64,000 nucleotides of DNA from Mesostigma viride (lineage: Eukaryota; Streptophyta; Mesostigmatophyceae; Mesostigmatales; Mesostigmataceae). Every line of letters starts with the position of its first letter. The first letter of the stretch is position 1. The notes below the pieces were generated by a model, which did no database searches, had not been told where the DNA came from, and saw only the letters and a list, made by a program, of their open reading frames with translations. Positions 1 to 64,000 of this stretch are shown here, piece by piece. A program made the translations under genes and the position numbers. The stretch is taken from contig RPFO01000156.1 of assembly GCA_009746045.1 (NCBI GenBank), positions 444,278 through 508,277 of the forward strand, written 5' to 3'.

Positions 1-849
1 ACACAACAATAGCCATCTAGTGCAAAATGTCGGAGGGCAGGACCAGACTGGTGGGAAACGTTTTGTGCCAGCGATCTTGCTGAGCCCAATGCCAAGAATG
101 ATCCGCTGACCCATGGCTGGCTGGACGGCGGAGCTCATGATTTTTGAGTTTGCGCACCGTTTTTGGTCAACTAGATCGCAATAGAAGCATCTCCTCAAGA
201 TCTAAAAATCCATCTATCAAGCCATGGGTATCGCGCAATATCGCAAAAGTTCTGACGATGCCACCATAACACAGCCTTGAACTCACAGCAATCCCAAGCT
301 CACAGCCGGAAGCAACTCCTCCGGATGCCAACCTTTCGCGCTGATATGAGATATCCAAGCTGTCCCCCCCGGTCTGTCTACCTTGCAACTCTGCACACTG
401 CTCCGCACCAAGCTCATTGCCAACGTCCAAGAAAACGTGCATCGCTCACACCCAGTTGGATGGCCACCATTTTGGCGCTGGCTTCCCGGTTTGTTGCTCC
501 TTGTCCAGAATACGCTACGCTTTCCCAGGAACAATGTGCCAAGGTTCCCAAGTTCATGGCACACTAGCAAACAAGTCATCTGCCCAGCCACAGGGGCAGG
601 GTCGAGTCTTCCAAGGGGAAACACTGCTTTAACAACCGGTGCACGCTTTTATGAAAACTATCTCCCCAGCCACCATCGGTGACAAAGTCGATTATTCCAA
701 GTTAGAAACGCTGCTGGACCTGACGGTGGAATTTCTGCGGGTCGTGACTGTAGTCAGTTACCTTCGTTGCAACGACCATGACTTCTGGCTGGTGGGCATT
801 CCTGGCCACAAGAGCCTCCTGCACAACTGCTGACGGGCAGCCGTAGCAG
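1..849. other. No recognised feature
   Basis: No open frame in this stretch resembles a known family on either strand. The frames are short and have no splice pattern I can defend. It lies upstream of a LINE ORF1 remnant and may be part of a decayed element, but nothing in it proves this. Confidence 0.4.
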
Positions 850-2117
850 CAGCTGCATCTTCACGGAGCACCTTCTCGAGCAAGGACCCCATCCGAACTG
901 CGATGAAGGAGCAGCTGTCGCCGATTGCTGAGCAGCTCGCAGCCCTGACTGCGCCTGACGGCCCGCTCACCAGCATCAAGGCCAAGGTCAACAAACATTG
1001 CATGCGAAGTCGCACAAAAGCTCCGGCCCCAGTTTACCGCCATGCCTGGCAATATTGCTGCAAACCACTACCCCTCTGACCACCCGCCTGAACCGGGTGG
1101 AAGGCAAAGTCAGCCAAGGCATCGTGAAGCTGGAGGCAGTCGCCACCAAGGTCGAGGCCATGGCCACGCACGTCCCCGAGATCGCCGAGCGGACAGGCAC
1201 CATACCAATAGCCACCCAACCTGCCGGTAGGGCCAGCGATGACCTGTCGACCTGCTCCTGAGCAGACCTGGAAGACAAGCGCCGCGAGGCCACCGACCGC
1301 GACCGTGGCCGCTGCCGAGTCATCCTCAGGAACTTCCACGTGGCGCCCGGGGAAATTCCGGCCTCTTTTCTCGGCGAGCTCCAGGACAAGCTCGTCGCGC
1401 GATCGACTGGAGCTGCAAGGCCAACTGGTGACGCTGCAGGGTGCCCACCGCCTGCCAAAGTCACGGGACAAGGCTGGGCCCCCACCAGTGCTCCTCACCT
1501 TACAGCCACATGGTTGGCAGAGCTGCGGGCCCCTCTCTCGCCGCAAGACGCTGGAGAACTCCCCTTGGCCACTTGACGACGGCCTGATGCCTGCTTAGCA
1601 GCAGCAGCGCCGCGACCTGTGGCCCGACTACATCTGCCACAAGGCCAGCCCCGAGAAGCCCCAAGTGTACTGGCAGGGCGGGGCCTTTGTCAACAACAAA
1701 TTGTGGAAGCCCCCTGGGGCTCCCCTGGGATAGAGAAAGCTAACTGGTTAGATGGGAACGTTGGAAGTGGCATGACTTGTGCACTTGCATTGGCATTGGA
1801 GCATGGGTTAGCCATGTCCCAGCTGATGGTAGCCATTAGCTTGCGCCTCAGCCTATGTCTTGACGGCACCTCACGTTTGCAGCATCCGCTTTTTTGTCAG
1901 CTCAAAGCATCCGCTTTGCGTCAGCCTACTTGTTGTATTGCACCCACAATTGGGCCTGCACCATGCTGCAGAGAGGGTCCTCTGTGGCCTGCCACTTGAG
2001 GCAGTGAGAGAAGCTCGTGCAAGCTCGTCGTGGGCACCTCCCTCCTCTTTCCTTTATTGGTACCCACGTGACGCAGTCTACCTGCTTTTCATTTACTAAC
2101 CTGTTAATTCATTAATG
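850..2117 (+). mobile_element. LINE ORF1 remnant with 3' end (family B)
   Basis: This is a decayed non-LTR retrotransposon. Near 870-1000 a plus frame reads like the N-terminal part of the ORF1 found at 42-44 kb (IRTAMKEQLSPIAEQLAAL against IRTLLKEAFEQHVTPLAAD). Around 1,605-1,731 the frame encodes an ORF1 C-terminal domain with QQQRRDLWPDY and PQVYWQGG, ending in a stop. Several frameshifts separate the pieces. The 3' region (about 1,900-2,117) matches the 3' UTR of the minus-strand copy at 6.25-6.85 kb. It ends in a degenerate form of the hairpin CACGTGAC-GCA-GTC and a broken TTAAT tail. L1-clade ORF1 proteins bind RNA through an RRM and a C-terminal domain; no reverse transcriptase is present here. 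Confidence 0.6.
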
Positions 2118-2561
2118 TTGTGCCAACGGCCGAGGTGCAGGGTTTCCTGAATTAGGCAGTGTTGTTTGAAGTGTTTCCTTTTTGTTCCCGGTTCAACATC
2201 AGTTACCCCAGGTGACATCTAATTCTCGATCCCTCTGTATGATGGAATTTGCGTGCGTATGTCCCTGCTATCCTGCGTGTCAGTGGGAAAGCTTTATTCG
2301 GGTTCCTTGCAGATGTCCAGAAAGCACCTCAAAAGTGGGAGGGCCGGCGGGTCCTATTTATCCACACTGGCGGCCTGCTGGGCATGTATGATAAAATGGA
2401 TCAGCTGCAAACCATTGTTGAGGGGTATTCCCCAGCAGCACGCTTGTTCCCTGGTAAGTAAGTAAGTACTTGCGTGTCATGCGCATGGGCATGCCACGGA
2501 GTACTATGCTAATCTCGTTAGAAAAAATAATTACACGAAAGTTACAAATATCGCCTGCATC

Positions 2562-2875
2562 ATGCCCCAACCATACAGCCGCTCTGCATCACGCCTGACC
2601 TCTTTCTCCTTGACGGCTCTCGAGTCCTGTATCGGGACCGCGTCAAGTTGCTGGGCAGCCTACTCCCCAGCTGCGAGGCCGATGTGGACCACCGTATCTC
2701 CCTCGCCTGGCAATACCGGGCCCTGTGGCGCAAGCCCTTGGGCAAGATAGAGAAACAGGACCTGTTTAAGGTCCTAGTCCTCCCTGTTCTTACGTACGGG
2801 GCCGCTCGAGACGTGGACCCTCACAGCCGACCTTGCCAGAAAGCTGGACGGTGCGGTCACTGAATCATCTGCAAT
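2562..2875 (+). pseudogene. LINE ORF2 fragment, post-RT region
   Basis: Plus-strand frames with at least one shift contain DGSRVLYRDRVKLLGSLLP, then DLFKVLVLPVLTYGA. These are typical of the segment after the reverse-transcriptase palm in algal and plant LINE ORF2 proteins, and they closely match the copies near 36.8-37.1 kb (minus) and 40.8-41.1 kb (plus). The frame dissolves just where the next element's ORF1 begins at about 2,876, so this is a truncated fragment joined to an unrelated insertion. Nothing suggests activity. Confidence 0.65.
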
Positions 2876-4123
2876 TCATGTGCACATGGATGACGTGTTT
2901 TTCGGCACGCACGCCTCGATCGCTTGTGGAACTGTGCCGGCACCTTCACCGCCAGTATCGCCTTCGAACACTGGGACCGGCTCCGAGGCCCCGCATTTGC
3001 TCCAAACCGTTGCGCGGACCTTCTTCACGTTACCCCTCGCCGGCCCCCGCCTTCAGCCGACATCGCTCTCTGCTCCCTCGATAGATCCTCGGGCGCACCG
3101 AGGCCGAGATCTGGGATCTCCCGCCGGCCTCGATCCGCCCCCACCGCCCTCGCCGCAACCACATTTCGCTCTGGACATCCTCATCAAATCAAAATCAAAA
3201 TCAGAATCCTCATGGAGCTCCTTGCACAGCACGTGAACCCCCTTGCCGCAGATGTGGTGGCATTGGGCGGCACGCTGGCGCTGAGCTCCCTCACCATTCC
3301 ACCACCGCCACCGCCTGAGGTGCCTCCAATACCATGCCGACGCTATCACTGCCCAGCTCCTTGACATCGACCAGCGCCTCAAGGACAATGTCATTGCCAT
3401 CGAGTGCCTGCAAAACATGCCGCAGGCCTCATGCACTGCCCATGCGATGAAGGACATTGCCGCTCGGGTAGCACCTGCTGGCCCAGCCGACGATGCTCCT
3501 CCCACCCAGACCTGGGCGGACATGCTGAAGCACCAGCCACCGACCACCTCCGCCGCCTCCACCATCGCTGCACAGCTGAAGCAACAAGCGCTCGACCTCC
3601 GCGAGGAGGCGCCGACATCACCAAGCGCAGCCATAACGTCATCGTCAAGCACTTCGAACGACCAGCCGACAGGTGAGGACTCCGAGTCTCTTGCCATCGC
3701 GTTTAAGCGTGAATCCTTACCCCCCATGACACTCATCGGGCGGAGCTCAGGATGTCAGTTGTCCAGTTCCCCGCGCGCGGGGTAAGGCTGGACCTGCTCC
3801 CCTGGTCCACACCTTTAAGTACATGGCGAATAAGCTTCGCATGTTGTTGCATGCACCGCACAAGAAGCTCGAGAGGACTTTCTAGTTCCTACACGCTAGA
3901 CGACGACTTGACCCTGGCGCAGCAACAACGGCGATGGCCGGGAGCTATGGCCAACCTACCTCCAGCTCCGGCAGACCGGGGGGGGGCAGCCGGTATACAT
4001 ACTTGAGGGGGGCGGTCATCCACGTCGACCACAAGCTAGCCCTAGCTGGCACTTGGCTGGCACTTGGCAGGCGCCCCCTGCCACCCCGCGAGCGACCCCA
4101 GCCTACGGAATATATAGCAGTAG

Positions 4124-5146
4124 CCGGAATATATAGGGCTTGAACGATCAGGGGAAGGCTTGGCTTCACTCCGTTTCCCTTGAGGGGAGCGTGGGGTCCG
4201 CATTCCTGCGCGCCCTCCCCATGAGCCCTTTGTTCACGCTGGTTCCGGCCCTTTACGCCATCGCTCTCCGCCACCAGCTCTTTGCCCCGCAACCTCTCAT
4301 CACGGCGGGTGCGTCCTGCGGCAGCTGCGGGCTTGCTCTGGATACTACTGGGACGCACTACATCGCGTGCATGGGTGGCCAGCAGAACCAGACCTGGTTC
4401 CTCTATCTCCATATACCGCTCTCCTCCGGGTGGTGTGTGCCATGGTTCGGTCGGTCTTTCCCCACTCCACCATCAAGTGCGAGGACGCGGATGGGGCCGC
4501 CCTCTACTCACCCAACCACCGCCCCGACATTACCGTGCTTGACTACGACGGGCAGGGTTGCCACCTGCTCATCGATGTCTCCGTGGCTCGGCCGCTTTCC
4601 GGTCGCCACATCCTCCGGGCGGCTGTGGATGCCGGCGCTGCTGCCACTGTGGCTGAGCGCGACAAGTTTGCCTCCTACGGCAATGTGGGGCCCCACCGGG
4701 TCATCCCCTTTGTCCTTGAGGAGTTCGGGGCCATGGGCCCCAAGACAGCGGAGTTTTTCCACGAGTGCTGCCAGCGCCGTGAAGACCGCCTCGACCTCGA
4801 GGGTCAGACCGCCCCGTGGTCGGCCCGCACGTGGTCCTCGTATTGGCGGCAGCGCCTGTCACTCGCCCTCACTCGCACCGTGGCTGATGTGTTATTCCGC
4901 CGCACCCGGGCCGACTTTGTCGCGACCCATGCGGTCTAGATCCCTTCCAGGCCTGCATGGTGGGCCGGCAGCGCTGTTGCTGCGTGTAGTTTTGTGATGT
5001 CTAGTTAGTTGTACCTTGTGCCGCTGGCGTGATCCTTGGATGTCTGTGTCAGCTTACTATTAATTTCTTCAGGGTTATTCTCCCAGTTATCGGGTTTTTC
5101 CTTATGTTGCATGCCTATCTCACCTCCGTAATCTATCATTCTCAAT
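4124..5146 (+). mobile_element. 5'-truncated LINE carrying the ORF2 C-terminus
   Basis: The insert encodes the end of a LINE ORF2. Near 4,310-4,380 is a CxxC..H..C cluster (SCGSCGLALDTTGTHYIAC). After a frameshift near 4,400 comes the region PNHRPDITVLDYDGQGCH and a C-terminal tail ending at 4,939. The part before the finger (AWLHSVSLEGS) is also characteristic. A 16-bp direct repeat, GAATATATAGCAGTAG, flanks the insert at 4,108-4,123 and 5,147-5,162 and fits a target-site duplication. There is no AATT-type tail, unlike the other LINEs here, so this is probably a different family that landed in the 3' UTR of the ORF1-only copy. Confidence 0.7.
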
Positions 5147-5317
5147 GAATATATAGCAGTAGTCTAGATTAGTCAGTACGTCTTAGCTTGGCCCACGCCT
5201 AAGTGCGCATGTGCGCCTATGATGGGACTCCCCACGGATAATGCTTATTATATTATAGTATATTATATTATGCCTAGCTTTGCCTATGCAGAGAGCTACT
5301 CTCTGTTGAGACGCCAT

Positions 5318-5408
5318 TAATTAATTAATTAATTAATTAATTAATTAATTAATTAATTAATTAATTAATTAATTAATTAATTAATTAATTAATTAATTAA
5401 TTAATTAG
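5318..5408. repeat. (TTAA)n microsatellite, LINE tail
   Basis: About 90 bp of nearly perfect AATT repeat. It forms the 3' tail of the minus-strand LINE above, directly next to its terminal hairpin. Similar tails occur at about 34,430, 38,280, 41,615, 41,730, 42,025, 45,235 and 60,262. Confidence 0.9.
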
Positions 5409-5928
5409 ACTCATGCTCCCGTTGGGGAGTCACGTACGGAGCATTAACCCCGATGGATGGATGAATGGGTGCAAACAGTCCTACCGGTCTAATCTATCTA
5501 TATCCGCTACCTACAACATCTATCGAAACAACATCACTAACTACAACATCTATCTAAACAACATCATGCTACCGGCCCTATAGGGAAGCTGTCTGGCGTG
5601 CCTCCCGCGGGTTTGTACACGCGGGCGCTTCCCCACGGGGGGGGGCTCGTTGTCCTCTATGACCTGCATGGGCCCACGTGGCCTTGTCCATAATCTTCTT
5701 CCAAATCACGGAGAGGCCTAGGCCCCCCATGTCCTCTACTAGCTGAACATTCTTTGAAGGTGCGGGCCTTGCGGCGTCTAGCATCACGGGGCCCGGCCCG
5801 CGTCAGGAGGTGCCGGCCAGGCTGTGCTGGCGCCGCAGTCCCGCGGGAGGGCCACGTTCACGAGGTGTCTACCTGGTTGGTGCGAGCTAGGTGCCCTACG
5901 AGCTGCAGGCGCCGCTGCTTAATGGTGC
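5318..5928 (-). mobile_element. 5'-truncated LINE with AATT tail and 11-bp TSD
   Basis: Read on the minus strand, the copy starts near 5,928 with ORF2 C-terminal sequence (RRLQLVGHLARTNQVDT), continues through a frameshifted remainder to about 5,578, then a 3' UTR. It ends in a hairpin of type CTCC-loop-GGAG near 5,420 followed by a (TTAA)n tail at 5,318-5,408. The direct repeat TGAGACGCCAT occurs at 5,307-5,317 and 5,929-5,939. Removing the insert restores the family A 3' UTR seen near 44.79 kb, which confirms the boundaries. Confidence 0.8.
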
Positions 5929-6866
5929 TGAGACGCCATGCCTAGCCATTGTTTAGCCATGATCATCTTCCACCCTATGAAGTGAGATAGACAACAATGC
6001 CTGGACGCATGGCGATCAAACGCCGTGGAAGGACTAGGGTAGTTGTCTGAGAGGAATGACGTGAAGGCCGCGGGAGCCGCGCGTGGCTATCTCTAGGAAG
6101 ACCTGCATGGAGGATCGAGACTGAGGGTAACAAGAAAGGTTGATAGGGAACACACACACACACACACACATGTGCACACACACGTGTACACATAACACCA
6201 ACAAAAACAAAAACAAAAACAACTAGTAGGAAGGAAAATCTAGGGGACGCATTAATTCCTTAATTAATAAGCACGTGACTGCGTCACGTGGGTGCCAGTA
6301 CAGAGTATTAAAGGAGCCTTCAACCCTATATACACAGCGAGGAGGGAGGGCGCCCTAGCTTCTCTCACTGCCGCAGGTGGGCAGGCCACAGAGCGCTCTC
6401 TCCACGGCATGGTACCACGGCATCATACCGGGGCGCAAAACTGTTGTGGGTGCAATACAACCAGTGCAATACCATAGGTAGGCTGACGCATAGCTTACAG
6501 TGCTACAAATGTGAGGTGGGCTCAAGACGTCGGCTAATTAAGGCGCAAGCTGATGGCCACAAGGTGCCAGAGCTAATTGAAGGTAAGTACTGTAACGCTG
6601 TGCGCTAATATCGTTTCAAGTGCTGTAATGCCTAAGCTATCCCATCATCGATTGCCCCCATCTAGACAACTAGCTGGAGAGCTCTATCCCGGGGAAGCCC
6701 GGGGGGGCTTCCACAGTTTCTTGTTGACACATGTAGAGGTCCCCGCCCCGCCAGTACACTTGGGGCTTCTCGGGGTTGGTCTTGTGGCGGATATAGTCGG
6801 GCCACTCGCGGCGTTGCTGCTGCTGGGCTGGCGTCAGGTCGTCGTCAAGCGACACTAGGAAGTCGG

Positions 6867-7250
6867 GTTCTGAGATTTTTCTCAGGTCCTGAGTTTTTTC
6901 TGAGATTTTTCTCAGGATTCCTGAGATTTTCTCAGGATTTCCTGAGATTTCCTGATTTTTTTCTCAAGAAATCCTGAGAATCCTGAGTTTTTTCTGAGAT
7001 TTTTCTCAGGAATCCTGAGATTATATCAGGACTTTCTCCTGAGAATCCTGAGAAGTGCCTGAGATGCGTCTCGCCACACACTGAGAAACACTGAGAATCC
7101 TGAGAAAATCCTGAGATCCTGAGAAAAATGTCGGAACAACACAAAAAATCTCAAGATCTTGAGAAAACCCGCTGAATCAGAAAAAATCAGGAAAATCAGG
7201 ACACTTAGCATGGCACAAAAAATCAGGAAAATCAGGACACTGAGCATGAC
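6867..7250. repeat. CACTA subterminal repeats, left end
   Basis: Dozens of copies of short motifs such as CCTGAGA, TCTCAGG and TTTTTCTCAGG occur in both orientations. In characterised CACTA elements, subterminal repeats of this density bind the element-encoded TnpA-like protein. Here they match in composition the array at the right end. Confidence 0.75.
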
Positions 7251-7676
7251 ACTTGAGAACTCTCAAGTGCATGAAGACAGGACACTTATGCATTATATGT
7301 GGATGCAGAAATGATGCAGTTGACACACATGTTCATTGGAAATAAATAAATATAATGCATGGTCCGGATTCTCCCGATTTCTGGCCTGCGCTGGTTGTCT
7401 CCTTGATAATGCAGTGCGACAAGCACACAACAAGTTACATTACAGGCATCATTGCCAGAAATATAATCAAAGCCACTCCTCATCAGTGTATGCAGCACTG
7501 TCAGAGTTGTCCGCATAATTTACTACAGCACGCTGCCTCTCACTTCTCCATTGTGAGGGAATGCATGCCTCACCGTTGCTGCTGAACGACGAAACACTAG
7601 CTATGTCATCAGGGCTCGATGCGCTGGCACTAGCCGCTGCCATGGACTTGCCAGCAGTGCGGCTCTTGCCACGCGA

Positions 7677-8056
7677 GCGGTTTGGTAGTGCAGCGGCTGT
7701 GTGTGGTTCTACCAAACGACTTTGAGAAATATGTGCCTACTCCATGGCCCCACGTGAGCACGTGCAAAACTCAAGGTATTGAAGAGGCCGCTATCAGCTC
7801 ACATCAATCGGAGCACTACAGAACAGCATTGGGGCAACTACAGAACAGCAACCCGCGACCTTCAACCATCTTTACGTCATCGCAGCTCCGTCCGAAGTCA
7901 TGGTTCATGGCGGCAAAGACGGGGTTCGGTATAGGCCTGCATCACTTACATTCTGCAAGCGCCCCCGCTACTTGCCCCGATGGGGCCATGGAGTAGGCAC
8001 ATATGTCTGAAAGTCGTTTGGTAGAACCACACACAGCCGCTGCACTACCAAACCGC
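7677..8056. mobile_element. 380-bp inverted-repeat (MITE-like) element
   Basis: Two arms of about 76 bp, at 7,677-7,752 and 7,981-8,056, are inverted copies with only a few mismatches. Each begins GCGGTTTGGTAGTGCAGCGG. The centre of about 230 bp has no convincing frame. No clear target-site duplication is visible at either edge. Its superfamily is not assigned. It lies inside the CACTA element. Confidence 0.65.
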
Positions 8057-9914
8057 TTGAAGGCGGGTCAGAGCTAGTGATATACTATCTGAGCAAGTGA
8101 CTTGACTAGTGCGAGACCCAAAGTGGAAATGCCGTGTCTATTCCGGCCTAACATGGCTGATGAAGGCGTTTATGGAATGGTGCGGCTAGGTGCAGGGTTG
8201 TGTTGCCTAACATGGCTGCTGAAGGCGTTCATGGGTGCGGCTAAGTGCAAGGTCGCGTTGCCTTATCGCAACCTTTCTAAATTTTTCGCTCGTTGGACCA
8301 ACGGTCTACCAGGTAACGGTTAAGAGAGGTAGGGCGCGAAGTTGAAAGTTTGGAACGGCACTGTCGTCATGCGGCTATTTCACGGCACCATAACGGCCTT
8401 TATTTCAGTTATGTTCAGTTCAGTTTATTCCCACGCCGGTTCCCTAGCCTTGCCCGTACCGGCTTCGGAATAAACGGATGCCGGAACCGTATCCTTGTTC
8501 CAATTTTTAACAGGCAGGTACTACTTCTATAAAGCCCGAACTAAGAGCTCTTTTGTAGAATGTTCTCACTGCCTAGTTGCTTTAGTGACTTTGCGTTAAT
8601 AATTGTCGGCTGTCAGTCTGTCAGCCAACAATCAGAAATCGTTGTCGCACTTTATAACCTGCTCCAATGGTTGTCCGGCAAAGGCAGGACCAAGCGTTTT
8701 CTAGGGTCTGGCAGGACGGCGGTTTTTTATATGCCTGTGGCTTTCATTGGTGAATACTAGTTACTGTACCTGTAAATTTATCGGCAGTTTGCGGCTCCGA
8801 CCGTTCTAAAAGGCTTTGAGACGAGTAGTAACCAGTGGAAAGGTAAGATGTCATGACAATACGGAAGATCGCTTGGCTGGAATCACTCGAGACATTCCGC
8901 CTGCCGCTGGCTACGGATGTGACCTAGTCGCAATCTTTTTTTTTGCGCAAATTCAAAAAAACGCGTTTGACGTAGCCCTACAGTAGCCGTTGTTCGCAGT
9001 CAAGTCAGTGCTGGGGCTAGCGGGCAGTGAGGGCACATACACGCTAGCTCGAGCGATGGGGCAACCGATTTCCATACGTAACCAATGAATGCAACCACCG
9101 AATAACAAGCGCTGCAGGTGTGGCAGCAGGGGTGGCAGCGAGAACCGCACTAGAAGCGGTTCTAGTAGCGACGACAGGTGAGTGACATAAGTAACGGAGA
9201 ATAAACAGAGCGAGATTCTGGAGCTATCCAAAACCTACAAGGCCGTCATGGACAGGCTGTGATCGAAGAGGAATGGAGCCGGGAAAATGAGCAACTGCGT
9301 AGCTGAGCAAGGATACTTATGAGAATTGCTTGGCAGGTTGCATTGGAAGGCCCATAGACCGCAAAAGCGGCATTCTGAGCAAAAGCTGGTTTCTTAGTAT
9401 AGCATGAACTCTGAATACTTGATTTCTTGTCCTCTTACATGCGTGGTCAATTTCATGAAGATGACCATCATGAAGTACCGTCCTTGGGCATTTTTGTGCG
9501 TACATGCCCGTTTGTTGTCAAAGCACGTCCATGCAGACCTGAATCCCATGCAAGCCCCAAGCGTCAATTGCGACTATCTTTGCAAAGGAAAAGCATCTAG
9601 ACGTGTTCTGATGAAGCCAGTAAGGTCAAATGTTTCATGGTGCTTCCTCATAAGCCACATAGTAGATTAGATACTAACTTGGTTGGTCCATGCGTGAGTA
9701 TGTGCATGTTGTCATCAGTTTGCTACCTACTTTTTAATTACCTTGCCTACTTACTAGCTTTGTTATTGAAGGTATTTTCCTAATTTTGCACTGGAATTCA
9801 TTCCTTACATCACTACTATTCTTTCTCCCCTTTGCAATCGCAACAGGAGGGACGGAATGTTATCTTCTCCGCGGTCATGAGGTTGTCCCTTCTGCGTGGT
9901 AAGTGTCATAAAGT
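8057..9914. other. CACTA interior without recognised genes
   Basis: Short frames only. A degenerate direct repeat containing CCTAACATGGCTG occurs near 8,150 and 8,207. No transposase motif, splice pattern or RNA gene was recognised. Confidence 0.4.
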
Positions 9915-10505
9915 TGATTAGTCCCTTGGTCCCTCACTTGCTCCTTGCTTCCTTGCATGCTTGCTTGCTGAGTTCGATAAACCCCTTGCTTCCTTGCATG
10001 CTTGTTTCCGTCTTTGCGTGCTTGCTTGCTTCTTTGCGTGGTTGCTTTCTTCCTTTATTAGGCCCTTGCTTGGTTGTTTAGCCGCTTGCTGAATTTGATT
10101 AGTTCCTTGCTTTATTCCCTTGCTTCCTTGCATGCGTGCTTCCTGAATGTAATTAGTCCCTTGCTTCCTTTCTTAGTCCCATGCTTCCTTTGTAAGCCAC
10201 TCTTCCTCGCATGCTTGCTGAATTTAATTAATGCCTTGCTTCCTTTGATATGACCTTGCCTACTTGGTTAGGCCGTTCCTTCCCTGCATGCTTGACCACT
10301 TGCTGAATGGAATCAGTCCCCTGATTCCTTTGTGAGGCCCTTGCTTCCTTTGTTAGCCCCTCTTCCTTGCATGCTTGCAATTGCTTGCTTGCTGAATCTA
10401 ATAAGTCCCTTGCTTCCTTTGTTAGGCCCTTGCTTCCTTATTTAGCCACTCTCGTCCTTGCACGCATGTACGCTTGCTTGCTGAATTCAATTAGTCCCTT
10501 GCCCT
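9915..10505. repeat. Minisatellite rich in TTGCTTCCTTGCATGC
   Basis: A degenerate tandem array of roughly 60-70 bp units contains CCTTGCTTCCTTGCATG, GCTTGCTGAATT and AATTAGTCCCTTGC. It lies in the interior of the CACTA element and encodes nothing convincing. Confidence 0.75.
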
Positions 10506-11049
10506 GAAGAAATTTAGTCTAGTTATCCTGGAGCGTCACAGTTAATAAACGTGTTTTCCCTTTTTCAATGCATCGGTCATATGCAATGTCGTGGTTTCTT
10601 GGTCTTGCACATCTCAATAATGGCGGTGCTAGGCTTTCACTTGGGTCACCCTTTCAATGTTTTGTACCAGTCAGAAGTATCTTTTTTTATGCCGAGCATG
10701 ATGTTGTTTGCTATGCCTTTGGTCTAGTTAGGTGTACATGTGCACATGCTGCAGCCCAGCGTTTCTAATCATGGTCCTGTTTAATGCTGTTTTTCCCCCT
10801 TCCTGGTTTATGCGTGCAGGTAAATGTGCAACGAAGCACAGTTTGGCAGAGTATATGAAGAACCAAATGATCTACAAGATCTGCCAAACGATGAAGAAAC
10901 AATCCTCTTTTTGTTGTGATTTATTTTTTGCCTATGAATAAAAGATTTTTTAAATAATATTTATCAATGTAATAAATGCACTGATTGTGAGTCATGCCCC
11001 TGTTGTAATCATCTTGCATTGTTGTATTTCTGACGGTCCCTGATAACAC

Positions 11050-11431
11050 CATTTTTTTGTCCCAGAATGGCTGGAGAATTCGCCTGTGCATGTTCTTGAT
11101 TTTCTTGAGATTCTACTCGTTTTTTTGTCCTGAGATTTTCCTGAGATTGTCCTGAGATTTTGTCCTGAGATTTTCACTACAAAGTCAAAATCTCAAGACC
11201 TGAGTTTTTCACCAGAAATCTCAGGACCCGAGGTGTGCACTTACCAGATTTTGTGAAGCCAAAAAAAATCAGGAAAAATCAGGGCAATCTCAGGAAAATT
11301 CAAGATTTATCTCAGGATTTCTCAGGATTTTCTCAGGATTTCTCAGGATTTCTCAGGATTTCTCAAGATTTGTGTAGGTAAATCTCAAAAAAACTCAGAA
11401 AAATCTCAAGATATCTCAGGACGAATTTTTT
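11050..11431. repeat. CACTA subterminal repeats, right end
   Basis: Repeated CTCAGGATTT and CCTGAGATTTT motifs mirror the array at 6,867-7,250. They run up to the right terminal inverted repeat. Confidence 0.75.
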
Positions 11432-12039
11432 CCGACTTCCTAGTGGACCAGGAGGTGTCCACCAGCTTCTTGCGGCGAGAGAGGAACCGAACTCGGGCTG
11501 TGATGTCGCTGAAGGTGAGGACCACTGGAGGGGGCCCAGCCTTGGCCCGTGGATGGGGCAGGCGGAAGGCGCCCTGCAGTGCCGCACCTGGCAGCTCCAT
11601 GCACGCCAAGAGCCGGCTGCATGTTTCTTCAGCTCGTCGAGAAGAGAGTCTGGGGTCTCCTCCGGCGGCATATGTCGAAGCGCCTGAGGATGACCCGGCA
11701 GCGGCGACGGTCGCGGTCAGCGGCCTCGCGGCGCGTGTCTTCCAGCTCCTGGAGCTTGGTGGTGATGGCGGTCGTGGTAGAGGATGGCTGGCTCTTGAGC
11801 AGGTCTGCCCAGGAGGCGCGAGTCGAGCTAGGGGCCATCGCTAGCCCTACCAGCAGGTTGGGCGGCGATGGTGGCCGTTCGCTCGGCGATCTCGGGGGCT
11901 CAACACAGGGGACGCATACACACATGCATACACGAAAGAAAGAAAAAAGAAAATGTAAATGGTAATAATACGAACAATAATAAATAAAGACAAAGTATAG
12001 AGGAATAATAATAACAAAAACAAAATGTAATAAAGATTA

Positions 12040-12347
12040 AGAGGTCATTGCTGGGATCAGATGTGGTGAGGCACAGACAGGCGATGTTGGAGTTCGATTT
12101 TCAGCGCCCATGGTGCCCGGCCGGGGGTCTCAGGACTATCCAACAGGGTCTAAAGCCTCCCTATGTCCGCACCTTGGCTGCTGGAGTACATAGTGGTGCA
12201 GGTGCACTCAGAGCAGGTGTAGTTAATTTACACCCTACCCTTGGAGGAAGTAGCCCAGAATGTATTGAAAGCCATATGCCCCTTCTCAGGGATATGTGCT
12301 ACATGTACTCCCAACGGAGATATGTTCCAATTTAAATTAATCCACTC
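12040..12347 (+). mobile_element. LINE family A 3'-end copy
   Basis: The sequence from about 12,180 matches the last 170 bp of the family A 3' UTR: the AGTAGCC..GAATGTATTGAAAG stretch, then ATATGCCCCTTCTCAGGG, then the terminal hairpin CTCC-CAAC-GGAG and an A/T tail. The upstream 140 bp may also belong to the UTR. It carries no coding sequence. Confidence 0.65.
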
Positions 12348-12662
12348 TTTTAATGGAAATGTAGGTGAAATTACCCGGCAGCTTGCTCAGTTGGGAAATG
12401 CGCTTTGCATTGGTTAAGATATCTCTTGTATGCTTCGTCAAATGGACTTCATAAATTGAGATGTATTGGGCTTGACGTGGTCCCATCTTGATGTACTTGT
12501 GAAATGTCCAGGAAATTCTCATGCTGGTGAGATTTGGAGGATTTCAGCAATGAGCATTGACAGTGGTGTGAGCGAGTACCAAAGTTAATCTTACGATGCA
12601 AACATTGTCAAGGTTAGAACTAGATATCCTTCTGCCCTTGCCCTTGCCCACACTCAATCCCG

Positions 12663-12880
12663 CTCAAATGCACACGCACACGCACACGCACACGCACACG
12701 CACACGCACACGCACACGCACACGCACACGCACACGCACACGCACACGCACACGCACACGCACACGCACACGCACACGCACACGCACACGCACACGCACA
12801 CGCACACGCACACGCACACGCACACGCACACGCACACGCACACGCACACGCACACGCACACGCACACGCACACGCACACA
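12663..12880. repeat. (CACACG)n microsatellite
   Basis: A virtually perfect 6-bp tandem repeat of more than 210 bp. The open frames across it (His-Thr, Cys-Val or Val-Arg repeats) are consequences of the repeat and not genes. Confidence 0.95.
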
Positions 12881-13044
12881 GCACACGACCATGGAAGTAA
12901 CTAATGTCTAACTAAATTAGTTGTTTCACAATTACAACAGAATAGTTGTCTCACTTCATGTCTTAATGGATCTATGATTCCATGTGGTTGCTTGATATGG
13001 CAAGTGACACGACAATCGAACACTTTTGACACACCCACACACCT

Positions 13045-13332
13045 TGGCACAATTCAGCAGGTGACCCTATGTGGTCGCTTGATGTGCAATAATAAGTGAA
13101 ACTTGTTCATGGCAAATCACGACTCATCAATCACACAACCATGCAATGACTTTATTGAAAACTTGAACACAATTCAGGTGGCCCTATGTGGTCGCTTGAT
13201 GTGCCATAATAAGTTAAACTTGTTCATGGCAAATCACGGCTCATCAATCACACAACCATGCGATGACTTTATTGAAAACTTGAACACAATTCAGGTGGCC
13301 CTATGTGGTCGCTTGATGTGCCATAATAATAA
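13045..13332. repeat. 117-bp minisatellite, left part
   Basis: About two and a half units of 117 bp; the motif GTGGTCGCTTG recurs at about 117-bp spacing. The same repeat resumes at 22,629 on the other side of the Harbinger-like insertion, so one array was split. On the minus strand each unit begins with GGCCACCTGAATTGTG, identical to the stop codon and start of the 3' UTR of the putative exon ending at 22,943. Confidence 0.85.
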
Positions 13333-13614
13333 GAGCCTTTCCACATATGGTGACGAATCCGTGCGAATTAGGAGGACTCGGATTGGTCCGGACCGCAGTT
13401 CCAGGCTCGAGGTCTAATTCGGCGCGGCGAATAAAATTAATTAGCGGTGAAATTAGTCGGGACGGGGTTTCCACATTCAGTTCCGATCCAACGGCGGCGA
13501 ACAAGTTCCCGCCTTTTTGTGTGCATCATGGCACGTGCTTGACCCTACTAAAAGTGAAAACCAGAACTGCACCCCGTCGCCCAGCATTACACGCCATAAC
13601 CATCTGGCATCGCT

Positions 13615-13797
13615 GTGATTTTAAGCCTTGCAATGGCTGAGCCGCCGCCTGCGGCGCTTACGTTTAAGACGCAAGAAGATGTTCTTGAGGCCGAGGTGCG
13701 CGGCCAGATCACAGCGGCCTATGCCATACATTGGATTAGGCGCCTTAACGAACTGAGTCGAGGGAAGCGAGGAGGGGACGCGATGAGCGCCATCTAA
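13615..13797 (+). CDS. Small ORF inside Harbinger-like element, unknown
   Basis: A short frame from the ATG at about 13,633 encodes roughly 54 residues including FKTQEDVLEAEVRGQITAAY. Harbinger elements often carry a second, Myb/SANT-like gene, but this peptide is too short and lacks the spaced tryptophans to claim that. It could be a first exon or chance. Confidence 0.2.
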   Translation: MILSLAMAEPPPAALTFKTQEDVLEAEVRGQITAAYAIHWIRRLNELSRGKRGGDAMSAI

Positions 13798-14524
13798 GCA
13801 GTTGCTTGTCATGTCTATACGCCCGGGCATCTCATGATCTGTCTACCATGCACGCATTTTCCTTGGATGAATCAAACAGCTTTTGACATTTTAATGGCGA
13901 CAATGAAGTCTGGCCACGACAATATAGCGCTGCTCAGAGCTTCGTTGCCGAGAAAGGTTTAAGAGGTGCTTTTTCCGGGCAGATAATGTAACTCTGCCTA
14001 GACCCCGGTAGCTTTCAGCACGCGCATATTGCTTGAGGTAAGCGAGCCACGACGCCTGCAGGTGCTCCTGCCGAGGTGGAGACCTCCGAGAGCACGTGGA
14101 TTAGGCTCATGCGTCACAGCAGCATATCGACCTTCATTCTCCTGGTGTACGTGGAAGGTCACTTTTCAGGATTAACATATCTGAATGTTGATTGCCTGTT
14201 CATTTTCCGTCAATTGAGCAGCGATTGAAACCATGAGCCATGCAAGTGTAAGTTGCAGAATTCAGTTGATGAACCCAAGCAGGTAATGTGCAAAATAGAT
14301 GAACCCAAGTAATATGTGCAGATGTTTCGTCCCACTGGCTGTGTGCTATTGCATGAACCGTGTAGGCCCTTGGCGTGTACTCACTTGCTGCAACCGTGCC
14401 CACAGCTGCTTGTCAATACACGCGGCAGGCACAACGACTTTTGCCGCGAGGTGAAACATTTAACTCCCCCACACCTTGCATTTTTCACTCTTTCTTTTCC
14501 CTATCCATCCTACCCCCCAGCACA

Positions 14525-14869
14525 CACACACGCCCACATACATACACATGCACATAAATGTTCACACACACATGCACACACGCACGCATACACACATGCA
14601 CACATACACACATGCACACACGCACACATGCACACATGCACACACGCACACACGCACACATACATACATGCACACATACACACATGCACACACGCACACA
14701 TGCACACACGCACACATGCACACATACACACATGCACACACGCACACATGCACACATGCACACACGCACGCATACACACATGCACACATACACACATGCA
14801 CACACGCACGCATACACACATGCACACATACACACATGCACACACGCACGCATACACACATGCACACAT
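14525..14869. repeat. CA-rich microsatellite (CACACATGCA type)
   Basis: Interleaved CACACATGCA, CACACGCA and CATACACA units. The YR retrotransposon begins at its right edge, and the same kind of repeat continues at 20,193, so the retrotransposon inserted into a CA array. Confidence 0.9.
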
Positions 14870-15025
14870 CCAGTGTTTACATAGTGATTGGCTTCGGGTT
14901 ACACGCCAGACACCTCATGTTTATTACAAATTAGTGAAATAACACACCAGCGCTAGGTCTAGACTCTAAGCGGGATAACACACAAAATTTGGGACGGCAG
15001 TATAAACACCTAAACTGCCCGTCCC
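14870..15025 (-). repeat. YR retrotransposon B2 repeat
   Basis: This 156-bp sequence is repeated almost identically at 15,242-15,397 (one difference seen, GGCTTCGGG against GGTTTCGGG). It forms the outer edge of the element next to the CA microsatellite. The near identity suggests a recent insertion. Confidence 0.9.
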
Positions 15026-15050
15026 CGTCCCCCAAGGGTGGGTGGGTGGG

Positions 15051-15241
15051 GAGTCAAGAAAAACGGGTAAGCTCACCGCCATCCCCCTCTCCCTTTATAG
15101 GAAAACCTCCCTAGCAAGGGGGGGGGGGGTGACCTGTGCCAGAAATATATTTTTACAAATTCTTTCTAGAAGCTAGCGGCGAGTACCCTGACCCTAATGC
15201 ACCATGTAGCACAAGATAATACGAGCATTAGCTCACAAAAT
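15051..15241 (-). repeat. YR retrotransposon A2 repeat
   Basis: Its two ends match A1 at 20,153-20,192: GAGTCAAGAAAAACGGGT at one end and GCATTAGCTCACAAAAT at the other. About 150 bp between these ends is absent from A1. It lies between B2 and B1, as expected for split direct repeats. Confidence 0.8.
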
Positions 15242-15397
15242 CCAGTGTTTACATAGTGATTGGTTTCGGGTTACACGCCAGACACCTCATGTTTATTACA
15301 AATTAGTGAAATAACACACCAGCGCTAGGTCTAGACTCTAAGCGGGATAACACACAAAATTTGGGACGGCAGTATAAACACCTAAACTGCCCGTCCC
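15242..15397 (-). repeat. YR retrotransposon B1 repeat
   Basis: The inner copy of the 156-bp B repeat, lying directly after the recombinase coding region (minus strand) and overlapping its last codons. Confidence 0.9.
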
Positions 15398-17904
15398 ACA
15401 TCTCCATTCTGGCCCCTCAGGCCGTAGTAGACACAAGTAGGCTCACAACCCAGGCGCCCGCAGTGGGTGCGGGTCGGGTCACAGTAGATGGCCCCGGAAG
15501 TGGGCGCGCCAGTGCGCCGGGTCCCAGGAATGCGCCAGGGCCCAGAGGCGCGGGGGGAGGTCCAGCAGCAGGGCCCTGTGGAGTCCCACGTAGCGCTGCA
15601 CCGAGTCAGCCGCGCGCCAACGGCCGCGCCGCTGGATGTCCGCCGTCGGGATGTTGCGCAAGGCGTCGTGGGTGGCCCCACCATGCCGCAGCGAGTGCAG
15701 CGTGAACTTGCCCGGGAGCTGGAGCTGGGTCCAGACACTGACCCACTGGACCGCGCCTGCGCATACGTGAGCCCGCCGAAGACCAGCGCCCCCGGTGCCC
15801 GGCCGCGGCACAGCGCGGACAAGAGGCCCAACGAGAGAGGGTCCTCCACGAGGACATGCTGGGTACCACCTTGGGCTGTCTTGGGGTCCCGGAGCAGGAG
15901 TGCCCCCTGACCACGCGCCGGCCCCAGACGGGGGTCCCCTGGGAACGCCACGTCCCCAACGTGCAGGCCCAAAGCCTCGCTGATGCGCAGATACTGCTGG
16001 AAAGCCACCAGCACCCAGCGCAGCCATGGCGGTCTGATGGCGGGAGAGTAGCAGGACAGCCGCGAGGTAGCACAGTCGCCACGGGACCGGGGGGGACTCT
16101 GGCAGGGGACCAGCCGACCCCAGCCGCGCAGCATGCGGTCAGCCATCTGCCACGAGTCGACCACCGAGGGCTGGTACAAGCGGAGCCCCTGCTTCGCCTG
16201 CTGACAAAGAGTCCGCCCCCTGCCCCCTCCACTCTCGTACACCGCCGAGACCCACTCGCAGAACAGTGCCTCGGCCTCGGTGGGGTCGTGCTCCCCGGGT
16301 GGAAGCCACGCCAGAAAGACCGACACGGCGCGGTGGTAGCGGGGCAGGGTGGAACGGGGGTTGACCGTGCCCTCCAAGAGCCGGTGACGGGCGTTGCGCA
16401 GCCGCGGCCCCGGATTGGCCTCCACGTCGCCGTCGGAGGTGAGGTCCCGGCGCCAGCCACCCGCCACCGGGGCACTGCGCGCTCGGCTGGGTCCATCCGC
16501 AGGGTTACTCGAGGTACGCACATACACCCAATGAGACCGGGTGTCCGCCGCCAAGGACAGGGCCGCTACGCGCCGGGCCACTTGGTTGAGCCGGTAAGAA
16601 GACGACCGGCCCTTGACCATGCAGCCGAGGACCGCGCTGGAGTCCACCATCCGCACAACGCGCGTCCCGCGGACGGCCAGGGAGCGACACGACCATTCCA
16701 GACCCTGGGCAGCCACGCGCGCCTCCTTGATGTTGATGTGCTCCCGCGGGTTGCCCCAGCGGTAGGACACCGCCGTCCGCCACGGCGCGGTGGCGATCAC
16801 CTGGTAGTCCGCCTCCGTCAGCCGCTCAACGGTCCAAGGCGTATCCGAGGCCCCCAGCGCCACCGTGGCCCACCCCCGAGCCTCCCGGCGCTGGGCCAAG
16901 GACTGCACCTGTGCAGCCGGTAGGTCGGCGTACACGATCCCGGCCCCCTCCGTGCTGGCGTCTGTCACCACCACCCGGCCCGCGAGGGGGGCTGCCCGCG
17001 GCGCCCGTAGGAAGGGCGCCGTGGCGACAGCCGCCGTGAGCTCCTCCCGCACGCTTTGCCACAACTGCCAGCGGCGGCGCCGCGCGTACCAGTCCCACGG
17101 GTCTGCCCGCATGACGCGCAGCAAGCGGTACGTCTCCCCCCAGAGGGAGAGCAGCGGCCGGCACAGCAGCTGGATCCACACCCACTTGCCGACGAGGGAC
17201 TCGAGTTCCCGCTGGTAGGTGAACCCGCGCCGCAAGACGGCCTGGGTGGCGGCAACGACCCCAGCCAGCCGCTCCGCGGTCGGGACGATGCTTCCGTCGC
17301 GCCGGTGCACGACACCCAAGGCCACCACGTCCCGCTGGTCGGGGCTGGCCGGCACCACCTTACTCGCCTTCTGCGGCAGCCCCGCTGCTGCATAGGCTGC
17401 CGCGGCCCGCGCCAGCTGCTGGTTGACACCCGTCGCCGTTGCACAGTGGGAGACGTGCAGATCGTCGATGGTGATGGCATGGAGGCCCTCCTCGTCGTGC
17501 GGCGGGTCGAAGATGGCGGCGGGGGCCAAGGGGTTGGCCGGGTCCTCCTCCCACCGGAGGCGCACCGTCTGGCCCAGGGGTCCCTTGTCCACCACCAGCA
17601 GGAGCTGGGCCATGTTAATGCTGACGCCCCGACGGGGATCCAAAGCCCCAGAGCGGTACAGCACCGCCATGTGGATCACCTGGGCGACCACCACGGCGTG
17701 CTTGTTACCCATGGGCCAGCAGCGCATCCACGGCCATACCCGCCGGGCGGGCCCGGGCAGCCCGACGTCCCGGGAGTCCACAGCCGGCCAAGCGCAGTAC
17801 TTGCGCAGCCAGTCGGGGAGCCGCAGGCGGTTGTAGTAGCCCTCGAGGTCGGAAGTGCCCCCGAACACCGGGCAGCCAGCCCGCACCCACAGCTCGGCTA
17901 TCAC
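15382..17904 (-). CDS. YR retrotransposon pol: RT, RNase H, 2A, recombinase
   Basis: The 840-codon frame starts in the RT palm (GTSDLEGYYNRLRLPDW at about residues 16-32, then TIDDLHV at about 145, where the active-site DD lies). RNase H follows (VVVTDASTEGAGIVYADL; EHINIKEARVAAQ; VDSSAVLGCMVKGRSSS; SSNPADGPSR). Next comes a 2A-like motif, GDVEANPGP. The tyrosine recombinase N-terminal helices start at LPRYHRAVSVFLAWL; the first catalytic Arg is in YLRISEALGL. Near 15,750 the frame shifts: the HxxR box (HSLRHGGATH) and the region of the catalytic Tyr (RRGRWRAADSVQRYVG) are in another minus frame at about 15,600-15,710. The order fits DIRS-type Pol. The frameshift makes this copy likely inactive unless it is a sequencing error. 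Confidence 0.8.
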   Translation of the reverse strand: MIAELWVRAGCPVFGGTSDLEGYYNRLRLPDWLRKYCAWPAVDSRDVGLPGPARRVWPWMRCWPMGNKHAVVVAQVIHMAVLYRSGALDPRRGVSINMAQLLLVVDKGPLGQTVRLRWEEDPANPLAPAAIFDPPHDEEGLHAITIDDLHVSHCATATGVNQQLARAAAAYAAAGLPQKASKVVPASPDQRDVVALGVVHRRDGSIVPTAERLAGVVAATQAVLRRGFTYQRELESLVGKWVWIQLLCRPLLSLWGETYRLLRVMRADPWDWYARRRRWQLWQSVREELTAAVATAPFLRAPRAAPLAGRVVVTDASTEGAGIVYADLPAAQVQSLAQRREARGWATVALGASDTPWTVERLTEADYQVIATAPWRTAVSYRWGNPREHINIKEARVAAQGLEWSCRSLAVRGTRVVRMVDSSAVLGCMVKGRSSSYRLNQVARRVAALSLAADTRSHWVYVRTSSNPADGPSRARSAPVAGGWRRDLTSDGDVEANPGPRLRNARHRLLEGTVNPRSTLPRYHRAVSVFLAWLPPGEHDPTEAEALFCEWVSAVYESGGGRGRTLCQQAKQGLRLYQPSVVDSWQMADRMLRGWGRLVPCQSPPRSRGDCATSRLSCYSPAIRPPWLRWVLVAFQQYLRISEALGLHVGDVAFPGDPRLGPARGQGALLLRDPKTAQGGTQHVLVEDPLSLGLLSALCRGRAPGALVFGGLTYAQARSSGSVSGPSSSSRASSRCTRCGMVGPPTTPCATSRRRTSSGAAVGARLTRCSATWDSTGPCCWTSPRASGPWRIPGTRRTGAPTSGAIYCDPTRTHCGRLGCEPTCVYYGLRGQNGDVGRAV
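16405..16452 (-). other. 2A-like ribosome-skipping motif (DVEANPGP)
   Basis: On the minus strand the Pol frame reads LTSDGDVEANPGP between the RNase H end (NPADGPSR) and the recombinase N-terminus. It fits the 2A consensus D(V/I)ExNPGP, in which peptide-bond formation between Gly and the last Pro is skipped during translation. If functional it would release the recombinase from RT-RNase H. This is inferred from the motif only. Confidence 0.65.
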
Positions 17905-18551
17905 CCCAAGGTGGGGGAGAAGGGCCGCGGGGGGTCTACCAGGAGCCAGTTGCCAGGCCGGTTGTCCACGATGAGTCGCATCGAGCCGTCCGGCTTCTTG
18001 CGCCCCGCCACCCCATTTACTGCTGGGGGCGCCTGCTCATAAAACCCCCCGACAACCCCGGCCTCCAACGCGCGCAGCAACAGCTTGATGTACTCCGCAG
18101 GGGCGCACCCCCGGGTGGCCCGGAACCGCACCCGCCGCTCGCCGGGTGTCAACAGTCGCACCAGCGTCTCCTCGCTGGCATACACGGCCGCCACCGAGGG
18201 CGGCAAGAGCCCCAGCACGTCCACGGTGCCCCCCTCCCCCGGCGCGGGGAACGCGACCTTGTCCGCCTGAATTGTTGTGAAAGGTCCACTTGTGTTGTAG
18301 TCATCCCTGACTGGGGCCGGGCCAGCTGCCGCTACAACAGGCTGCTGGCGGCAATAGGCCCGGCAAGTTTTGAAGATCTCTTGTAGAGCCGCCTCCTGGA
18401 CCGGCCCCGTCGCCCGGGCCGGCAGGTTTAGCGGGTGTCGGCCCCCGCCCCCCACCAGTTTAAGGCCCCCACCGCCGCACAGGCGGCGTCCTGACCCCGA
18501 AGGGTCAAGGCCGCCCGCTGTCGGCGCCGGGCAGACCCCAGCGCGCCCCAC
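17901..18551 (-). CDS. YR retrotransposon pol, N-terminal RT part
   Basis: The frame begins near 18,551 and runs to a stop at 17,901. Its end carries reverse-transcriptase sequence around GRKKPDGSMRLIVDNRPGNW (fingers region), preceded by a linker. The stop is probably an artefact of a frameshift: the next frame continues RT directly from the same place, and a run of six G (C on the coding strand) near 17,931-17,936 lies at the switch. Either the element is mutated or the run was misread. RT copies the element RNA into DNA. Confidence 0.7.
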   Translation of the reverse strand: MGRAGVCPAPTAGGLDPSGSGRRLCGGGGLKLVGGGGRHPLNLPARATGPVQEAALQEIFKTCRAYCRQQPVVAAAGPAPVRDDYNTSGPFTTIQADKVAFPAPGEGGTVDVLGLLPPSVAAVYASEETLVRLLTPGERRVRFRATRGCAPAEYIKLLLRALEAGVVGGFYEQAPPAVNGVAGRKKPDGSMRLIVDNRPGNWLLVDPPRPFSPTLG

Positions 18552-18699
18552 CGGCGCTTTGCCAAGTCAACTGGTAGAGGCAACGGAAGCAAGGCATGTT
18601 GTCGATTGGTAGTTACCCCAGATTCGCCCCTGGCGCCCAGCGGCCAAACAGGCCGCACCGGCACGCCAAGTGGAGCCACTGGCTGTGGGGGGCTTCCAG

Positions 18700-18990
18700 A
18701 TTCCACCACCGAATCCCGACCAGGCCCTGACGTGCCCGTCAGAGTGCGCCCAGCCGTGCCACGCCCCACACCAGAATATTTCGAGAATTGATTCACACGA
18801 TCCCCAGCAGAGGGGGCGGGGCCAAATTCCCCGGGCTGATTCTGCAGAATCTGGGAAAGCCCTAGCGTGCCCACTAGAGTGCGCCTCCCCAGATCCAAAT
18901 TCGACAAAATCTGCCGATTCCGCGGCAGATTCTGGGAAAGCCCTAGCGTGCCCACTAGAGTGCGCCTCCCCAGATTCAAATTCGGCAAAG
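18700..18990. repeat. Short tandem duplication between gag and RT ORFs
   Basis: A unit of about 82 bp containing TCTGGGAAAGCCCTAGCGTG and TAGAGTGCGCCTCCCCAGAT occurs at about 18,849 and 18,931, with a more diverged third copy near 18,720. It lies in the gap between the gag stop and the RT ORF. Confidence 0.7.
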
Positions 18991-18996
18991 TCTCCC

Positions 18997-20094
18997 CTAC
19001 TCCTTCTTCGGCCCCTTGCCCTTCTCTAGGCGGTTGGAGAGCTCGGCTGCCTTCATAGCGCTCTGCACTGCCGGATGCCACAGCAGGTTCGCATCCTCCT
19101 GCAAGGGGAGCATCGCTAATGCTGCCCCCTTGAACCCTTGCATGGTATCGGCCAGCGTGATCGCCGTCAGAATTTTCATCAGGTACTCGGGGGCTGCCAT
19201 GTGCTTGATGGCATCGTCCCCCATTCCCCGCGGCAGCCAGCCTAACTCCGTGTTCAGAGTATCCAGCGTGAAGGCGATCTGGTGGGCCAGGAGCTTGCGC
19301 ACCTCGGCCCTGACCCGTCCAGGTCGGCTTGGTGGCCAGCAGCCATCCCCTGATGCTCCCCCCGCCACCGACTCCGCAGACCGCAGAGCACTCGGCAGCA
19401 GGGGCTGCCGCGCTCCGCACTCCACGTTCACCGAGGTGGCGTGGGTGGGCAGCTCCACGCCCGGCGTGCAGGTCTGTCGACCCCCTTGCGCAGCTATGGC
19501 TTGCTCGCTGGTCAGCAGGCCGCTCATAACCAAGCGGCCCATTGCTAAAGCTAGAGCGTCGCCATCCTCCCCTGCCTGCTGCCGGCCGCGCTGGGTTGAA
19601 CGCGCCGTCTGGGGAGGCTGGCGGCCCGCCCTGTCGCCAGATTTTCCCGCTTCCCCACCCGCCAAAAACTGGTCGACGCGTAGCCCCACCCCGGAGCTCA
19701 CGCGTCGATTGTTCCCTGACTCCTCCCGGACTTCGTGCCGGGGCTCCTCCTCCTCCTCGTAATTTTCCTCCTCGCCCGGGTCCTGCAGCGCATCCCGCAG
19801 CATGGCAGCGATGGCGGACTGCATCGTCTCCCTGGGGAGGGGCTCGACGTAAAAACCACGTCGCCTCAAGTACTTCTCGAGGTTGTCGAGCCGACGACCG
19901 TCTGGTAGGGCCAGGATGCGATCCAGCCAGCGTGGGCCGCCCCCCAACAAGGCCCTCGCCCTGAGGGCGATGTCCTTTAGCGAGCCATCCATAGGGACAA
20001 CCCGCATTCGGTTTAGCCACTCCGCTTCCGGTGGTCTCACCGCCGACGGAACCCCTGCGTCTGCCATTGCATCCTGAAAGACCTCCTCTGCCAT
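18997..20094 (-). CDS. Gag-like protein of YR retrotransposon
   Basis: An intact 365-residue ORF starts with ATG at 20,094, just inside the A1 repeat, and ends in a stop at 18,997. It has an acidic stretch (EEENYEEEEE, about residues 107-116), a basic Gln/Arg/Gly-rich linker, and a helical C-terminal part (about 240-365) containing LLAHQIAFTLDTLNTELGWL and ending in a Lys-rich tail. No CCHC knuckle is visible. It is not similar to a family I can name; position and size fit the capsid-like first ORF of DIRS/Ngaro elements. A different frame over the same DNA is also open but is judged to be a shadow. Confidence 0.65.
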   Translation of the reverse strand: MAEEVFQDAMADAGVPSAVRPPEAEWLNRMRVVPMDGSLKDIALRARALLGGGPRWLDRILALPDGRRLDNLEKYLRRRGFYVEPLPRETMQSAIAAMLRDALQDPGEEENYEEEEEPRHEVREESGNNRRVSSGVGLRVDQFLAGGEAGKSGDRAGRQPPQTARSTQRGRQQAGEDGDALALAMGRLVMSGLLTSEQAIAAQGGRQTCTPGVELPTHATSVNVECGARQPLLPSALRSAESVAGGASGDGCWPPSRPGRVRAEVRKLLAHQIAFTLDTLNTELGWLPRGMGDDAIKHMAAPEYLMKILTAITLADTMQGFKGAALAMLPLQEDANLLWHPAVQSAMKAAELSNRLEKGKGPKKE

Positions 20095-20152
20095 TGGTAA
20101 CTTGTCTGATTGACGCCGTTATTAGCTAGGCGTATAATGCTTCACGAGTTTC

Positions 20153-20192
20153 GAGTCAAGAAAAACGGGTCTCGGGCATTAGCTCACAAAAT
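20153..20192 (-). repeat. YR retrotransposon A1 repeat (short)
   Basis: This 40-bp 5' terminal repeat consists of the two ends of A2 joined together. It lies about 60 bp upstream of the gag-like start codon and abuts the CA microsatellite at 20,193. Confidence 0.8.
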
Positions 20193-20450
20193 ACACACAT
20201 GCACACACGCACACACGCACACACGCACACACGCACACACGCACACACGCACACACGCACACACGCACACACGCACACACGCACACACGCACACACGCAC
20301 ACACGCACACACGCACACACGCACACACGCACACACGCACACACGCACACACGCACACTCGCACACACGCACACACGCACACACACACACACACACGCAC
20401 ACACGCACACACGCATACACGCACACACGCACACACGCACACACATGCAC
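20193..20450. repeat. (CACACG)n / CA microsatellite, right of YR element
   Basis: Mostly perfect CACACG units, grading into mixed CACATGCA units up to about 20,600. This is the right-hand continuation of the array into which the retrotransposon inserted. Frames across it are repeat artefacts. Confidence 0.9.
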
Positions 20451-20599
20451 ACTGTGACATACACATGTATGCACACAATATCACACACATGCACACACCC
20501 ACGTGCGCACATGCACGCTAACACATGCACACAAACATGTGCACACACCCACGAGCACACGTGCACATGCATACAAACGCACACAAACACAGGCCGACT

Positions 20600-21835
20600 T
20601 GCACACATGCGCCACACACATCAATCCATCACCAATAAACGGGTTGCTTGGACCCAACGACCTTCTTACTCGCCTGTCCATCCAATGTTCTGCCCATCCT
20701 CCCGCCTGCCCGCCTGCAAGTCTGCCACCCGCCTATCTGCCCACCCATCTGTCAACCTGCCTGCCTGCCTGCTTGCTACGGCTTTTGTGTGCATGCCTGC
20801 GGGCCTGCATGTGCACCTGCGCCCATGCACCTATTATGCCCCCATGGCACATACATGCAGCCTAGCTAGTTGAGTGTCTCTAGGCACGCGCACATGGGTG
20901 GCTACATGGGCATTTGCCTGTGTCTTGGGCTGGGGCGTTGGGCTGATTAGTTCAAGAGTGGGCGGGAAGACGGTGGTATAATTGGGTGGGTAGGGACGGA
21001 GTGGATGGATGATTGGGGGGGTTGGATGCGGGTGGGACTCAAGTTAGTGTTAAGTCCAATGTTGCCTATAGCATCAACAAAAATAAGCGAGAAAGCAGCC
21101 TAAATTCAAGGAGCCTACTTTTTGTAACATGTGCCAAACTGCAATTAATGGTTGCAGGCTCACAAGCTGCCAGATTCATAACGCACATGGAATGAATTGC
21201 ATGGTTACAGGACAAGCGTGTGGTTGGAAATCTTACAATGCCTGGCAACGTCTCTTTCATGTGCCCACTGAGAACCGCTGTTCTTCGACACAAGAAGGCT
21301 TTGGCAAGCAACGAGCTTCGGCCAGGGCCTTCATTTCAAGGAACCGTGTGTGAAGCAAGAACTCAGGATTTACAAACAGAAACTATACCTAACTTTGCGG
21401 AGTGTCTGATCAGAATATACCTAACTTTGCGACCTTCATGCAGTATGTCATGTGCATGGCTATGTAGTATGTGCCAACAATCACAACGAAAACGTGCGAA
21501 ATTGCAAACATTGCCATGGAAGGGCAGGAGCCACGCACGCAGCAAATTAAAACGGTTCGTGAACCAGTCTGTCGGGCATAAAGACAGCAAAGTCTGGCCA
21601 GCAATAATGCAGTGCGATGCGAGACAAACTCGGTAAATATGGGCAGGCAGGCGCAGCTCGTCCTCAGCAGTGCTATCTAACGTGACGGCGCCTTATTTCC
21701 GCGTGCACGGTGCCGAACATGGCACTGGCCTGATTCCAGTTGCAGCAGCGCCAGATGCCTTCCCGTCATAGAGCAGAGGCTTCACGTACGTCGCCATCGT
21801 TGGCTACCAATCGCTATGCTTCCCGTGATAATGCA
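20600..21835. other. Harbinger interior, no recognised gene
   Basis: Short frames on both strands, including a stretch of degenerate CCTGCCTGCC repeats near 20,700-20,790. The remainder of the transposase (DDE domain) would be expected on the minus strand here, but I could not recognise it. Confidence 0.4.
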
Positions 21836-22315
21836 CTACGCGTCCGAACAAAATGTCGAGAAAGCAAACAATCTACACGCGAGAGAACTGGGCTGATAGC
21901 TTTTCAGTACTGGTTTTACCGTGCCTTCAAATTCCATTAGCTTACTTAACCATGGCTGACTAATTTTAGCTAACGCGATCAACATACACACTACACGATC
22001 AAAGGAATCACGGGTCATGTGAAATGTTGCACGGAAGTCCGCGTCCGTCATGACACCCCCTCGCTTTGCTGATTCCCAAAATCCACGTCCTGCGGCCCTA
22101 TCATATGCCCACGGGCGACCGGGCTGCCACCCGCCTCGTCGGTCGTCTGGCTTGTCGTCCATTGCCATCCCCATCATCACTTGTGTGGCGGTTGCCATGT
22201 ATTCCGCCTCGCGAGCCGCATTTTCCTGAATAATGCGGATCGCGGCCTGCTTCCTGCGTAGCTGCAGGTAGCGCACCAGCACGATGAGAAATATAACTAT
22301 TAGTCTCGCGATCAT
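21836..22315 (-). CDS. PIF/Harbinger transposase-like N-terminal exon
   Basis: The minus frame from 22,315 begins with a hydrophobic segment (MIARLIVIFLIVLVRYLQLR), then basic helices. Residues of about 90-115 (FWESAKRGG..DADFRATFHM, then TRDSFDRVVCML) resemble the N-terminal helical region of HARBI1-type transposases, where a DFR..F.M.R.tF motif precedes the DDE nuclease. The frame ends at 21,836 without the catalytic domain, so it is either a first exon or truncated. Its position 0.3 kb inside the right terminus of a TAA-flanked element supports the call. Confidence 0.5.
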   Translation of the reverse strand: MIARLIVIFLIVLVRYLQLRRKQAAIRIIQENAAREAEYMATATQVMMGMAMDDKPDDRRGGWQPGRPWAYDRAAGRGFWESAKRGGVMTDADFRATFHMTRDSFDRVVCMLIALAKISQPWLSKLMEFEGTVKPVLKSYQPSSLACRLFAFSTFCSDA

Positions 22316-22628
22316 GGCTACGCACTTTCATCCACTAACGCGCGGCAGCGATGGTGGCCGCACTGTCTTCCCGGCGTGTTCCCCGCCCTTTTCACGTCGT
22401 GTTCCCCGCCCTTTTTCGTGCATCGACCAAAAAAAGAAAATTAATTCTGACTGGAACTGGCCGGAACTGCTTTTTTCGAGTTCCAGGAGTTCCACCCCAG
22501 TTCCGGTCGAATTAGCGGTCGTATCGAATTAAATTTCTAATTGGACGGCCCAATGTGGAAACCTCTAGTTCCGGAACCGACTGAATCAGGACCCTAACTC
22601 CCCGGAACTGACGAATGGGGAAAAGGCC

Positions 22629-22942
22629 TAAGTTAAACTTGTTCATGGCAAATCACGGCTCATCAATCACACAACCATGCAATGACTTACTGAAAACTTG
22701 AACACAATTCAGGTGGCCCTTTGTGGTCGCTTGATGTGCCATAATAAGTTAGACTTGTTCATGGCAAATCACGGCTCATCAAGCACACAACCATGCAATG
22801 ACTTTATTGAAAACTTAAAAACGATTCAGGTGGCCCTATGTGGTCGCTTGATGTGCCGTAATAAGTTAGACTTGTTCGTGGCAAATCACGGCTCATCAAG
22901 CACACAACCATGCAATGACTTTATTGAGAACTTGAACACAAT
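22629..22942. repeat. 117-bp minisatellite, right part
   Basis: Nearly three units of the array that also flanks the element at 13,045-13,332. On the minus strand the array begins immediately at the stop codon of the putative exon at 22,943 and includes an AATAAAG stretch in each unit. Confidence 0.85.
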
Positions 22943-23090
22943 TCAGGTGGCCAGCTTGAGCAGCAGCTTCCAAGCATTGATGGTAGCGTGCTTCCTCTTA
23001 AACAGTATTTGATACTCGTTCCGGCTGCATGCCCGCAATTTCTCCTCTGGAACAACCTCGAGAAGGAACCGGCCGGTGATACAACTCTAC
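22943..23090 (-). CDS. Putative terminal exon of an unknown gene
   Basis: On the minus strand an acceptor-like CAACTGTAG near 23,083 precedes a frame encoding GRFLLEVVPEEKLRACSRNE and then YQILFKRKHATINAWKLLLK, ending LAT and TGA at 22,943-22,945. The charged, helical composition looks like real protein, but I cannot name a family and found no confident upstream exons up to 24,250. A second open stretch on this strand near 23,170-23,290 (PLTEDAKQLSDRLRDG) may belong to it. Low confidence. Confidence 0.3.
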
Positions 23091-24490
23091 AGTTGCCTTG
23101 GGAGCTTTGCCCTCGGCGTCTTTCAGTTCATTGTGACGATGACGAGGGCTGTAAACTGCCGCTAGCCAACTAAGCCAGCATCCAGCATCCTCATCCTCTG
23201 GGAGAATGCTGGATGACCGGACGTGCCTTCTGCCCTCCCGTCACGAAGTCTGTCACTCAGCTGTTTAGCGTCTTCAGTTAAGGGTTCTCAGCCGTCAATG
23301 GAAGCAGCTAGCAAACTGGAAGCCCACCAGGTGTAGGCGTTGCATCCTGCGCTGAAGAACGTAAATAAATTATAAGCTGGCCATGCACACAACAAGGCTT
23401 TTCCCCCGTTCCCATGTTTTTTCCCTTTGCCTTACAGTAGAAAAAACAGGGGTGGCCCTTAACCCAGGTTTGCCCCCCCCCCCCCCACACACACACCTAC
23501 CCCCCCCAAAACGTACCAAAACGGTCCCAACAAAATTTTTACCATGCGAAGTCGATGTCGCTGATTCCAAATCCGTGCTCACCAATCACCATGACAATCG
23601 GCCCAGTCCTGCGAATGCCAGAAGTTTTGCAATTAAGGTGGCCCTTAACCAGATGTTTACGGTTTACTTCCGCGTCCGTGGCAAGGCAAATTTCTTTCTC
23701 AAACCCCAGAAGGGGTTTGTTCATTGTTGAGCATGCACGTCCGTGTAGACAATCCATATATTATTTCTGTCATGCGAGACAGTGTTGAGCAAGAAATTGC
23801 TGCTCACCCTAGCAAAGGGGTTTGGTCGTCACTATGTCTTCCTGCTAGCCCGTGCCGCTTCCTGCCTCTTGATAATGGAGCGAGTGCCGCCACCACCGTT
23901 TGTTGTGAATTCAGTTGGCCATGGCGTAAGATATCTGGGTACCGGACATGACGTTCGTTAATTGCGGATTGAGATCTGGCACGTTGTTGCTCGGAGGTTA
24001 CCCCTGAGCGTAATAGCTACCATTCACGCCTAAGGGCAACCGGTGTTGTAGTGTCACGTGCCGTTTTGGCGGTCGGGTGCTAACAAGTACGTCCTCGGCG
24101 GCAAGGCATGATTTCACCACAGTCGCGGACTCTCGTCGTGAAGTCCCAGTAAGAGACCGACATCCACATCTCGCAGGACATTCAGGACGTATCGAGAATG
24201 ACAGGCGTGCACGCGCTAGTCATGTAAGCTTCGCAGTAGTTTCGAGTACTTAATGCCTCAGCGGCCGCCGAGCTGTTTCGGCGGCGTTGTGTGGAATGGG
24301 GGACCCCATTCCCTCCGAAGCGGAGCCCGTTGGTCAACCCATCGCTCGAAGCAAAAGGTGCGTTTGCTGGTCAATCCCAACAAGTCATGGTCCGTGGGCT
24401 CGCCCTTTTGCCGCCGCGTCCTCTCGCTCGTCGTTCTCGTGTTCCCGTTCGTCTTCCTTGATGTAACCGACGCTTTCCCGTCTCCCTTAC
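23091..24490. other. Intergenic or 5' region, nothing firm
   Basis: Contains a C-run with CA repeats (23,468-23,500) and short frames only. A plus frame from an ATG at 24,253 runs to 24,579 and includes a hydrophobic stretch (VLSLVVLVFPFVFLDV), but it is out of frame with the following exon. It could be a first exon or signal-anchor region, or chance. Confidence 0.3.
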
Positions 24491-27400
24491 GTGGCTTTTC
24501 TCGACGCCCACGTCGCGCCGCGCCACAGCTACGAGCAGCTCAAGGCCGAGCTGTGCATCTCGTCCGTGCGCACACCTAACTCGATCAAGGTCGACGAGAA
24601 GTGGCGCCGCGTGACCATCGTGTTTGTCGTGTTCGCGCTCGGCTTCTTCGGCTCATCTGTACTGAAAGAGTTCTGGAACGAGATCTCTGACGCGCGCGGC
24701 CACGAGGTCACCGATGTCTACGTCGCGTCCTACCAGAACGCCATCCCCTACGAGGTCGTTGATGTATCCGCCAACGGGGGCGGGGCGGGCGACAGCAGCG
24801 CCGACGCCTCCGGCAGGACCGTGGCATCGGAAGAAACCGATGTCCCTCCGGAGCTATTGACAGTGCCGATGCGCCACCTGGGGAAGGATCGGCTGCACGG
24901 GCCGATGCAGGAATTACCGGCGGACTGGGACCTCGAAGCCGCCAACCAGGTCCTTGAGGACAACAGCGGGGCTGACCTGGCAGGGGCTGCGCTCGCCCAG
25001 CTGCTTCTGGAGAGCCAGGAGGCCGCCAAGGGGTACCGGAGACCCAGGTTGGGGGGGATCCCGCCCACCCCGTCTTCCTCCTCTCCCTCTTCTCCTTCCT
25101 CATCTTCCTCTTCTGGTCTGTCCCCCTCTTCTTCCTCCTCTCCTTCTGGAAACAGCAGCCAACGGGGCGCCGCGGCCAATGCAGCTGCCGGCCCTTCAGC
25201 CATCGGCGGTGAGAAACCCGTCCCTGGCGGATCGTTGCCGATCAAAGCAGGCTCGCCCGGCCCCTCAAACACGGTGGCGGGGCTAGGTCCCCCCACCAGC
25301 AGCGACGAGCAGGCGCCAGCATCACTAGATGGGAGCGGTGACACGGGTGCTGGCTTGGGGGAGGAGCTCGGGGAGGAGCTGCTGGCATCCACTAGCACGG
25401 ACGCCGGCCAGGGGGATGACAGCAGATTGAGCGATGACGGGGGCGGCGCCAGCATGGATGAGATCGATACCCCCGTTGTCGGCGGGGTGGGGGGCGGGAA
25501 GTTCCCGGATGCCCTGCCAGGCGGCACCGCGGTGGGTGCTGCCCCCGCCACCTCATCGCGTGGTTCATCGGCCATGGCGGGAGGGGTGCCCAACGCGTCA
25601 GGGGGTGCTGGGGGGAATGATGCGGCGACGAATAAAGGGGGTCTGAGCGTGCAAGTCAGGGGGTCAAATGGGCCGCCGGCCTCGGTGCCCAGCAGTAATA
25701 ATAAAACACAGGCCGTTGGGTTGGGTGGCAAGCAGGGGGCAGCCCCCGGGTCGGGCCCCGGGGGAAGCAAGCAGTTAGTTCCGGGTCTTAAGGGTGCTGC
25801 AGGTGCAAGTAGTACCCGCGACCCCGGGGCCTCTACTGCCAACCCTGCAGTGGGTAGTCGCGGTGGGAGGTCAACAAGTGGGCGTGCAGGGGGGGGGCTG
25901 GTGGCGCCCTCGCCCTCGCCGTTGGCCAGGGCCAAAGGAGAGGACGTGATGCCGCGGCTAAGGCCCGGGGACGCGAGCACCCTTGAGGACCCATGGGAGC
26001 GAGGCCGTGCCACGCGCCAGGAGCCCTACCTGGAGGACGCGCTGTGCAGCGAGAGCCGGCGGCAGGCCCAGGTGCACTACTGGTGCAGCCGGTGAGTGGG
26101 CTTGGTTGGCACACGCACACACACATTCACATACGCACACAACAGTCCAGTATTGTCTGCATCGCTATGGGGTTCCGTGCCGGCCCAGCTGGTGAGTCAA
26201 GGGGCTTGGGCATGCGGTTAAACTAGGCAAGGGACGTGATAGGTGCTGGTATGGAGTTCACGATTGGTGCAGCCGGTGAGCGTAAATACGTGGATTATCT
26301 CTTTTGTAAATGGAACGTTTTGATCTGAACTCCAGACGTGGCAATTCAAGGTGTTTTAAATCAAATAAGGTTTTCTGTGCAGTGCACTCAAAAAGTAGGT
26401 GCAGCGGAAGGAGCTCGAACCAATACAAAATAACACTAGACGTTTGTTTGAGCACCCATCCCAGGTAAGTATCATAAACAGCTAGTGTTGTGCTGCCTTA
26501 CTGGTACAGCTGGTGGCAGGGCTTGGGCATGTTGTTTAATGACGGTAGAAGCAGTTGGCACAGTTATGTAGTGCACGGCTGGTGCAGTCGGTGAGTGGGA
26601 GTTTTTTGTCGACGTGCACATGCACATGCCTTACTATCTGGTATCATTATAATCTATACGATCCGGTATCAGAATAATCTATACTATCCGGTATCAGAAT
26701 AATCTATACGATCCGGTATCAGAATAATCTATACGATCCAGTATCATAATAATCTATACTATCCGGTATCATAATAATCTATACTATCCGGTATCATAAT
26801 AATCTATACGATCCGGTATCATAGTTAATTAATCCGGTATCATGTACTACATAAACATGGAGTACTACATGAACATATACATGAACATTCTGTAGATATT
26901 TGGTGCACTGCCAAAAACAAAGTTTGTTTTTCGGTTGATGTGCCTCGAAGTAAACGTCTGCAAAGGAATCATGGGTGTTGCAGGGCTACTCCTGTTTTCT
27001 CCTCAAACTCATGCCCTAGTCATCGTTTCTCATGCGCTAGTTTTCGTTTCTCGTGCCCTAGTTATTATATCTCATGCCCTAGTCATCGTTTCTCCTGTGC
27101 TAATCATCGTTTCTCATGACCTACTGATTCTTTTGCATGCCATAGTCATCATTTCTTATGCGCTATTCATTGTTTCTCAAGCCCTAATTATCGTTGCTCA
27201 TGCCCTAGTCATCGTTGCATGTGCATCCCACCATGCCTGCACTGCCAGGTAGTGCGGCTTCCAGGGGTGGTTGTGTTCCTTTCTCTCCTCACACCCCTAC
27301 AACCCCGACACCCCTTTTCTGGACCACCACCCCCTCCCTGTAGGTACTGCAAGTTCCAGGGCTTGTGTCGCTTAGCACTCTATGAACACCTTTCTCTATT

Positions 27401-30400
27401 AGCACTCCTTTAACCCCGACACCCTTTTTCTGGACCCCCCCTCCTCCGTGCAGCTACTGCGAGTTCCAGGGCTTCTCGGATGACAGCAACATCTGGTGGG
27501 TGGGCGGCGAGAAGATGGCGCTGCGTGAGTACATCTACCAGAACAGCAAGATGGCCCTCCAGCTGTCGCGCCACAAGCGGACGACGCAGCTGACCAAGAA
27601 GCCGCTCCCGTACACCAAGATGCTGCCCGGTGGCGCGCAGCCAGCAGTCCCCGCGGCTGCGGCGGGGCCTGGTGGGCGATACACAGTGGGGCAACCGCGG
27701 CCAGGGGGTGGGCATGAGCTGTGCAACGTCATGCAAATCGGGGCGCGGTGAGTTCGATCAGTCATCTAGTGGTTCACATCCAGTCCATAAAATTACCTAC
27801 GTAGCCAGGTATCGGACAGAATTGTTTTGGGCAGGACTTCATTGCCTCATGTATGGCTTGTTGGTAGCTTGCTCGTTGTTCGGGTCAGGGCATGGTGTGC
27901 TTGATGCGTATGGTAGAAGATTTTAGATGAAAGCAATGTCTAGCTAGTCTGGTCAATGCATTGGGTAACGCCGTCTTCTTGGGCTCTGCTGGTTGTGTAC
28001 TATTGAATGTATAGTAGCAGCATGTTTGTTTCGTCTGGTCCATGTATAGTAACGTCCTCTTCGTGGGCTCTGCTGGTTGTCTACTATTCGCCTGTTGCGC
28101 TTGTAACTAGTCACCTTCTAAAGCCCGGGTTACGCTCGGTTACCCGTGCGGCATCTTGGCTCTGCTGCCAGCCAACAAATTCTCTATCGCAACATGCTCG
28201 GACTTCCTGCCCCGTGGAATAGAACATGGAATTCTTATCGCCGGTGGAGTCAATCTGCCATGGTCTAAGTCATGATTGTTCTTCAGCGCACCCAAGAGAG
28301 TAGACCTGTCTGCATCCATCCGTGGCTTTGCATCGTCAGTGAAGTGATATACTTGTGGTGCTGGACTTCGTGACGTGTGTTGGTGACATGCCAGCCCATC
28401 ACGTGTACCTCCCTGCTCACACGTACCTTCCTCTCCCCGTCCCCCCCACCTTCAGACACTTTGGTCTCTTCCCCCCCCCCAAAATGCCCAGCTTTCCCTT
28501 TTTTTTTTTTCGCCATCCCACCTACCACACCCATTCAATCCATCCCACCTGACCCCATCTAACCTTTACGTCCTATAAAACCATTTAGGTATTCGACCGC
28601 TTTTGGTGTCGCCTTGGGAAGCGGTAGTCAAAGTCCATCTAACTGGCACACTCAAGTATCCGCTGTCCCCCCCCCCCCCCCCATCCGACCAATCTCCGCC
28701 CCCGCCCCCCCCCCCCCTCTTTCCACCCTCAGCGTCAAGGCCCAGGCGGAAGTATGGCGTGCGATGGAAGCCACTGAGGTGGTCTGCCACATCTACGCGT
28801 ACCCTGGGCAGGAGAGCACGTACGCCGAGTGGCTGCGAGAGATGGACGCGGAGGCGCACTATTTTGGTCCGTTCACTAGCATGATGTTCTATAGTGCTAC
28901 AGTGACCGGGGCAGTGTCTGGTATCATAATTCCTTATTATCTAAATCTTTGTTTGTCTTTTCTTTTTTATCATTGAATTGCAACCTCTAGTGCCTAATCC
29001 CTAGTGCCTAAACCCTAGTGCCTACACCCTAGTGCCTAAAACCCTAGTGCCTACACCCTAGTGCCTAAACCCTAGTGCCTAAAACCCTAGTGCCTACACC
29101 CTAGTGCCTAAACCCTAGTTCCTAATCCCTAGTGCCTACACCCTAGTGCCTAAACCCTAGTGCCTCATCCCTAGTGCATTTCTGGGTCTCATTGGGAACG
29201 CTACATGTGACCCGTGTATTATACACGTGCATGTGACTAGTGCATTAGGGTTTAGGCACTAGTGGGTCTCATTGGGAAGGCTACATGTGACCCGTGTTGG
29301 GTTTAGGGTTTAGGGGGTTAGGGGTTAGGGGTTAGGGGTTTAGGGTTTAGGGTTTAAGGGTTTAGGGTCTCATTGGGAACGCTACATGTGACCCACTGCA
29401 TCAAAGTTGGTTGGCCACAGCATACAGCGCCCATGGTCCCATAGCATGAAGCGACCATGGTCCCACGACCCACAGCATACAGCGCCCATGGTCCCACGAC
29501 CCACAGCATACAGTGTCAGTGGTCTCTAATGTGGTTGCCTGGGTGGAGGAAAACTCTCCCCTCGCACCCGTACATGCAGGTTCCTCTAATCCCCCTTCCC
29601 CCCTCCCCTCGCACCCGTACATGCAGGTTCCTCCTATCCCCCCCCCCCCCCCCTCCCCTCGCACCCGTACATGCAGGTTCCTCTAACCCCCCCCCCCCTC
29701 CCCTCGCACCCGTACAGGCAGGTTCCTCTAAACCCTTCCCCCCCTCCCCTCCCCTCACACCCGTACAGGCAGGTTCCACTAATCCCCCCCCCCTCCCCTC
29801 GCACCCGTACATGCAGGTTCCTCTAATCCCCTTTCCCCCCCCCTCCCCTCACACCCGTACATGCAGGTTCCTCTAATCCCCCCCCCCTCCCCTCACACCC
29901 GTACAGGCAGGTTCCTCTAATCCTCCCCCCCCCCTCGCACCCGTACAGGCAGGTTCCTCTAATCCCCTTTCCCCCCTCCCCTCACACCCGTACAGGCAGG
30001 TTCCTCTAATCCCCCTTCCCCCCCTCCCCTCACACCCGTACAGGCAGGCTCCTCTAATCCCCCCCCCTCCCCTCACACCCGTACAGGCAGGTTCCTCTAA
30101 TCCTCCCCCCTCCCCTCCCCTCACACCCGTACATGCAGGTTCCTCCTATCCCCCCCCCCCCCCCTCCCCTCACACCCGTACATGCAGGTTCCTCTAAGCC
30201 CCCCCCCCCTCCCCTCGCACCCGTACAGGCAGGTCCCTCCTATCCTCCCCCCCCCCCTTTTCCCCTCCCTTCCCTCCTGCCCTCCCAGCCTTTCTCAATT
30301 ATTGCTCCCATCCTCCCTTCTCACCCCACTCTTGCTTCCCACTCATTCCGACATAATCGCAAGCCAGCCCCGTGAAAAAGTAAGCGTTTGCCTTACAAAG

Positions 30401-33227
30401 CGGTCGCCTGTCGTAGGGAGTCCTCAGTGGCTTCCATCCTGTCCCCCCTTCTTTCCCCACTATTGCTGTCTTTCTGACTCCATCCCATTAGCTCTGCCTT
30501 TATAGTTTTGCCTTCCGAGCTCCGCCTCACTGATTCTTCCCTATCGTGTTTGCCTTTCTCGCTCTGCCTTCAAATGATCCGCCTTGTAAGTCCGCCTCCT
30601 TAAGTCTGCCCTGTCAATTCTGCGGTACTACGTGTGCCTTTCTGATTCCCCTTACTGGTCTAGGCTGTGCCTTTCTGATTTTCGTCTCGAGGCCGTGACC
30701 CCCTCGGCGCTTGCTGCCGCCACAATGTCGCCACCACGCCTTCCCCACCCCCCTGCCAGGCTTCACGTCCCACTACACACATGTGAGCAAGCGCGTGAGC
30801 CACCACCTGGCCAAGGCGCCGGCCGCCCGCCTGGGGGGCCTGGAGGAGGACCTGGACATCACCACGGTGGATGAGGAGCTGAAGAGCATGCCGAGCATGG
30901 TGCGGGAGCTGGCCAAAGGGGCCAGCCGCAACGCGAGGGCGAGGGCCCAGTGGAGTGCGACGCGGTTCTCGTTCGACCTGTCGCTTGTCAAGCTGTCGAG
31001 CGATGTTCACGTGGAGGAGGTGAGGGCGAGTGGAGCTGCATGCTAGTGCTGGTGGAATAAACAGCACGTTGCTCCTTGTGTGATGGTTTTCTATCACTGC
31101 TGGACGAGCTGTCGAGAGATGTGCACATGAACGAGGTGGCGGCGGTTGGGGCTGCCCAATGACGCTGGGCAAGCTGCGGTCGCTAGGAGTTTCAGCAGAT
31201 GTTGAAGGACTAATGCAAGTTCCATAACGTCGATGAACCTTACTGGCGTGGGGCCAGCGGACGTACACTGATGTTTCTACCTATTGTTTCTGTTGTTCAT
31301 TTTACTGAGGGAAATGGTCCAGATTGGAGAGGCTTGTTTGCCTGCTCGTTCACACTATTTTTCTACCTTACTTTGGCTGCTGCGTGTGGTATGCCTGCCT
31401 AGGTTGTTGCTTATCGTCGTAGGATTGGATACCTACAGGGGCGTCGCCTCATTTAGTAACTGTAGCTAGTTGTGCTGGATGGCTGTTGTTGTTTGCTTGG
31501 GCTCTTCCTGTTTTGAGCTTCCATCATGATGCCGCTTTCAAATTAATGGCGATGCCACTTTCAACGTCTGTAACTCATCATGCTCGATAAATATATGAAC
31601 TCCCCAGCCTCCCCTCCCCTCCTGAAGTGTTTCCAGGGCATGGTAACTTACCGTATGCCTATCGTCTTGCTTGCTGGTTATCATTATTCTTGTTGTTGTT
31701 GTTGTTATTATTATTATTATTACTATTATTATTACTATCATTATTATTTTCGTTGCTATCCCTCCCCAGGTCTTCCAAGGCATGCGCAACGCGCTGCAGA
31801 GCAAGCGCATCGCCGCCGTCCAATGGGTGGTGCCCCCCGACCACGAGCCCGGCGCGCTCAAGCGCCAGGTGTCCCACATGTCAGAGCTGGGCTACGTCGT
31901 CTACCTGGCAGGGCGGCAGCCCGTGGGCGAGTCATACTTCACGCTCTCCAAGTACGGGACGGCGAGCAACGGCAGCGCGCCATCTGGCGGCGTGGATGAC
32001 GCGGCACCGTTGACGGACACGATCGTCAAAGGGATATCGCGGCTGTCCTCGCGGCTACGGATGGCCACCAGGACCGCCGTGGAGTACGCCACCTGGAGTG
32101 AGTGGGGCGTCGCTAAACATAGCGTTGTGGGGAGTTGCTCCATGGCGTGTTGTGATACCACTATTTTGCGTGCAAAGCCAAGGCTGAGCATGAGCTTAGC
32201 TTCAAGCTTTCCTTGAAGCACGCCACGTCTGGCCAGAGAGTGCGCTCTCATGTCGGCAGAGCACAGGTTGCCCCTTCTCCCCTTGTTTGCCATCTCGATC
32301 TATCTTATCTACTACACGCATCCTATCTACTACGCGTATCCTATCTACTACGCGTATCTTATCTACTACACGTATCATATCTACTACGCGTATCTTATCT
32401 ACTGTATCCGGCACACCCGCGCGTGCAGACATGAAGAGCACACGGCTGGCCATGATCACTTCCTGGGGCCCGCGTCACATGATCACTTCATGGGGACCGC
32501 ATCATATAGGCTATCCCACGATGCCCTAGTCATTTCTGCTATCCCACTATGCCCAAGTCATGTACTAGTTTGCTATCCCACGATGCCCAAATCATTTACT
32601 AGTGTGTTTCTATTTCTGCTATCCCACGATACCTTCTCTGCCTTCTTTGGCCGTGTATGGTACATGCTCACTGGCAATAAGAGCACACGGCTGGTGATGG
32701 TAACGAATATATAGTAATAAACTGGTGAAGGGTTTGAATAATAAGAAACTCTCTTGGTGCCTCCTTTTCCTATCTGTGCCTCCCATGGTCCCTTCTTTCT
32801 TTTGTAGGCAAGAAGGGCTCGCGGCTTTTCTCATGTTGCCCGTTAAGGGTTCGAATACGTATATTCTATCACTTGGCGCATGCGCTGCCTTGCTTGTTTG
32901 TATCCGGCACATCATCCGGCATGCAGGCAGGAAGAGCACCCGCCTGGTCATGACGAAGCACTTGTGACAAATGTACATCCACGATGCCTTGTTGCCTAAT
33001 TGTTTGTATCTGGGGCACACCCGCATGCAGGCAAGAGGAGCACCCGCCTGGTCATGCTGCGCATCGACGGCGTGTACTGGTCGGACCACTTTGACATCGA
33101 CCGGATGGGGGTGGACACGAGCCTCATGGCGGTGGTCCCCCACCACCCGTTCAACACGCATGTCCGCAGTATGTACAGTATCTGCACCAAGCACTGCAGC
33201 TGCCGGTTCTACCACGGTATGGCCTAG
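24491..33227 (+). CDS. Six-exon gene: type II membrane protein, possible FkbM-like methyltransferase
   Basis: Exons, with phases that agree: about 24,491(?)-26,091; 27,454-27,747; 28,733-28,866 (weak donor GTCCGTT); 30,760-31,019; 31,770-32,097; 33,031-33,227 (stop TAG). About 930 residues are predicted. Near the N-terminus is one membrane span (VTIVFVVFALGFFGSSVL) after a basic segment, suggesting Golgi/ER type II topology. About 400 residues rich in Ser, Gly, Pro and Ala follow, then a compact domain with YCEFQGFSDDSNIWWVGGEK, VEEVFQGMRNALQSKRIAAV and MSELGYVVYLAGRQ. The last two recall the C-terminal half of FkbM-type methyltransferases, a tentative assignment. The 5' end is unresolved: the frame opens at a stop at 24,464 with no ATG before the membrane span, so an upstream exon is likely. 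The C-terminus may also be spliced further. Confidence 0.6.
26186..26600 (+). repeat. Decayed copies of the exon 1 donor junction
   Basis: The real junction is TGGTGCAGCCG followed by GTGAGTGGG (26,081-26,100). Related sequences recur in the intron at about 26,187 (CCCAGCTG + GTGAGTCAA), 26,265 (TGGTGCAGCCG + GTGAGCGTA), 26,500 (TGGTACAGCTG + GTGGCAGGG) and 26,580 (TGGTGCAGTCG + GTGAGTGGG). Intervening sequence (GGGCTTGGGCATG) is also shared. They look like successive tandem duplications of the exon-intron boundary. Confidence 0.75.
26632..26850. repeat. 25-bp minisatellite in intron 1
   Basis: About eight units of 25 bp containing ATCCGGTATCAKAATAATC. It lies inside the first intron of the plus-strand gene. 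Confidence 0.9.
27005..27230. repeat. 21-bp minisatellite in intron 1
   Basis: About ten degenerate units of about 21 bp, with core CATGCCCTAGTCATCGTTTC. It is in the first intron, upstream of acceptor copies. Confidence 0.85.
27240..27385 (+). repeat. Decayed copies of the exon 2 acceptor junction
   Basis: The real exon 2 start is CGTGCAG then CTACTGCGAGTTCCAGGGCT (27,447-27,473). Upstream copies occur at 27,334-27,362 (CTGTAG then GTACTGCAAGTTCCAGGGCT) and at about 27,244-27,268 (GCCAG then GTAGTGCGGCTTCCAGGGG). Shared intronic flank (CCCCGACACCC, TTTTCTGGACC) precedes both the second copy and the real exon, so the unit includes intron and exon sequence with a period of about 100 bp. Confidence 0.8.
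28985..29185. repeat. CCCTAGTGCCTAAA repeat block
   Basis: Tandem units of about 14-15 bp, CCCTAGTGCCTAMA, in intron 3. They resemble a telomere-like CCCTAAA repeat expanded by an insertion of GTGCC. Confidence 0.85.
29289..29365. repeat. Interstitial telomere-like TTTAGGG repeats
   Basis: GGGTTTAGGGTTTAGGG and GGGGTTAGGGG variants, orientated opposite to the CCCTAGTG block just upstream. A conserved spacer, GGTCTCATTGGGAACGCTAC, recurs at about 29,187, 29,266 and 29,367. TTTAGGG is the telomere repeat of many plants and green algae. Confidence 0.75.
29560..30250. repeat. Minisatellite with acceptor-like units, intron 3
   Basis: About fifteen units of 42-50 bp. Each has a C-rich tract, CTCRCACCCGTACAKGCAG and GTTCCTCTAA. 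On the gene's strand each unit resembles a polypyrimidine tract ending in CAG followed by G, i.e. a 3' splice site. The real acceptor of exon 4 (CCCCCTGCCAG then GCTTCACGTCCC, 30,750-30,771) is about 500 bp downstream and weakly similar. Confidence 0.8.
31101..31157 (+). repeat. Decayed copy of the exon 4 donor junction
   Basis: The exon 4 end, GAGCGATGTTCACGTGGAGGAG followed by GTGAGGGCG in shortened form, is echoed here: GAGCTGTCGAGAGATGTGCA, then CATGAACGAG and GTGGCGGCGG. Similarity continues into the intron (GGGGCTGCC against GGAGCTGCA). The copy lies about 120 bp downstream of the real junction at 31,019. Confidence 0.75.
31611..31645 (+). repeat. Decayed copy of the exon 5 acceptor junction
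   Basis: CCTCCCCTCCTGAAG then TGTTTCCAGGGCATGG resembles the true acceptor at 31,770 (CCTCCCCAG then GTCTTCCAAGGCATGC). It lies about 135 bp upstream, separated by a TTA/TTG microsatellite. Confidence 0.65.
31690..31757. repeat. (TTG/TTA)n microsatellite
   Basis: GTTGTTGTTATTATTATTA-type trinucleotide repeat in intron 4, just upstream of the exon 5 polypyrimidine tract. Confidence 0.9.
32290..32402. repeat. 18-bp minisatellite (TATCTACTACGCGTATCC)
   Basis: About six units of 18 bp with the core ATCTACTACGCGTATC in intron 5. The frames across it are repeat artefacts. Confidence 0.85.
32411..32960 (+). repeat. Three decayed copies of the exon 6 acceptor junction
   Basis: The real exon 6 start at 33,031 is GCATGCAG then GCAAGAGGAGCACCCGCCTG. 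Copies: 32,420-32,460 (GCGTGCAG then ACATGAAGAGCACACGGCTG), 32,670-32,702 (CAATAAGAGCACACGGCTGG) and 32,905-32,960 (GCATGCAG then GCAGGAAGAGCACCCGCCTG). The nearest copy also shares intronic flank (TTGTTTGTATC). All translate to KSTRL-like peptides and then hit stops or diverge. Confidence 0.85.
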
Positions 33228-33370
33228 TAGTGGTCTTTTAAGTATTACTAGGGGTGGGGTTATTTCCTGTTGGCCGCACTGCAGCTGCCGGTTCTACCAC
33301 GGTAGTGGTCTTATAAGTATCGCTAGCGGTGGGGTTATTTCACTGCAGCTGCCGGTTCTTCCACGGTAGG
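33185..33370 (+). repeat. Triplicated CACTGCAG-CTGCCGGTTCT segment
   Basis: The sequence CACTGCAGCTGCCGGTTCTA and CCACGGTA occurs at about 33,193, 33,280 and 33,344 with shared flank (GTGGTCTTWTAAGTAT, GGTGGGGTTATTTC). The first copy forms the last codons of the plus-strand gene (CSCRFYHG). Each copy resembles an acceptor plus exon start, so the C-terminus of the gene could be spliced differently from the read-through assumed here. Confidence 0.75.
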
Positions 33371-33619
33371 AGAGTGCACATGATATGATTGGCATTTATG
33401 GGGATGGGGTGTTCCCTCTTCAGTTTCCCTTGAGACTGACAGCGTCACTGACTGCTGCATCAATGGAGGGCTTGGTCGTGTGGTTAGGGTGAATGTGGTC
33501 CCGTGATTAAGGTGTCAATGGGGTTGAAGGGTCATCAATAATGTTCACGTATATATAGATATATATATTCTCATGTCAGCTATCTCACGCTAATCATGGC
33601 CCCTATTCTCATGTCGGTT
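33371..33619. other. Downstream region of the plus-strand gene
   Basis: No feature recognised beyond a short AT-repeat (ATATATAGATATATATATTC near 33,550). It may include the 3' UTR of the gene. Confidence 0.3.
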
Positions 33620-33785
33620 AAATTAGAATTAAAAGCGCGCGACTGCAGGTCTGCGTCACGTGGGTACCAATAAAGGAACCTTTAACCCCTTTACACAACA
33701 AGGAGGGAGGGTACCCTAGCTTCTCTCACTGCCTCAGCTTGGCAGACCACAGAGGACTCTCTCTGCATCATGCTGCAGGCCCATG
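33620..33785 (-). mobile_element. LINE family B 3'-end copy
   Basis: On the minus strand this matches the 3' UTR of the family B copy at 6.25-6.45 kb: the GGCAGTGAGAGAAGCTAGGG stretch (to a few changes), a CTCCCTCCT tract, and TACCCACGTGACGCAG before a degenerate A/T tail. It is a 5'-truncated, non-coding copy. Confidence 0.65.
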
Positions 33786-34260
33786 TCAGTTATCTCATGC
33801 TTACCATGACTTCTTTTCTCATTTCATTCTCACGCTAACCATGCTCCCCGTCTGTGCGCCCCGTCACGATTTTCACTGCCTATCTGGTGCGTCCCTGCCC
33901 ATGCAACAGGCTGCCCCTGCGGCGTGCCAGGAGAAGGCGGCGCCATGTGCCCCACAGTGTTGCAGGCGTCGCTGACCGCGTGCACATGAGCTATGGGGGA
34001 ATGATCACGCTGACCCGGTGTACTGGGACTGCATTTCCCCCCCCATTTTTAGCCTATCGGGGGCATACAGGAAAGCTGAAAGGTTTCTCTCACAGTACAT
34101 GGCACATAGTGCGTTGGGTTAGTGTATGCACGATGGTGCACCTATCGCCTTGGTGCAGTTCTAGGCCATTTGTGCTAATATACTCTAGGAGCACAATCTC
34201 GTAGAGCACGGGGCGTACTTCTGCTACGCAGTCCTTTCGTGTAATTATTTTTTTCTATTG
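33786..34260. other. No recognised feature
   Basis: Short frames only. There is one C-run near 34,030. No motif, splice pattern or repeat family was identified. Confidence 0.35.
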
Positions 34261-34640
34261 AGATGAGCATAGTACTCCGTGGCATTAATTAATTAATAGC
34301 ACGTGACTGCGTCGCTTGAGCATGAATCCTCAATTGTGAGATAATTGAGATGGGTTAAATGGAGCGGAATGCCTCCACTCCGCGGCATAATTAATTGATT
34401 AATAATTACTTAATTAATTGATTAATAATTAATTAATTAATTAATTAATTAATTAAGAACATAGCTCCGTGGGGAGCATATGTAACACATAGCCCTGAGA
34501 AAGGGGCATCTATGGGTTTTTAATACAGTCTGGGCTACAACCTGCAGGTGTAGGATGTAAACTGTCACAGGTGCTCTGGGTGCACAATGTGCACGCCTGC
34601 ATCCCCATGATGGATATTACCTCAGCGGTGGGGGGAAAGA
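34261..34640 (-). mobile_element. Clustered LINE 3' ends
   Basis: Two minus-strand LINE 3' ends lie next to each other. At 34,284-34,315 an AATT tail meets AGCACGTGACTGCGTC (family B hairpin, partly decayed). At about 34,400-34,640 a longer AATT tail meets AACATAGCTCCGTGGGGAGC, followed by the family A 3' UTR (GGGGCATCTATGGG, CTACAACCTGCAGG). Confidence 0.65.
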
Positions 34641-34654
34641 TCTGGGCGTCAGAG

Positions 34655-34905
34655 CGTCCGAGGAGGGAGCGATTTGTTGCTAGTAGGGGCGGGCGAGGCT
34701 GGGCAGCTTTACACCCAAATTAATCGGTGGTGCTGCCACCTGACGGCAGGCGAAGGCCGCGACCCTCCCAGCTCTTGATCGTCCGAGGAGGGAGCGATTT
34801 GTTGCAAGTAGGGGCGGGCGAGGCTGGGCAGCTTTACACCCAAATTAATCGGTGGTGCTGCCGGCCTGACGGCAGGCGAAGGCCGCGACCCTCCCAGCTC
34901 TTGAG
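34655..34905. repeat. Two 125-bp tandem copies
   Basis: CGTCCGAGGAGGGAGCGATT starts a unit at 34,655 and again at 34,780. The copies are nearly identical and each ends in CCCTCCCAGCTCTTGA. No coding function is apparent. Confidence 0.85.
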
Positions 34906-35444
34906 TTGGTAGCACAATTCCAAAAGTGTGTCCCACGCCCCGTGAAACAGGACGTGCAGCTGGTCACTCGGACCTTTCAGTGCCAAAAGTGTGGCTCGTC
35001 GATGGCGAAATCTTGAAACTGGCTGGGTGGCTCGGCCGGCGGGACAACTGCGCTTGGGCTAGCTCAGGAGAGGCCGGCGGCGAGGCCGAAGAAGGGGCAG
35101 AATGTACCACTAAAGCTTGGAAAGTGGTGCTGGGCACCGCCTTCCTGAGCTGGGCGGCGGAACTCGAGGCGTAGCTTCTTGCGTAGCTGCAGGGCTCAGC
35201 GCTGCCGCTAAGCTGCGCTGCGTCGAGGTGCGTTTGCTCGTCATGATATTGCGTAATAGCTTCGGGAAAATAGATCAGCGCGTGCATATCTTAGAAAGAC
35301 GAAGCGATTGTGGTATTCACGGCCGAATTTGGTGCCCAAACGTGAAAGTTATGAGCTCCGCCGTCAGCCATGGCTAGCTACCTCGTGGCTCGTGTTCATC
35401 ATATATGGCATGCCGATCGTACAAGTACGTCCGATCACTGCGCA
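34906..35444. other. Unassigned, possibly LINE 5' sequence
   Basis: A minus frame of 107 residues (35,287-34,964) is open but has no recognisable domain. The stretch CTAAGCTGCGCTGCGTCGAG near 35,207 resembles CAGGCTGCGTTGCGTCGAAT near 43,820, where a family A LINE begins. It may therefore be LINE 5' sequence. Confidence 0.25.
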
Positions 35445-35720
35445 AATTAAATTAAATTATAACATGCCTCCGTTGGGAGATCAATGATGTAGCACATATT
35501 CCTTGATGGGGGTGGAGGTGGAGGAAGCCGCGTAATCGAACTAACCTAACTCTAAGCTATCTAGTCTAGCTATAAAATCCTGACTACACTACTCAGCAAA
35601 ACGCCCCTTCCTCTTGGGGGGGGGGTGGCTTGCCCACAGGGGCTGGCGTGTGATCGAGCCTGGACAATCTTCTGCCACCGCTTCTTGTTCTGCATTTAAA
35701 AAAATAAATTAAATTACAAC
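35445..35720 (-). mobile_element. LINE 3'-end fragment
   Basis: The minus strand encodes the end of an ORF2 (KKRWQKIVQA, then a Pro-rich end), a 3' UTR, the motif CTCCCAACGGAG, and an AATTTAATTT tail at 35,440-35,460. It matches the neighbouring copies at 36.0 kb (plus) and 36.4 kb (minus). Confidence 0.65.
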
Positions 35721-35724
35721 ATGC

Positions 35725-36178
35725 CTCCGTTACAACCAGCCAGGTCGACACCACCCTCGGTCTGGCCGGCCCCCAGCGGCTTGGCCAGCCAGGGCGGCAC
35801 ATTCTGACCTGGCCTGGCCCCGAGGACATTCCCAAACGGGTAGGGAAACCTGTCACGAACTACGTTCAGATGCTGCTGGACGACCTAGTGGTCCCAGCCC
35901 AGTTTGAGCACCGCATCCACTCTCTCTCCCGTCTTTGGACTGTCATGCAGGACAAGACGCGGTGGAAGAAGATTGTCAAGGCGCACACGCCCGACCCTGT
36001 GGGCAAGCCACCTCCCCCCAAGCGGCCGGAGGCGGCGTTTTGATGAGTAGTGTAGTTAGGATTTTCTAGATAGCTTAGAGTTAGTATAGTTCGATCACGC
36101 GGCTTCCTCCACCCCATCCATCATGGAATATGTGCTACATGACCTCCCCACGGAGGCATGTTATAATTTAATTTAATT
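35725..36178 (+). mobile_element. LINE ORF2 C-terminus and 3' UTR
   Basis: The plus frame runs TSQVDTTLGLAGPQRLGQ, HILTWPGPEDIPKRVGKP, VVPAQFEHRIHSLSRLW and KKIVKAHTPDPVGKPPPP, ending in TGA at 36,041-36,043. A 3' UTR with ATGTGCTACAT, a CTCC..GGAG hairpin and an AATTT tail follows. This is the C-terminal end of the same LINE family whose RT lies just downstream on the other strand. Confidence 0.75.
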
Positions 36179-38280
36179 TAATTTTAATGCCTCCGTTGGT
36201 TGGGAGATCATGTAGCACATATTCCTTGATGGGTGGCCGGTGGAGTGGAGAGAGCCGTGTAATCGGACTAACCTAACGCTAATCTAGCTAGTCTAGAAAA
36301 ATCCTAACTACCCTACTCATCAAAACGCCTCCTCAGGATCTTGGGGGGAGATGGCTTGCCCACACCGGCGGTCGGGCGTGTGAGCCTTGACAATCTTCTG
36401 CCACCCCGTCTTGTTCTGCATGGCAGTCCAAATTAGAAGGGAGAGAGAGTGGATGCGGTATTCAAACTGGGCTGGGACCAGTAGGTCATCCAGCAACATC
36501 TGGACATAGTTCGTGGCATGTTTCCCTACCCTTTTGGGAATGCCCTTGGGGCCAGGCCAGGTCAGAATGTGCCGCCCTGGCGCTGGCCAAGCCGCTGGGG
36601 GCTGGCCAGACCAAGGGCGGTGTCGACCTGGCTGGTGCGAGCAAGGTGTCCTACAAATGCTATCCTGCGATGTCTAATCTCGTCCGAAATACTCGAGGCA
36701 TGCCCTGATACAAAGACTCTGATGACGGGCGCTAGTTGGAAAACCCTACGTTCAGGACCTGTCGGAGCATCCTGTAAACTGTGCCGTCTAGCCTAGATGC
36801 CAGTGTGGGGGTGAACTCGTGTCCACGCCTCGGCGCCATACGTGAGCACTGAGCACCGTGAAGACGAGGACCTTGAAGAGCTTGCGCTTGCGGTGCTCGC
36901 CCAGGCCCTTGGAGCGCCAGTAGGTGTTGAGCGCGAACGGAGCCTAGCCCAGGCCAGGCCAATGCGGGTGTCCACATCGTCGGCGGTGTCAGGGAGCCAG
37001 CTCCCTAACAGTTTGAAGCGATCGCGGAACGGTACCGTCGTCCCGTCGAGCAGGCGCGGCAGCGGCGGTGTACCGGGAGGCCCCAATCACCATCGCCTCA
37101 GTTTTGACACTAATCTCCAACCCCACCGCCCTCGCCTCCAGGCCCAGACAGTCCAGCCAGGTCTAGAATGTGCTCGGGGCGCGCGATGAGGGTGGTGTCA
37201 TCCGCATAAATCAGGTCGGCCAGGCGGTATAGCCCGGTTCAACCCCGCCGTGCTCTTTCTCCTTAAGGATGTCCAAGCCTGGCTCGAACCCCTCTGTCTG
37301 AGCAGTAAAGCGCGCACGTGCTCGGCGCATGACGTGATCCACGACAATAATGAACAGGTATGGGGACAGGACACAACCTTGCCACACCCCGTGGTGAAGG
37401 GGGAATGGTGGGGTGGTGCCTTCCGCAGTCCGCACTACTGCCTGTGAGCCCTCATACAGTCGGCGAATGGCAGCAATAAACGCAGGTGGCACTCGATCCA
37501 GAGCTAGGATGGCCCAAAGAGCCTCCCAGAGGACCGTGTCAAAGGCCTTGATATAGTCAACAAAAATGAAGACCAGCGGCAAACTGTCAGGGGGAATGCG
37601 ACGCACCTCCTCCATCAACCGGCGCGCGACAAACACAGCCATGACAGTGTTACGACCACGACGAAAAACCATCTGAGACTCACCCAGGTGTGGGTCCAGC
37701 GCGGCGCGGAGCCTGTGCAGCATCATGCGCATGAAGACCTTCAGCTAGCGCAGTGCTCTGGAGGCAGACACCCTGGTAGTTCAGTACCGGGGTCAGCAGC
37801 AGAGCCCTTCTTGTACAGCATGACGCGGATGGCCGTCTGCTACTCAGCAGGCGGAGGCTCGTCAGAAAGCAGGACACGGTTGCAGAACGCCAGCAGAAGA
37901 TTCCTAACCGCCGGATCAGGGGTCTTCAGCAGCTCAGCAGAAAGGTGGTCGGCACCGACCCCCGCATCGTACCCGGCAGGCGAGCAAGGGTGCCGTCCAA
38001 TGCCTTCAAAGTGAAGGGGTGGACGACGTCGTCGGTGGCAAGGCAGCCCTCCTGCAAGGCGGGGACTAGGTAGTCCGCGGCCGAGGAGGGGGGCCGGCAC
38101 TGGCGGTCTGCATCACTGCATGGCAGTCCAAAGCTGTTCTGCATGGCAGTCCAAAGAAGGGAGAGGGAGTGGATGCGGTGTTCAAACTGAGCTGGGACCA
38201 CTAGGTCGGCCAGCAACATCTGGGTGTAGTTCATGACAGGTTTACCTAGCTTCCTGGGAATGTCCTTGGGGCCAGGACAT
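36179..38280 (-). pseudogene. LINE with reverse transcriptase (decayed ORF2)
   Basis: Minus-strand frames, shifted several times, spell a reverse transcriptase in order: GVGADHLSAELLK and AVRNLLLAFCN (37,840-38,000), SQMVFRRGRNTVMAVFVARR, FVDYIKAFDTVLWEALW, HHGVWQGCVLSPYLFI (37,320-37,680), the active-site box LIYADDTTLIARPEH (about 37,170-37,215, in another frame), then FKLLGSWLPDTADDVDTRIG and LTYGAEAW (36,830-37,040). The 3' end reaches a hairpin and AATTT tail at about 36,181. The first 180 bp (38,100-38,280) is instead a C-terminal ORF2 piece (VVPAQFEHRIHSLSLLW), so it is a rearranged or composite copy. Several frameshifts make it inactive. Confidence 0.8.
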
Positions 38281-38338
38281 TAATTATTTAATTAATTAAT
38301 TAATTAATTAATTAATTAATTAATTAATTAATTAATTA
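38280..38338. repeat. (TTAA)n microsatellite with LINE 3' hairpin
   Basis: An AATT tail adjoins GGAACATAACTCTGATCAGA and CTCCGTTGGGAG, i.e. a minus-oriented family A 3' end extending to about 38,420. Confidence 0.8.
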
Positions 38339-38439
38339 GGAACATAACTCTGATCAGAATAACTCCGTTGGGAGTAAATGTAGCACATATCCCAGAAAAG
38401 GGGCAAATGGCTTTGGGGCCAGGACATGAGCAGCATATA

Positions 38440-40673
38440 CACCGTCCGCATTGGTAATTTGAATTCGGTTCGGCCGAGAGGCTCTTTGGCATTAGACGTT
38501 AGCGTTTTATTGGTTGCAAGTGCTAAATGTACTGTGCCCGCCCTTGATTATATAATGACGAGTTAGTTTGTTTGGTTAACCCCTAAATGGGCAGAAATAC
38601 TGCCGATGCATCGGCTGTAACTTCACAATTTTGCAAACCAGATGCCATCCAACCCACCCATATCCAATGGCTGTCCTTGGGGGCCAAGCATGTCCATGAG
38701 TTGCCCTTCGGGTTGGTATATCACAACCTTACATATATGCAGGGTAGGCCATGTATAACTGCCGTCAAAGTCAGGGGGGTCAAGACGAGCGTTTTCATTT
38801 TTGGTAGAATGTGCATTTTGAATTATGTTGTAAGAGCTAGGCACCTACCACTTCAGGGATGATAAACAATTAGTTGCTGAACAGTTTGAGCCATTGGGGT
38901 CATCATTTGGGTGGGTATACCAGCAGTTACACCCAGTACAGCCCATAGGGGTACCGTTGGTAAAAAGCAACCAAGGGGTAGGAGTGGGCATACTACCTAC
39001 TAATACCTACTAATATGGCCCCCAACCATGCCACACAATACATTTCCCTTCCACAATGATGGGGAAACATAACTGCATCATCACACTGCCCTTACATGGC
39101 ACCTATGTGCAGGTGCCACCTTGTCCATGCACGTAGGTAACGTGGTACGGATACCCTACGCAAGGCATGCATTCTTGGAGGCAGCCACCAACAAACTAGT
39201 GATTTTAAGCCTATTTCAGCTTGCCCTAGCAAGGATAAACTAGGCCTAAGCTGCTATAGCTTGCCAGGTGATGGCCAGCACACCTGGTGGCACATGCTGA
39301 CAATGGGAAGCTTCTACTCACCGGTTACATGCTTGATGATGCCACAGAGACCAGCCAACTGCCTCACACTCATGCAATATGTGTGTGGGAAATGTATAAC
39401 AAACATATATGGAGGTATTCAAAACCATACAGCCTCTAAAACTTATCACCATCACCCTGTGGGAGGTCAACTGACTGAGGGAAGCATCTAAGAAGGGTGT
39501 TTTAGAAAGGGGACAGGCCAGGGTCAAGAAAGAGCATGAATAATGCAAAAAGAATGTGCTACACAAGCTAGAACGTATATATAAACGTCAAACATCGATA
39601 GGAAAACGATGATTAAGCTTTACCAGGCATGGATGGCGTTACCTTGGCCCAGGCGGTGGCCGCAAAATGGCGCATTTCGGCACACCAAAGTTGTGCAGCA
39701 TGGTCGTTGGATTCAGCGATTTCTGGCCACCCTTGCACATTTACGACTACTATGTATCATAAAAAGTACAAAGAAACCAATATATCCTTTAAAATACGCC
39801 GGAAAGGTATTGCTGTCAACGTTTCTATCGTCCGGCCTGATCGCAGTTTTTTCCAGCAAGAACGCTGCCGACAACTATAAAATGGCATTCCCGCGGACCA
39901 AAAATTAGCCTGTATCATCTTTAGGACGTATAAAATCAATTTCCTGAGTTTGGTCAGAAAATTCGAACGAAAACGTAAATGCCATGCGTGGGCGCAAGCC
40001 GCCATGGCCAGGTCGTCGTTTTCCGGAATGCACGTTGTACGTGAAAAAGTACCCTGACCCCTTGTACTTTGACCGGCCAGAACACCTCTATAACTTTGTC
40101 AGAAGTATGCAAACCCTAGTACCATGCTGTGAGGAAAATTATAAACTTTCGATCTTCTCAGCTAAACTTTTCCTAATTCTCAATAGTTTTCGCGGCATTT
40201 GGTCCCCCGAGAAGGGGCCGACGTGTCGGCTGTAACTCAGTTTTAGGCGGAAAACCGGCAGCCAGACCATTTAGGGGTTAACGAACCACCGTTGAACTGG
40301 CTGCGCAATTTAATAATTATTTGTTTGTTTTGTATCACCTCTAGCTGTCTGCACGTGTCTATGAATTAATTAATTAGTTAGCTGTCTGCACTGCTGTTAC
40401 TCGGCCAGTAAAAGCACATTTGTCAGCCAAAAATTACATATTTCTTTGTTTTTTACCGCCAAAGAAGCGCTTTTGGCAGTCAAAGAATACTTATTTATAC
40501 TTTCTTTGTTTGTTTGCCGGTCATGAGCTAGAAAAACCACAAGAGGACTACACTCGGGAATTAATTATTTGAAAATCGAGCTTTTGTTTTATTTATCGTA
40601 ATTTGGCTGTTTGCAGGTGGTCGGCGCCCAGCCTCATAATTATTTAGTAAAACTACTACCAATGCGGACGGTG
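38440..40673. mobile_element. TIR element with TA flanks, split by a piggyBac-like element
   Basis: Perfect 17-bp terminal inverted repeats, CACCGTCCGCATTGGTA, lie at 38,440-38,456 and 40,657-40,673. TA lies immediately outside each end, consistent with a TA target duplication. Minus the inner insertion the element would be about 0.53 kb and non-coding, MITE-like. A TA duplication suits Tc1/mariner among other groups; the superfamily is not certain. Confidence 0.65.
38580..40277. mobile_element. piggyBac-like element flanked by TTAA
   Basis: The element begins CCCCTAAATGG and ends with the complement CCATTTAGGGG. TTAA lies directly outside each end (38,576-38,579 and 40,278-40,281). TTAA duplications with termini starting CCC are the signature of piggyBac. 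A second similar segment just inside (CGGCTGTAACT at 38,612 and 40,229) extends the inverted similarity. No transposase was recognised in the 1.7-kb interior, so it is likely non-autonomous. Confidence 0.65.
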
Positions 40674-40795
40674 TATTTCGCATTGTCACCGCGCGCACTG
40701 CATGAGAAAAAATGGGAGGGAAAAAAAAAACGAAAGGTCAAATAGCTCCACGCGGAGTGGAATCTGGATCTTCGAGCTATGCATTGACTCTCCGG

Positions 40796-41765
40796 TTGAC
40801 GATGCCGAGGTCAACTACCCTCCTTCAGGCCGCTTCAAGCTGCTCGGCAGTTGGCTTCCTGACTGCGAGGACGACATAACGACACGGATCGGCATGGCGT
40901 GGGCGCACCTCCATGACCACCGCCGCTGGTGGAGCAACCCTGCCCTTAGTACCCCGGATCGTCAAGCGTGACCTCTTCACGGTCGTCATTATGACGATCC
41001 TGACCTACGGCGCCGAGACGTGGACACTGACGCAGGAGCTGGAGCAACGACTCGACGGCGCCGTCACCAAGATGCTGCGCAAGGCCCTTAACATCCCCTT
41101 TGGTTTAATTGCACATTAGTAATGAGGATTTGTACGCTGATTTGCCCTATGTTTCCCACAGGCGCCTGGGCCTAGCCGGGCACCTGGCCCGCACAGATCA
41201 GGTAGATACATCAGATAGACTAGCTGGCACCAAGCCCGCCCAGCCTGGGCGATATGTCCTCACCTGGCGTGCCCCCGGCCGCGCGCGGCAGGGCCGCCAC
41301 CCGTGGACTTTTCGTGATAGACTCGGCATGGACATGTGCTACACTAGACGTGACGGGCTCACCCCCGGGCAGCCTCCTGGTTTGTCTGTATTATGGAGGC
41401 AGATGGTGCGCAAGGATAGATGGCAAGTAGTGATGAAGGAGACCACCCCCAAGCCTGTGGGGGCTCCGCGTGTGACCAAGTATGGCATTCATAGCGATTC
41501 GGGCCGCGGTGCCCACACCCCTGTAACTAGGACCTAGATAGCTTATACCATCCATTCCATCCCATGTTCCCCTCCCACTGAGGACTTATGCTCACGTGAT
41601 GCAGTCACGTGTCTATTAATTAATTAATTAATTAATTAATTAATTAATTAATTAATTAATCCATTCGACATCCCATGTTCCCCTCCCACTGAGGACTTAT
41701 GCTCACGTGACGCAGTCACGTGTAGACCTATTAATTAATTAATTAATTAATTAATTAATTAATTA
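40796..41765 (+). mobile_element. 5'-truncated LINE with 13-bp TSD
   Basis: The plus strand encodes the region after the RT palm (RFKLLGSWLPDCEDDITTRI; LTYGAETWTLTQELEQRL) and the C-terminus (RRLGLAGHLARTDQVDT; DRWQVVMKETTPKPVG), ending in TAG at about 41,537. Frameshifts occur near 40,930 and 41,110. The 3' UTR ends in the hairpin CACGTGA-YGCA-GTCACGTG and an AATT tail. The UTR end and tail are present twice in tandem (41,558-41,650 and 41,654-41,765). ATTGACTCTCCGG flanks the insertion at 40,783-40,795 and 41,766-41,778. Confidence 0.85.
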
Positions 41766-41778
41766 ATTGACTCTCCGG

Positions 41779-42012
41779 CCTGATCCGTAGTCATCCCAAT
41801 CAACCCGACTGCCAAAAATTAAACTGGCACCTATCTTGCGGAATTTGCACTAAATATGTACACTATGTGAGCTATAACCCACATGCTCGATATAACCCAC
41901 GGTACGCCGCGGCGCATCGCCTACCCGCGCCCTTTTCCATGTAACGTGAGATATGAAATCCGCTTCCATGACGTACCGGGAATTCCGTTCAATACCATCG
42001 TGCAGTACCAGC
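41779..42012. other. Spacer between LINE insertions
   Basis: Non-repetitive sequence with no open frame of note. It lies between two TSD-defined LINE copies and may be old host DNA. Confidence 0.3.
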
Positions 42013-42024
42013 AATGCACTATAT

Positions 42025-43836
42025 TAATTAATTAATTAATTAGGAACATAACTCCGTTGGGAGTATATGTAGCACATAGCCCTGAGAAGGGGCATATGAG
42101 CCTATAATACATTCTAAGCTACTTCCTGCAAGGGTGGGAATGTAAACAACACTTGCTCTAGGTGCACCAGGGCACCCGCACCCTCATGGTCTATCACGCT
42201 ATGCCCGGGTAAGGGGGGAGCATGCCTGTGAGGGGGAAGATCATCATGGCTATACAAGAGCTATGGCATGGCTTCTCAGCAGGGAGTGACTCCCTGCATG
42301 GGCACAACATTACTAAATAAGGCTAGGCATCGTCTGGAGTGTGGCTCATCATAGGCACACATGTACATGACTAAAAAGGCTAGGCCTCAGCTGGTATAGT
42401 GCCTGTAGTAGGCGGGCATGTACAAGGCCACTGTCTAACTATTCTACACTACTGCTGTATTCCCCTAGGCGGGGGCTGGAGTTGCTGGGGCCGCGGTGGT
42501 CGAGGGGGTCGCTTGCCAGGGCTTGTGGCCGACGTAGATGGCCGCCCCCTTCCAGTACACCGGCTGGCCCGCCTTGGTCTGCCGGAGCTGGAGGTAGGTC
42601 GGCCATAGCTCCCGTCGCCGTTGTTGCTGTGCCAGGGTCAAGTCGTCGTCAAGGGTGAAGAGAGTCTTCTCGAGCCGCTTGCGGCGTCTGAGAAAAGAAA
42701 TCTTGTCCGCCGGAGTCTTAAAGGTGAGAAGGAGCGGGGGCGGCCCGGCCTTACCGGCCCCGCGCGCGGGGAAGGCGGTGGGCGGCCAGCTCAATCTCAC
42801 CAGTAAGGCCCATGCGATCAAGGATTTCTCTCTCAAAAGCACGCGCAAGCTTCTCGGAATTCTCACCTTCCTCCATCTTGAGATTCTTGACAATGACGTT
42901 GAGGCTGCGCTTGGCGAGCTCGGCCTCCTCGCGGAGGTCAAGCGTCTGCCGCTGGAGCTGGGCTGCGACGGCGGAGGTGGTGGAGGTGGTATGTTGCTTG
43001 AGCATGTCCGCCCAGGTCGTGATGGGAGGAGCATCGCCGGCCAGGCCAGCCGGGGCTGGCTTGGCGGCAATGTCCTTCACTGCCTGGGCGGTGAGGCCTG
43101 CTGTGTTCTGCAAGACCTCGATAGCGATTGCATTATCCTTGAGGCGCTGGTCGATATCGCGGAGCTGGGCGGTGATGGAGTCGGTGGAGGAGGAGGGGGG
43201 GGGGGGTGGAGGCGAGGAGGGTGGCGGTGGCGGTGGGGATGGTGGGGAGCTCAGCAGCCAGCGTGCCGCCAAGTGCCGCCACATCTGCGGCAAGAGGGGT
43301 CACGTGCTGCTCGAAAGCTTCCTTGAGGAGGGTGCGGATGGTGGCTTCGGTGGGGAAGGTGGGGGGGGGCGGTGGGGAAGCCCAGATCTCGGATTCGGAG
43401 CGTCCAACAAGGGAGCAGAGGGCGAAGCGTTGAAGCCTGGGGCGAGACATGCGGTGAATGATTGGGAGAGCCTCGGCGGGGTCGACAAGCTTGCCGTCAC
43501 CAGGCCAGCGGCCACGGTTGTGGGACGTGAGGTACACGCACAGGGCTAGAAGCGAGGCGTGATTGCCGTAAAACATGTCTTCCATGAACCAAGTGCAGCT
43601 GCGTTGCCAGAAGCCGGAGCTGTTGACGTCAAAGGAGCGCTCTTCCCAGGGCGGCTCAGCAGAGCGACTGCGCTTGGGTTCAGGCGATGCAGATGGCGAG
43701 GCAAGCCCGGGAGGCTGGGCTAGCACCAGTGCACGACTAGTGTCACCGTTGCCATCTGGGCCGGTGGGCGAAGCTGCAGCCGAAGCTGCAGACGTATTTT
43801 CATTGCCGAGCGCAGCCGCCAGGCTGCGTTGCGTCG
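42025..43836 (-). mobile_element. ORF1-only LINE (family A) with 12-bp TSD
   Basis: The minus strand carries an ORF1, a 3' UTR, a CTCC-CAAC-GGAG hairpin and an AATT tail at 42,025-42,040. AATGCACTATAT flanks it at 42,013-42,024 and 43,837-43,848. The interval contains no endonuclease or reverse transcriptase: the 3' UTR begins right after ORF1. It therefore resembles half-L1 elements of mammals, which carry only ORF1 and move in trans. Confidence 0.75.
42465..43836 (-). pseudogene. L1-type ORF1 protein (RNA-binding), two frameshifts
   Basis: Three minus frames join into one ORF1. From 43,836 to about 43,190 is an N-terminal region (FWQRSCTWFMEDMFYGNHAS; EQHVTPLAADVAALGGTL) and Pro runs. From about 43,190 to 42,760 is a helical segment (SITAQLRDIDQRLKDNAIAI) and an RRM start (RSLNVIVKNLK). 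From about 42,760 to 42,465 are the rest of the RRM (PLLLTFKTPADKISFLRRRK) and a C-terminal domain (TLDDDLTLAQQQRRRELWP; PVYWKGAAIYVGHKPW). The order coiled coil, RRM, CTD is that of L1 ORF1p. The shifts fall in a long G run (43,196-43,206) and a GCGCGCGGGG stretch (42,765), both sites prone to slippage or misreading. Confidence 0.75.
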
Positions 43837-44433
43837 AATGCACTATATGGTCACTCCAATCACAGATATCACTGGAGGTATACCTCTTATCGTCAAGCAC
43901 TTCGACCAGCAGGCAGGTGAGACCTCCACGAGCCTTCTTGAGGCATTTAAGCGCGCCATTCTTGCCCCCATGTTACTCACTGGTGAGCTGGACATGTCGG
44001 CTGTCCGCCTCCCCCGCGCGCGGGGGAAGGCTGGCCCGGCACCCGTGCTCCTCACCTTTAAGTACATGGCGGACAAGCTGGCGTTCCTTAAGTGCCGCAA
44101 GAAGCTCTCGGAGACTCGCTTCACGCTGGACGACGACTTGACCCTGGCCCAGCAACAACGGCGATGCGAGCTATGGCCGACCTACCTTCAGCTCCGGCAG
44201 AGCGCAAGGGGGAAGCCGGTATACTGGAGGGGGGCGGTCATCCACGTTGACCACAAGCCCTGGCAGCCCCCTCCTGCCACCTCAGACTAGGAATATATAT
44301 ACCAGTAGTGTAGATTAGAAAGGCTTAGCCTAGCATGTGGCCCACGCGCATGTGCGCCCATAATGGCCCCCATGGATGATGCCTTCAACATTTAGCCATG
44401 CTTTGTCTATAATGGGACCCCCATGGATGTAGC

Positions 44434-44729
44434 TTTATTTAATTATGCCGTGCCCATGCAGGGGGTCACTCCCTGCTGAGAAGCCATGCCCTAGCTTTTG
44501 TATAGCTGTGCTGATCTTCCCCACCTATGACAGGCTCCCCTTAGCTGGGTGTTGCCTGAAACTCTGGGTGTTGCAGGTGCCCTAGTGCACCTAGAGCAAG
44601 TGTTGTTTACATTCCCACCCTTGCAGGAAGTAGCTTAGAATGTATGATAGGCCATATGCCCCTTCTCTGGGCTATGTGCTACATATACTCCCAACGGAGT
44701 TATGTTACAATTCAATTCAATTCAATTCA
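44434..44729 (+). mobile_element. Nested LINE family A 3'-end copy with AATTC tail
   Basis: A 5'-truncated copy of the family's own 3' UTR, ending in the hairpin and a (CAATT)n tail at about 44,712-44,729. ATGGATGTAGC (44,423-44,433) and ATGGATGTTGC (44,730-44,740) form an 11-bp duplication with one difference. Removing the copy restores UTR continuity. Confidence 0.7.
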
Positions 44730-44844
44730 ATGGATGTTGCATTAAGAATTTAGCCATGCTATGCCATGCAGAGAGATGCTCTCTGTCGAGAAGCCATGTC
44801 CTAGCTCTTGTATAGCCATGATGATCTTCCTCCCTCACAGGCAT

Positions 44845-45042
44845 TGAATTGAATTGAATTGAATTGTAACATAACTCCGTTGGGAGTATATGTAGCACAC
44901 AGCCCTTGAGAGGGGGGCATATGGCCTATCATACATCCTAAGCTACTTCCTGCAAGGGTGGGGATGTAAAGGACCCTTGCTCTAGGTGCACCAGGGCACT
45001 TGCATCCCCATGATCTTCAAGCTATGCCCAGCGAAGGGGGAG
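44845..45042 (-). mobile_element. Nested LINE family A 3'-end copy, minus strand, 12-bp TSD
   Basis: A 198-bp copy of the last part of the 3' UTR in reverse orientation, with an AATTG-type tail at its left edge. CCTCACAGGCAT flanks it at 44,833-44,844 and 45,043-45,054. It is non-coding. Confidence 0.8.
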
Positions 45043-45261
45043 CCTCACAGGCATGCTCCCCCCTTACCCGGGCATAGCGTGATAGACCATGAGGGTGCAG
45101 GTGCCTTGGTGCACCTAGAGCAGGGGTAGCTTACATTCCCACCCTTGCATGAAGTAGCCTAGAATGTATTAAAAGCCATATGCCCCTTCTCAGGGCTATG
45201 TGCTACATCTACTCCCAACGGAGTGATGTTGATAATTAATTAATTAATTAATACCTCTTAT

Positions 45262-45660
45262 TTAATTCCGACATGCCTCTTTCCAACTCCGAATTCAATT
45301 CAGAGCAATTTTTTCACCGGCTACATGCCGGTGAAGATAAATATTCCTGGACACGCAAATTGATTAACACTGTTAAATTAGAATCTAAAAGCTACCTGGC
45401 TGTGCCGCGCTGGCATCCAGCCTTCAAAAACCTTCCCGTGCTACATCCTACGGTTGTGAGAGCAGAGGTATCATTTTTTATGCGTGTCATAAATATGTGC
45501 ACAAAGCGTGTTCTCGTTGGATCACTTAATGACAAGCGTACAAGAGCCTGCTGCCAGGCTGTGCATGGACAAACAACCACTCATTTTATATAACGTCCAT
45601 TTCCCCTCAGCTTATAACAACGAGAACATCTAGTAAGAAAACTGGCGTGCCCGGCCAACT
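45262..45660. other. Downstream of STI1; probable 3' UTR or spacer
   Basis: This stretch follows the STI1 stop codon (minus strand). A plus frame of 106 codons (45,273-45,593) is open but shows no family features and lies antisense to the expected 3' UTR, so I do not call it a gene. Confidence 0.35.
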
Positions 45661-48600
45661 TTATCCCATCCGCACAATGCCGGCCTTGACCAGCTTTGCG
45701 ACCTTGGAGGCCACAACAGGGTTCTGCAGGTGATGCTGGGATGCCTTGGGGTCCGAAGAGAGGTCATTCAGCACCTGCAAGTGACCACAGTGATCATACC
45801 ATCATCATGAGGCAAATCATAACAATTGATAGACATTAGATGCCGGGAGAATTCTATTCCTGATCGGTAACTAGGTAGGTAGTTCCCCCAGACCCGCGTG
45901 CCTTCAACCTCCAGCCAGCTCCCCCAAAAGGCTGAGACTGCAACAAAACAGCACAAGGCTTGCAACCTGACAGAGAGGGAAGGACCTTCAGAAGGAGCGA
46001 TGGCAGGAGACTGCTCACGTGATGCCAAGGCATGCACAGCATAGAACTCAACACCATGCCGGTAATCAAAGGTACCTACTCAAACAGCGTTTACCCCATG
46101 ACTCTGCAAACAAAGGCAGAAGAACGAACAAATGCATGAACCAATTGCGCGATCAATGCTAGTAGTGTACCAGCAGAAACTACCATGTAGAGGTCCTGTC
46201 TGATTGATCGCGTTTGCATGGCCCAGGTTTGACGCTCACCTGGCGCATGACGGGGTCGGTCAGGATCTGCTGGATCTCTGGGTCCGCCATCGCCTTGGCC
46301 TGCACCCACGACGCGACAAGGAAAAGCGAGAAGAAAGAGAGGAAACATGGTAAGAACGCGACAAAGAAACATTGTAAGAAAGGGTAGCGAGCACCCTGCT
46401 CGAGGGGGTTCGCTCCATCCCTTAGTCATGGGTGGGAGCACTCCATGATAGCCCACTCAGCCTGCGGCTGCGACACATGGCACGCTACGATATGATAGGA
46501 GCCAAGGAACTAGGGCAACAGTGAGAGAGATAAAGCCGATAGGGTACTGAGAACAGGGGGGATTGCAGGGCAGGGCATGATGAGAGAAGGAAAGAAAGGA
46601 GGAAAGAAACAGGAGAAGAGCATACGTGAGGACACGAGAACAGGGAAATAGCAAGGGTCGCAGATAGAACTCCACGATAAGTGGCTTAACCAGCAAAGAC
46701 CAAACATACCCTTGCCTTTCCACCCCTGCTGCGCCTGCTCCCCAAGCCCAACCCCCCTTCCCTGCTCTTTGAGAAATGCTACAGCCAGGGGGCACCAGCT
46801 TTTATGTGTAGTTGCTTACACATATGCCATTGAAAGACCAGCTAAACCTAAAGAAAAGGGTATTCATGCTATTCGCGCTGATAGTTGAGTTGGTCCTTCC
46901 ATATCGGCACCTTATTTGTCTGCCCCCATCAAATGCATGGTGGAGCTGTGATGATTACCCAACCTACAAGACAGAAAACACTGTCCTAAAGCACAAGAAT
47001 GGGGAAGAGCATCACACTAATTATATTCTCTGGTCTAAACTCGTGTGCAAGCGAATCCAAGAGGCATAAGCTTATCCTACATGAGCTGCACACATCCGCT
47101 GACCCATAACATAATCAAAGGCCACCAGGCACAAAAATATACCTCCTTGTCTCCCACTTGTCGAAGCTCCTCTTAGATAAAAGATACATACATGGCAGTA
47201 CATGGCCAGGATACATCTCTATGGCACGGATAACAAAGCCACTCACTTGTCTCTATGGCATGGATAACACAGCCACTCACCTGTCTCTATGGCATGGATA
47301 ACAAAGCCACTCACTTGTCTCCTCTATGGCATGGATAACAAAGCCACTCACTTGTCTCTATGGCATGGATAACAAAGCCACTCACTTGTCTCCTCTATGG
47401 CATGGATAACAAAGCCACTCACTTGTCTCCTCTATGGCATGGATAACAAAGCCACTCACTTGTCTCTATGGCATGGACAACAAAGCCACTCACTTGTCTC
47501 CTCTATGGCATGGATAACAAAGCCACTCACTTGTCTCCTCTATGGCATGGATAACAAAGCCACTCACTTGTCTCCTCTATGGCATGGATAACAAAGCCAC
47601 TCACTTGTCTCTATGGCATGGACAACAAAGCCACTCACCTGTCTCCTCTATGGCATGGATAACAAAGCCACTCACTTGTCTCTATGGCATGGATAACAAA
47701 GCCACTCACTTGTCTCCTCTATGGCATGGATAACAAAGCCACTCACTTGTCTCTATGGCATGGATAACAAAGCCACTCACTTGTCTCTATGGCATGGATA
47801 ACAAAGCCACTCACTTGTCTCCTCTATGGCATGGATAACAAAGCCACTCACTTGTCTCCTCTATGGCATGGATAACAAAGCCACTCACTTGTCTCCTCTA
47901 TGGCATGGATAACAAAGCCACTCACTTGTCTCTATGGCATGGATAACAAAGCCACTCACTTGTCTCTATGGCATGGATAACAAAGCCACTCACCTGTCTC
48001 TATGGCATGGATAACAAAGCCACTCACTTGTTCCTCTATGGCATGGATAACAAAGCCACTCACTTGTCTCCTCTATGGCATGGATAACAAAGCCACTCAC
48101 CTGTCTCTATGGCATGGATAACAAAGCCACTCACTTGTCTCCTCTATGGCATGGATAACAAAGCCACTCACTTGTCTCCTCTATGGCATGGATAACAAAG
48201 CCACTCACTTGTCTCCTCTATGGCATGGATAACAAAGCCACTCACTTGTCTCTATGGCATGGATAACAAAGCCACTCACTTGTCTCTATGGCATGGATAA
48301 CAAAGCCACTCACTTGTCTCTATGGCATGGATAACAAAGCCACTCACCTGTCTCTATGGCATGGATAACAAAGCCACTCACTTGTTTCCTCTATGGCATG
48401 GATAACAAAGCCACTCACTGTCTCCTCTATGGCATGGATAACAAAGCCACTCACTTGTCTCTATGGCATGGATAACAAAGCCACTCACCTGTCTCTATGG
48501 CATGGATAACAAAGCCACTCACTTGTCTCCTCTATGGCATGGATATCAAAGCCACTCACTTGTTTCCTCTATGGCATGGATAACAAAGCCACTCACTTGT

Positions 48601-51600
48601 CTCTATGGCATGGATAACAAAGCCACTCACTTGTCTCTATGGCATGGATAACAAAGCCACTCACTTGTCTCCTCTATGGCATGGATAACAAAGCCACTCA
48701 CTTGTCTCTATGGCATGGATAACAAAGCCACTCACTTGTCTCTATGGCATGGATAACAAAGCCACTCACTTGTCTCCTCTATGGCATGGATAACAAAGCC
48801 ACTCACTTGTCTCTATGGCATGGATAACAAAGCCACTCACTTGTCTCCTCTATGGCATGGATAACAAAGCCACTCACTTGTCTCTATGGCATGGATAACA
48901 AAGCCACTCACTTGTCTCTATGGCATGGATAACAAAGCCACTCACTTGTCTCTATGGCATGGATAACAAAGCCACTCACTTGTTCCTCTATGGCATGGAT
49001 AACAAAGCCACTCACTTGTCTCCTCTATGGCATGGATAACAAAGCCACTCACCTGTCTCTATGGCATGGATAACAAAGCCACTCACTTGTCTCCTCTATG
49101 GCATGGATAACAAAGCCACTCACTTGTCTCCTCTATGGCATGGATAACAAAGCCACTCACTTGTCTCCTCTATGGCATGGATAACAAAGCCACTCACTTG
49201 TCTCTATGGCATGGATAACAAAGCCACTCACTTGTCTCCTCTATGGCATGGATAACAAAGCCACTCACTTGTCTCCTCTATGGCATGGATAACAAAGCCA
49301 CTCACTTGTCTCCTCTATGGCATGGATAACAAAGCCACTCACTTGTCTCTATGGCATGGATAACAAAGCCACTCACTTGTCTCTATGGCATGGATAACAA
49401 AGCCACTCACTTGTCTCCTCTATGGCATGGATAACAAAGCCACTCACTTGTCTCTATGGCATGGATAACAAAGCCACTCACTTGTCTCTATGGCATGGAT
49501 AACAAAGCCACTCACTTGTCTCCTCTATGGCATGGATAACAAAGCCACTCACTTGTCTCTATGGCATGGATAACAAAGCCACTCACTTGTCTCCTCTATG
49601 GCATGGATAACAAAGCCACTCACTGTCTCTATGGCATGGATAACAAAGCCACTCACTTGTCTCTATGGCATGGATAACAAAGCCACTCACTTGTCTCTAT
49701 GGCATGGATAACAAAGCCACTCACTTGTCTCTATGGCATGGATAACAAAGCCACTCACTTGTCTCCTCTATGGCATGGATAACAAAGCCACTCACTTGTC
49801 TCTATGGCATGGATAACAAAGCCACTCACTGTCTCCTCTATGGCATGGATAACAAAGCCACTCACTTGTCTCCTCTATGGCATGGATAACAAAGCCACTC
49901 ACTTGTCTCCTCTATGGCATGGATAACAAAGCCACTCACTTGTCTCCTCTATGGCATGGATAACAAAGCCACTCACTTGTCTCTATGGCATGGATAACAA
50001 AGCCACTCACTTGTCTCTATGGCATGGATAACAAAGCCACTCACTTGTCTCCTCTATGGCATGGATAACAAAGCCACTCACTTGTCTCTATGGCATGGAT
50101 AACAAAGCCACTCACTTGTCTCCTCTATGGCATGGATAACAAAGCCACTCACTTGTCTCTATGGCATGGATAACAAAGCCACTCACTTGTCTCTATGGCA
50201 TGGATAACAAAGCCACTCACTTGTCTCCTCTATGGCATGGATAACAAAGCCACTCACTTGTCTCCTCTATGGCATGGATAACAAAGCCACTCACTTGTCT
50301 CCTCTATGGCATGGATAACAAAGCCACTCACTGTCTCTATGGCATGGATAACAAAGCCACTCACTTGTCTCTCTATGGCATGGATAACAAAGCCACTCAC
50401 TTGTCTCTATGGCATGGATAACAAAGCCACTCACTTGTCTCCTCTATGGCATGGATAACAAAGCCACTCACTTGTCTCTATGGCATGGATAACAAAGCCA
50501 CTCACTTGTCTCTATGGCATGGATAACAAAGCCACTCACTTGTCTCCTCTATGGCATGGATAACAAAGCCACTCACTTGTCTCTATGGCATGGATAACAA
50601 AGCCACTCACTGTCTCTATGGCATGGATAACAAAGCCACTCACTTGTCTCTATGGCATGGATAACAAAGCCACTCACTTGTCTCCTCTATGGCATGGATA
50701 ACAAAGCCACTCACTTGTCCTCTATGGCATGGATAACAAAGCCACTCACTTGTCTCTATGGCATGGATAACAAAGCCACTCACTTGTCTCTATGGCATGG
50801 ATAACAAAGCCACTCACTTGTCTCCTCTATGGCATGGATAACAAAGCCACTCACTTGTCTCTATGGCATGGATAACAAAGCCACTCACTTGTCTCTATGG
50901 CATGGATAACAAAGCCACTCACTTGTCTCCTCTATGGCATGGATAACAAAGCCACTCACTTGTCTCTATGGCATGGATAACAAAGCCACTCACTTGTCTC
51001 CTCTATGGCATGGATAACAAAGCCACTCACTTGTCTCTATGGCATGGATAACAAAGCCACTCACTTGTCTCTATGGCATGGATAACAAAGCCACTCACTT
51101 GTCTCTATGGCATGGATAACAAAGCCACTCACTTGTCCTCTATGGCATGGATAACAAAGCCACTCACTTGTCTCCTCTATGGCATGGATAACAAAGCCAC
51201 TCACTGTCTCTATGGCATGGATAACAAAGCCACTCACTTGTCTCCTCTATGGCATGGATAACAAAGCCACTCACTTGTCTCCTCTATGGCATGGATAACA
51301 AAGCCACTCACTTGTCTCCTCTATGGCATGGATAACAAAGCCACTCACTTGTCTCTATGGCATGGATAACAAAGCCACTCACTTGTCTCCTCTATGGCAT
51401 GGATAACAAAGCCACTCACTTGTCTCCTCTATGGCATGGATAACAAAGCCACTCACTTGTCTCCTCTATGGCATGGATAACAAAGCCACTCACTTGTCTC
51501 TATGGCATGGATAACAAAGCCACTCACTTGTCTCTATGGCATGGATAACAAAGCCACTCACTTGTCTCCTCTATGGCATGGATAACAAAGCCACTCACTT

Positions 51601-54600
51601 GTCTCTATGGCATGGATAACAAAGCCACTCACTTGTCTCTATGGCATGGATAACAAAGCCACTCACTTGTCTCCTCTATGGCATGGATAACAAAGCCACT
51701 CACTTGTCTCTATGGCATGGATAACAAAGCCACTCACTTGTCTCCTCTATGGCATGGATAACAAAGCCACTCACTTGTCTCTATGGCATGGATAACAAAG
51801 CCACTCACTTGTCTCTATGGCATGGATAACAAAGCCACTCACTTGTCTCTATGGCATGGATAACAAAGCCACTCACTTGTCTCTATGGCATGGATAACAA
51901 AGCCACTCACTTGTCTCCTCTATGGCATGGATAACAAAGCCACTCACTTGTCTCTATGGCATGGATAACAAAGCCACTCACTTGTCTCCTCTATGGCATG
52001 GATAACAAAGCCACTCACTTGTCTCCTCTATGGCATGGATAACAAAGCCACTCACTTGTCTCCTCTATGGCATGGATAACAAAGCCACTCACTTGTCTCC
52101 TCTATGGCATGGATAACAAAGCCACTCACTTGTCTCTATGGCATGGATAACAAAGCCACTCACTTGTCTCTATGGCATGGATAACAAAGCCACTCACTTG
52201 TCTCCTCTATGGCATGGATAACAAAGCCACTCACTTGTCTCTATGGCATGGATAACAAAGCCACTCACTTGTCTCCTCTATGGCATGGATAACAAAGCCA
52301 CTCACTTGTCTCTATGGCATGGATAACAAAGCCACTCACTTGTCTCTATGGCATGGATAACAAAGCCACTCACTTGTCTCCTCTATGGCATGGATAACAA
52401 AGCCACTCACTTGTCTCCTCTATGGCATGGATAACAAAGCCACTCACTTGTCTCCTCTATGGCATGGATAACAAAGCCACTCACTTGTCTCTATGGCATG
52501 GATAACAAAGCCACTCACTTGTCTCTCTATGGCATGGATAACAAAGCCACTCACTTGTCTCTATGGCATGGATAACAAAGCCACTCACTTGTCTCCTCTA
52601 TGGCATGGATAACAAAGCCACTCACTTGTCTCTATGGCATGGATAACAAAGCCACTCACTTGTCTCTATGGCATGGATAACAAAGCCACTCACTTGTCTC
52701 CTCTATGGCATGGATAACAAAGCCACTCACTTGTCTCTATGGCATGGATAACAAAGCCACTCACTTGTCTCTATGGCATGGATAACAAAGCCACTCACTT
52801 GTCTCTATGGCATGGATAACAAAGCCACTCACTTGTCTCCTCTATGGCATGGATAACAAAGCCACTCACTTGTCTCCTCTATGGCATGGATAACAAAGCC
52901 ACTCACTTGTCTCCTCTATGGCATGGATAACAAAGCCACTCACTTGTCTCTATGGCATGGATAACAAAGCCACTCACTTGTCTCTATGGCATGGATAACA
53001 AAGCCACTCACTTGTCTCTATGGCATGGATAACAAAGCCACTCACTTGTCTCCTCTATGGCATGGATAACAAAGCCACTCACTTGTCTCTATGGCATGGA
53101 TAACAAAGCCACTCACTTGTCTCTATGGCATGGATAACAAAGCCACTCACTTGTCTCCTCTATGGCATGGATAACAAAGCCACTCACTTGTCTCTATGGC
53201 ATGGATAACAAAGCCACTCACTTGTCTCTATGGCATGGATAACAAAGCCACTCACTGTCTCTATGGCATGGATAACAAAGCCACTCACTTGTCTCCTCTA
53301 TGGCATGGATAACAAAGCCACTCACTTGTCTCCTCTATGGCATGGATAACAAAGCCACTCACTTGTCTCCTCTATGGCATGGATAACAAAGCCACTCACT
53401 TGTCTCCTCTATGGCATGGATAACAAAGCCACTCACTTGTCTCTATGGCATGGATAACAAAGCCACTCACTTGTCTCTATGGCATGGATAACAAAGCCAC
53501 TCACTTGTCTCTATGGCATGGATAACAAAGCCACTCACTTGTTCCTCTATGGCATGGATAACAAAGCCACTCACTTGTCTCCTCTATGGCATGGATAACA
53601 AAGCCACTCACTTGTCTCTATGGCATGGATAACAAAGCCACTCACTTGTCTCCTCTATGGCATGGATAACAAAGCCACTCACTTGTCTCCTCTATGGCAT
53701 GGATAACAAAGCCACTCACTTGTCTCCTCTATGGCATGGATAACAAAGCCACTCACTTGTCTCTATGGCATGGATAACAAAGCCACTCACTTGTCTCTAT
53801 GGCATGGATAACAAAGCCACTCACTTGTCTCTATGGCATGGATAACAAAGCCACTCACTTGTCTCTATGGCATGGATAACAAAGCCACTCACTTGTCTCC
53901 TCTATGGCATGGATAACAAAGCCACTCACTTGTCTCTATGGCATGGATAACAAAGCCACTCACTTGTCTCCTCTATGGCATGGATAACAAAGCCACTCAC
54001 TTGTCTCTATGGCATGGATAACAAAGCCACTCACTTGTCTCTATGGCATGGATAACAAAGCCACTCACTTGTCTCCTCTATGGCATGGATAACAAAGCCA
54101 CTCACTTGTCTCCTCTATGGCATGGATAACAAAGCCACTCACTTGTCTCCTCTATGGCATGGATAACAAAGCCACTCACCTGTCTCTATGGCATGGATAA
54201 CAAAGCCACTCACTTGTCTCTCTATGGCATGGATAACAAAGCCACTCACTTGTCTCTATGGCATGGATAACAAAGCCACTCACTTGTCTCCTCTATGGCA
54301 TGGATAACAAAGCCACTCACTTGTCTCTATGGCATGGATAACAAAGCCACTCACTTGTCTCTATGGCATGGATAACAAAGCCACTCACTTGTCTCCTCTA
54401 TGGCATGGATAACAAAGCCACTCACTTGTCTCTATGGCATGGATAACAAAGCCACTCACTTGTCTCTATGGCATGGATAACAAAGCCACTCACTTGTCTC
54501 TATGGCATGGATAACAAAGCCACTCACTTGTCTCCTCTATGGCATGGATAACAAAGCCACTCACTTGTCTCCTCTATGGCATGGATAACAAAGCCACTCA

Positions 54601-57600
54601 CTTGTCTCCTCTATGGCATGGATAACAAAGCCACTCACTTGTCTCTATGGCATGGATAACAAAGCCACTCACTTGTCTCTATGGCATGGATAACAAAGCC
54701 ACTCACTTGTCTCTATGGCATGGATAACAAAGCCACTCACTTGTCTCCTCTATGGCATGGATAACAAAGCCACTCACTTGTCTCTATGGCATGGATAACA
54801 AAGCCACTCACTTGTCTCTATGGCATGGATAACAAAGCCACTCACTTGTCTCCTCTATGGCATGGATAACAAAGCCACTCACTTGTCTCTATGGCATGGA
54901 TAACAAAGCCACTCACTTGTCTCTATGGCATGGATAACAAAGCCACTCACTTGTCTCTATGGCATGGATAACAAAGCCACTCACTTGTCTCCTCTATGGC
55001 ATGGATAACAAAGCCACTCACTTGTCTCCTCTATGGCATGGATAACAAAGCCACTCACTTGTCTCCTCTATGGCATGGATAACAAAGCCACTCACTTGTC
55101 TCCTCTATGGCATGGATAACAAAGCCACTCACTTGTCTCTATGGCATGGATAACAAAGCCACTCACTTGTCTCTATGGCATGGATAACAAAGCCACTCAC
55201 CTGTCTCTATGGCATGGATAACAAAGCCACTCACTTGTTTCCTCTATGGCATGGATAACAAAGCCACTCACTTGTCTCCTCTATGGCATGGATAACAAAG
55301 CCACTCACTGTCTCTATGGCATGGATAACAAAGCCACTCACTTGTCTCCTCTATGGCATGGATAACAAAGCCACTCACTTGTCTCCTCTATGGCATGGAT
55401 AACAAAGCCACTCACTTGTCTCCTCTATGGCATGGATAACAAAGCCACTCACTTGTCTCTATGGCATGGATAACAAAGCCACTCACTTGTCTCTATGGCA
55501 TGGATAACAAAGCCACTCACTTGTCTCTATGGCATGGATAACAAAGCCACTCACCTGTCTCTATGGCATGGATAACAAAGCCACTCACTTGTTTCCTCTA
55601 TGGCATGGATAACAAAGCCACTCACCTGTCTCCTCTATGGCATGGATAACAAAGCCACTCACTTGTCTCTATGGCATGGATAACAAAGCCACTCACCTGT
55701 CTCTATGGCATGGATAACAAAGCCACTCACTTGTCTCCTCTATGGCATGGATAACAAAGCCACTCACTTGTTTCCTCTATGGCATGGATAACAAAGCCAC
55801 TCACTTGTCTCTATGGCATGGATAACAAAGCCACTCACTTGTCTCTATGGCATGGATAACAAAGCCACTCACTTGTCTCCTCTATGGCATGGATAACAAA
55901 GCCACTCACTTGTCTCTATGGCATGGATAACAAAGCCACTCACTTGTCTCTATGGCATGGATAACAAAGCCACTCACTTGTCTCCTCTATGGCATGGATA
56001 ACAAAGCCACTCACTTGTCTCTATGGCATGGATAACAAAGCCACTCACTTGTCTCTATGGCATGGATAACAAAGCCACTCACCTGTCTCTATGGCATGGA
56101 TAACAAAGCCACTCACCTGTCTCTATGGCATGGATAACAAAGCCACTCACCTGTCTCTATGGCATGGATAACAAAGCCACTCACTTGTCTCCTCTATGTC
56201 ATGGATAACAAAGCCACTCACTTGTCTCTATGGCATGGATAACAAAGCCACTCACCTGTCTCTGTGGCATGGATAACAAAGCCACTCACCTGTCTCTATG
56301 GCATGGATAACAAAGCCACTCACCTGTCTCTATGGCATGGATAACAAAGCCACTCACTTGTCTCCTCTATGTCATGGATAACAAAGCCACTCACTTGTCT
56401 CTATGGCATGGATAACAAAGCCACTCACCTGTCTCTATGGCATGGATAACAAAGCCACTCACTTGTCTCCTCTATGGCATGGATAACAAAGCCACTCACT
56501 TGTCTCCTCTATGGCATGGATAACAAAGCCACTCACTTGTCTCTATGGCACGGATAACAAAGCCACTCACTTGTCTCCTCTATGGCACGGATAACAAAGC
56601 CACTCACTTGTCTCCTCTATGGCACGGATAACAAAGCCACTCACTTGTCTCCTCTATGGCATGGATAACAAAGCCACTCACTTGTCTCTATGGCATGGAT
56701 AACAAAGCCACTCACTTGTCTCTATGGCATGGATAACAAAGCCACTCACTTGTCTCCTCTATGGCATGGATGACAAAGCCACTCACTTGTCTCTATGGCA
56801 TGGATAACAAAGCCACTCACTTGTCTCTATGGCATGGATAACAAAGCCACTCACTTGTCTCCTCTATGGCATGGATGACAAAGCCACTCACTTGTCTCCT
56901 CTATGGCATGGATAACAAAGCCACTCACTTGTCTCTATGGCATGGATAACAAAGCCACTCACTTGTCTCCTCTATGGCATGGATAACAAAGCCACTCACT
57001 TGTCTCCTCTATGGCATGGATAACAAAGCCACTCACTTGTCTCTATGGCATGGATAACAAAGCCACTCACTTGTCTCCTCTATGGCATGGATAACAAAGC
57101 CACTCACTTGTCTCTATGGCATGGATAACAAAGCCACTCACTTGTCTCTATGGCATGGATAACAAAGCCACTCACTTGTCTCTATGGCATGGATAACAAA
57201 GCCACTCACTTGTCTCCTCTATGGCATGGATAACAAAGCCACTCACTTGTCTCCTCTATGGCATGGATAACAAAGCCACTCACTTGTCTCCTCTATGGCA
57301 TGGATAACAAAGCCACTCACTTGTCTCTATGGCATGGATAACAAAGCCACTCACTTGTCTCCTCTATGGCATGGATAACAAAGCCACTCACTTGTCTCTA
57401 TGGCATGGATAACAAAGCCACTCACTTGTCTCCTCTATGGCATGGATAACAAAGCCACTCACTTGTCTCCTCTATGGCATGGATAACAAAGCCACTCACT
57501 TGTCTCCTCTATGGCATGGATAACAAAGCCACTCACCTGTCTCTATGGCATGGATAACAAAGCCACTCACTTGTCTCCTCTATGGCATGGATAACAAAGC

Positions 57601-60600
57601 CACTCACTTGTCTCTATGGCATGGATAACAAAGCCACTCACCTGTCTCCTCTATGGCATGGATAACAAAGCCACTCACTTGTCTCCTCTATGGCATGGAT
57701 AACAAAGCCACTCACTTGTCTCCTCTATGGCATGGATAACAAAGCCACTCACTTGTCTCCTCTATGGCATGGATAACAAAGCCACTCACTTGTCTCCTCT
57801 ATGGCATGGATAACAAAGCCACTCACCTGTCTCTATGGCATGGATAACAAAGCCACTCACTTGTCTCCTCTATGGCATGGATAACAAAGCCACTCACTTG
57901 TCTCTATGGCATGGATAACAAAGCCACTCACCTGTCTCCTCTATGGCATGGATAACAAAGCCACTCACTTGTCTCCTCTATGGCATGGATAACAAAGCCA
58001 CTCACCTGTCTCTATGGCATGGATAACAAAGCCACTCACTTGTCTCCTCTATGGCATGGATAACAAAGCCACTCACTTGTCTCCTCTATGGCATGGATAA
58101 CAAAGCCACTCACCTGTCTCTATGGCATGGATAACAAAGCCACTCACTTGTCTCTATGGCATGGATAACAAAGCCACTCACTTGTCTCTATGGCATGGAT
58201 AACAAAGCCACTCACCTGTCTCTCTTTGAGCTCCTCTTCGCTGACGTTGCCCGACATGACCTTGCTCAGCTGGTCGTAGCACCTGCAGGGGGGGGGGGGG
58301 GGGGGGGGGCGCATGTGTGATCATTGGGGCATATCACCACAAAGATTCTTCAGGACTCTGCGTCAAACCCAACAAGCTACGACGGCAAACTCGGGCCATT
58401 CTGCATTCAAACAGCATTGTCAGAGCATCCACTTTCGCACTTTCCCACCTAACCCCCCCCCAAGGAAACAGGGCTAGTCAGTATCTTCAGGGAGTTTTCG
58501 GGGAATGAAATGGTACAGTCTGACCCTTCCCCTGTTTCCTCCCTTTCTTTCTCCTTGTCACACCAAACCTGGACCGGCCAGCGGGATTTGTTTCAAAAAC
58601 GGCAGCGCGGGAGCAGTAACTCCCTCTTTTTGGCTTGCCGCCCCCCCCAGTCAGCGTCCCCCACCTGCTCATATGGAAGCCCTAGACTCGTCACTATAGC
58701 ATTAGCTTCTTTCACCAAAACCACCCCTATGCCCCCAACCGTGAGCTTCTCGTTCTCCAATAACTGATATTACAGCTATTGACACAATCACTGCAACCAC
58801 CGCTGTAACCCACCGGCGCACCACCTCCTTAAGCTCCGCGTTCTCCTATACCTGAAATCCTCAGTACCATTACTAGTGTTAATAATGGTTAATATGACCC
58901 ACCTGCGCACTCCCTCCTTGAGCTCCTCGTTCTCCGGGTCGTGCTTCAAGCCCTCCTGTTGGTGTGGGGATGTGGGAACACAAGTGGCCACATGGGTGGG
59001 CATGTGGGTGGGCATATTGGTGGGCATATTGGTGGGCATGTGGGTGGGCATATTGGTGGGCATATTGGTGGGCATATTGGTGGGCATGTGGGTGGGCATG
59101 CGGGTGGGCATGTGGGTGGGCATGTGGGTGGGCATGTGGGTGGGCATGTGGGTGGGCATGTGGGTGGGCATGCGGGTGGGCAAAAGGGTGTGTTCATGCT
59201 TGCGGTGAATAGGGGTGCGGTGGTGGGGTATAACCCGCTGCTCGTCCAATTTGTTGCAAAATAATACCAGTACGGGCTCATGAGCCACATCCTCACAATG
59301 AACTGCCTGACAAAATCGCTAGTGAGGCTACTGCTACACATCATATGATTATTGTGGTACATTGGATGCATTACTAATTACCGTGGCCAAGACATCTGCC
59401 CCCTCCCCTGGTACGCAGCGAACACTTTCTCATACTTAATTCAAATGAAGCTACCACTTCGCTGCTTACCGATGCCCCAAATCTCCAATGCCCTCCCTTC
59501 CAACCTGGTGCGTGGCGAGCGATCGTGTGGCTATTAATGAGTCTTAAAGCAGACCAACTTGAAACATGACCAATACTACTCGACCCTACCCACCCTGGTA
59601 CGCGGCGAGCACTCGTCTGGCTATTCATGAGTCTTACAGCGGACCGACTTGCGCACAAACAAGGGTCTAGGGCAGCAGCTCTGCTACAACAGCATCCATA
59701 ACCTTACTCCCTCGCATCGGCACCCCAGCCCGCTCACCAAATCCGTTGCGAGCGCCTTCCCATGCTAAAATTATGCTACTATCGCTTAGCTACCAGCAAC
59801 AACAAAATAGCCCCGATTCTAACGACGTTCCTGGTAGGTTGCGAGCGCCTTCCCATCTTCAAGTTATGCTGCTGTCGCTTAGCTAACAGAAACAACAACA
59901 AATGAGCGATTCTAACGACGTTACTCTTTACCCACCTGGTAGGTTGCGAGCGCCTTCTCGTAGTCGCGCATGAAGAACTGTGCGTGGCCCTTGCGCGAGT
60001 ACCCCTTGCCAAAGTTGGGCGCCATCTCGATGCACTTGTCGGCATCTTTGAGAGACTCCGGGAACGCCCCCAGCTTGGCGTAGCACGCCGCGCGGTTGCT
60101 GTACAGCCTGTAGTCGCTCGGGTCGCGCTTCATCGCGTCGCTGTAGAAGGTGACGGCCTCGGGGTACTGCTGCGCGCGGAACGCCTCGTTGCCTGCGGGC
60201 GGCCGTCACCATGGGGAAAAAAGGTTTGAACACGCAGTTTGGAAAAGAACAGACAAACCATTAATTAATTAATTAATTAGGAACATAACTCCGTTGGGAG
60301 TATATGTAGCGCATAGCCCAGAGAAGGGGCATATGGCCTATCATACATTCTAAGCTACTTCCTGCAAGGGTGGGAATGTAAACGACCCTTGCTCTAGGTG
60401 CACCAGGGCACTTGCAGCCCCATGATCTTTGACAAACCATGCTCCTTGAGAATCTGAGTTGTGAGAAAGAACAAACAAACCATATCCCTTAAAATCAGGT
60501 CTGAAAAAGAACAGACTAACCATGTCCCTGAAGAATCAGTTCTATAAAGGACCCTATCCCTTCAGAAGATACCGGCCAAAACCCCTAGGAAAAAAGCAGC

Positions 60601-62352
60601 AGCGGGTGTTACAGAGACCATGGCTACAATATCTGCCCACAGTTAAGGAGCGATATAAAAGAGAGAGAGAGATACCAACCACGTTATGCAGTAAAAACAT
60701 CAAGAAGTAAAATGACACACCGCATGCATCACACGGTATGGAAAAAGAACAAGACAAAAACTGGACAAAAAGAAAAATCCGATTGACGAGATAGCAGCAA
60801 CAGCGGTGGGTAGTAGATAATAATAGTGACAGGTGCATGCGCATCGCTGAACTACGCCATAGCCAGGGCTGCCTGGATACTAGCCAGATGCACCGACCAA
60901 ACCCACCCGACCGACACCCACGGCGATGACGAATGCCACGCACCATAATTGCCAATATCCCTTCTCGAAAAACTACAAGTACGCATCGTTGTCCCTGGCC
61001 TGCTCTGCCGGCTTGGGCGGATTCATAACCCTGGTAGAAACATACAGAAAACCCACCGGGCTACCCATTACCCCACCCCCCACATACCCTTCTCCCTTGC
61101 CTCCTCGGCCAGCTTCGGGCCTACCAAGAGTTAGATAAACCAACACCTGACAAGTGATCATGCAACCATTATCCATCATGCACAAAAATAACGTGACTAC
61201 ATGGGTAACCAAGATTATACTATGATACTATATCAATGAGGTGTACTATACTACAATAACGTGACTACATGGGTAATCAAGATTATACTATGATACTATA
61301 TCAATGAGGTGTACTATACTACAATAACGTGACTACATGGGTAATCAAGATTATACTACGATACTATATCAATGAGGTGTACTATACTACAATAACGTGA
61401 CTACATGGGTAATCAAGATTATACTACGATACTATATCAATGAGGTGTACTATACTACAATAACGTGACTACATGGGTAATCAAGATTATACTACGATAC
61501 TATATCAATGAGGTGTACTACACTAGAATAACGTGACTACATGGGTAATCAAGATTATACTACGATACTATATCAATCAGGTGTACTATACTACAATAAC
61601 GTGACTACATGGGTAATCAAGATTATACTACGATGCTATATCAATGAGGTGTACTATACTACAATAACGTGACTACATGGGTAATCAAGATTATACTACG
61701 ATGCTATATCCATGAGGTGCACTATACTACTACACTTTATCAATGAGACAACCAGCGCAGGCCAGAAACGATATACTACTATATATATTCATTGCGAATG
61801 ATAAATTACGGAGGTGAGCTTGGCATATATATGGGGGGACCAAGTGGATTATAAAACCCAACATGGCGACACACCCTCCTCTCGTGCCTCCTTGAAGCGC
61901 TCGGGTTTCAAATGGCACTAGCCTCCTTGATATCATATAGCCTCCTTGATATCATATAGCACTAGCCTCCTTGACGCGCTCGGGTTTCATATCGCACTAG
62001 CCAGATACACGAACGTGGACCACCCAACCACCGCCCATGCCCGCGAGAGAGTGGCCCACGCACCCTTCTCCCTCGCCTCCTCAGCCAGCTTGGGATCGAT
62101 GTAGTCCTTGGCCTCCTGCTCCGCCTTGGCCCTCTCAGCCTGCTGCAGCCGCTTGAGCGTGTCCGGGTTGCGGTGCTCCGTGAGCGCCTTCTGGTACGCC
62201 TCGATGGCAGGCGTGTAGTCGCTGGCGCACGTCACCATCTTCATCAGCGCGTTGCCCTTGCGCGTGTACGCCTTGCTGATCTGCTTGTAGTCGGCGTGGA
62301 CGCGGCGGCCAAGCTCCACCGCGTCGTCGCAGTCCTTGATACACTCGGAGTA
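45661..62352 (-). CDS. STI1/HOP co-chaperone, C-terminal half (six exons)
   Basis: HOP/STI1 bridges Hsp70 and Hsp90 in the cytosol through TPR domains. Minus-strand exons: 62,352-62,064; 60,192-59,936; 58,955-58,903; 58,282-58,216; 46,299-46,240; 45,774-45,661 (stop TAA). All have AG/GT borders and compatible phases, giving 279 residues. Exon 1 here encodes the end of TPR2A and the linker (RRVHADYKQISKAYTRKGNA; ALTEHRNPDTLKRLQQAERA; DPKLAEEAREKG). Exon 2 is TPR2B (DYRLYSNRAACYAKLGAFPE; GKGYSRKGHAQFFMRDYEKA), with the KxxxR-type carboxylate-clamp residues apparently retained. Exons 3-4 encode the link (EGLKHDPENEELKEGVR; SGNVSEEELKERQ). Exons 5-6 encode the DP2 domain (AKAMADPEIQQILTDPVMRQ; KLVKAGIVRMG). 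The N-terminus (TPR1, DP1, most of TPR2A) lies beyond the right edge. Intron 4 is 11.9 kb, mostly one repeat array. Confidence 0.93.
46300..47216 (-). other. STI1 intron 4, non-repetitive part
   Basis: The acceptor-side 0.9 kb of intron 4. Short frames only. An A/G-rich tract (46,560-46,640) becomes a polypyrimidine-rich tract on the gene strand. No element recognised. Confidence 0.5.
47217..58215 (-). repeat. About 11-kb minisatellite carrying splice-donor units (STI1 intron 4)
   Basis: A tandem array of about 300 units. The two main lengths are 34 bp and 37 bp (the latter has an extra CCT on the plus strand). On the gene strand each unit reads AGAGACAAGTGAGTGGCTTT then GTTATCCATGCCAT. The array starts at the real donor of exon 4 (AGAGACAG + GTGAGTGGC, 58,216): the first unit is the junction itself. 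Most units have CAA + GTGAGT, a minority CAG + GTGAGT (identical to the real donor) and some ACA + GTGAGT. Point variants (GTTTCC, TGTTCC, TCTCTCT, CACGGATAAC) cluster and recur, which suggests block duplication. The short frames across the array are artefacts. Confidence 0.97.
58738..58850 (-). repeat. Decayed copies of the exon 3 donor junction (STI1 intron 3)
   Basis: The real exon 3 end on the minus strand is GAGAACGAGGAGCTCAAGGA followed by GGGAGTGCGCAG and the donor GTGGGTC (58,903). A copy at about 58,808-58,848 reads GAGAACGCGGAGCTTAAGGA, then GGTGGTGCGCCG and GTGGGTT. A third at about 58,741-58,760 reads GGAGAACGAGAAGCTCACGG. Spacing is about 90 bp. Confidence 0.85.
58965..59190. repeat. 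12-bp minisatellite (GTGGGCATGTGG) in STI1 intron 2
   Basis: About 17 units of 12 bp, GTGGGCATRTKG, lying just upstream (on the gene strand) of the exon 3 acceptor. Gly/His/Trp or Pro/Thr/Met-rich frames across it are artefacts. Confidence 0.92.
59506..59860 (-). repeat. Decayed copies of the exon 2 donor junction (STI1 intron 2)
   Basis: The real junction on the minus strand is GAGAAGGCGCTCGCAACCTA, CCAG + GTGGGTA (59,936). Copies: about 59,831-59,860 (GAAGGCGCTCGCAACCTACC), 59,740-59,762 (GGAAGGCGCTCGCAACGGA), and more diverged 59,590-59,640 (GAGTGCTCGCCGCGTACCAG + GGTGGGTAG) and 59,506-59,555 (CGCTCGCCACGCACCAG + GTTGGAA). The first two are tandem units of about 90 bp; the last two are a pair of about 90 bp. 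Confidence 0.8.
60262..60430 (-). mobile_element. Short LINE family A 3'-end copy in STI1 intron 1, 10-bp TSD
   Basis: A 169-bp copy of the family A 3' terminus in the same orientation as the gene, with an AATT tail at 60,262-60,279 followed by the CTCC-loop-GGAG hairpin. GACAAACCAT flanks it at 60,252-60,261 and 60,431-60,440. The copy is close in sequence to that at 44.85-45.04 kb. Confidence 0.85.
61085..61120 (-). repeat. Decayed copy of the exon 1 donor junction (STI1 intron 1)
   Basis: On the minus strand CCCGAAGCTGGCCGAGGAGG, then CAAGGGAGAAGG + GTATGTG mirrors the real junction (CCCAAGCTGGCTGAGGAGGC, GAGGGAGAAGG + GTGCGTG at 62,064). It would encode PKLAEEAREKG as the real exon does. 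It lies nearly 1 kb downstream of the true junction. Confidence 0.85.
61188..61735. repeat. 68-bp minisatellite in STI1 intron 1
   Basis: About eight units of 68 bp, each with AATAACGTGACTACATGGGT and TCAATGAGGTGTACTATAC. No coding or splice-like content was recognised. Confidence 0.95.
61871..62003 (-). repeat. Further decayed copies near the exon 1 donor (STI1 intron 1)
   Basis: On the minus strand CAAGGAGGCACGAGAGGAGG + GTGTGTC (about 61,871-61,900) resembles GCTGAGGAGGCGAGGGAGAAGG + GTGCGTG in reduced form. A partner at about 61,969-62,003 shares the unit GCGCTCGGGTTTCAWATSGC. They are more decayed than the copy at 61,085. Confidence 0.6.
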
Positions 62353-62540
62353 CTGGGGGATGGAAGGGGGTGGGGGTGGGGGTGGGGTGGGGGGATATAG
62401 AGGACGTTAGGTGAGAAATTCTGAAGTCATTTTGCGTCATCACAGTCCATGACTGAAAAATAAAGGGAAACAACGTGAAGCAGTACCAAGAACGGAAACT
62501 TCGACCCCTACACAGAACGAGAATGAGCGAGGGCGCCCTA

Positions 62541-62580
62541 GCGTCTCTCGTAGTCCTTGATGCGCTCGGAATACTGGGGA
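62541..62580 (-). repeat. Decayed copy of an STI1 acceptor junction
   Basis: On the minus strand TCCCCAG then TATTCCGAGCGCATCAAGGA and CTACGAGAGACGC mirrors the real acceptor at 62,352 (CCCCCAG then TACTCCGAGTGTATCAAGGA, CTGCGACGACGC). It would read YSERIKDYERR then stop. It lies about 225 bp upstream of the true exon. Confidence 0.85.
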
Positions 62581-63237
62581 AAAGGGGGCGAGAGGGGAGG
62601 GATAGGGGACATGACGTTGCAAGCGCAGAAGAGGAAGGTAGGGGGGTATAAAGCAGGGAGGGGAAAGATAGGGCACAAAACGTCCCAGGAGATAGGGAGG
62701 GGGGCGGGTAGGGATAGGGGGCCAGGGGCATGAGGGGGGGAAGGTGTGGGGAGGAAAGAGGGAAAGGAGGAGGAGGGGAAATGGATCAGGGGGGGGATGA
62801 AGGGGGGGGGGGGGGGCACGCGGTCAGCTGCTTTGAAACAAACATGACCCCAAATGGATCAATGGATGCCTGCGAAACAATTTTGTGCCTGAGCGTCTCT
62901 ATGTGCGCGTGTATACACGCGCGGGCGTCAAGGCGTCAACATGCTTGGGGTGAAACGAAAATATATGGGGGCATAGATGGCTACTGCCACTGAAACCGGA
63001 AAGCGACGGGGAGGGCGGGGGGGGGGGGAAAGCAAAAGGAAACAGAACATGCAGAACAACTGGACAAAGAAATGGATGGGGACACCCAAAGGCACCCATG
63101 CCTTTCCACCACAGCGTCATTTGCAAAAAGACCCGGAAGGACCTATCAACTTCGAGCCCTGCAGCAGTTGCGTTGTGACAACGGGTGGGCAAGATACGGA
63201 AGCAGGCAACGGAAAAGACTGGACACATTTCCAGGTA

Positions 63238-63894
63238 TCGTAGTGGTCAAAATCACTTTGCGTCTAACTACTTTGCCAATCGACCTCGCAAACTGCTATT
63301 AATGGGCTTCATTTTGGGTCGCAAAGTTCAAAAGTTACCGCGCCGCGCCAGCGCCCGCGCCGCGCCGGGCCTTTAGAGCCAAGTATCGTAACTTGGCTAG
63401 CGAACGCGTCGCGCCACAATTTTCGCGCCCTGTCATTTGAAAGGTTTTTTCAAACTTCGAAGGCTTGTGCAGACTGCACGGTGTGACTCGTGAGGCACGA
63501 TTGCAGACTTTCAATACATTCTGGGCTACTGCCGGCCTGCAAGGCCGTAGGGTGTAATCTACAGGTCCAGTCATCCTTAGTGCTAATGCTACAACACTCC
63601 ACACCGACTAACATGCATTACCGCGTGAGTTATAATAAATCCTTACGGTATTTAATGAAGTAATATACCATGAGTGCTCAGCATTGATAGGCCGGCTATC
63701 AATGAACCGACTGAAAGAGACAACCAGCGCGGGCCAAGTGAGTGAGACACATCATTAGCCACCGACCCTAAACCGACAAGTCGACCGGCTCGCAAACCTA
63801 AAACTTTGCCTTCATTTTGGGTCGCAAACTTTACATTTCACCTTTTTTGGGGGTCGCAAAGTGGTTAGACGCAAAGTGATTTTGACCACTACGG
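63238..63894. mobile_element. 657-bp inverted-repeat (MITE-like) element
   Basis: Arms of about 38 bp at 63,239-63,276 and 63,856-63,893 are inverted copies with one mismatch (GTAGTGGTCAAAATCACTTT..). TA lies outside both ends, so a TA duplication is possible. Inside, the motif TTCATTTTGGGTCGCAAA occurs near both arms. It is non-coding and lies in the STI1 intron upstream of the first exon in view. Confidence 0.65.
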
Positions 63895-63996
63895 TACAGC
63901 CCACCACACAAACGTAACCAAATCAGCTAGCAAAGTAATTGACAAACAAAGTAATGGGCTAATGAACCAACTGATTGGAAAAACAAAACAAAACCC

Positions 63997-64000
63997 ACCT
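63997..64000 (-). other. Probable splice donor of the next upstream STI1 exon
   Basis: On the minus strand the window opens with AG + GTGGGTTTTG, the same donor form (GTGGGT) as two other introns of this gene. An STI1 exon probably ends exactly at the window's right edge. Confidence 0.4.

Follow-up and report, generated by a model that had tools for sequence, protein, structure and literature searches.

In algae, repeated DNA that carries splice sites is known in the form of introner elements, which are dispersed and insert into genes. Tandem repeats across exon–intron boundaries have been named 'mirages' in amphioxus (PMC3087553), where the available portions of the papers report them for the Adh3 and globin genes and, by likeness, for the PGBD5 and troponin C genes (PMC3087553, PMC3902484). 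Intron 7 of human F7 contains 37-bp repeats, and the most upstream of their donors is reported to be the sole one used (PMC6627357). A potato RdRp gene provides a case of intron gain by tandem duplication, as far as the excerpt of its description goes (PMC4974935). For the Mesostigma genome, the sections at hand give a mean intron length of 1141.87 bp, with repeats making up 30.1% of intron space (PMC6947507); the text examined of this and one other Mesostigma genome paper mentions no junction repeats. Among the papers listed, no mirage case outside animals was seen. Literature searches on intron repeats in Chlamydomonas and Haematococcus gave nothing relevant, judging by title, and a pine paper containing both 'mirages' and 'minisatellite' was rejected, both words occurring in its reference list only.

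The array in intron 4 of the Mesostigma viride STI1 gene is an extreme case of the repeat type already described in amphioxus (lancelets). It occupies positions 47216..58223, on the minus strand, of a window of 64,000 nt (the whole stretch of DNA analysed), as delimited by TRF, and begins with the exon 4/intron 4 junction as its first unit. The span of 11,008 bp comprises 311 units, mostly of 34 or 37 bp; TRF on the window returned 311.1 copies with 94% matches over the same interval. GTGAGT occurs 311 times on the minus strand of the array, at 310 spacings of 34 bp (155), 37 bp (139), 36 bp (8), 33 bp (6) and 35 bp (2), and GTGAGTGGC is present in all 311 units. The earlier note had described an intronic array of about 300 consecutive donor-like sites, which is confirmed, and had known of no named class of repeat defined in this way, which does not hold: the mirages of amphioxus fit (PMC3087553), and human F7 provides a functional precedent in its intron 7 (PMC6627357). 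A 24-nt piece of the unit, allowing up to 3 mismatches, has 311 matches in the window and none in 100 shuffles. Unlike the dispersed introners, the unit is found within the window only in the STI1 array, among the 200 of the 311 matches listed. The exact unit 30-mer is absent from prokaryote and viral collections, which hardly bear on an alga.

As in the amphioxus mirages, on the available portions of those reports, the array is a boundary-spanning tandem repeat whose first unit is the real boundary. Likewise, both 5′ and 3′ boundaries are involved in several genes (in the M. viride window, 7/12 donors and 3/12 acceptors across two genes), and many repeat copies carry splice signals; many but not all amphioxus copies keep AG/GT, and GTGAGTGGC is retained in 311/311 units of the STI1 array. 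The exclusion of cluster ends from homogenisation is a further likeness (PMC3087553, PMC3902484). The amphioxus type is also characterised by undisturbed regular splicing and by array lengths that are unstable among alleles or in somatic tissue. Amphioxus units measure 10–72 bp in Adh3 and 150–160 bp in globin, against 34 and 37 bp in M. viride, and the one globin cluster with a unit count has 6 units in one haplotype and 3 in another, against 311. A further difference from what is described there is that most M. viride decoys, meaning the 310 sites after the first donor, lack the last exon G. The host is a streptophyte alga and not an animal. Human F7 intron 7 concerns one human gene, shows no sign of common origin with the M. 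viride array and has far fewer units. The potato case, in the excerpt available, is similar in that tandem duplication involved splice signals, but there the duplication is tied to a new intron, whereas in M. viride an existing intron was lengthened (PMC4974935).

Exon 4 (58216..58282, minus strand; CYDQLSKVMSGNVSEEELKERQ) is recognized by the KERQ motif in homologues, and the true donor follows at 58215. The earlier note had the array adjoin 'exon 4'; the junction stands, while the number counts only the STI1 exons visible in the window, as do all exon numbers used here for this gene. The final 8 bases of exon 4, AGAGACAG, continue the array in register; they are identical to the CAG-type units and 1 base from the commonest unit, AGAGACAA. 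Exon 4 ends in ..EEELKERQ and exon 5 begins with AKAMADPEIQ.., in phase 0. KERQ is found in 146 of 238 STI1/HOP homologues, a set that includes fragments and animal sequences, and LKERQxKAM is found in 89 of them. The end of exon 4 thus encodes a widespread STI1/HOP motif, which makes the exon the likely source of the array. Exon 4 homology inside the array is limited to these 8 bases, and no more extensive match to exon 4 exceeded chance outside the array, where the score was 20, a value attained in 41 of 500 shuffles.

The array is probably a mirage, a junction-spanning minisatellite that arose by local tandem duplication and is tolerated because only the exon-proximal donor is spliced. The initial duplication would have involved about 34 bp, comprising 8 bases from the end of exon 4 and the adjoining 26 of intron 4, and unequal exchange with block duplication would then have amplified this segment to 311 units. 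If the donor nearest the exon, the most upstream one, is the only one spliced, every added copy would lie inside the intron and be discarded, so that the copies may be neutral and the gene survives. The units fall into 18 types, whose order along the array is non-periodic and shows imperfect block repeats, and like units recur most often when the lag is 61 or 48 units; in the one sequence examined, the block repeats suggest a trace of unequal exchange. This heterogeneity also argues against an assembly artefact, in which the genomic array would be much shorter, as does the absence of any N in the window. One amphioxus mirage was apparently misassembled in a genome draft, by the part of the report seen (PMC3087553), yet such an artefact is unlikely for the STI1 array.

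Computed for each of the 311 donors, the conserved protein is restored by one, the first (donor 0). Use of donor 1 shifts the frame, and 309 donors run into a stop, in 308 cases before the extension ends. It had been argued previously that later donors would usually shift the frame as the unit lengths are not both multiples of three; the argument is borne out by the single restoring donor, its premise being corrected in that neither 34 nor 37 is divisible by three. From the conserved protein, the first donor is predicted to be the only one used in STI1. The triplet before GT in the 310 decoys is CAA in 277, CAG in 25 and ACA in 8. Counted in fifths of 62 units each from the exon side, CAG decoys number 13, 5, 0, 0 and 7; given the renewed increase in the far fifth, there is no simple gradient.

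It had also been proposed that the change of the last exon base from G to A weakens the decoys. Computed U1 pairing is indeed weaker for CAA decoys, and the 285 of 310 decoys without the last-exon-base G lose about half of the computed pairing energy. This is not the whole answer, as U1 pairing of the true exon 1 donor is no stronger than that of a CAA decoy (−6.8 vs −6.9 kcal/mol) and 25 decoys keep CAG directly before GTGAGTGGC, the closest lying 102 nt downstream of the exon 4 donor, at 58113. Given these 25, donor sequence strength alone is insufficient for correct splicing and a rule of position or context must act; STI1 intron 4 is thus a natural test case for donor choice. The same 25 decoys, in which CAG precedes GTGAGT, would be compatible with ratchet (recursive) splicing, the units serving as joined acceptor–donor sites for stepwise intron removal. 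This is highly improbable: AG directly before GT is missing in 285/310 decoys, and the preceding bases, GCCATAGAGACAG, form no pyrimidine tract, judged by eye and not formally scored. A selected function, in which the array, as a store of U1-binding decoys, delays intron removal, protects the long intron from early polyadenylation or sequesters U1, would account for GTGAGTGGC being invariant in 311/311 units while other positions vary. However, a hand count gives only about 8 distinct substitutions elsewhere in the unit, from which about 3 would be expected in 9 bases, so that zero is weak evidence; with the loss of the last exon G and about half of the pairing energy in 285/310 decoys, such a function appears quite unlikely. 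A claim of selection on the GTGAGTGGC block was dropped, the independent changes being too few.

Splice-junction expansion in the window is not a lone case, as smaller versions are present at other junctions of two genes. In STI1, all on the minus strand, the exon 1 donor junction has a copy in intron 1 at 61079..61118 and a second, more diverged copy at 60981..61017, and the exon 1 acceptor junction has one in the upstream intron at 62541..62588. A 93-bp tandem unit begins in the end of exon 2 and repeats into intron 2 (59745..59957), where the exon 2 donor junction also has two diverged copies, scoring only 24 and 25, at 59500..59651. The exon 3 donor junction is copied in intron 3 at 58808..58846, with GTGGGT retained. 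In gene 2 (Mv00645), on the plus strand, the exon 2 donor junction has its best copy at 26571..26599, and copies of the exon 3 acceptor and exon 5 donor junctions are at 27330..27364 and 31099..31144. The exon 7 acceptor junction of gene 2 has three copies (32403–32454, 32673–32699 and 32894–32952), and its donor junction has two (33276–33311 and 33341–33368), in an 85-bp tandem unit within the region 33276..33369. Outside the array, these smaller families keep GT in some copies and have lost it in others.

A junction was counted as copied when its match in its own intron exceeded all 200 shuffles and all other introns. Of the 12 donor junctions tested in STI1 and gene 2, 7 had an own-intron copy, as did 3 of the 12 acceptor junctions; the difference is not significant (p 0.21), and 14 of the 24 junctions showed no copy. 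Among exon interiors, 0 of 94 comparisons gave an own-intron copy. For intron interiors the result depends on filtering: 12 of 101 segments had one at a score of at least 36 (20 at a score of at least 29), several of the 12 being junction copies themselves, against 6 of 159 segments once 17 stretches taken for junction copies, some by eye, were set aside. The junction excess over the filtered control has a nominal Fisher p of 1e-6, with overlapping segments, and is much weaker over the unfiltered one (p 0.002). Without the three gene 2 borders that are absent from gene models (donors 6 and 7, acceptor 7), donors stand at 6/10 and acceptors at 2/11, and comparison with the unfiltered control then gives p 0.007. 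An ordinary intronic minisatellite that adjoins the exon by chance, with a coincidental exon-base match and nothing special about junctions, would have parallels in the window, where intron arrays with no junction tie seen exist (e.g. 61187–61730 and 29556–30258), and in the 12 unfiltered intron-interior matches. Several of those 12 are junction copies, however, and neither the 8 exon bases that extend the array in register nor the excess of junctions over filtered intron and exon interiors is expected by chance adjacency, which is accordingly unlikely. The idea that the junction seeded the expansion, already put forward in the earlier note, is supported by the bases in register, by CAG decoys being most frequent in the exon-side fifth and by the copying of 10/24 junctions. 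In the first junction matrix, the exon 3 acceptor query had a score of 29 with intron 3, which is explained by the shortness of this exon, almost to the end of which the query extends.

A broader and more tentative possibility is that M. viride junctions are recurrent hot spots of local tandem duplication. Long introns might then consist to a considerable extent of growing and decaying boundary copies, STI1 intron 4 being a runaway, and an occasional copy might become a new mini-exon; M. viride would in that case be the first organism outside animals with a mirage-rich genome. If the pattern were genome-wide, it would offer a simple route to intron lengthening and to new exons and introns in a lineage at the land-plant base.

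Most exon borders in both genes were drawn from homology together with GT/AG. For STI1 (minus strand), exon 1 of the window (YSECIKD..EEAREKG; 62064..62352) matches Mesvir1 model P0103 at 100% over the exon, and homology places exon 2 (NEAFRAQ..ALATYQ; 59936..60192), exon 3 (EGLKHDPENEELKEGVR..; 58903..58955), exon 5 (AKAMADPEIQQILTDPVMRQ; 46240..46299) and the last exon (VLNDLSSDPK..KAGIVRMG and stop; 45661..45774). No N-terminal part of the protein was located within the window. Among the best 120 of 322 matches to the full-length STI1 query there was no transcript-based Mesostigma protein, and the sole 100% match was model P0103. In a Pfam search of ten window ORFs, a reverse transcriptase at 37217–37744 was the only match. 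The public model P0103 calls for caution in annotation, as it includes the junction copy at 61079..61118 as an exon and ends early.

The C-terminal part of STI1/HOP is encoded on the minus strand of the window, where six exons were positioned by homology and GT/AG borders. Its closest solved structure is 7kw7 chain E (E 7.5e-107), and the sole protein with 100 % identity, among the best 120 of 420 and best 120 of 322 matches, is the gene model P0103 (jgi/Mesvir1/5856), in which 'Mesvir1' presumably denotes Mesostigma viride, a streptophyte alga. Intron 4 carries a single tandem array at 47216–58223, for which TRF reports 311 copies. GTGAGT sites on the minus strand of the array likewise number 311, with 310 spacings of 34 bp (155), 37 bp (139), 36 bp (8), 33 bp (6) and 35 bp (2). 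Every unit retains GTGAGT, no spacing exceeds 37 bp, and GTGAGTGGC is present in 311 of 311 units, which bears out the about 300 consecutive donor-like sites reported in the earlier note. The first of these sites lies at the end of STI1 exon 4, and the 8 bases that close this exon, AGAGACAG, keep the register of the array. A 24-nt segment of the unit (up to 3 mismatches) matches the window 311 times; therefore, by count, no match lies outside the array.

Among the 310 complete units, 18 types can be distinguished, and their order is non-periodic. Recurrence of similar units peaks at lags of 61 and 48 (0.51 and 0.46 vs 0.34 by composition) and a 21-unit run is found twice, a pattern that block duplication or unequal exchange would produce. 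Units with CAG before the GT, counted among the decoys (the 310 sites other than the true donor) in fifths of 62 units from the exon side, number 13, 5, 0, 0 and 7; the excess in the exon-side fifth has a nominal Fisher p of 0.0002, array units not being independent. With its old-type units at either end and its uniform middle, the array is reminiscent of the boundary exclusion reported for a mirage of amphioxus (PMC3087553).

Mirages, tandem repeats spanning exon–intron boundaries, were named in amphioxus Adh3; they are also described in amphioxus globin genes, affect both boundary types and, as RT-PCR suggests, apparently leave regular splicing undisturbed (PMC3087553). Imperfect duplications of this kind are described for lancelet PGBD5, and troponin C is likewise named there (PMC3902484). 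The STI1 array shares the structural features of mirages, and the earlier statement that no named repeat class is defined in this way is not supported, given the amphioxus name (PMC3087553). Searches of open-licence literature, mostly on other questions, found no report of mirage-type repeats outside animals among the papers listed, which for mirages themselves were 15 of 385.

The peptide ELKERQ-AKAMADPE across the exon 4/5 junction resembles homologues (KERQ in 146 of 238) and is obtained in frame from the first donor only. The second shifts the frame, and a stop is met from 309 of the 311 donors, within the extension for 308 and in exon 5 for one. That later donors would usually break the frame agrees with this single in-frame donor in 311. 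Decoys had also been proposed to be weakened, and computed pairing to the U1 5′ end is indeed −13.8 kcal/mol for CAG units, −6.9 for CAA and −6.5 for ACA. However, decoy weakness cannot be the full answer to donor choice, because CAA units pair comparably to the true donor of exon 1 (−6.8; exons 2, 3 and 5, −13.3, −11.6 and −11.4) and 25 decoys keep CAG, the closest at 58113, 102 nt from the true donor. Some rule of position or context must act as well. One is on record for human F7 intron 7: among the donors of its several 37-bp repeats, only the one farthest upstream is used (PMC6627357).

The array is not a lone case of junction duplication in the window. Each of the 24 junctions of STI1 and a second gene (gene 2, Mesvir1 Mv00645; 24296–33216, plus strand, model P0240) was aligned to its own intron and to the others, and 200 shuffled versions of it were aligned to its own intron. 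Donor queries held up to 40 exon and 10 intron bases and acceptor queries 15 intron and up to 35 exon bases; two intron targets were incomplete: the upstream STI1 intron was represented by its in-window stretch, and the target following exon 7 of gene 2 was 690 bases long. Own-intron scores were 36–59 for STI1 donors 1–4 and gene 2 donors 2, 5 and 7, and 45–59 for STI1 acceptor 1 and gene 2 acceptors 3 and 7. Each of these ten exceeded all 200 shuffles, and the maximum against a foreign intron was 25 across all 24 junctions. The remaining 5 donors and 9 acceptors of the two genes yielded no own-intron copy. Junction and best copy lie 34–116 bp apart in seven families and about 221, 500 and 976 bp apart in three.

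Exon-interior segments scored at most 26 in 94 comparisons. Among intron-interior 50-mers outside arrays, 12 of 101 had an own-intron copy scoring at least 36, many of the 12 being junction copies themselves; with 17 presumed junction-copy stretches removed, some picked by eye, 6 of 159 overlapping 50-mers, from three places, had one. Against these interiors, 10 of 24 junctions corresponds to p 0.002 without the filter and p 1e-6 with it, and the true excess lies between. Gene 2 donors 6 and 7 and acceptor 7 rest on borders that we drew and that are absent from P0240; leaving them out gives 6/10 donors and 2/11 acceptors (p 0.007, unfiltered control). An annotation-free self-comparison, filtered for distance, arrays, score and complexity, returned 23 local repeat pairs, 13 inside the two gene spans; by our reading, 10 of the 13 touch a junction or junction copy.

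A donor-spanning duplication would be nearly neutral, since the exon-proximal donor would stay intact and the copy fall into the intron. An acceptor-spanning one would create a rival acceptor upstream of the true one, and tolerance of it should be rarer; seven donors vs three acceptors with copies fit this direction, not significantly (p 0.21). Local duplications within exons would mostly break the protein, so the exon-interior control can be explained without a hot spot. For the excess over intron interiors, selection is not a sufficient explanation: either junctions would be duplicated more often or interior copies would decay unseen.

After exon 1, P0103 has a second PKLAEEAREKG, corresponding to the junction copy in intron 1, and then VLAGIF, corresponding to a stretch at 60582; thus the model incorporated a junction copy as exonic sequence and stopped ahead of the array. 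This copy of the exon 1 end (61079–61118), an in-frame mini-exon in P0103, could be a genuine exon or an error of prediction. By reading of the alignment, three bases set it apart from the exon part, each at a third codon position.

Gene 2 matches P0240 (jgi/Mesvir1/5855) at 98–100 % identity per piece. P0240 does not stop at the likely donor that follows 32097, and a likely last exon (33031–33216) is missing from it. Four gene 2 pieces had no Pfam match; the product may resemble FkbM methyltransferases. No junction tie was noticed for the TRF intronic arrays at 29556–30258 (48 bp x15), 58993–59182 (12 bp x16) and 61187–61730 (68 bp x8). Long GC-rich ORFs at 15388–20118 (minus strand) had no Pfam match and look, by eye, like a retroelement with reverse transcriptase and recombinase parts. 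A reverse transcriptase fragment lies at 37217–37744 (minus strand; PF00078, E 5.1e-16). Arrays at 13058–13329 and 22629–22952, 9 kb apart, have similar-looking 117-bp consensus units in TRF.
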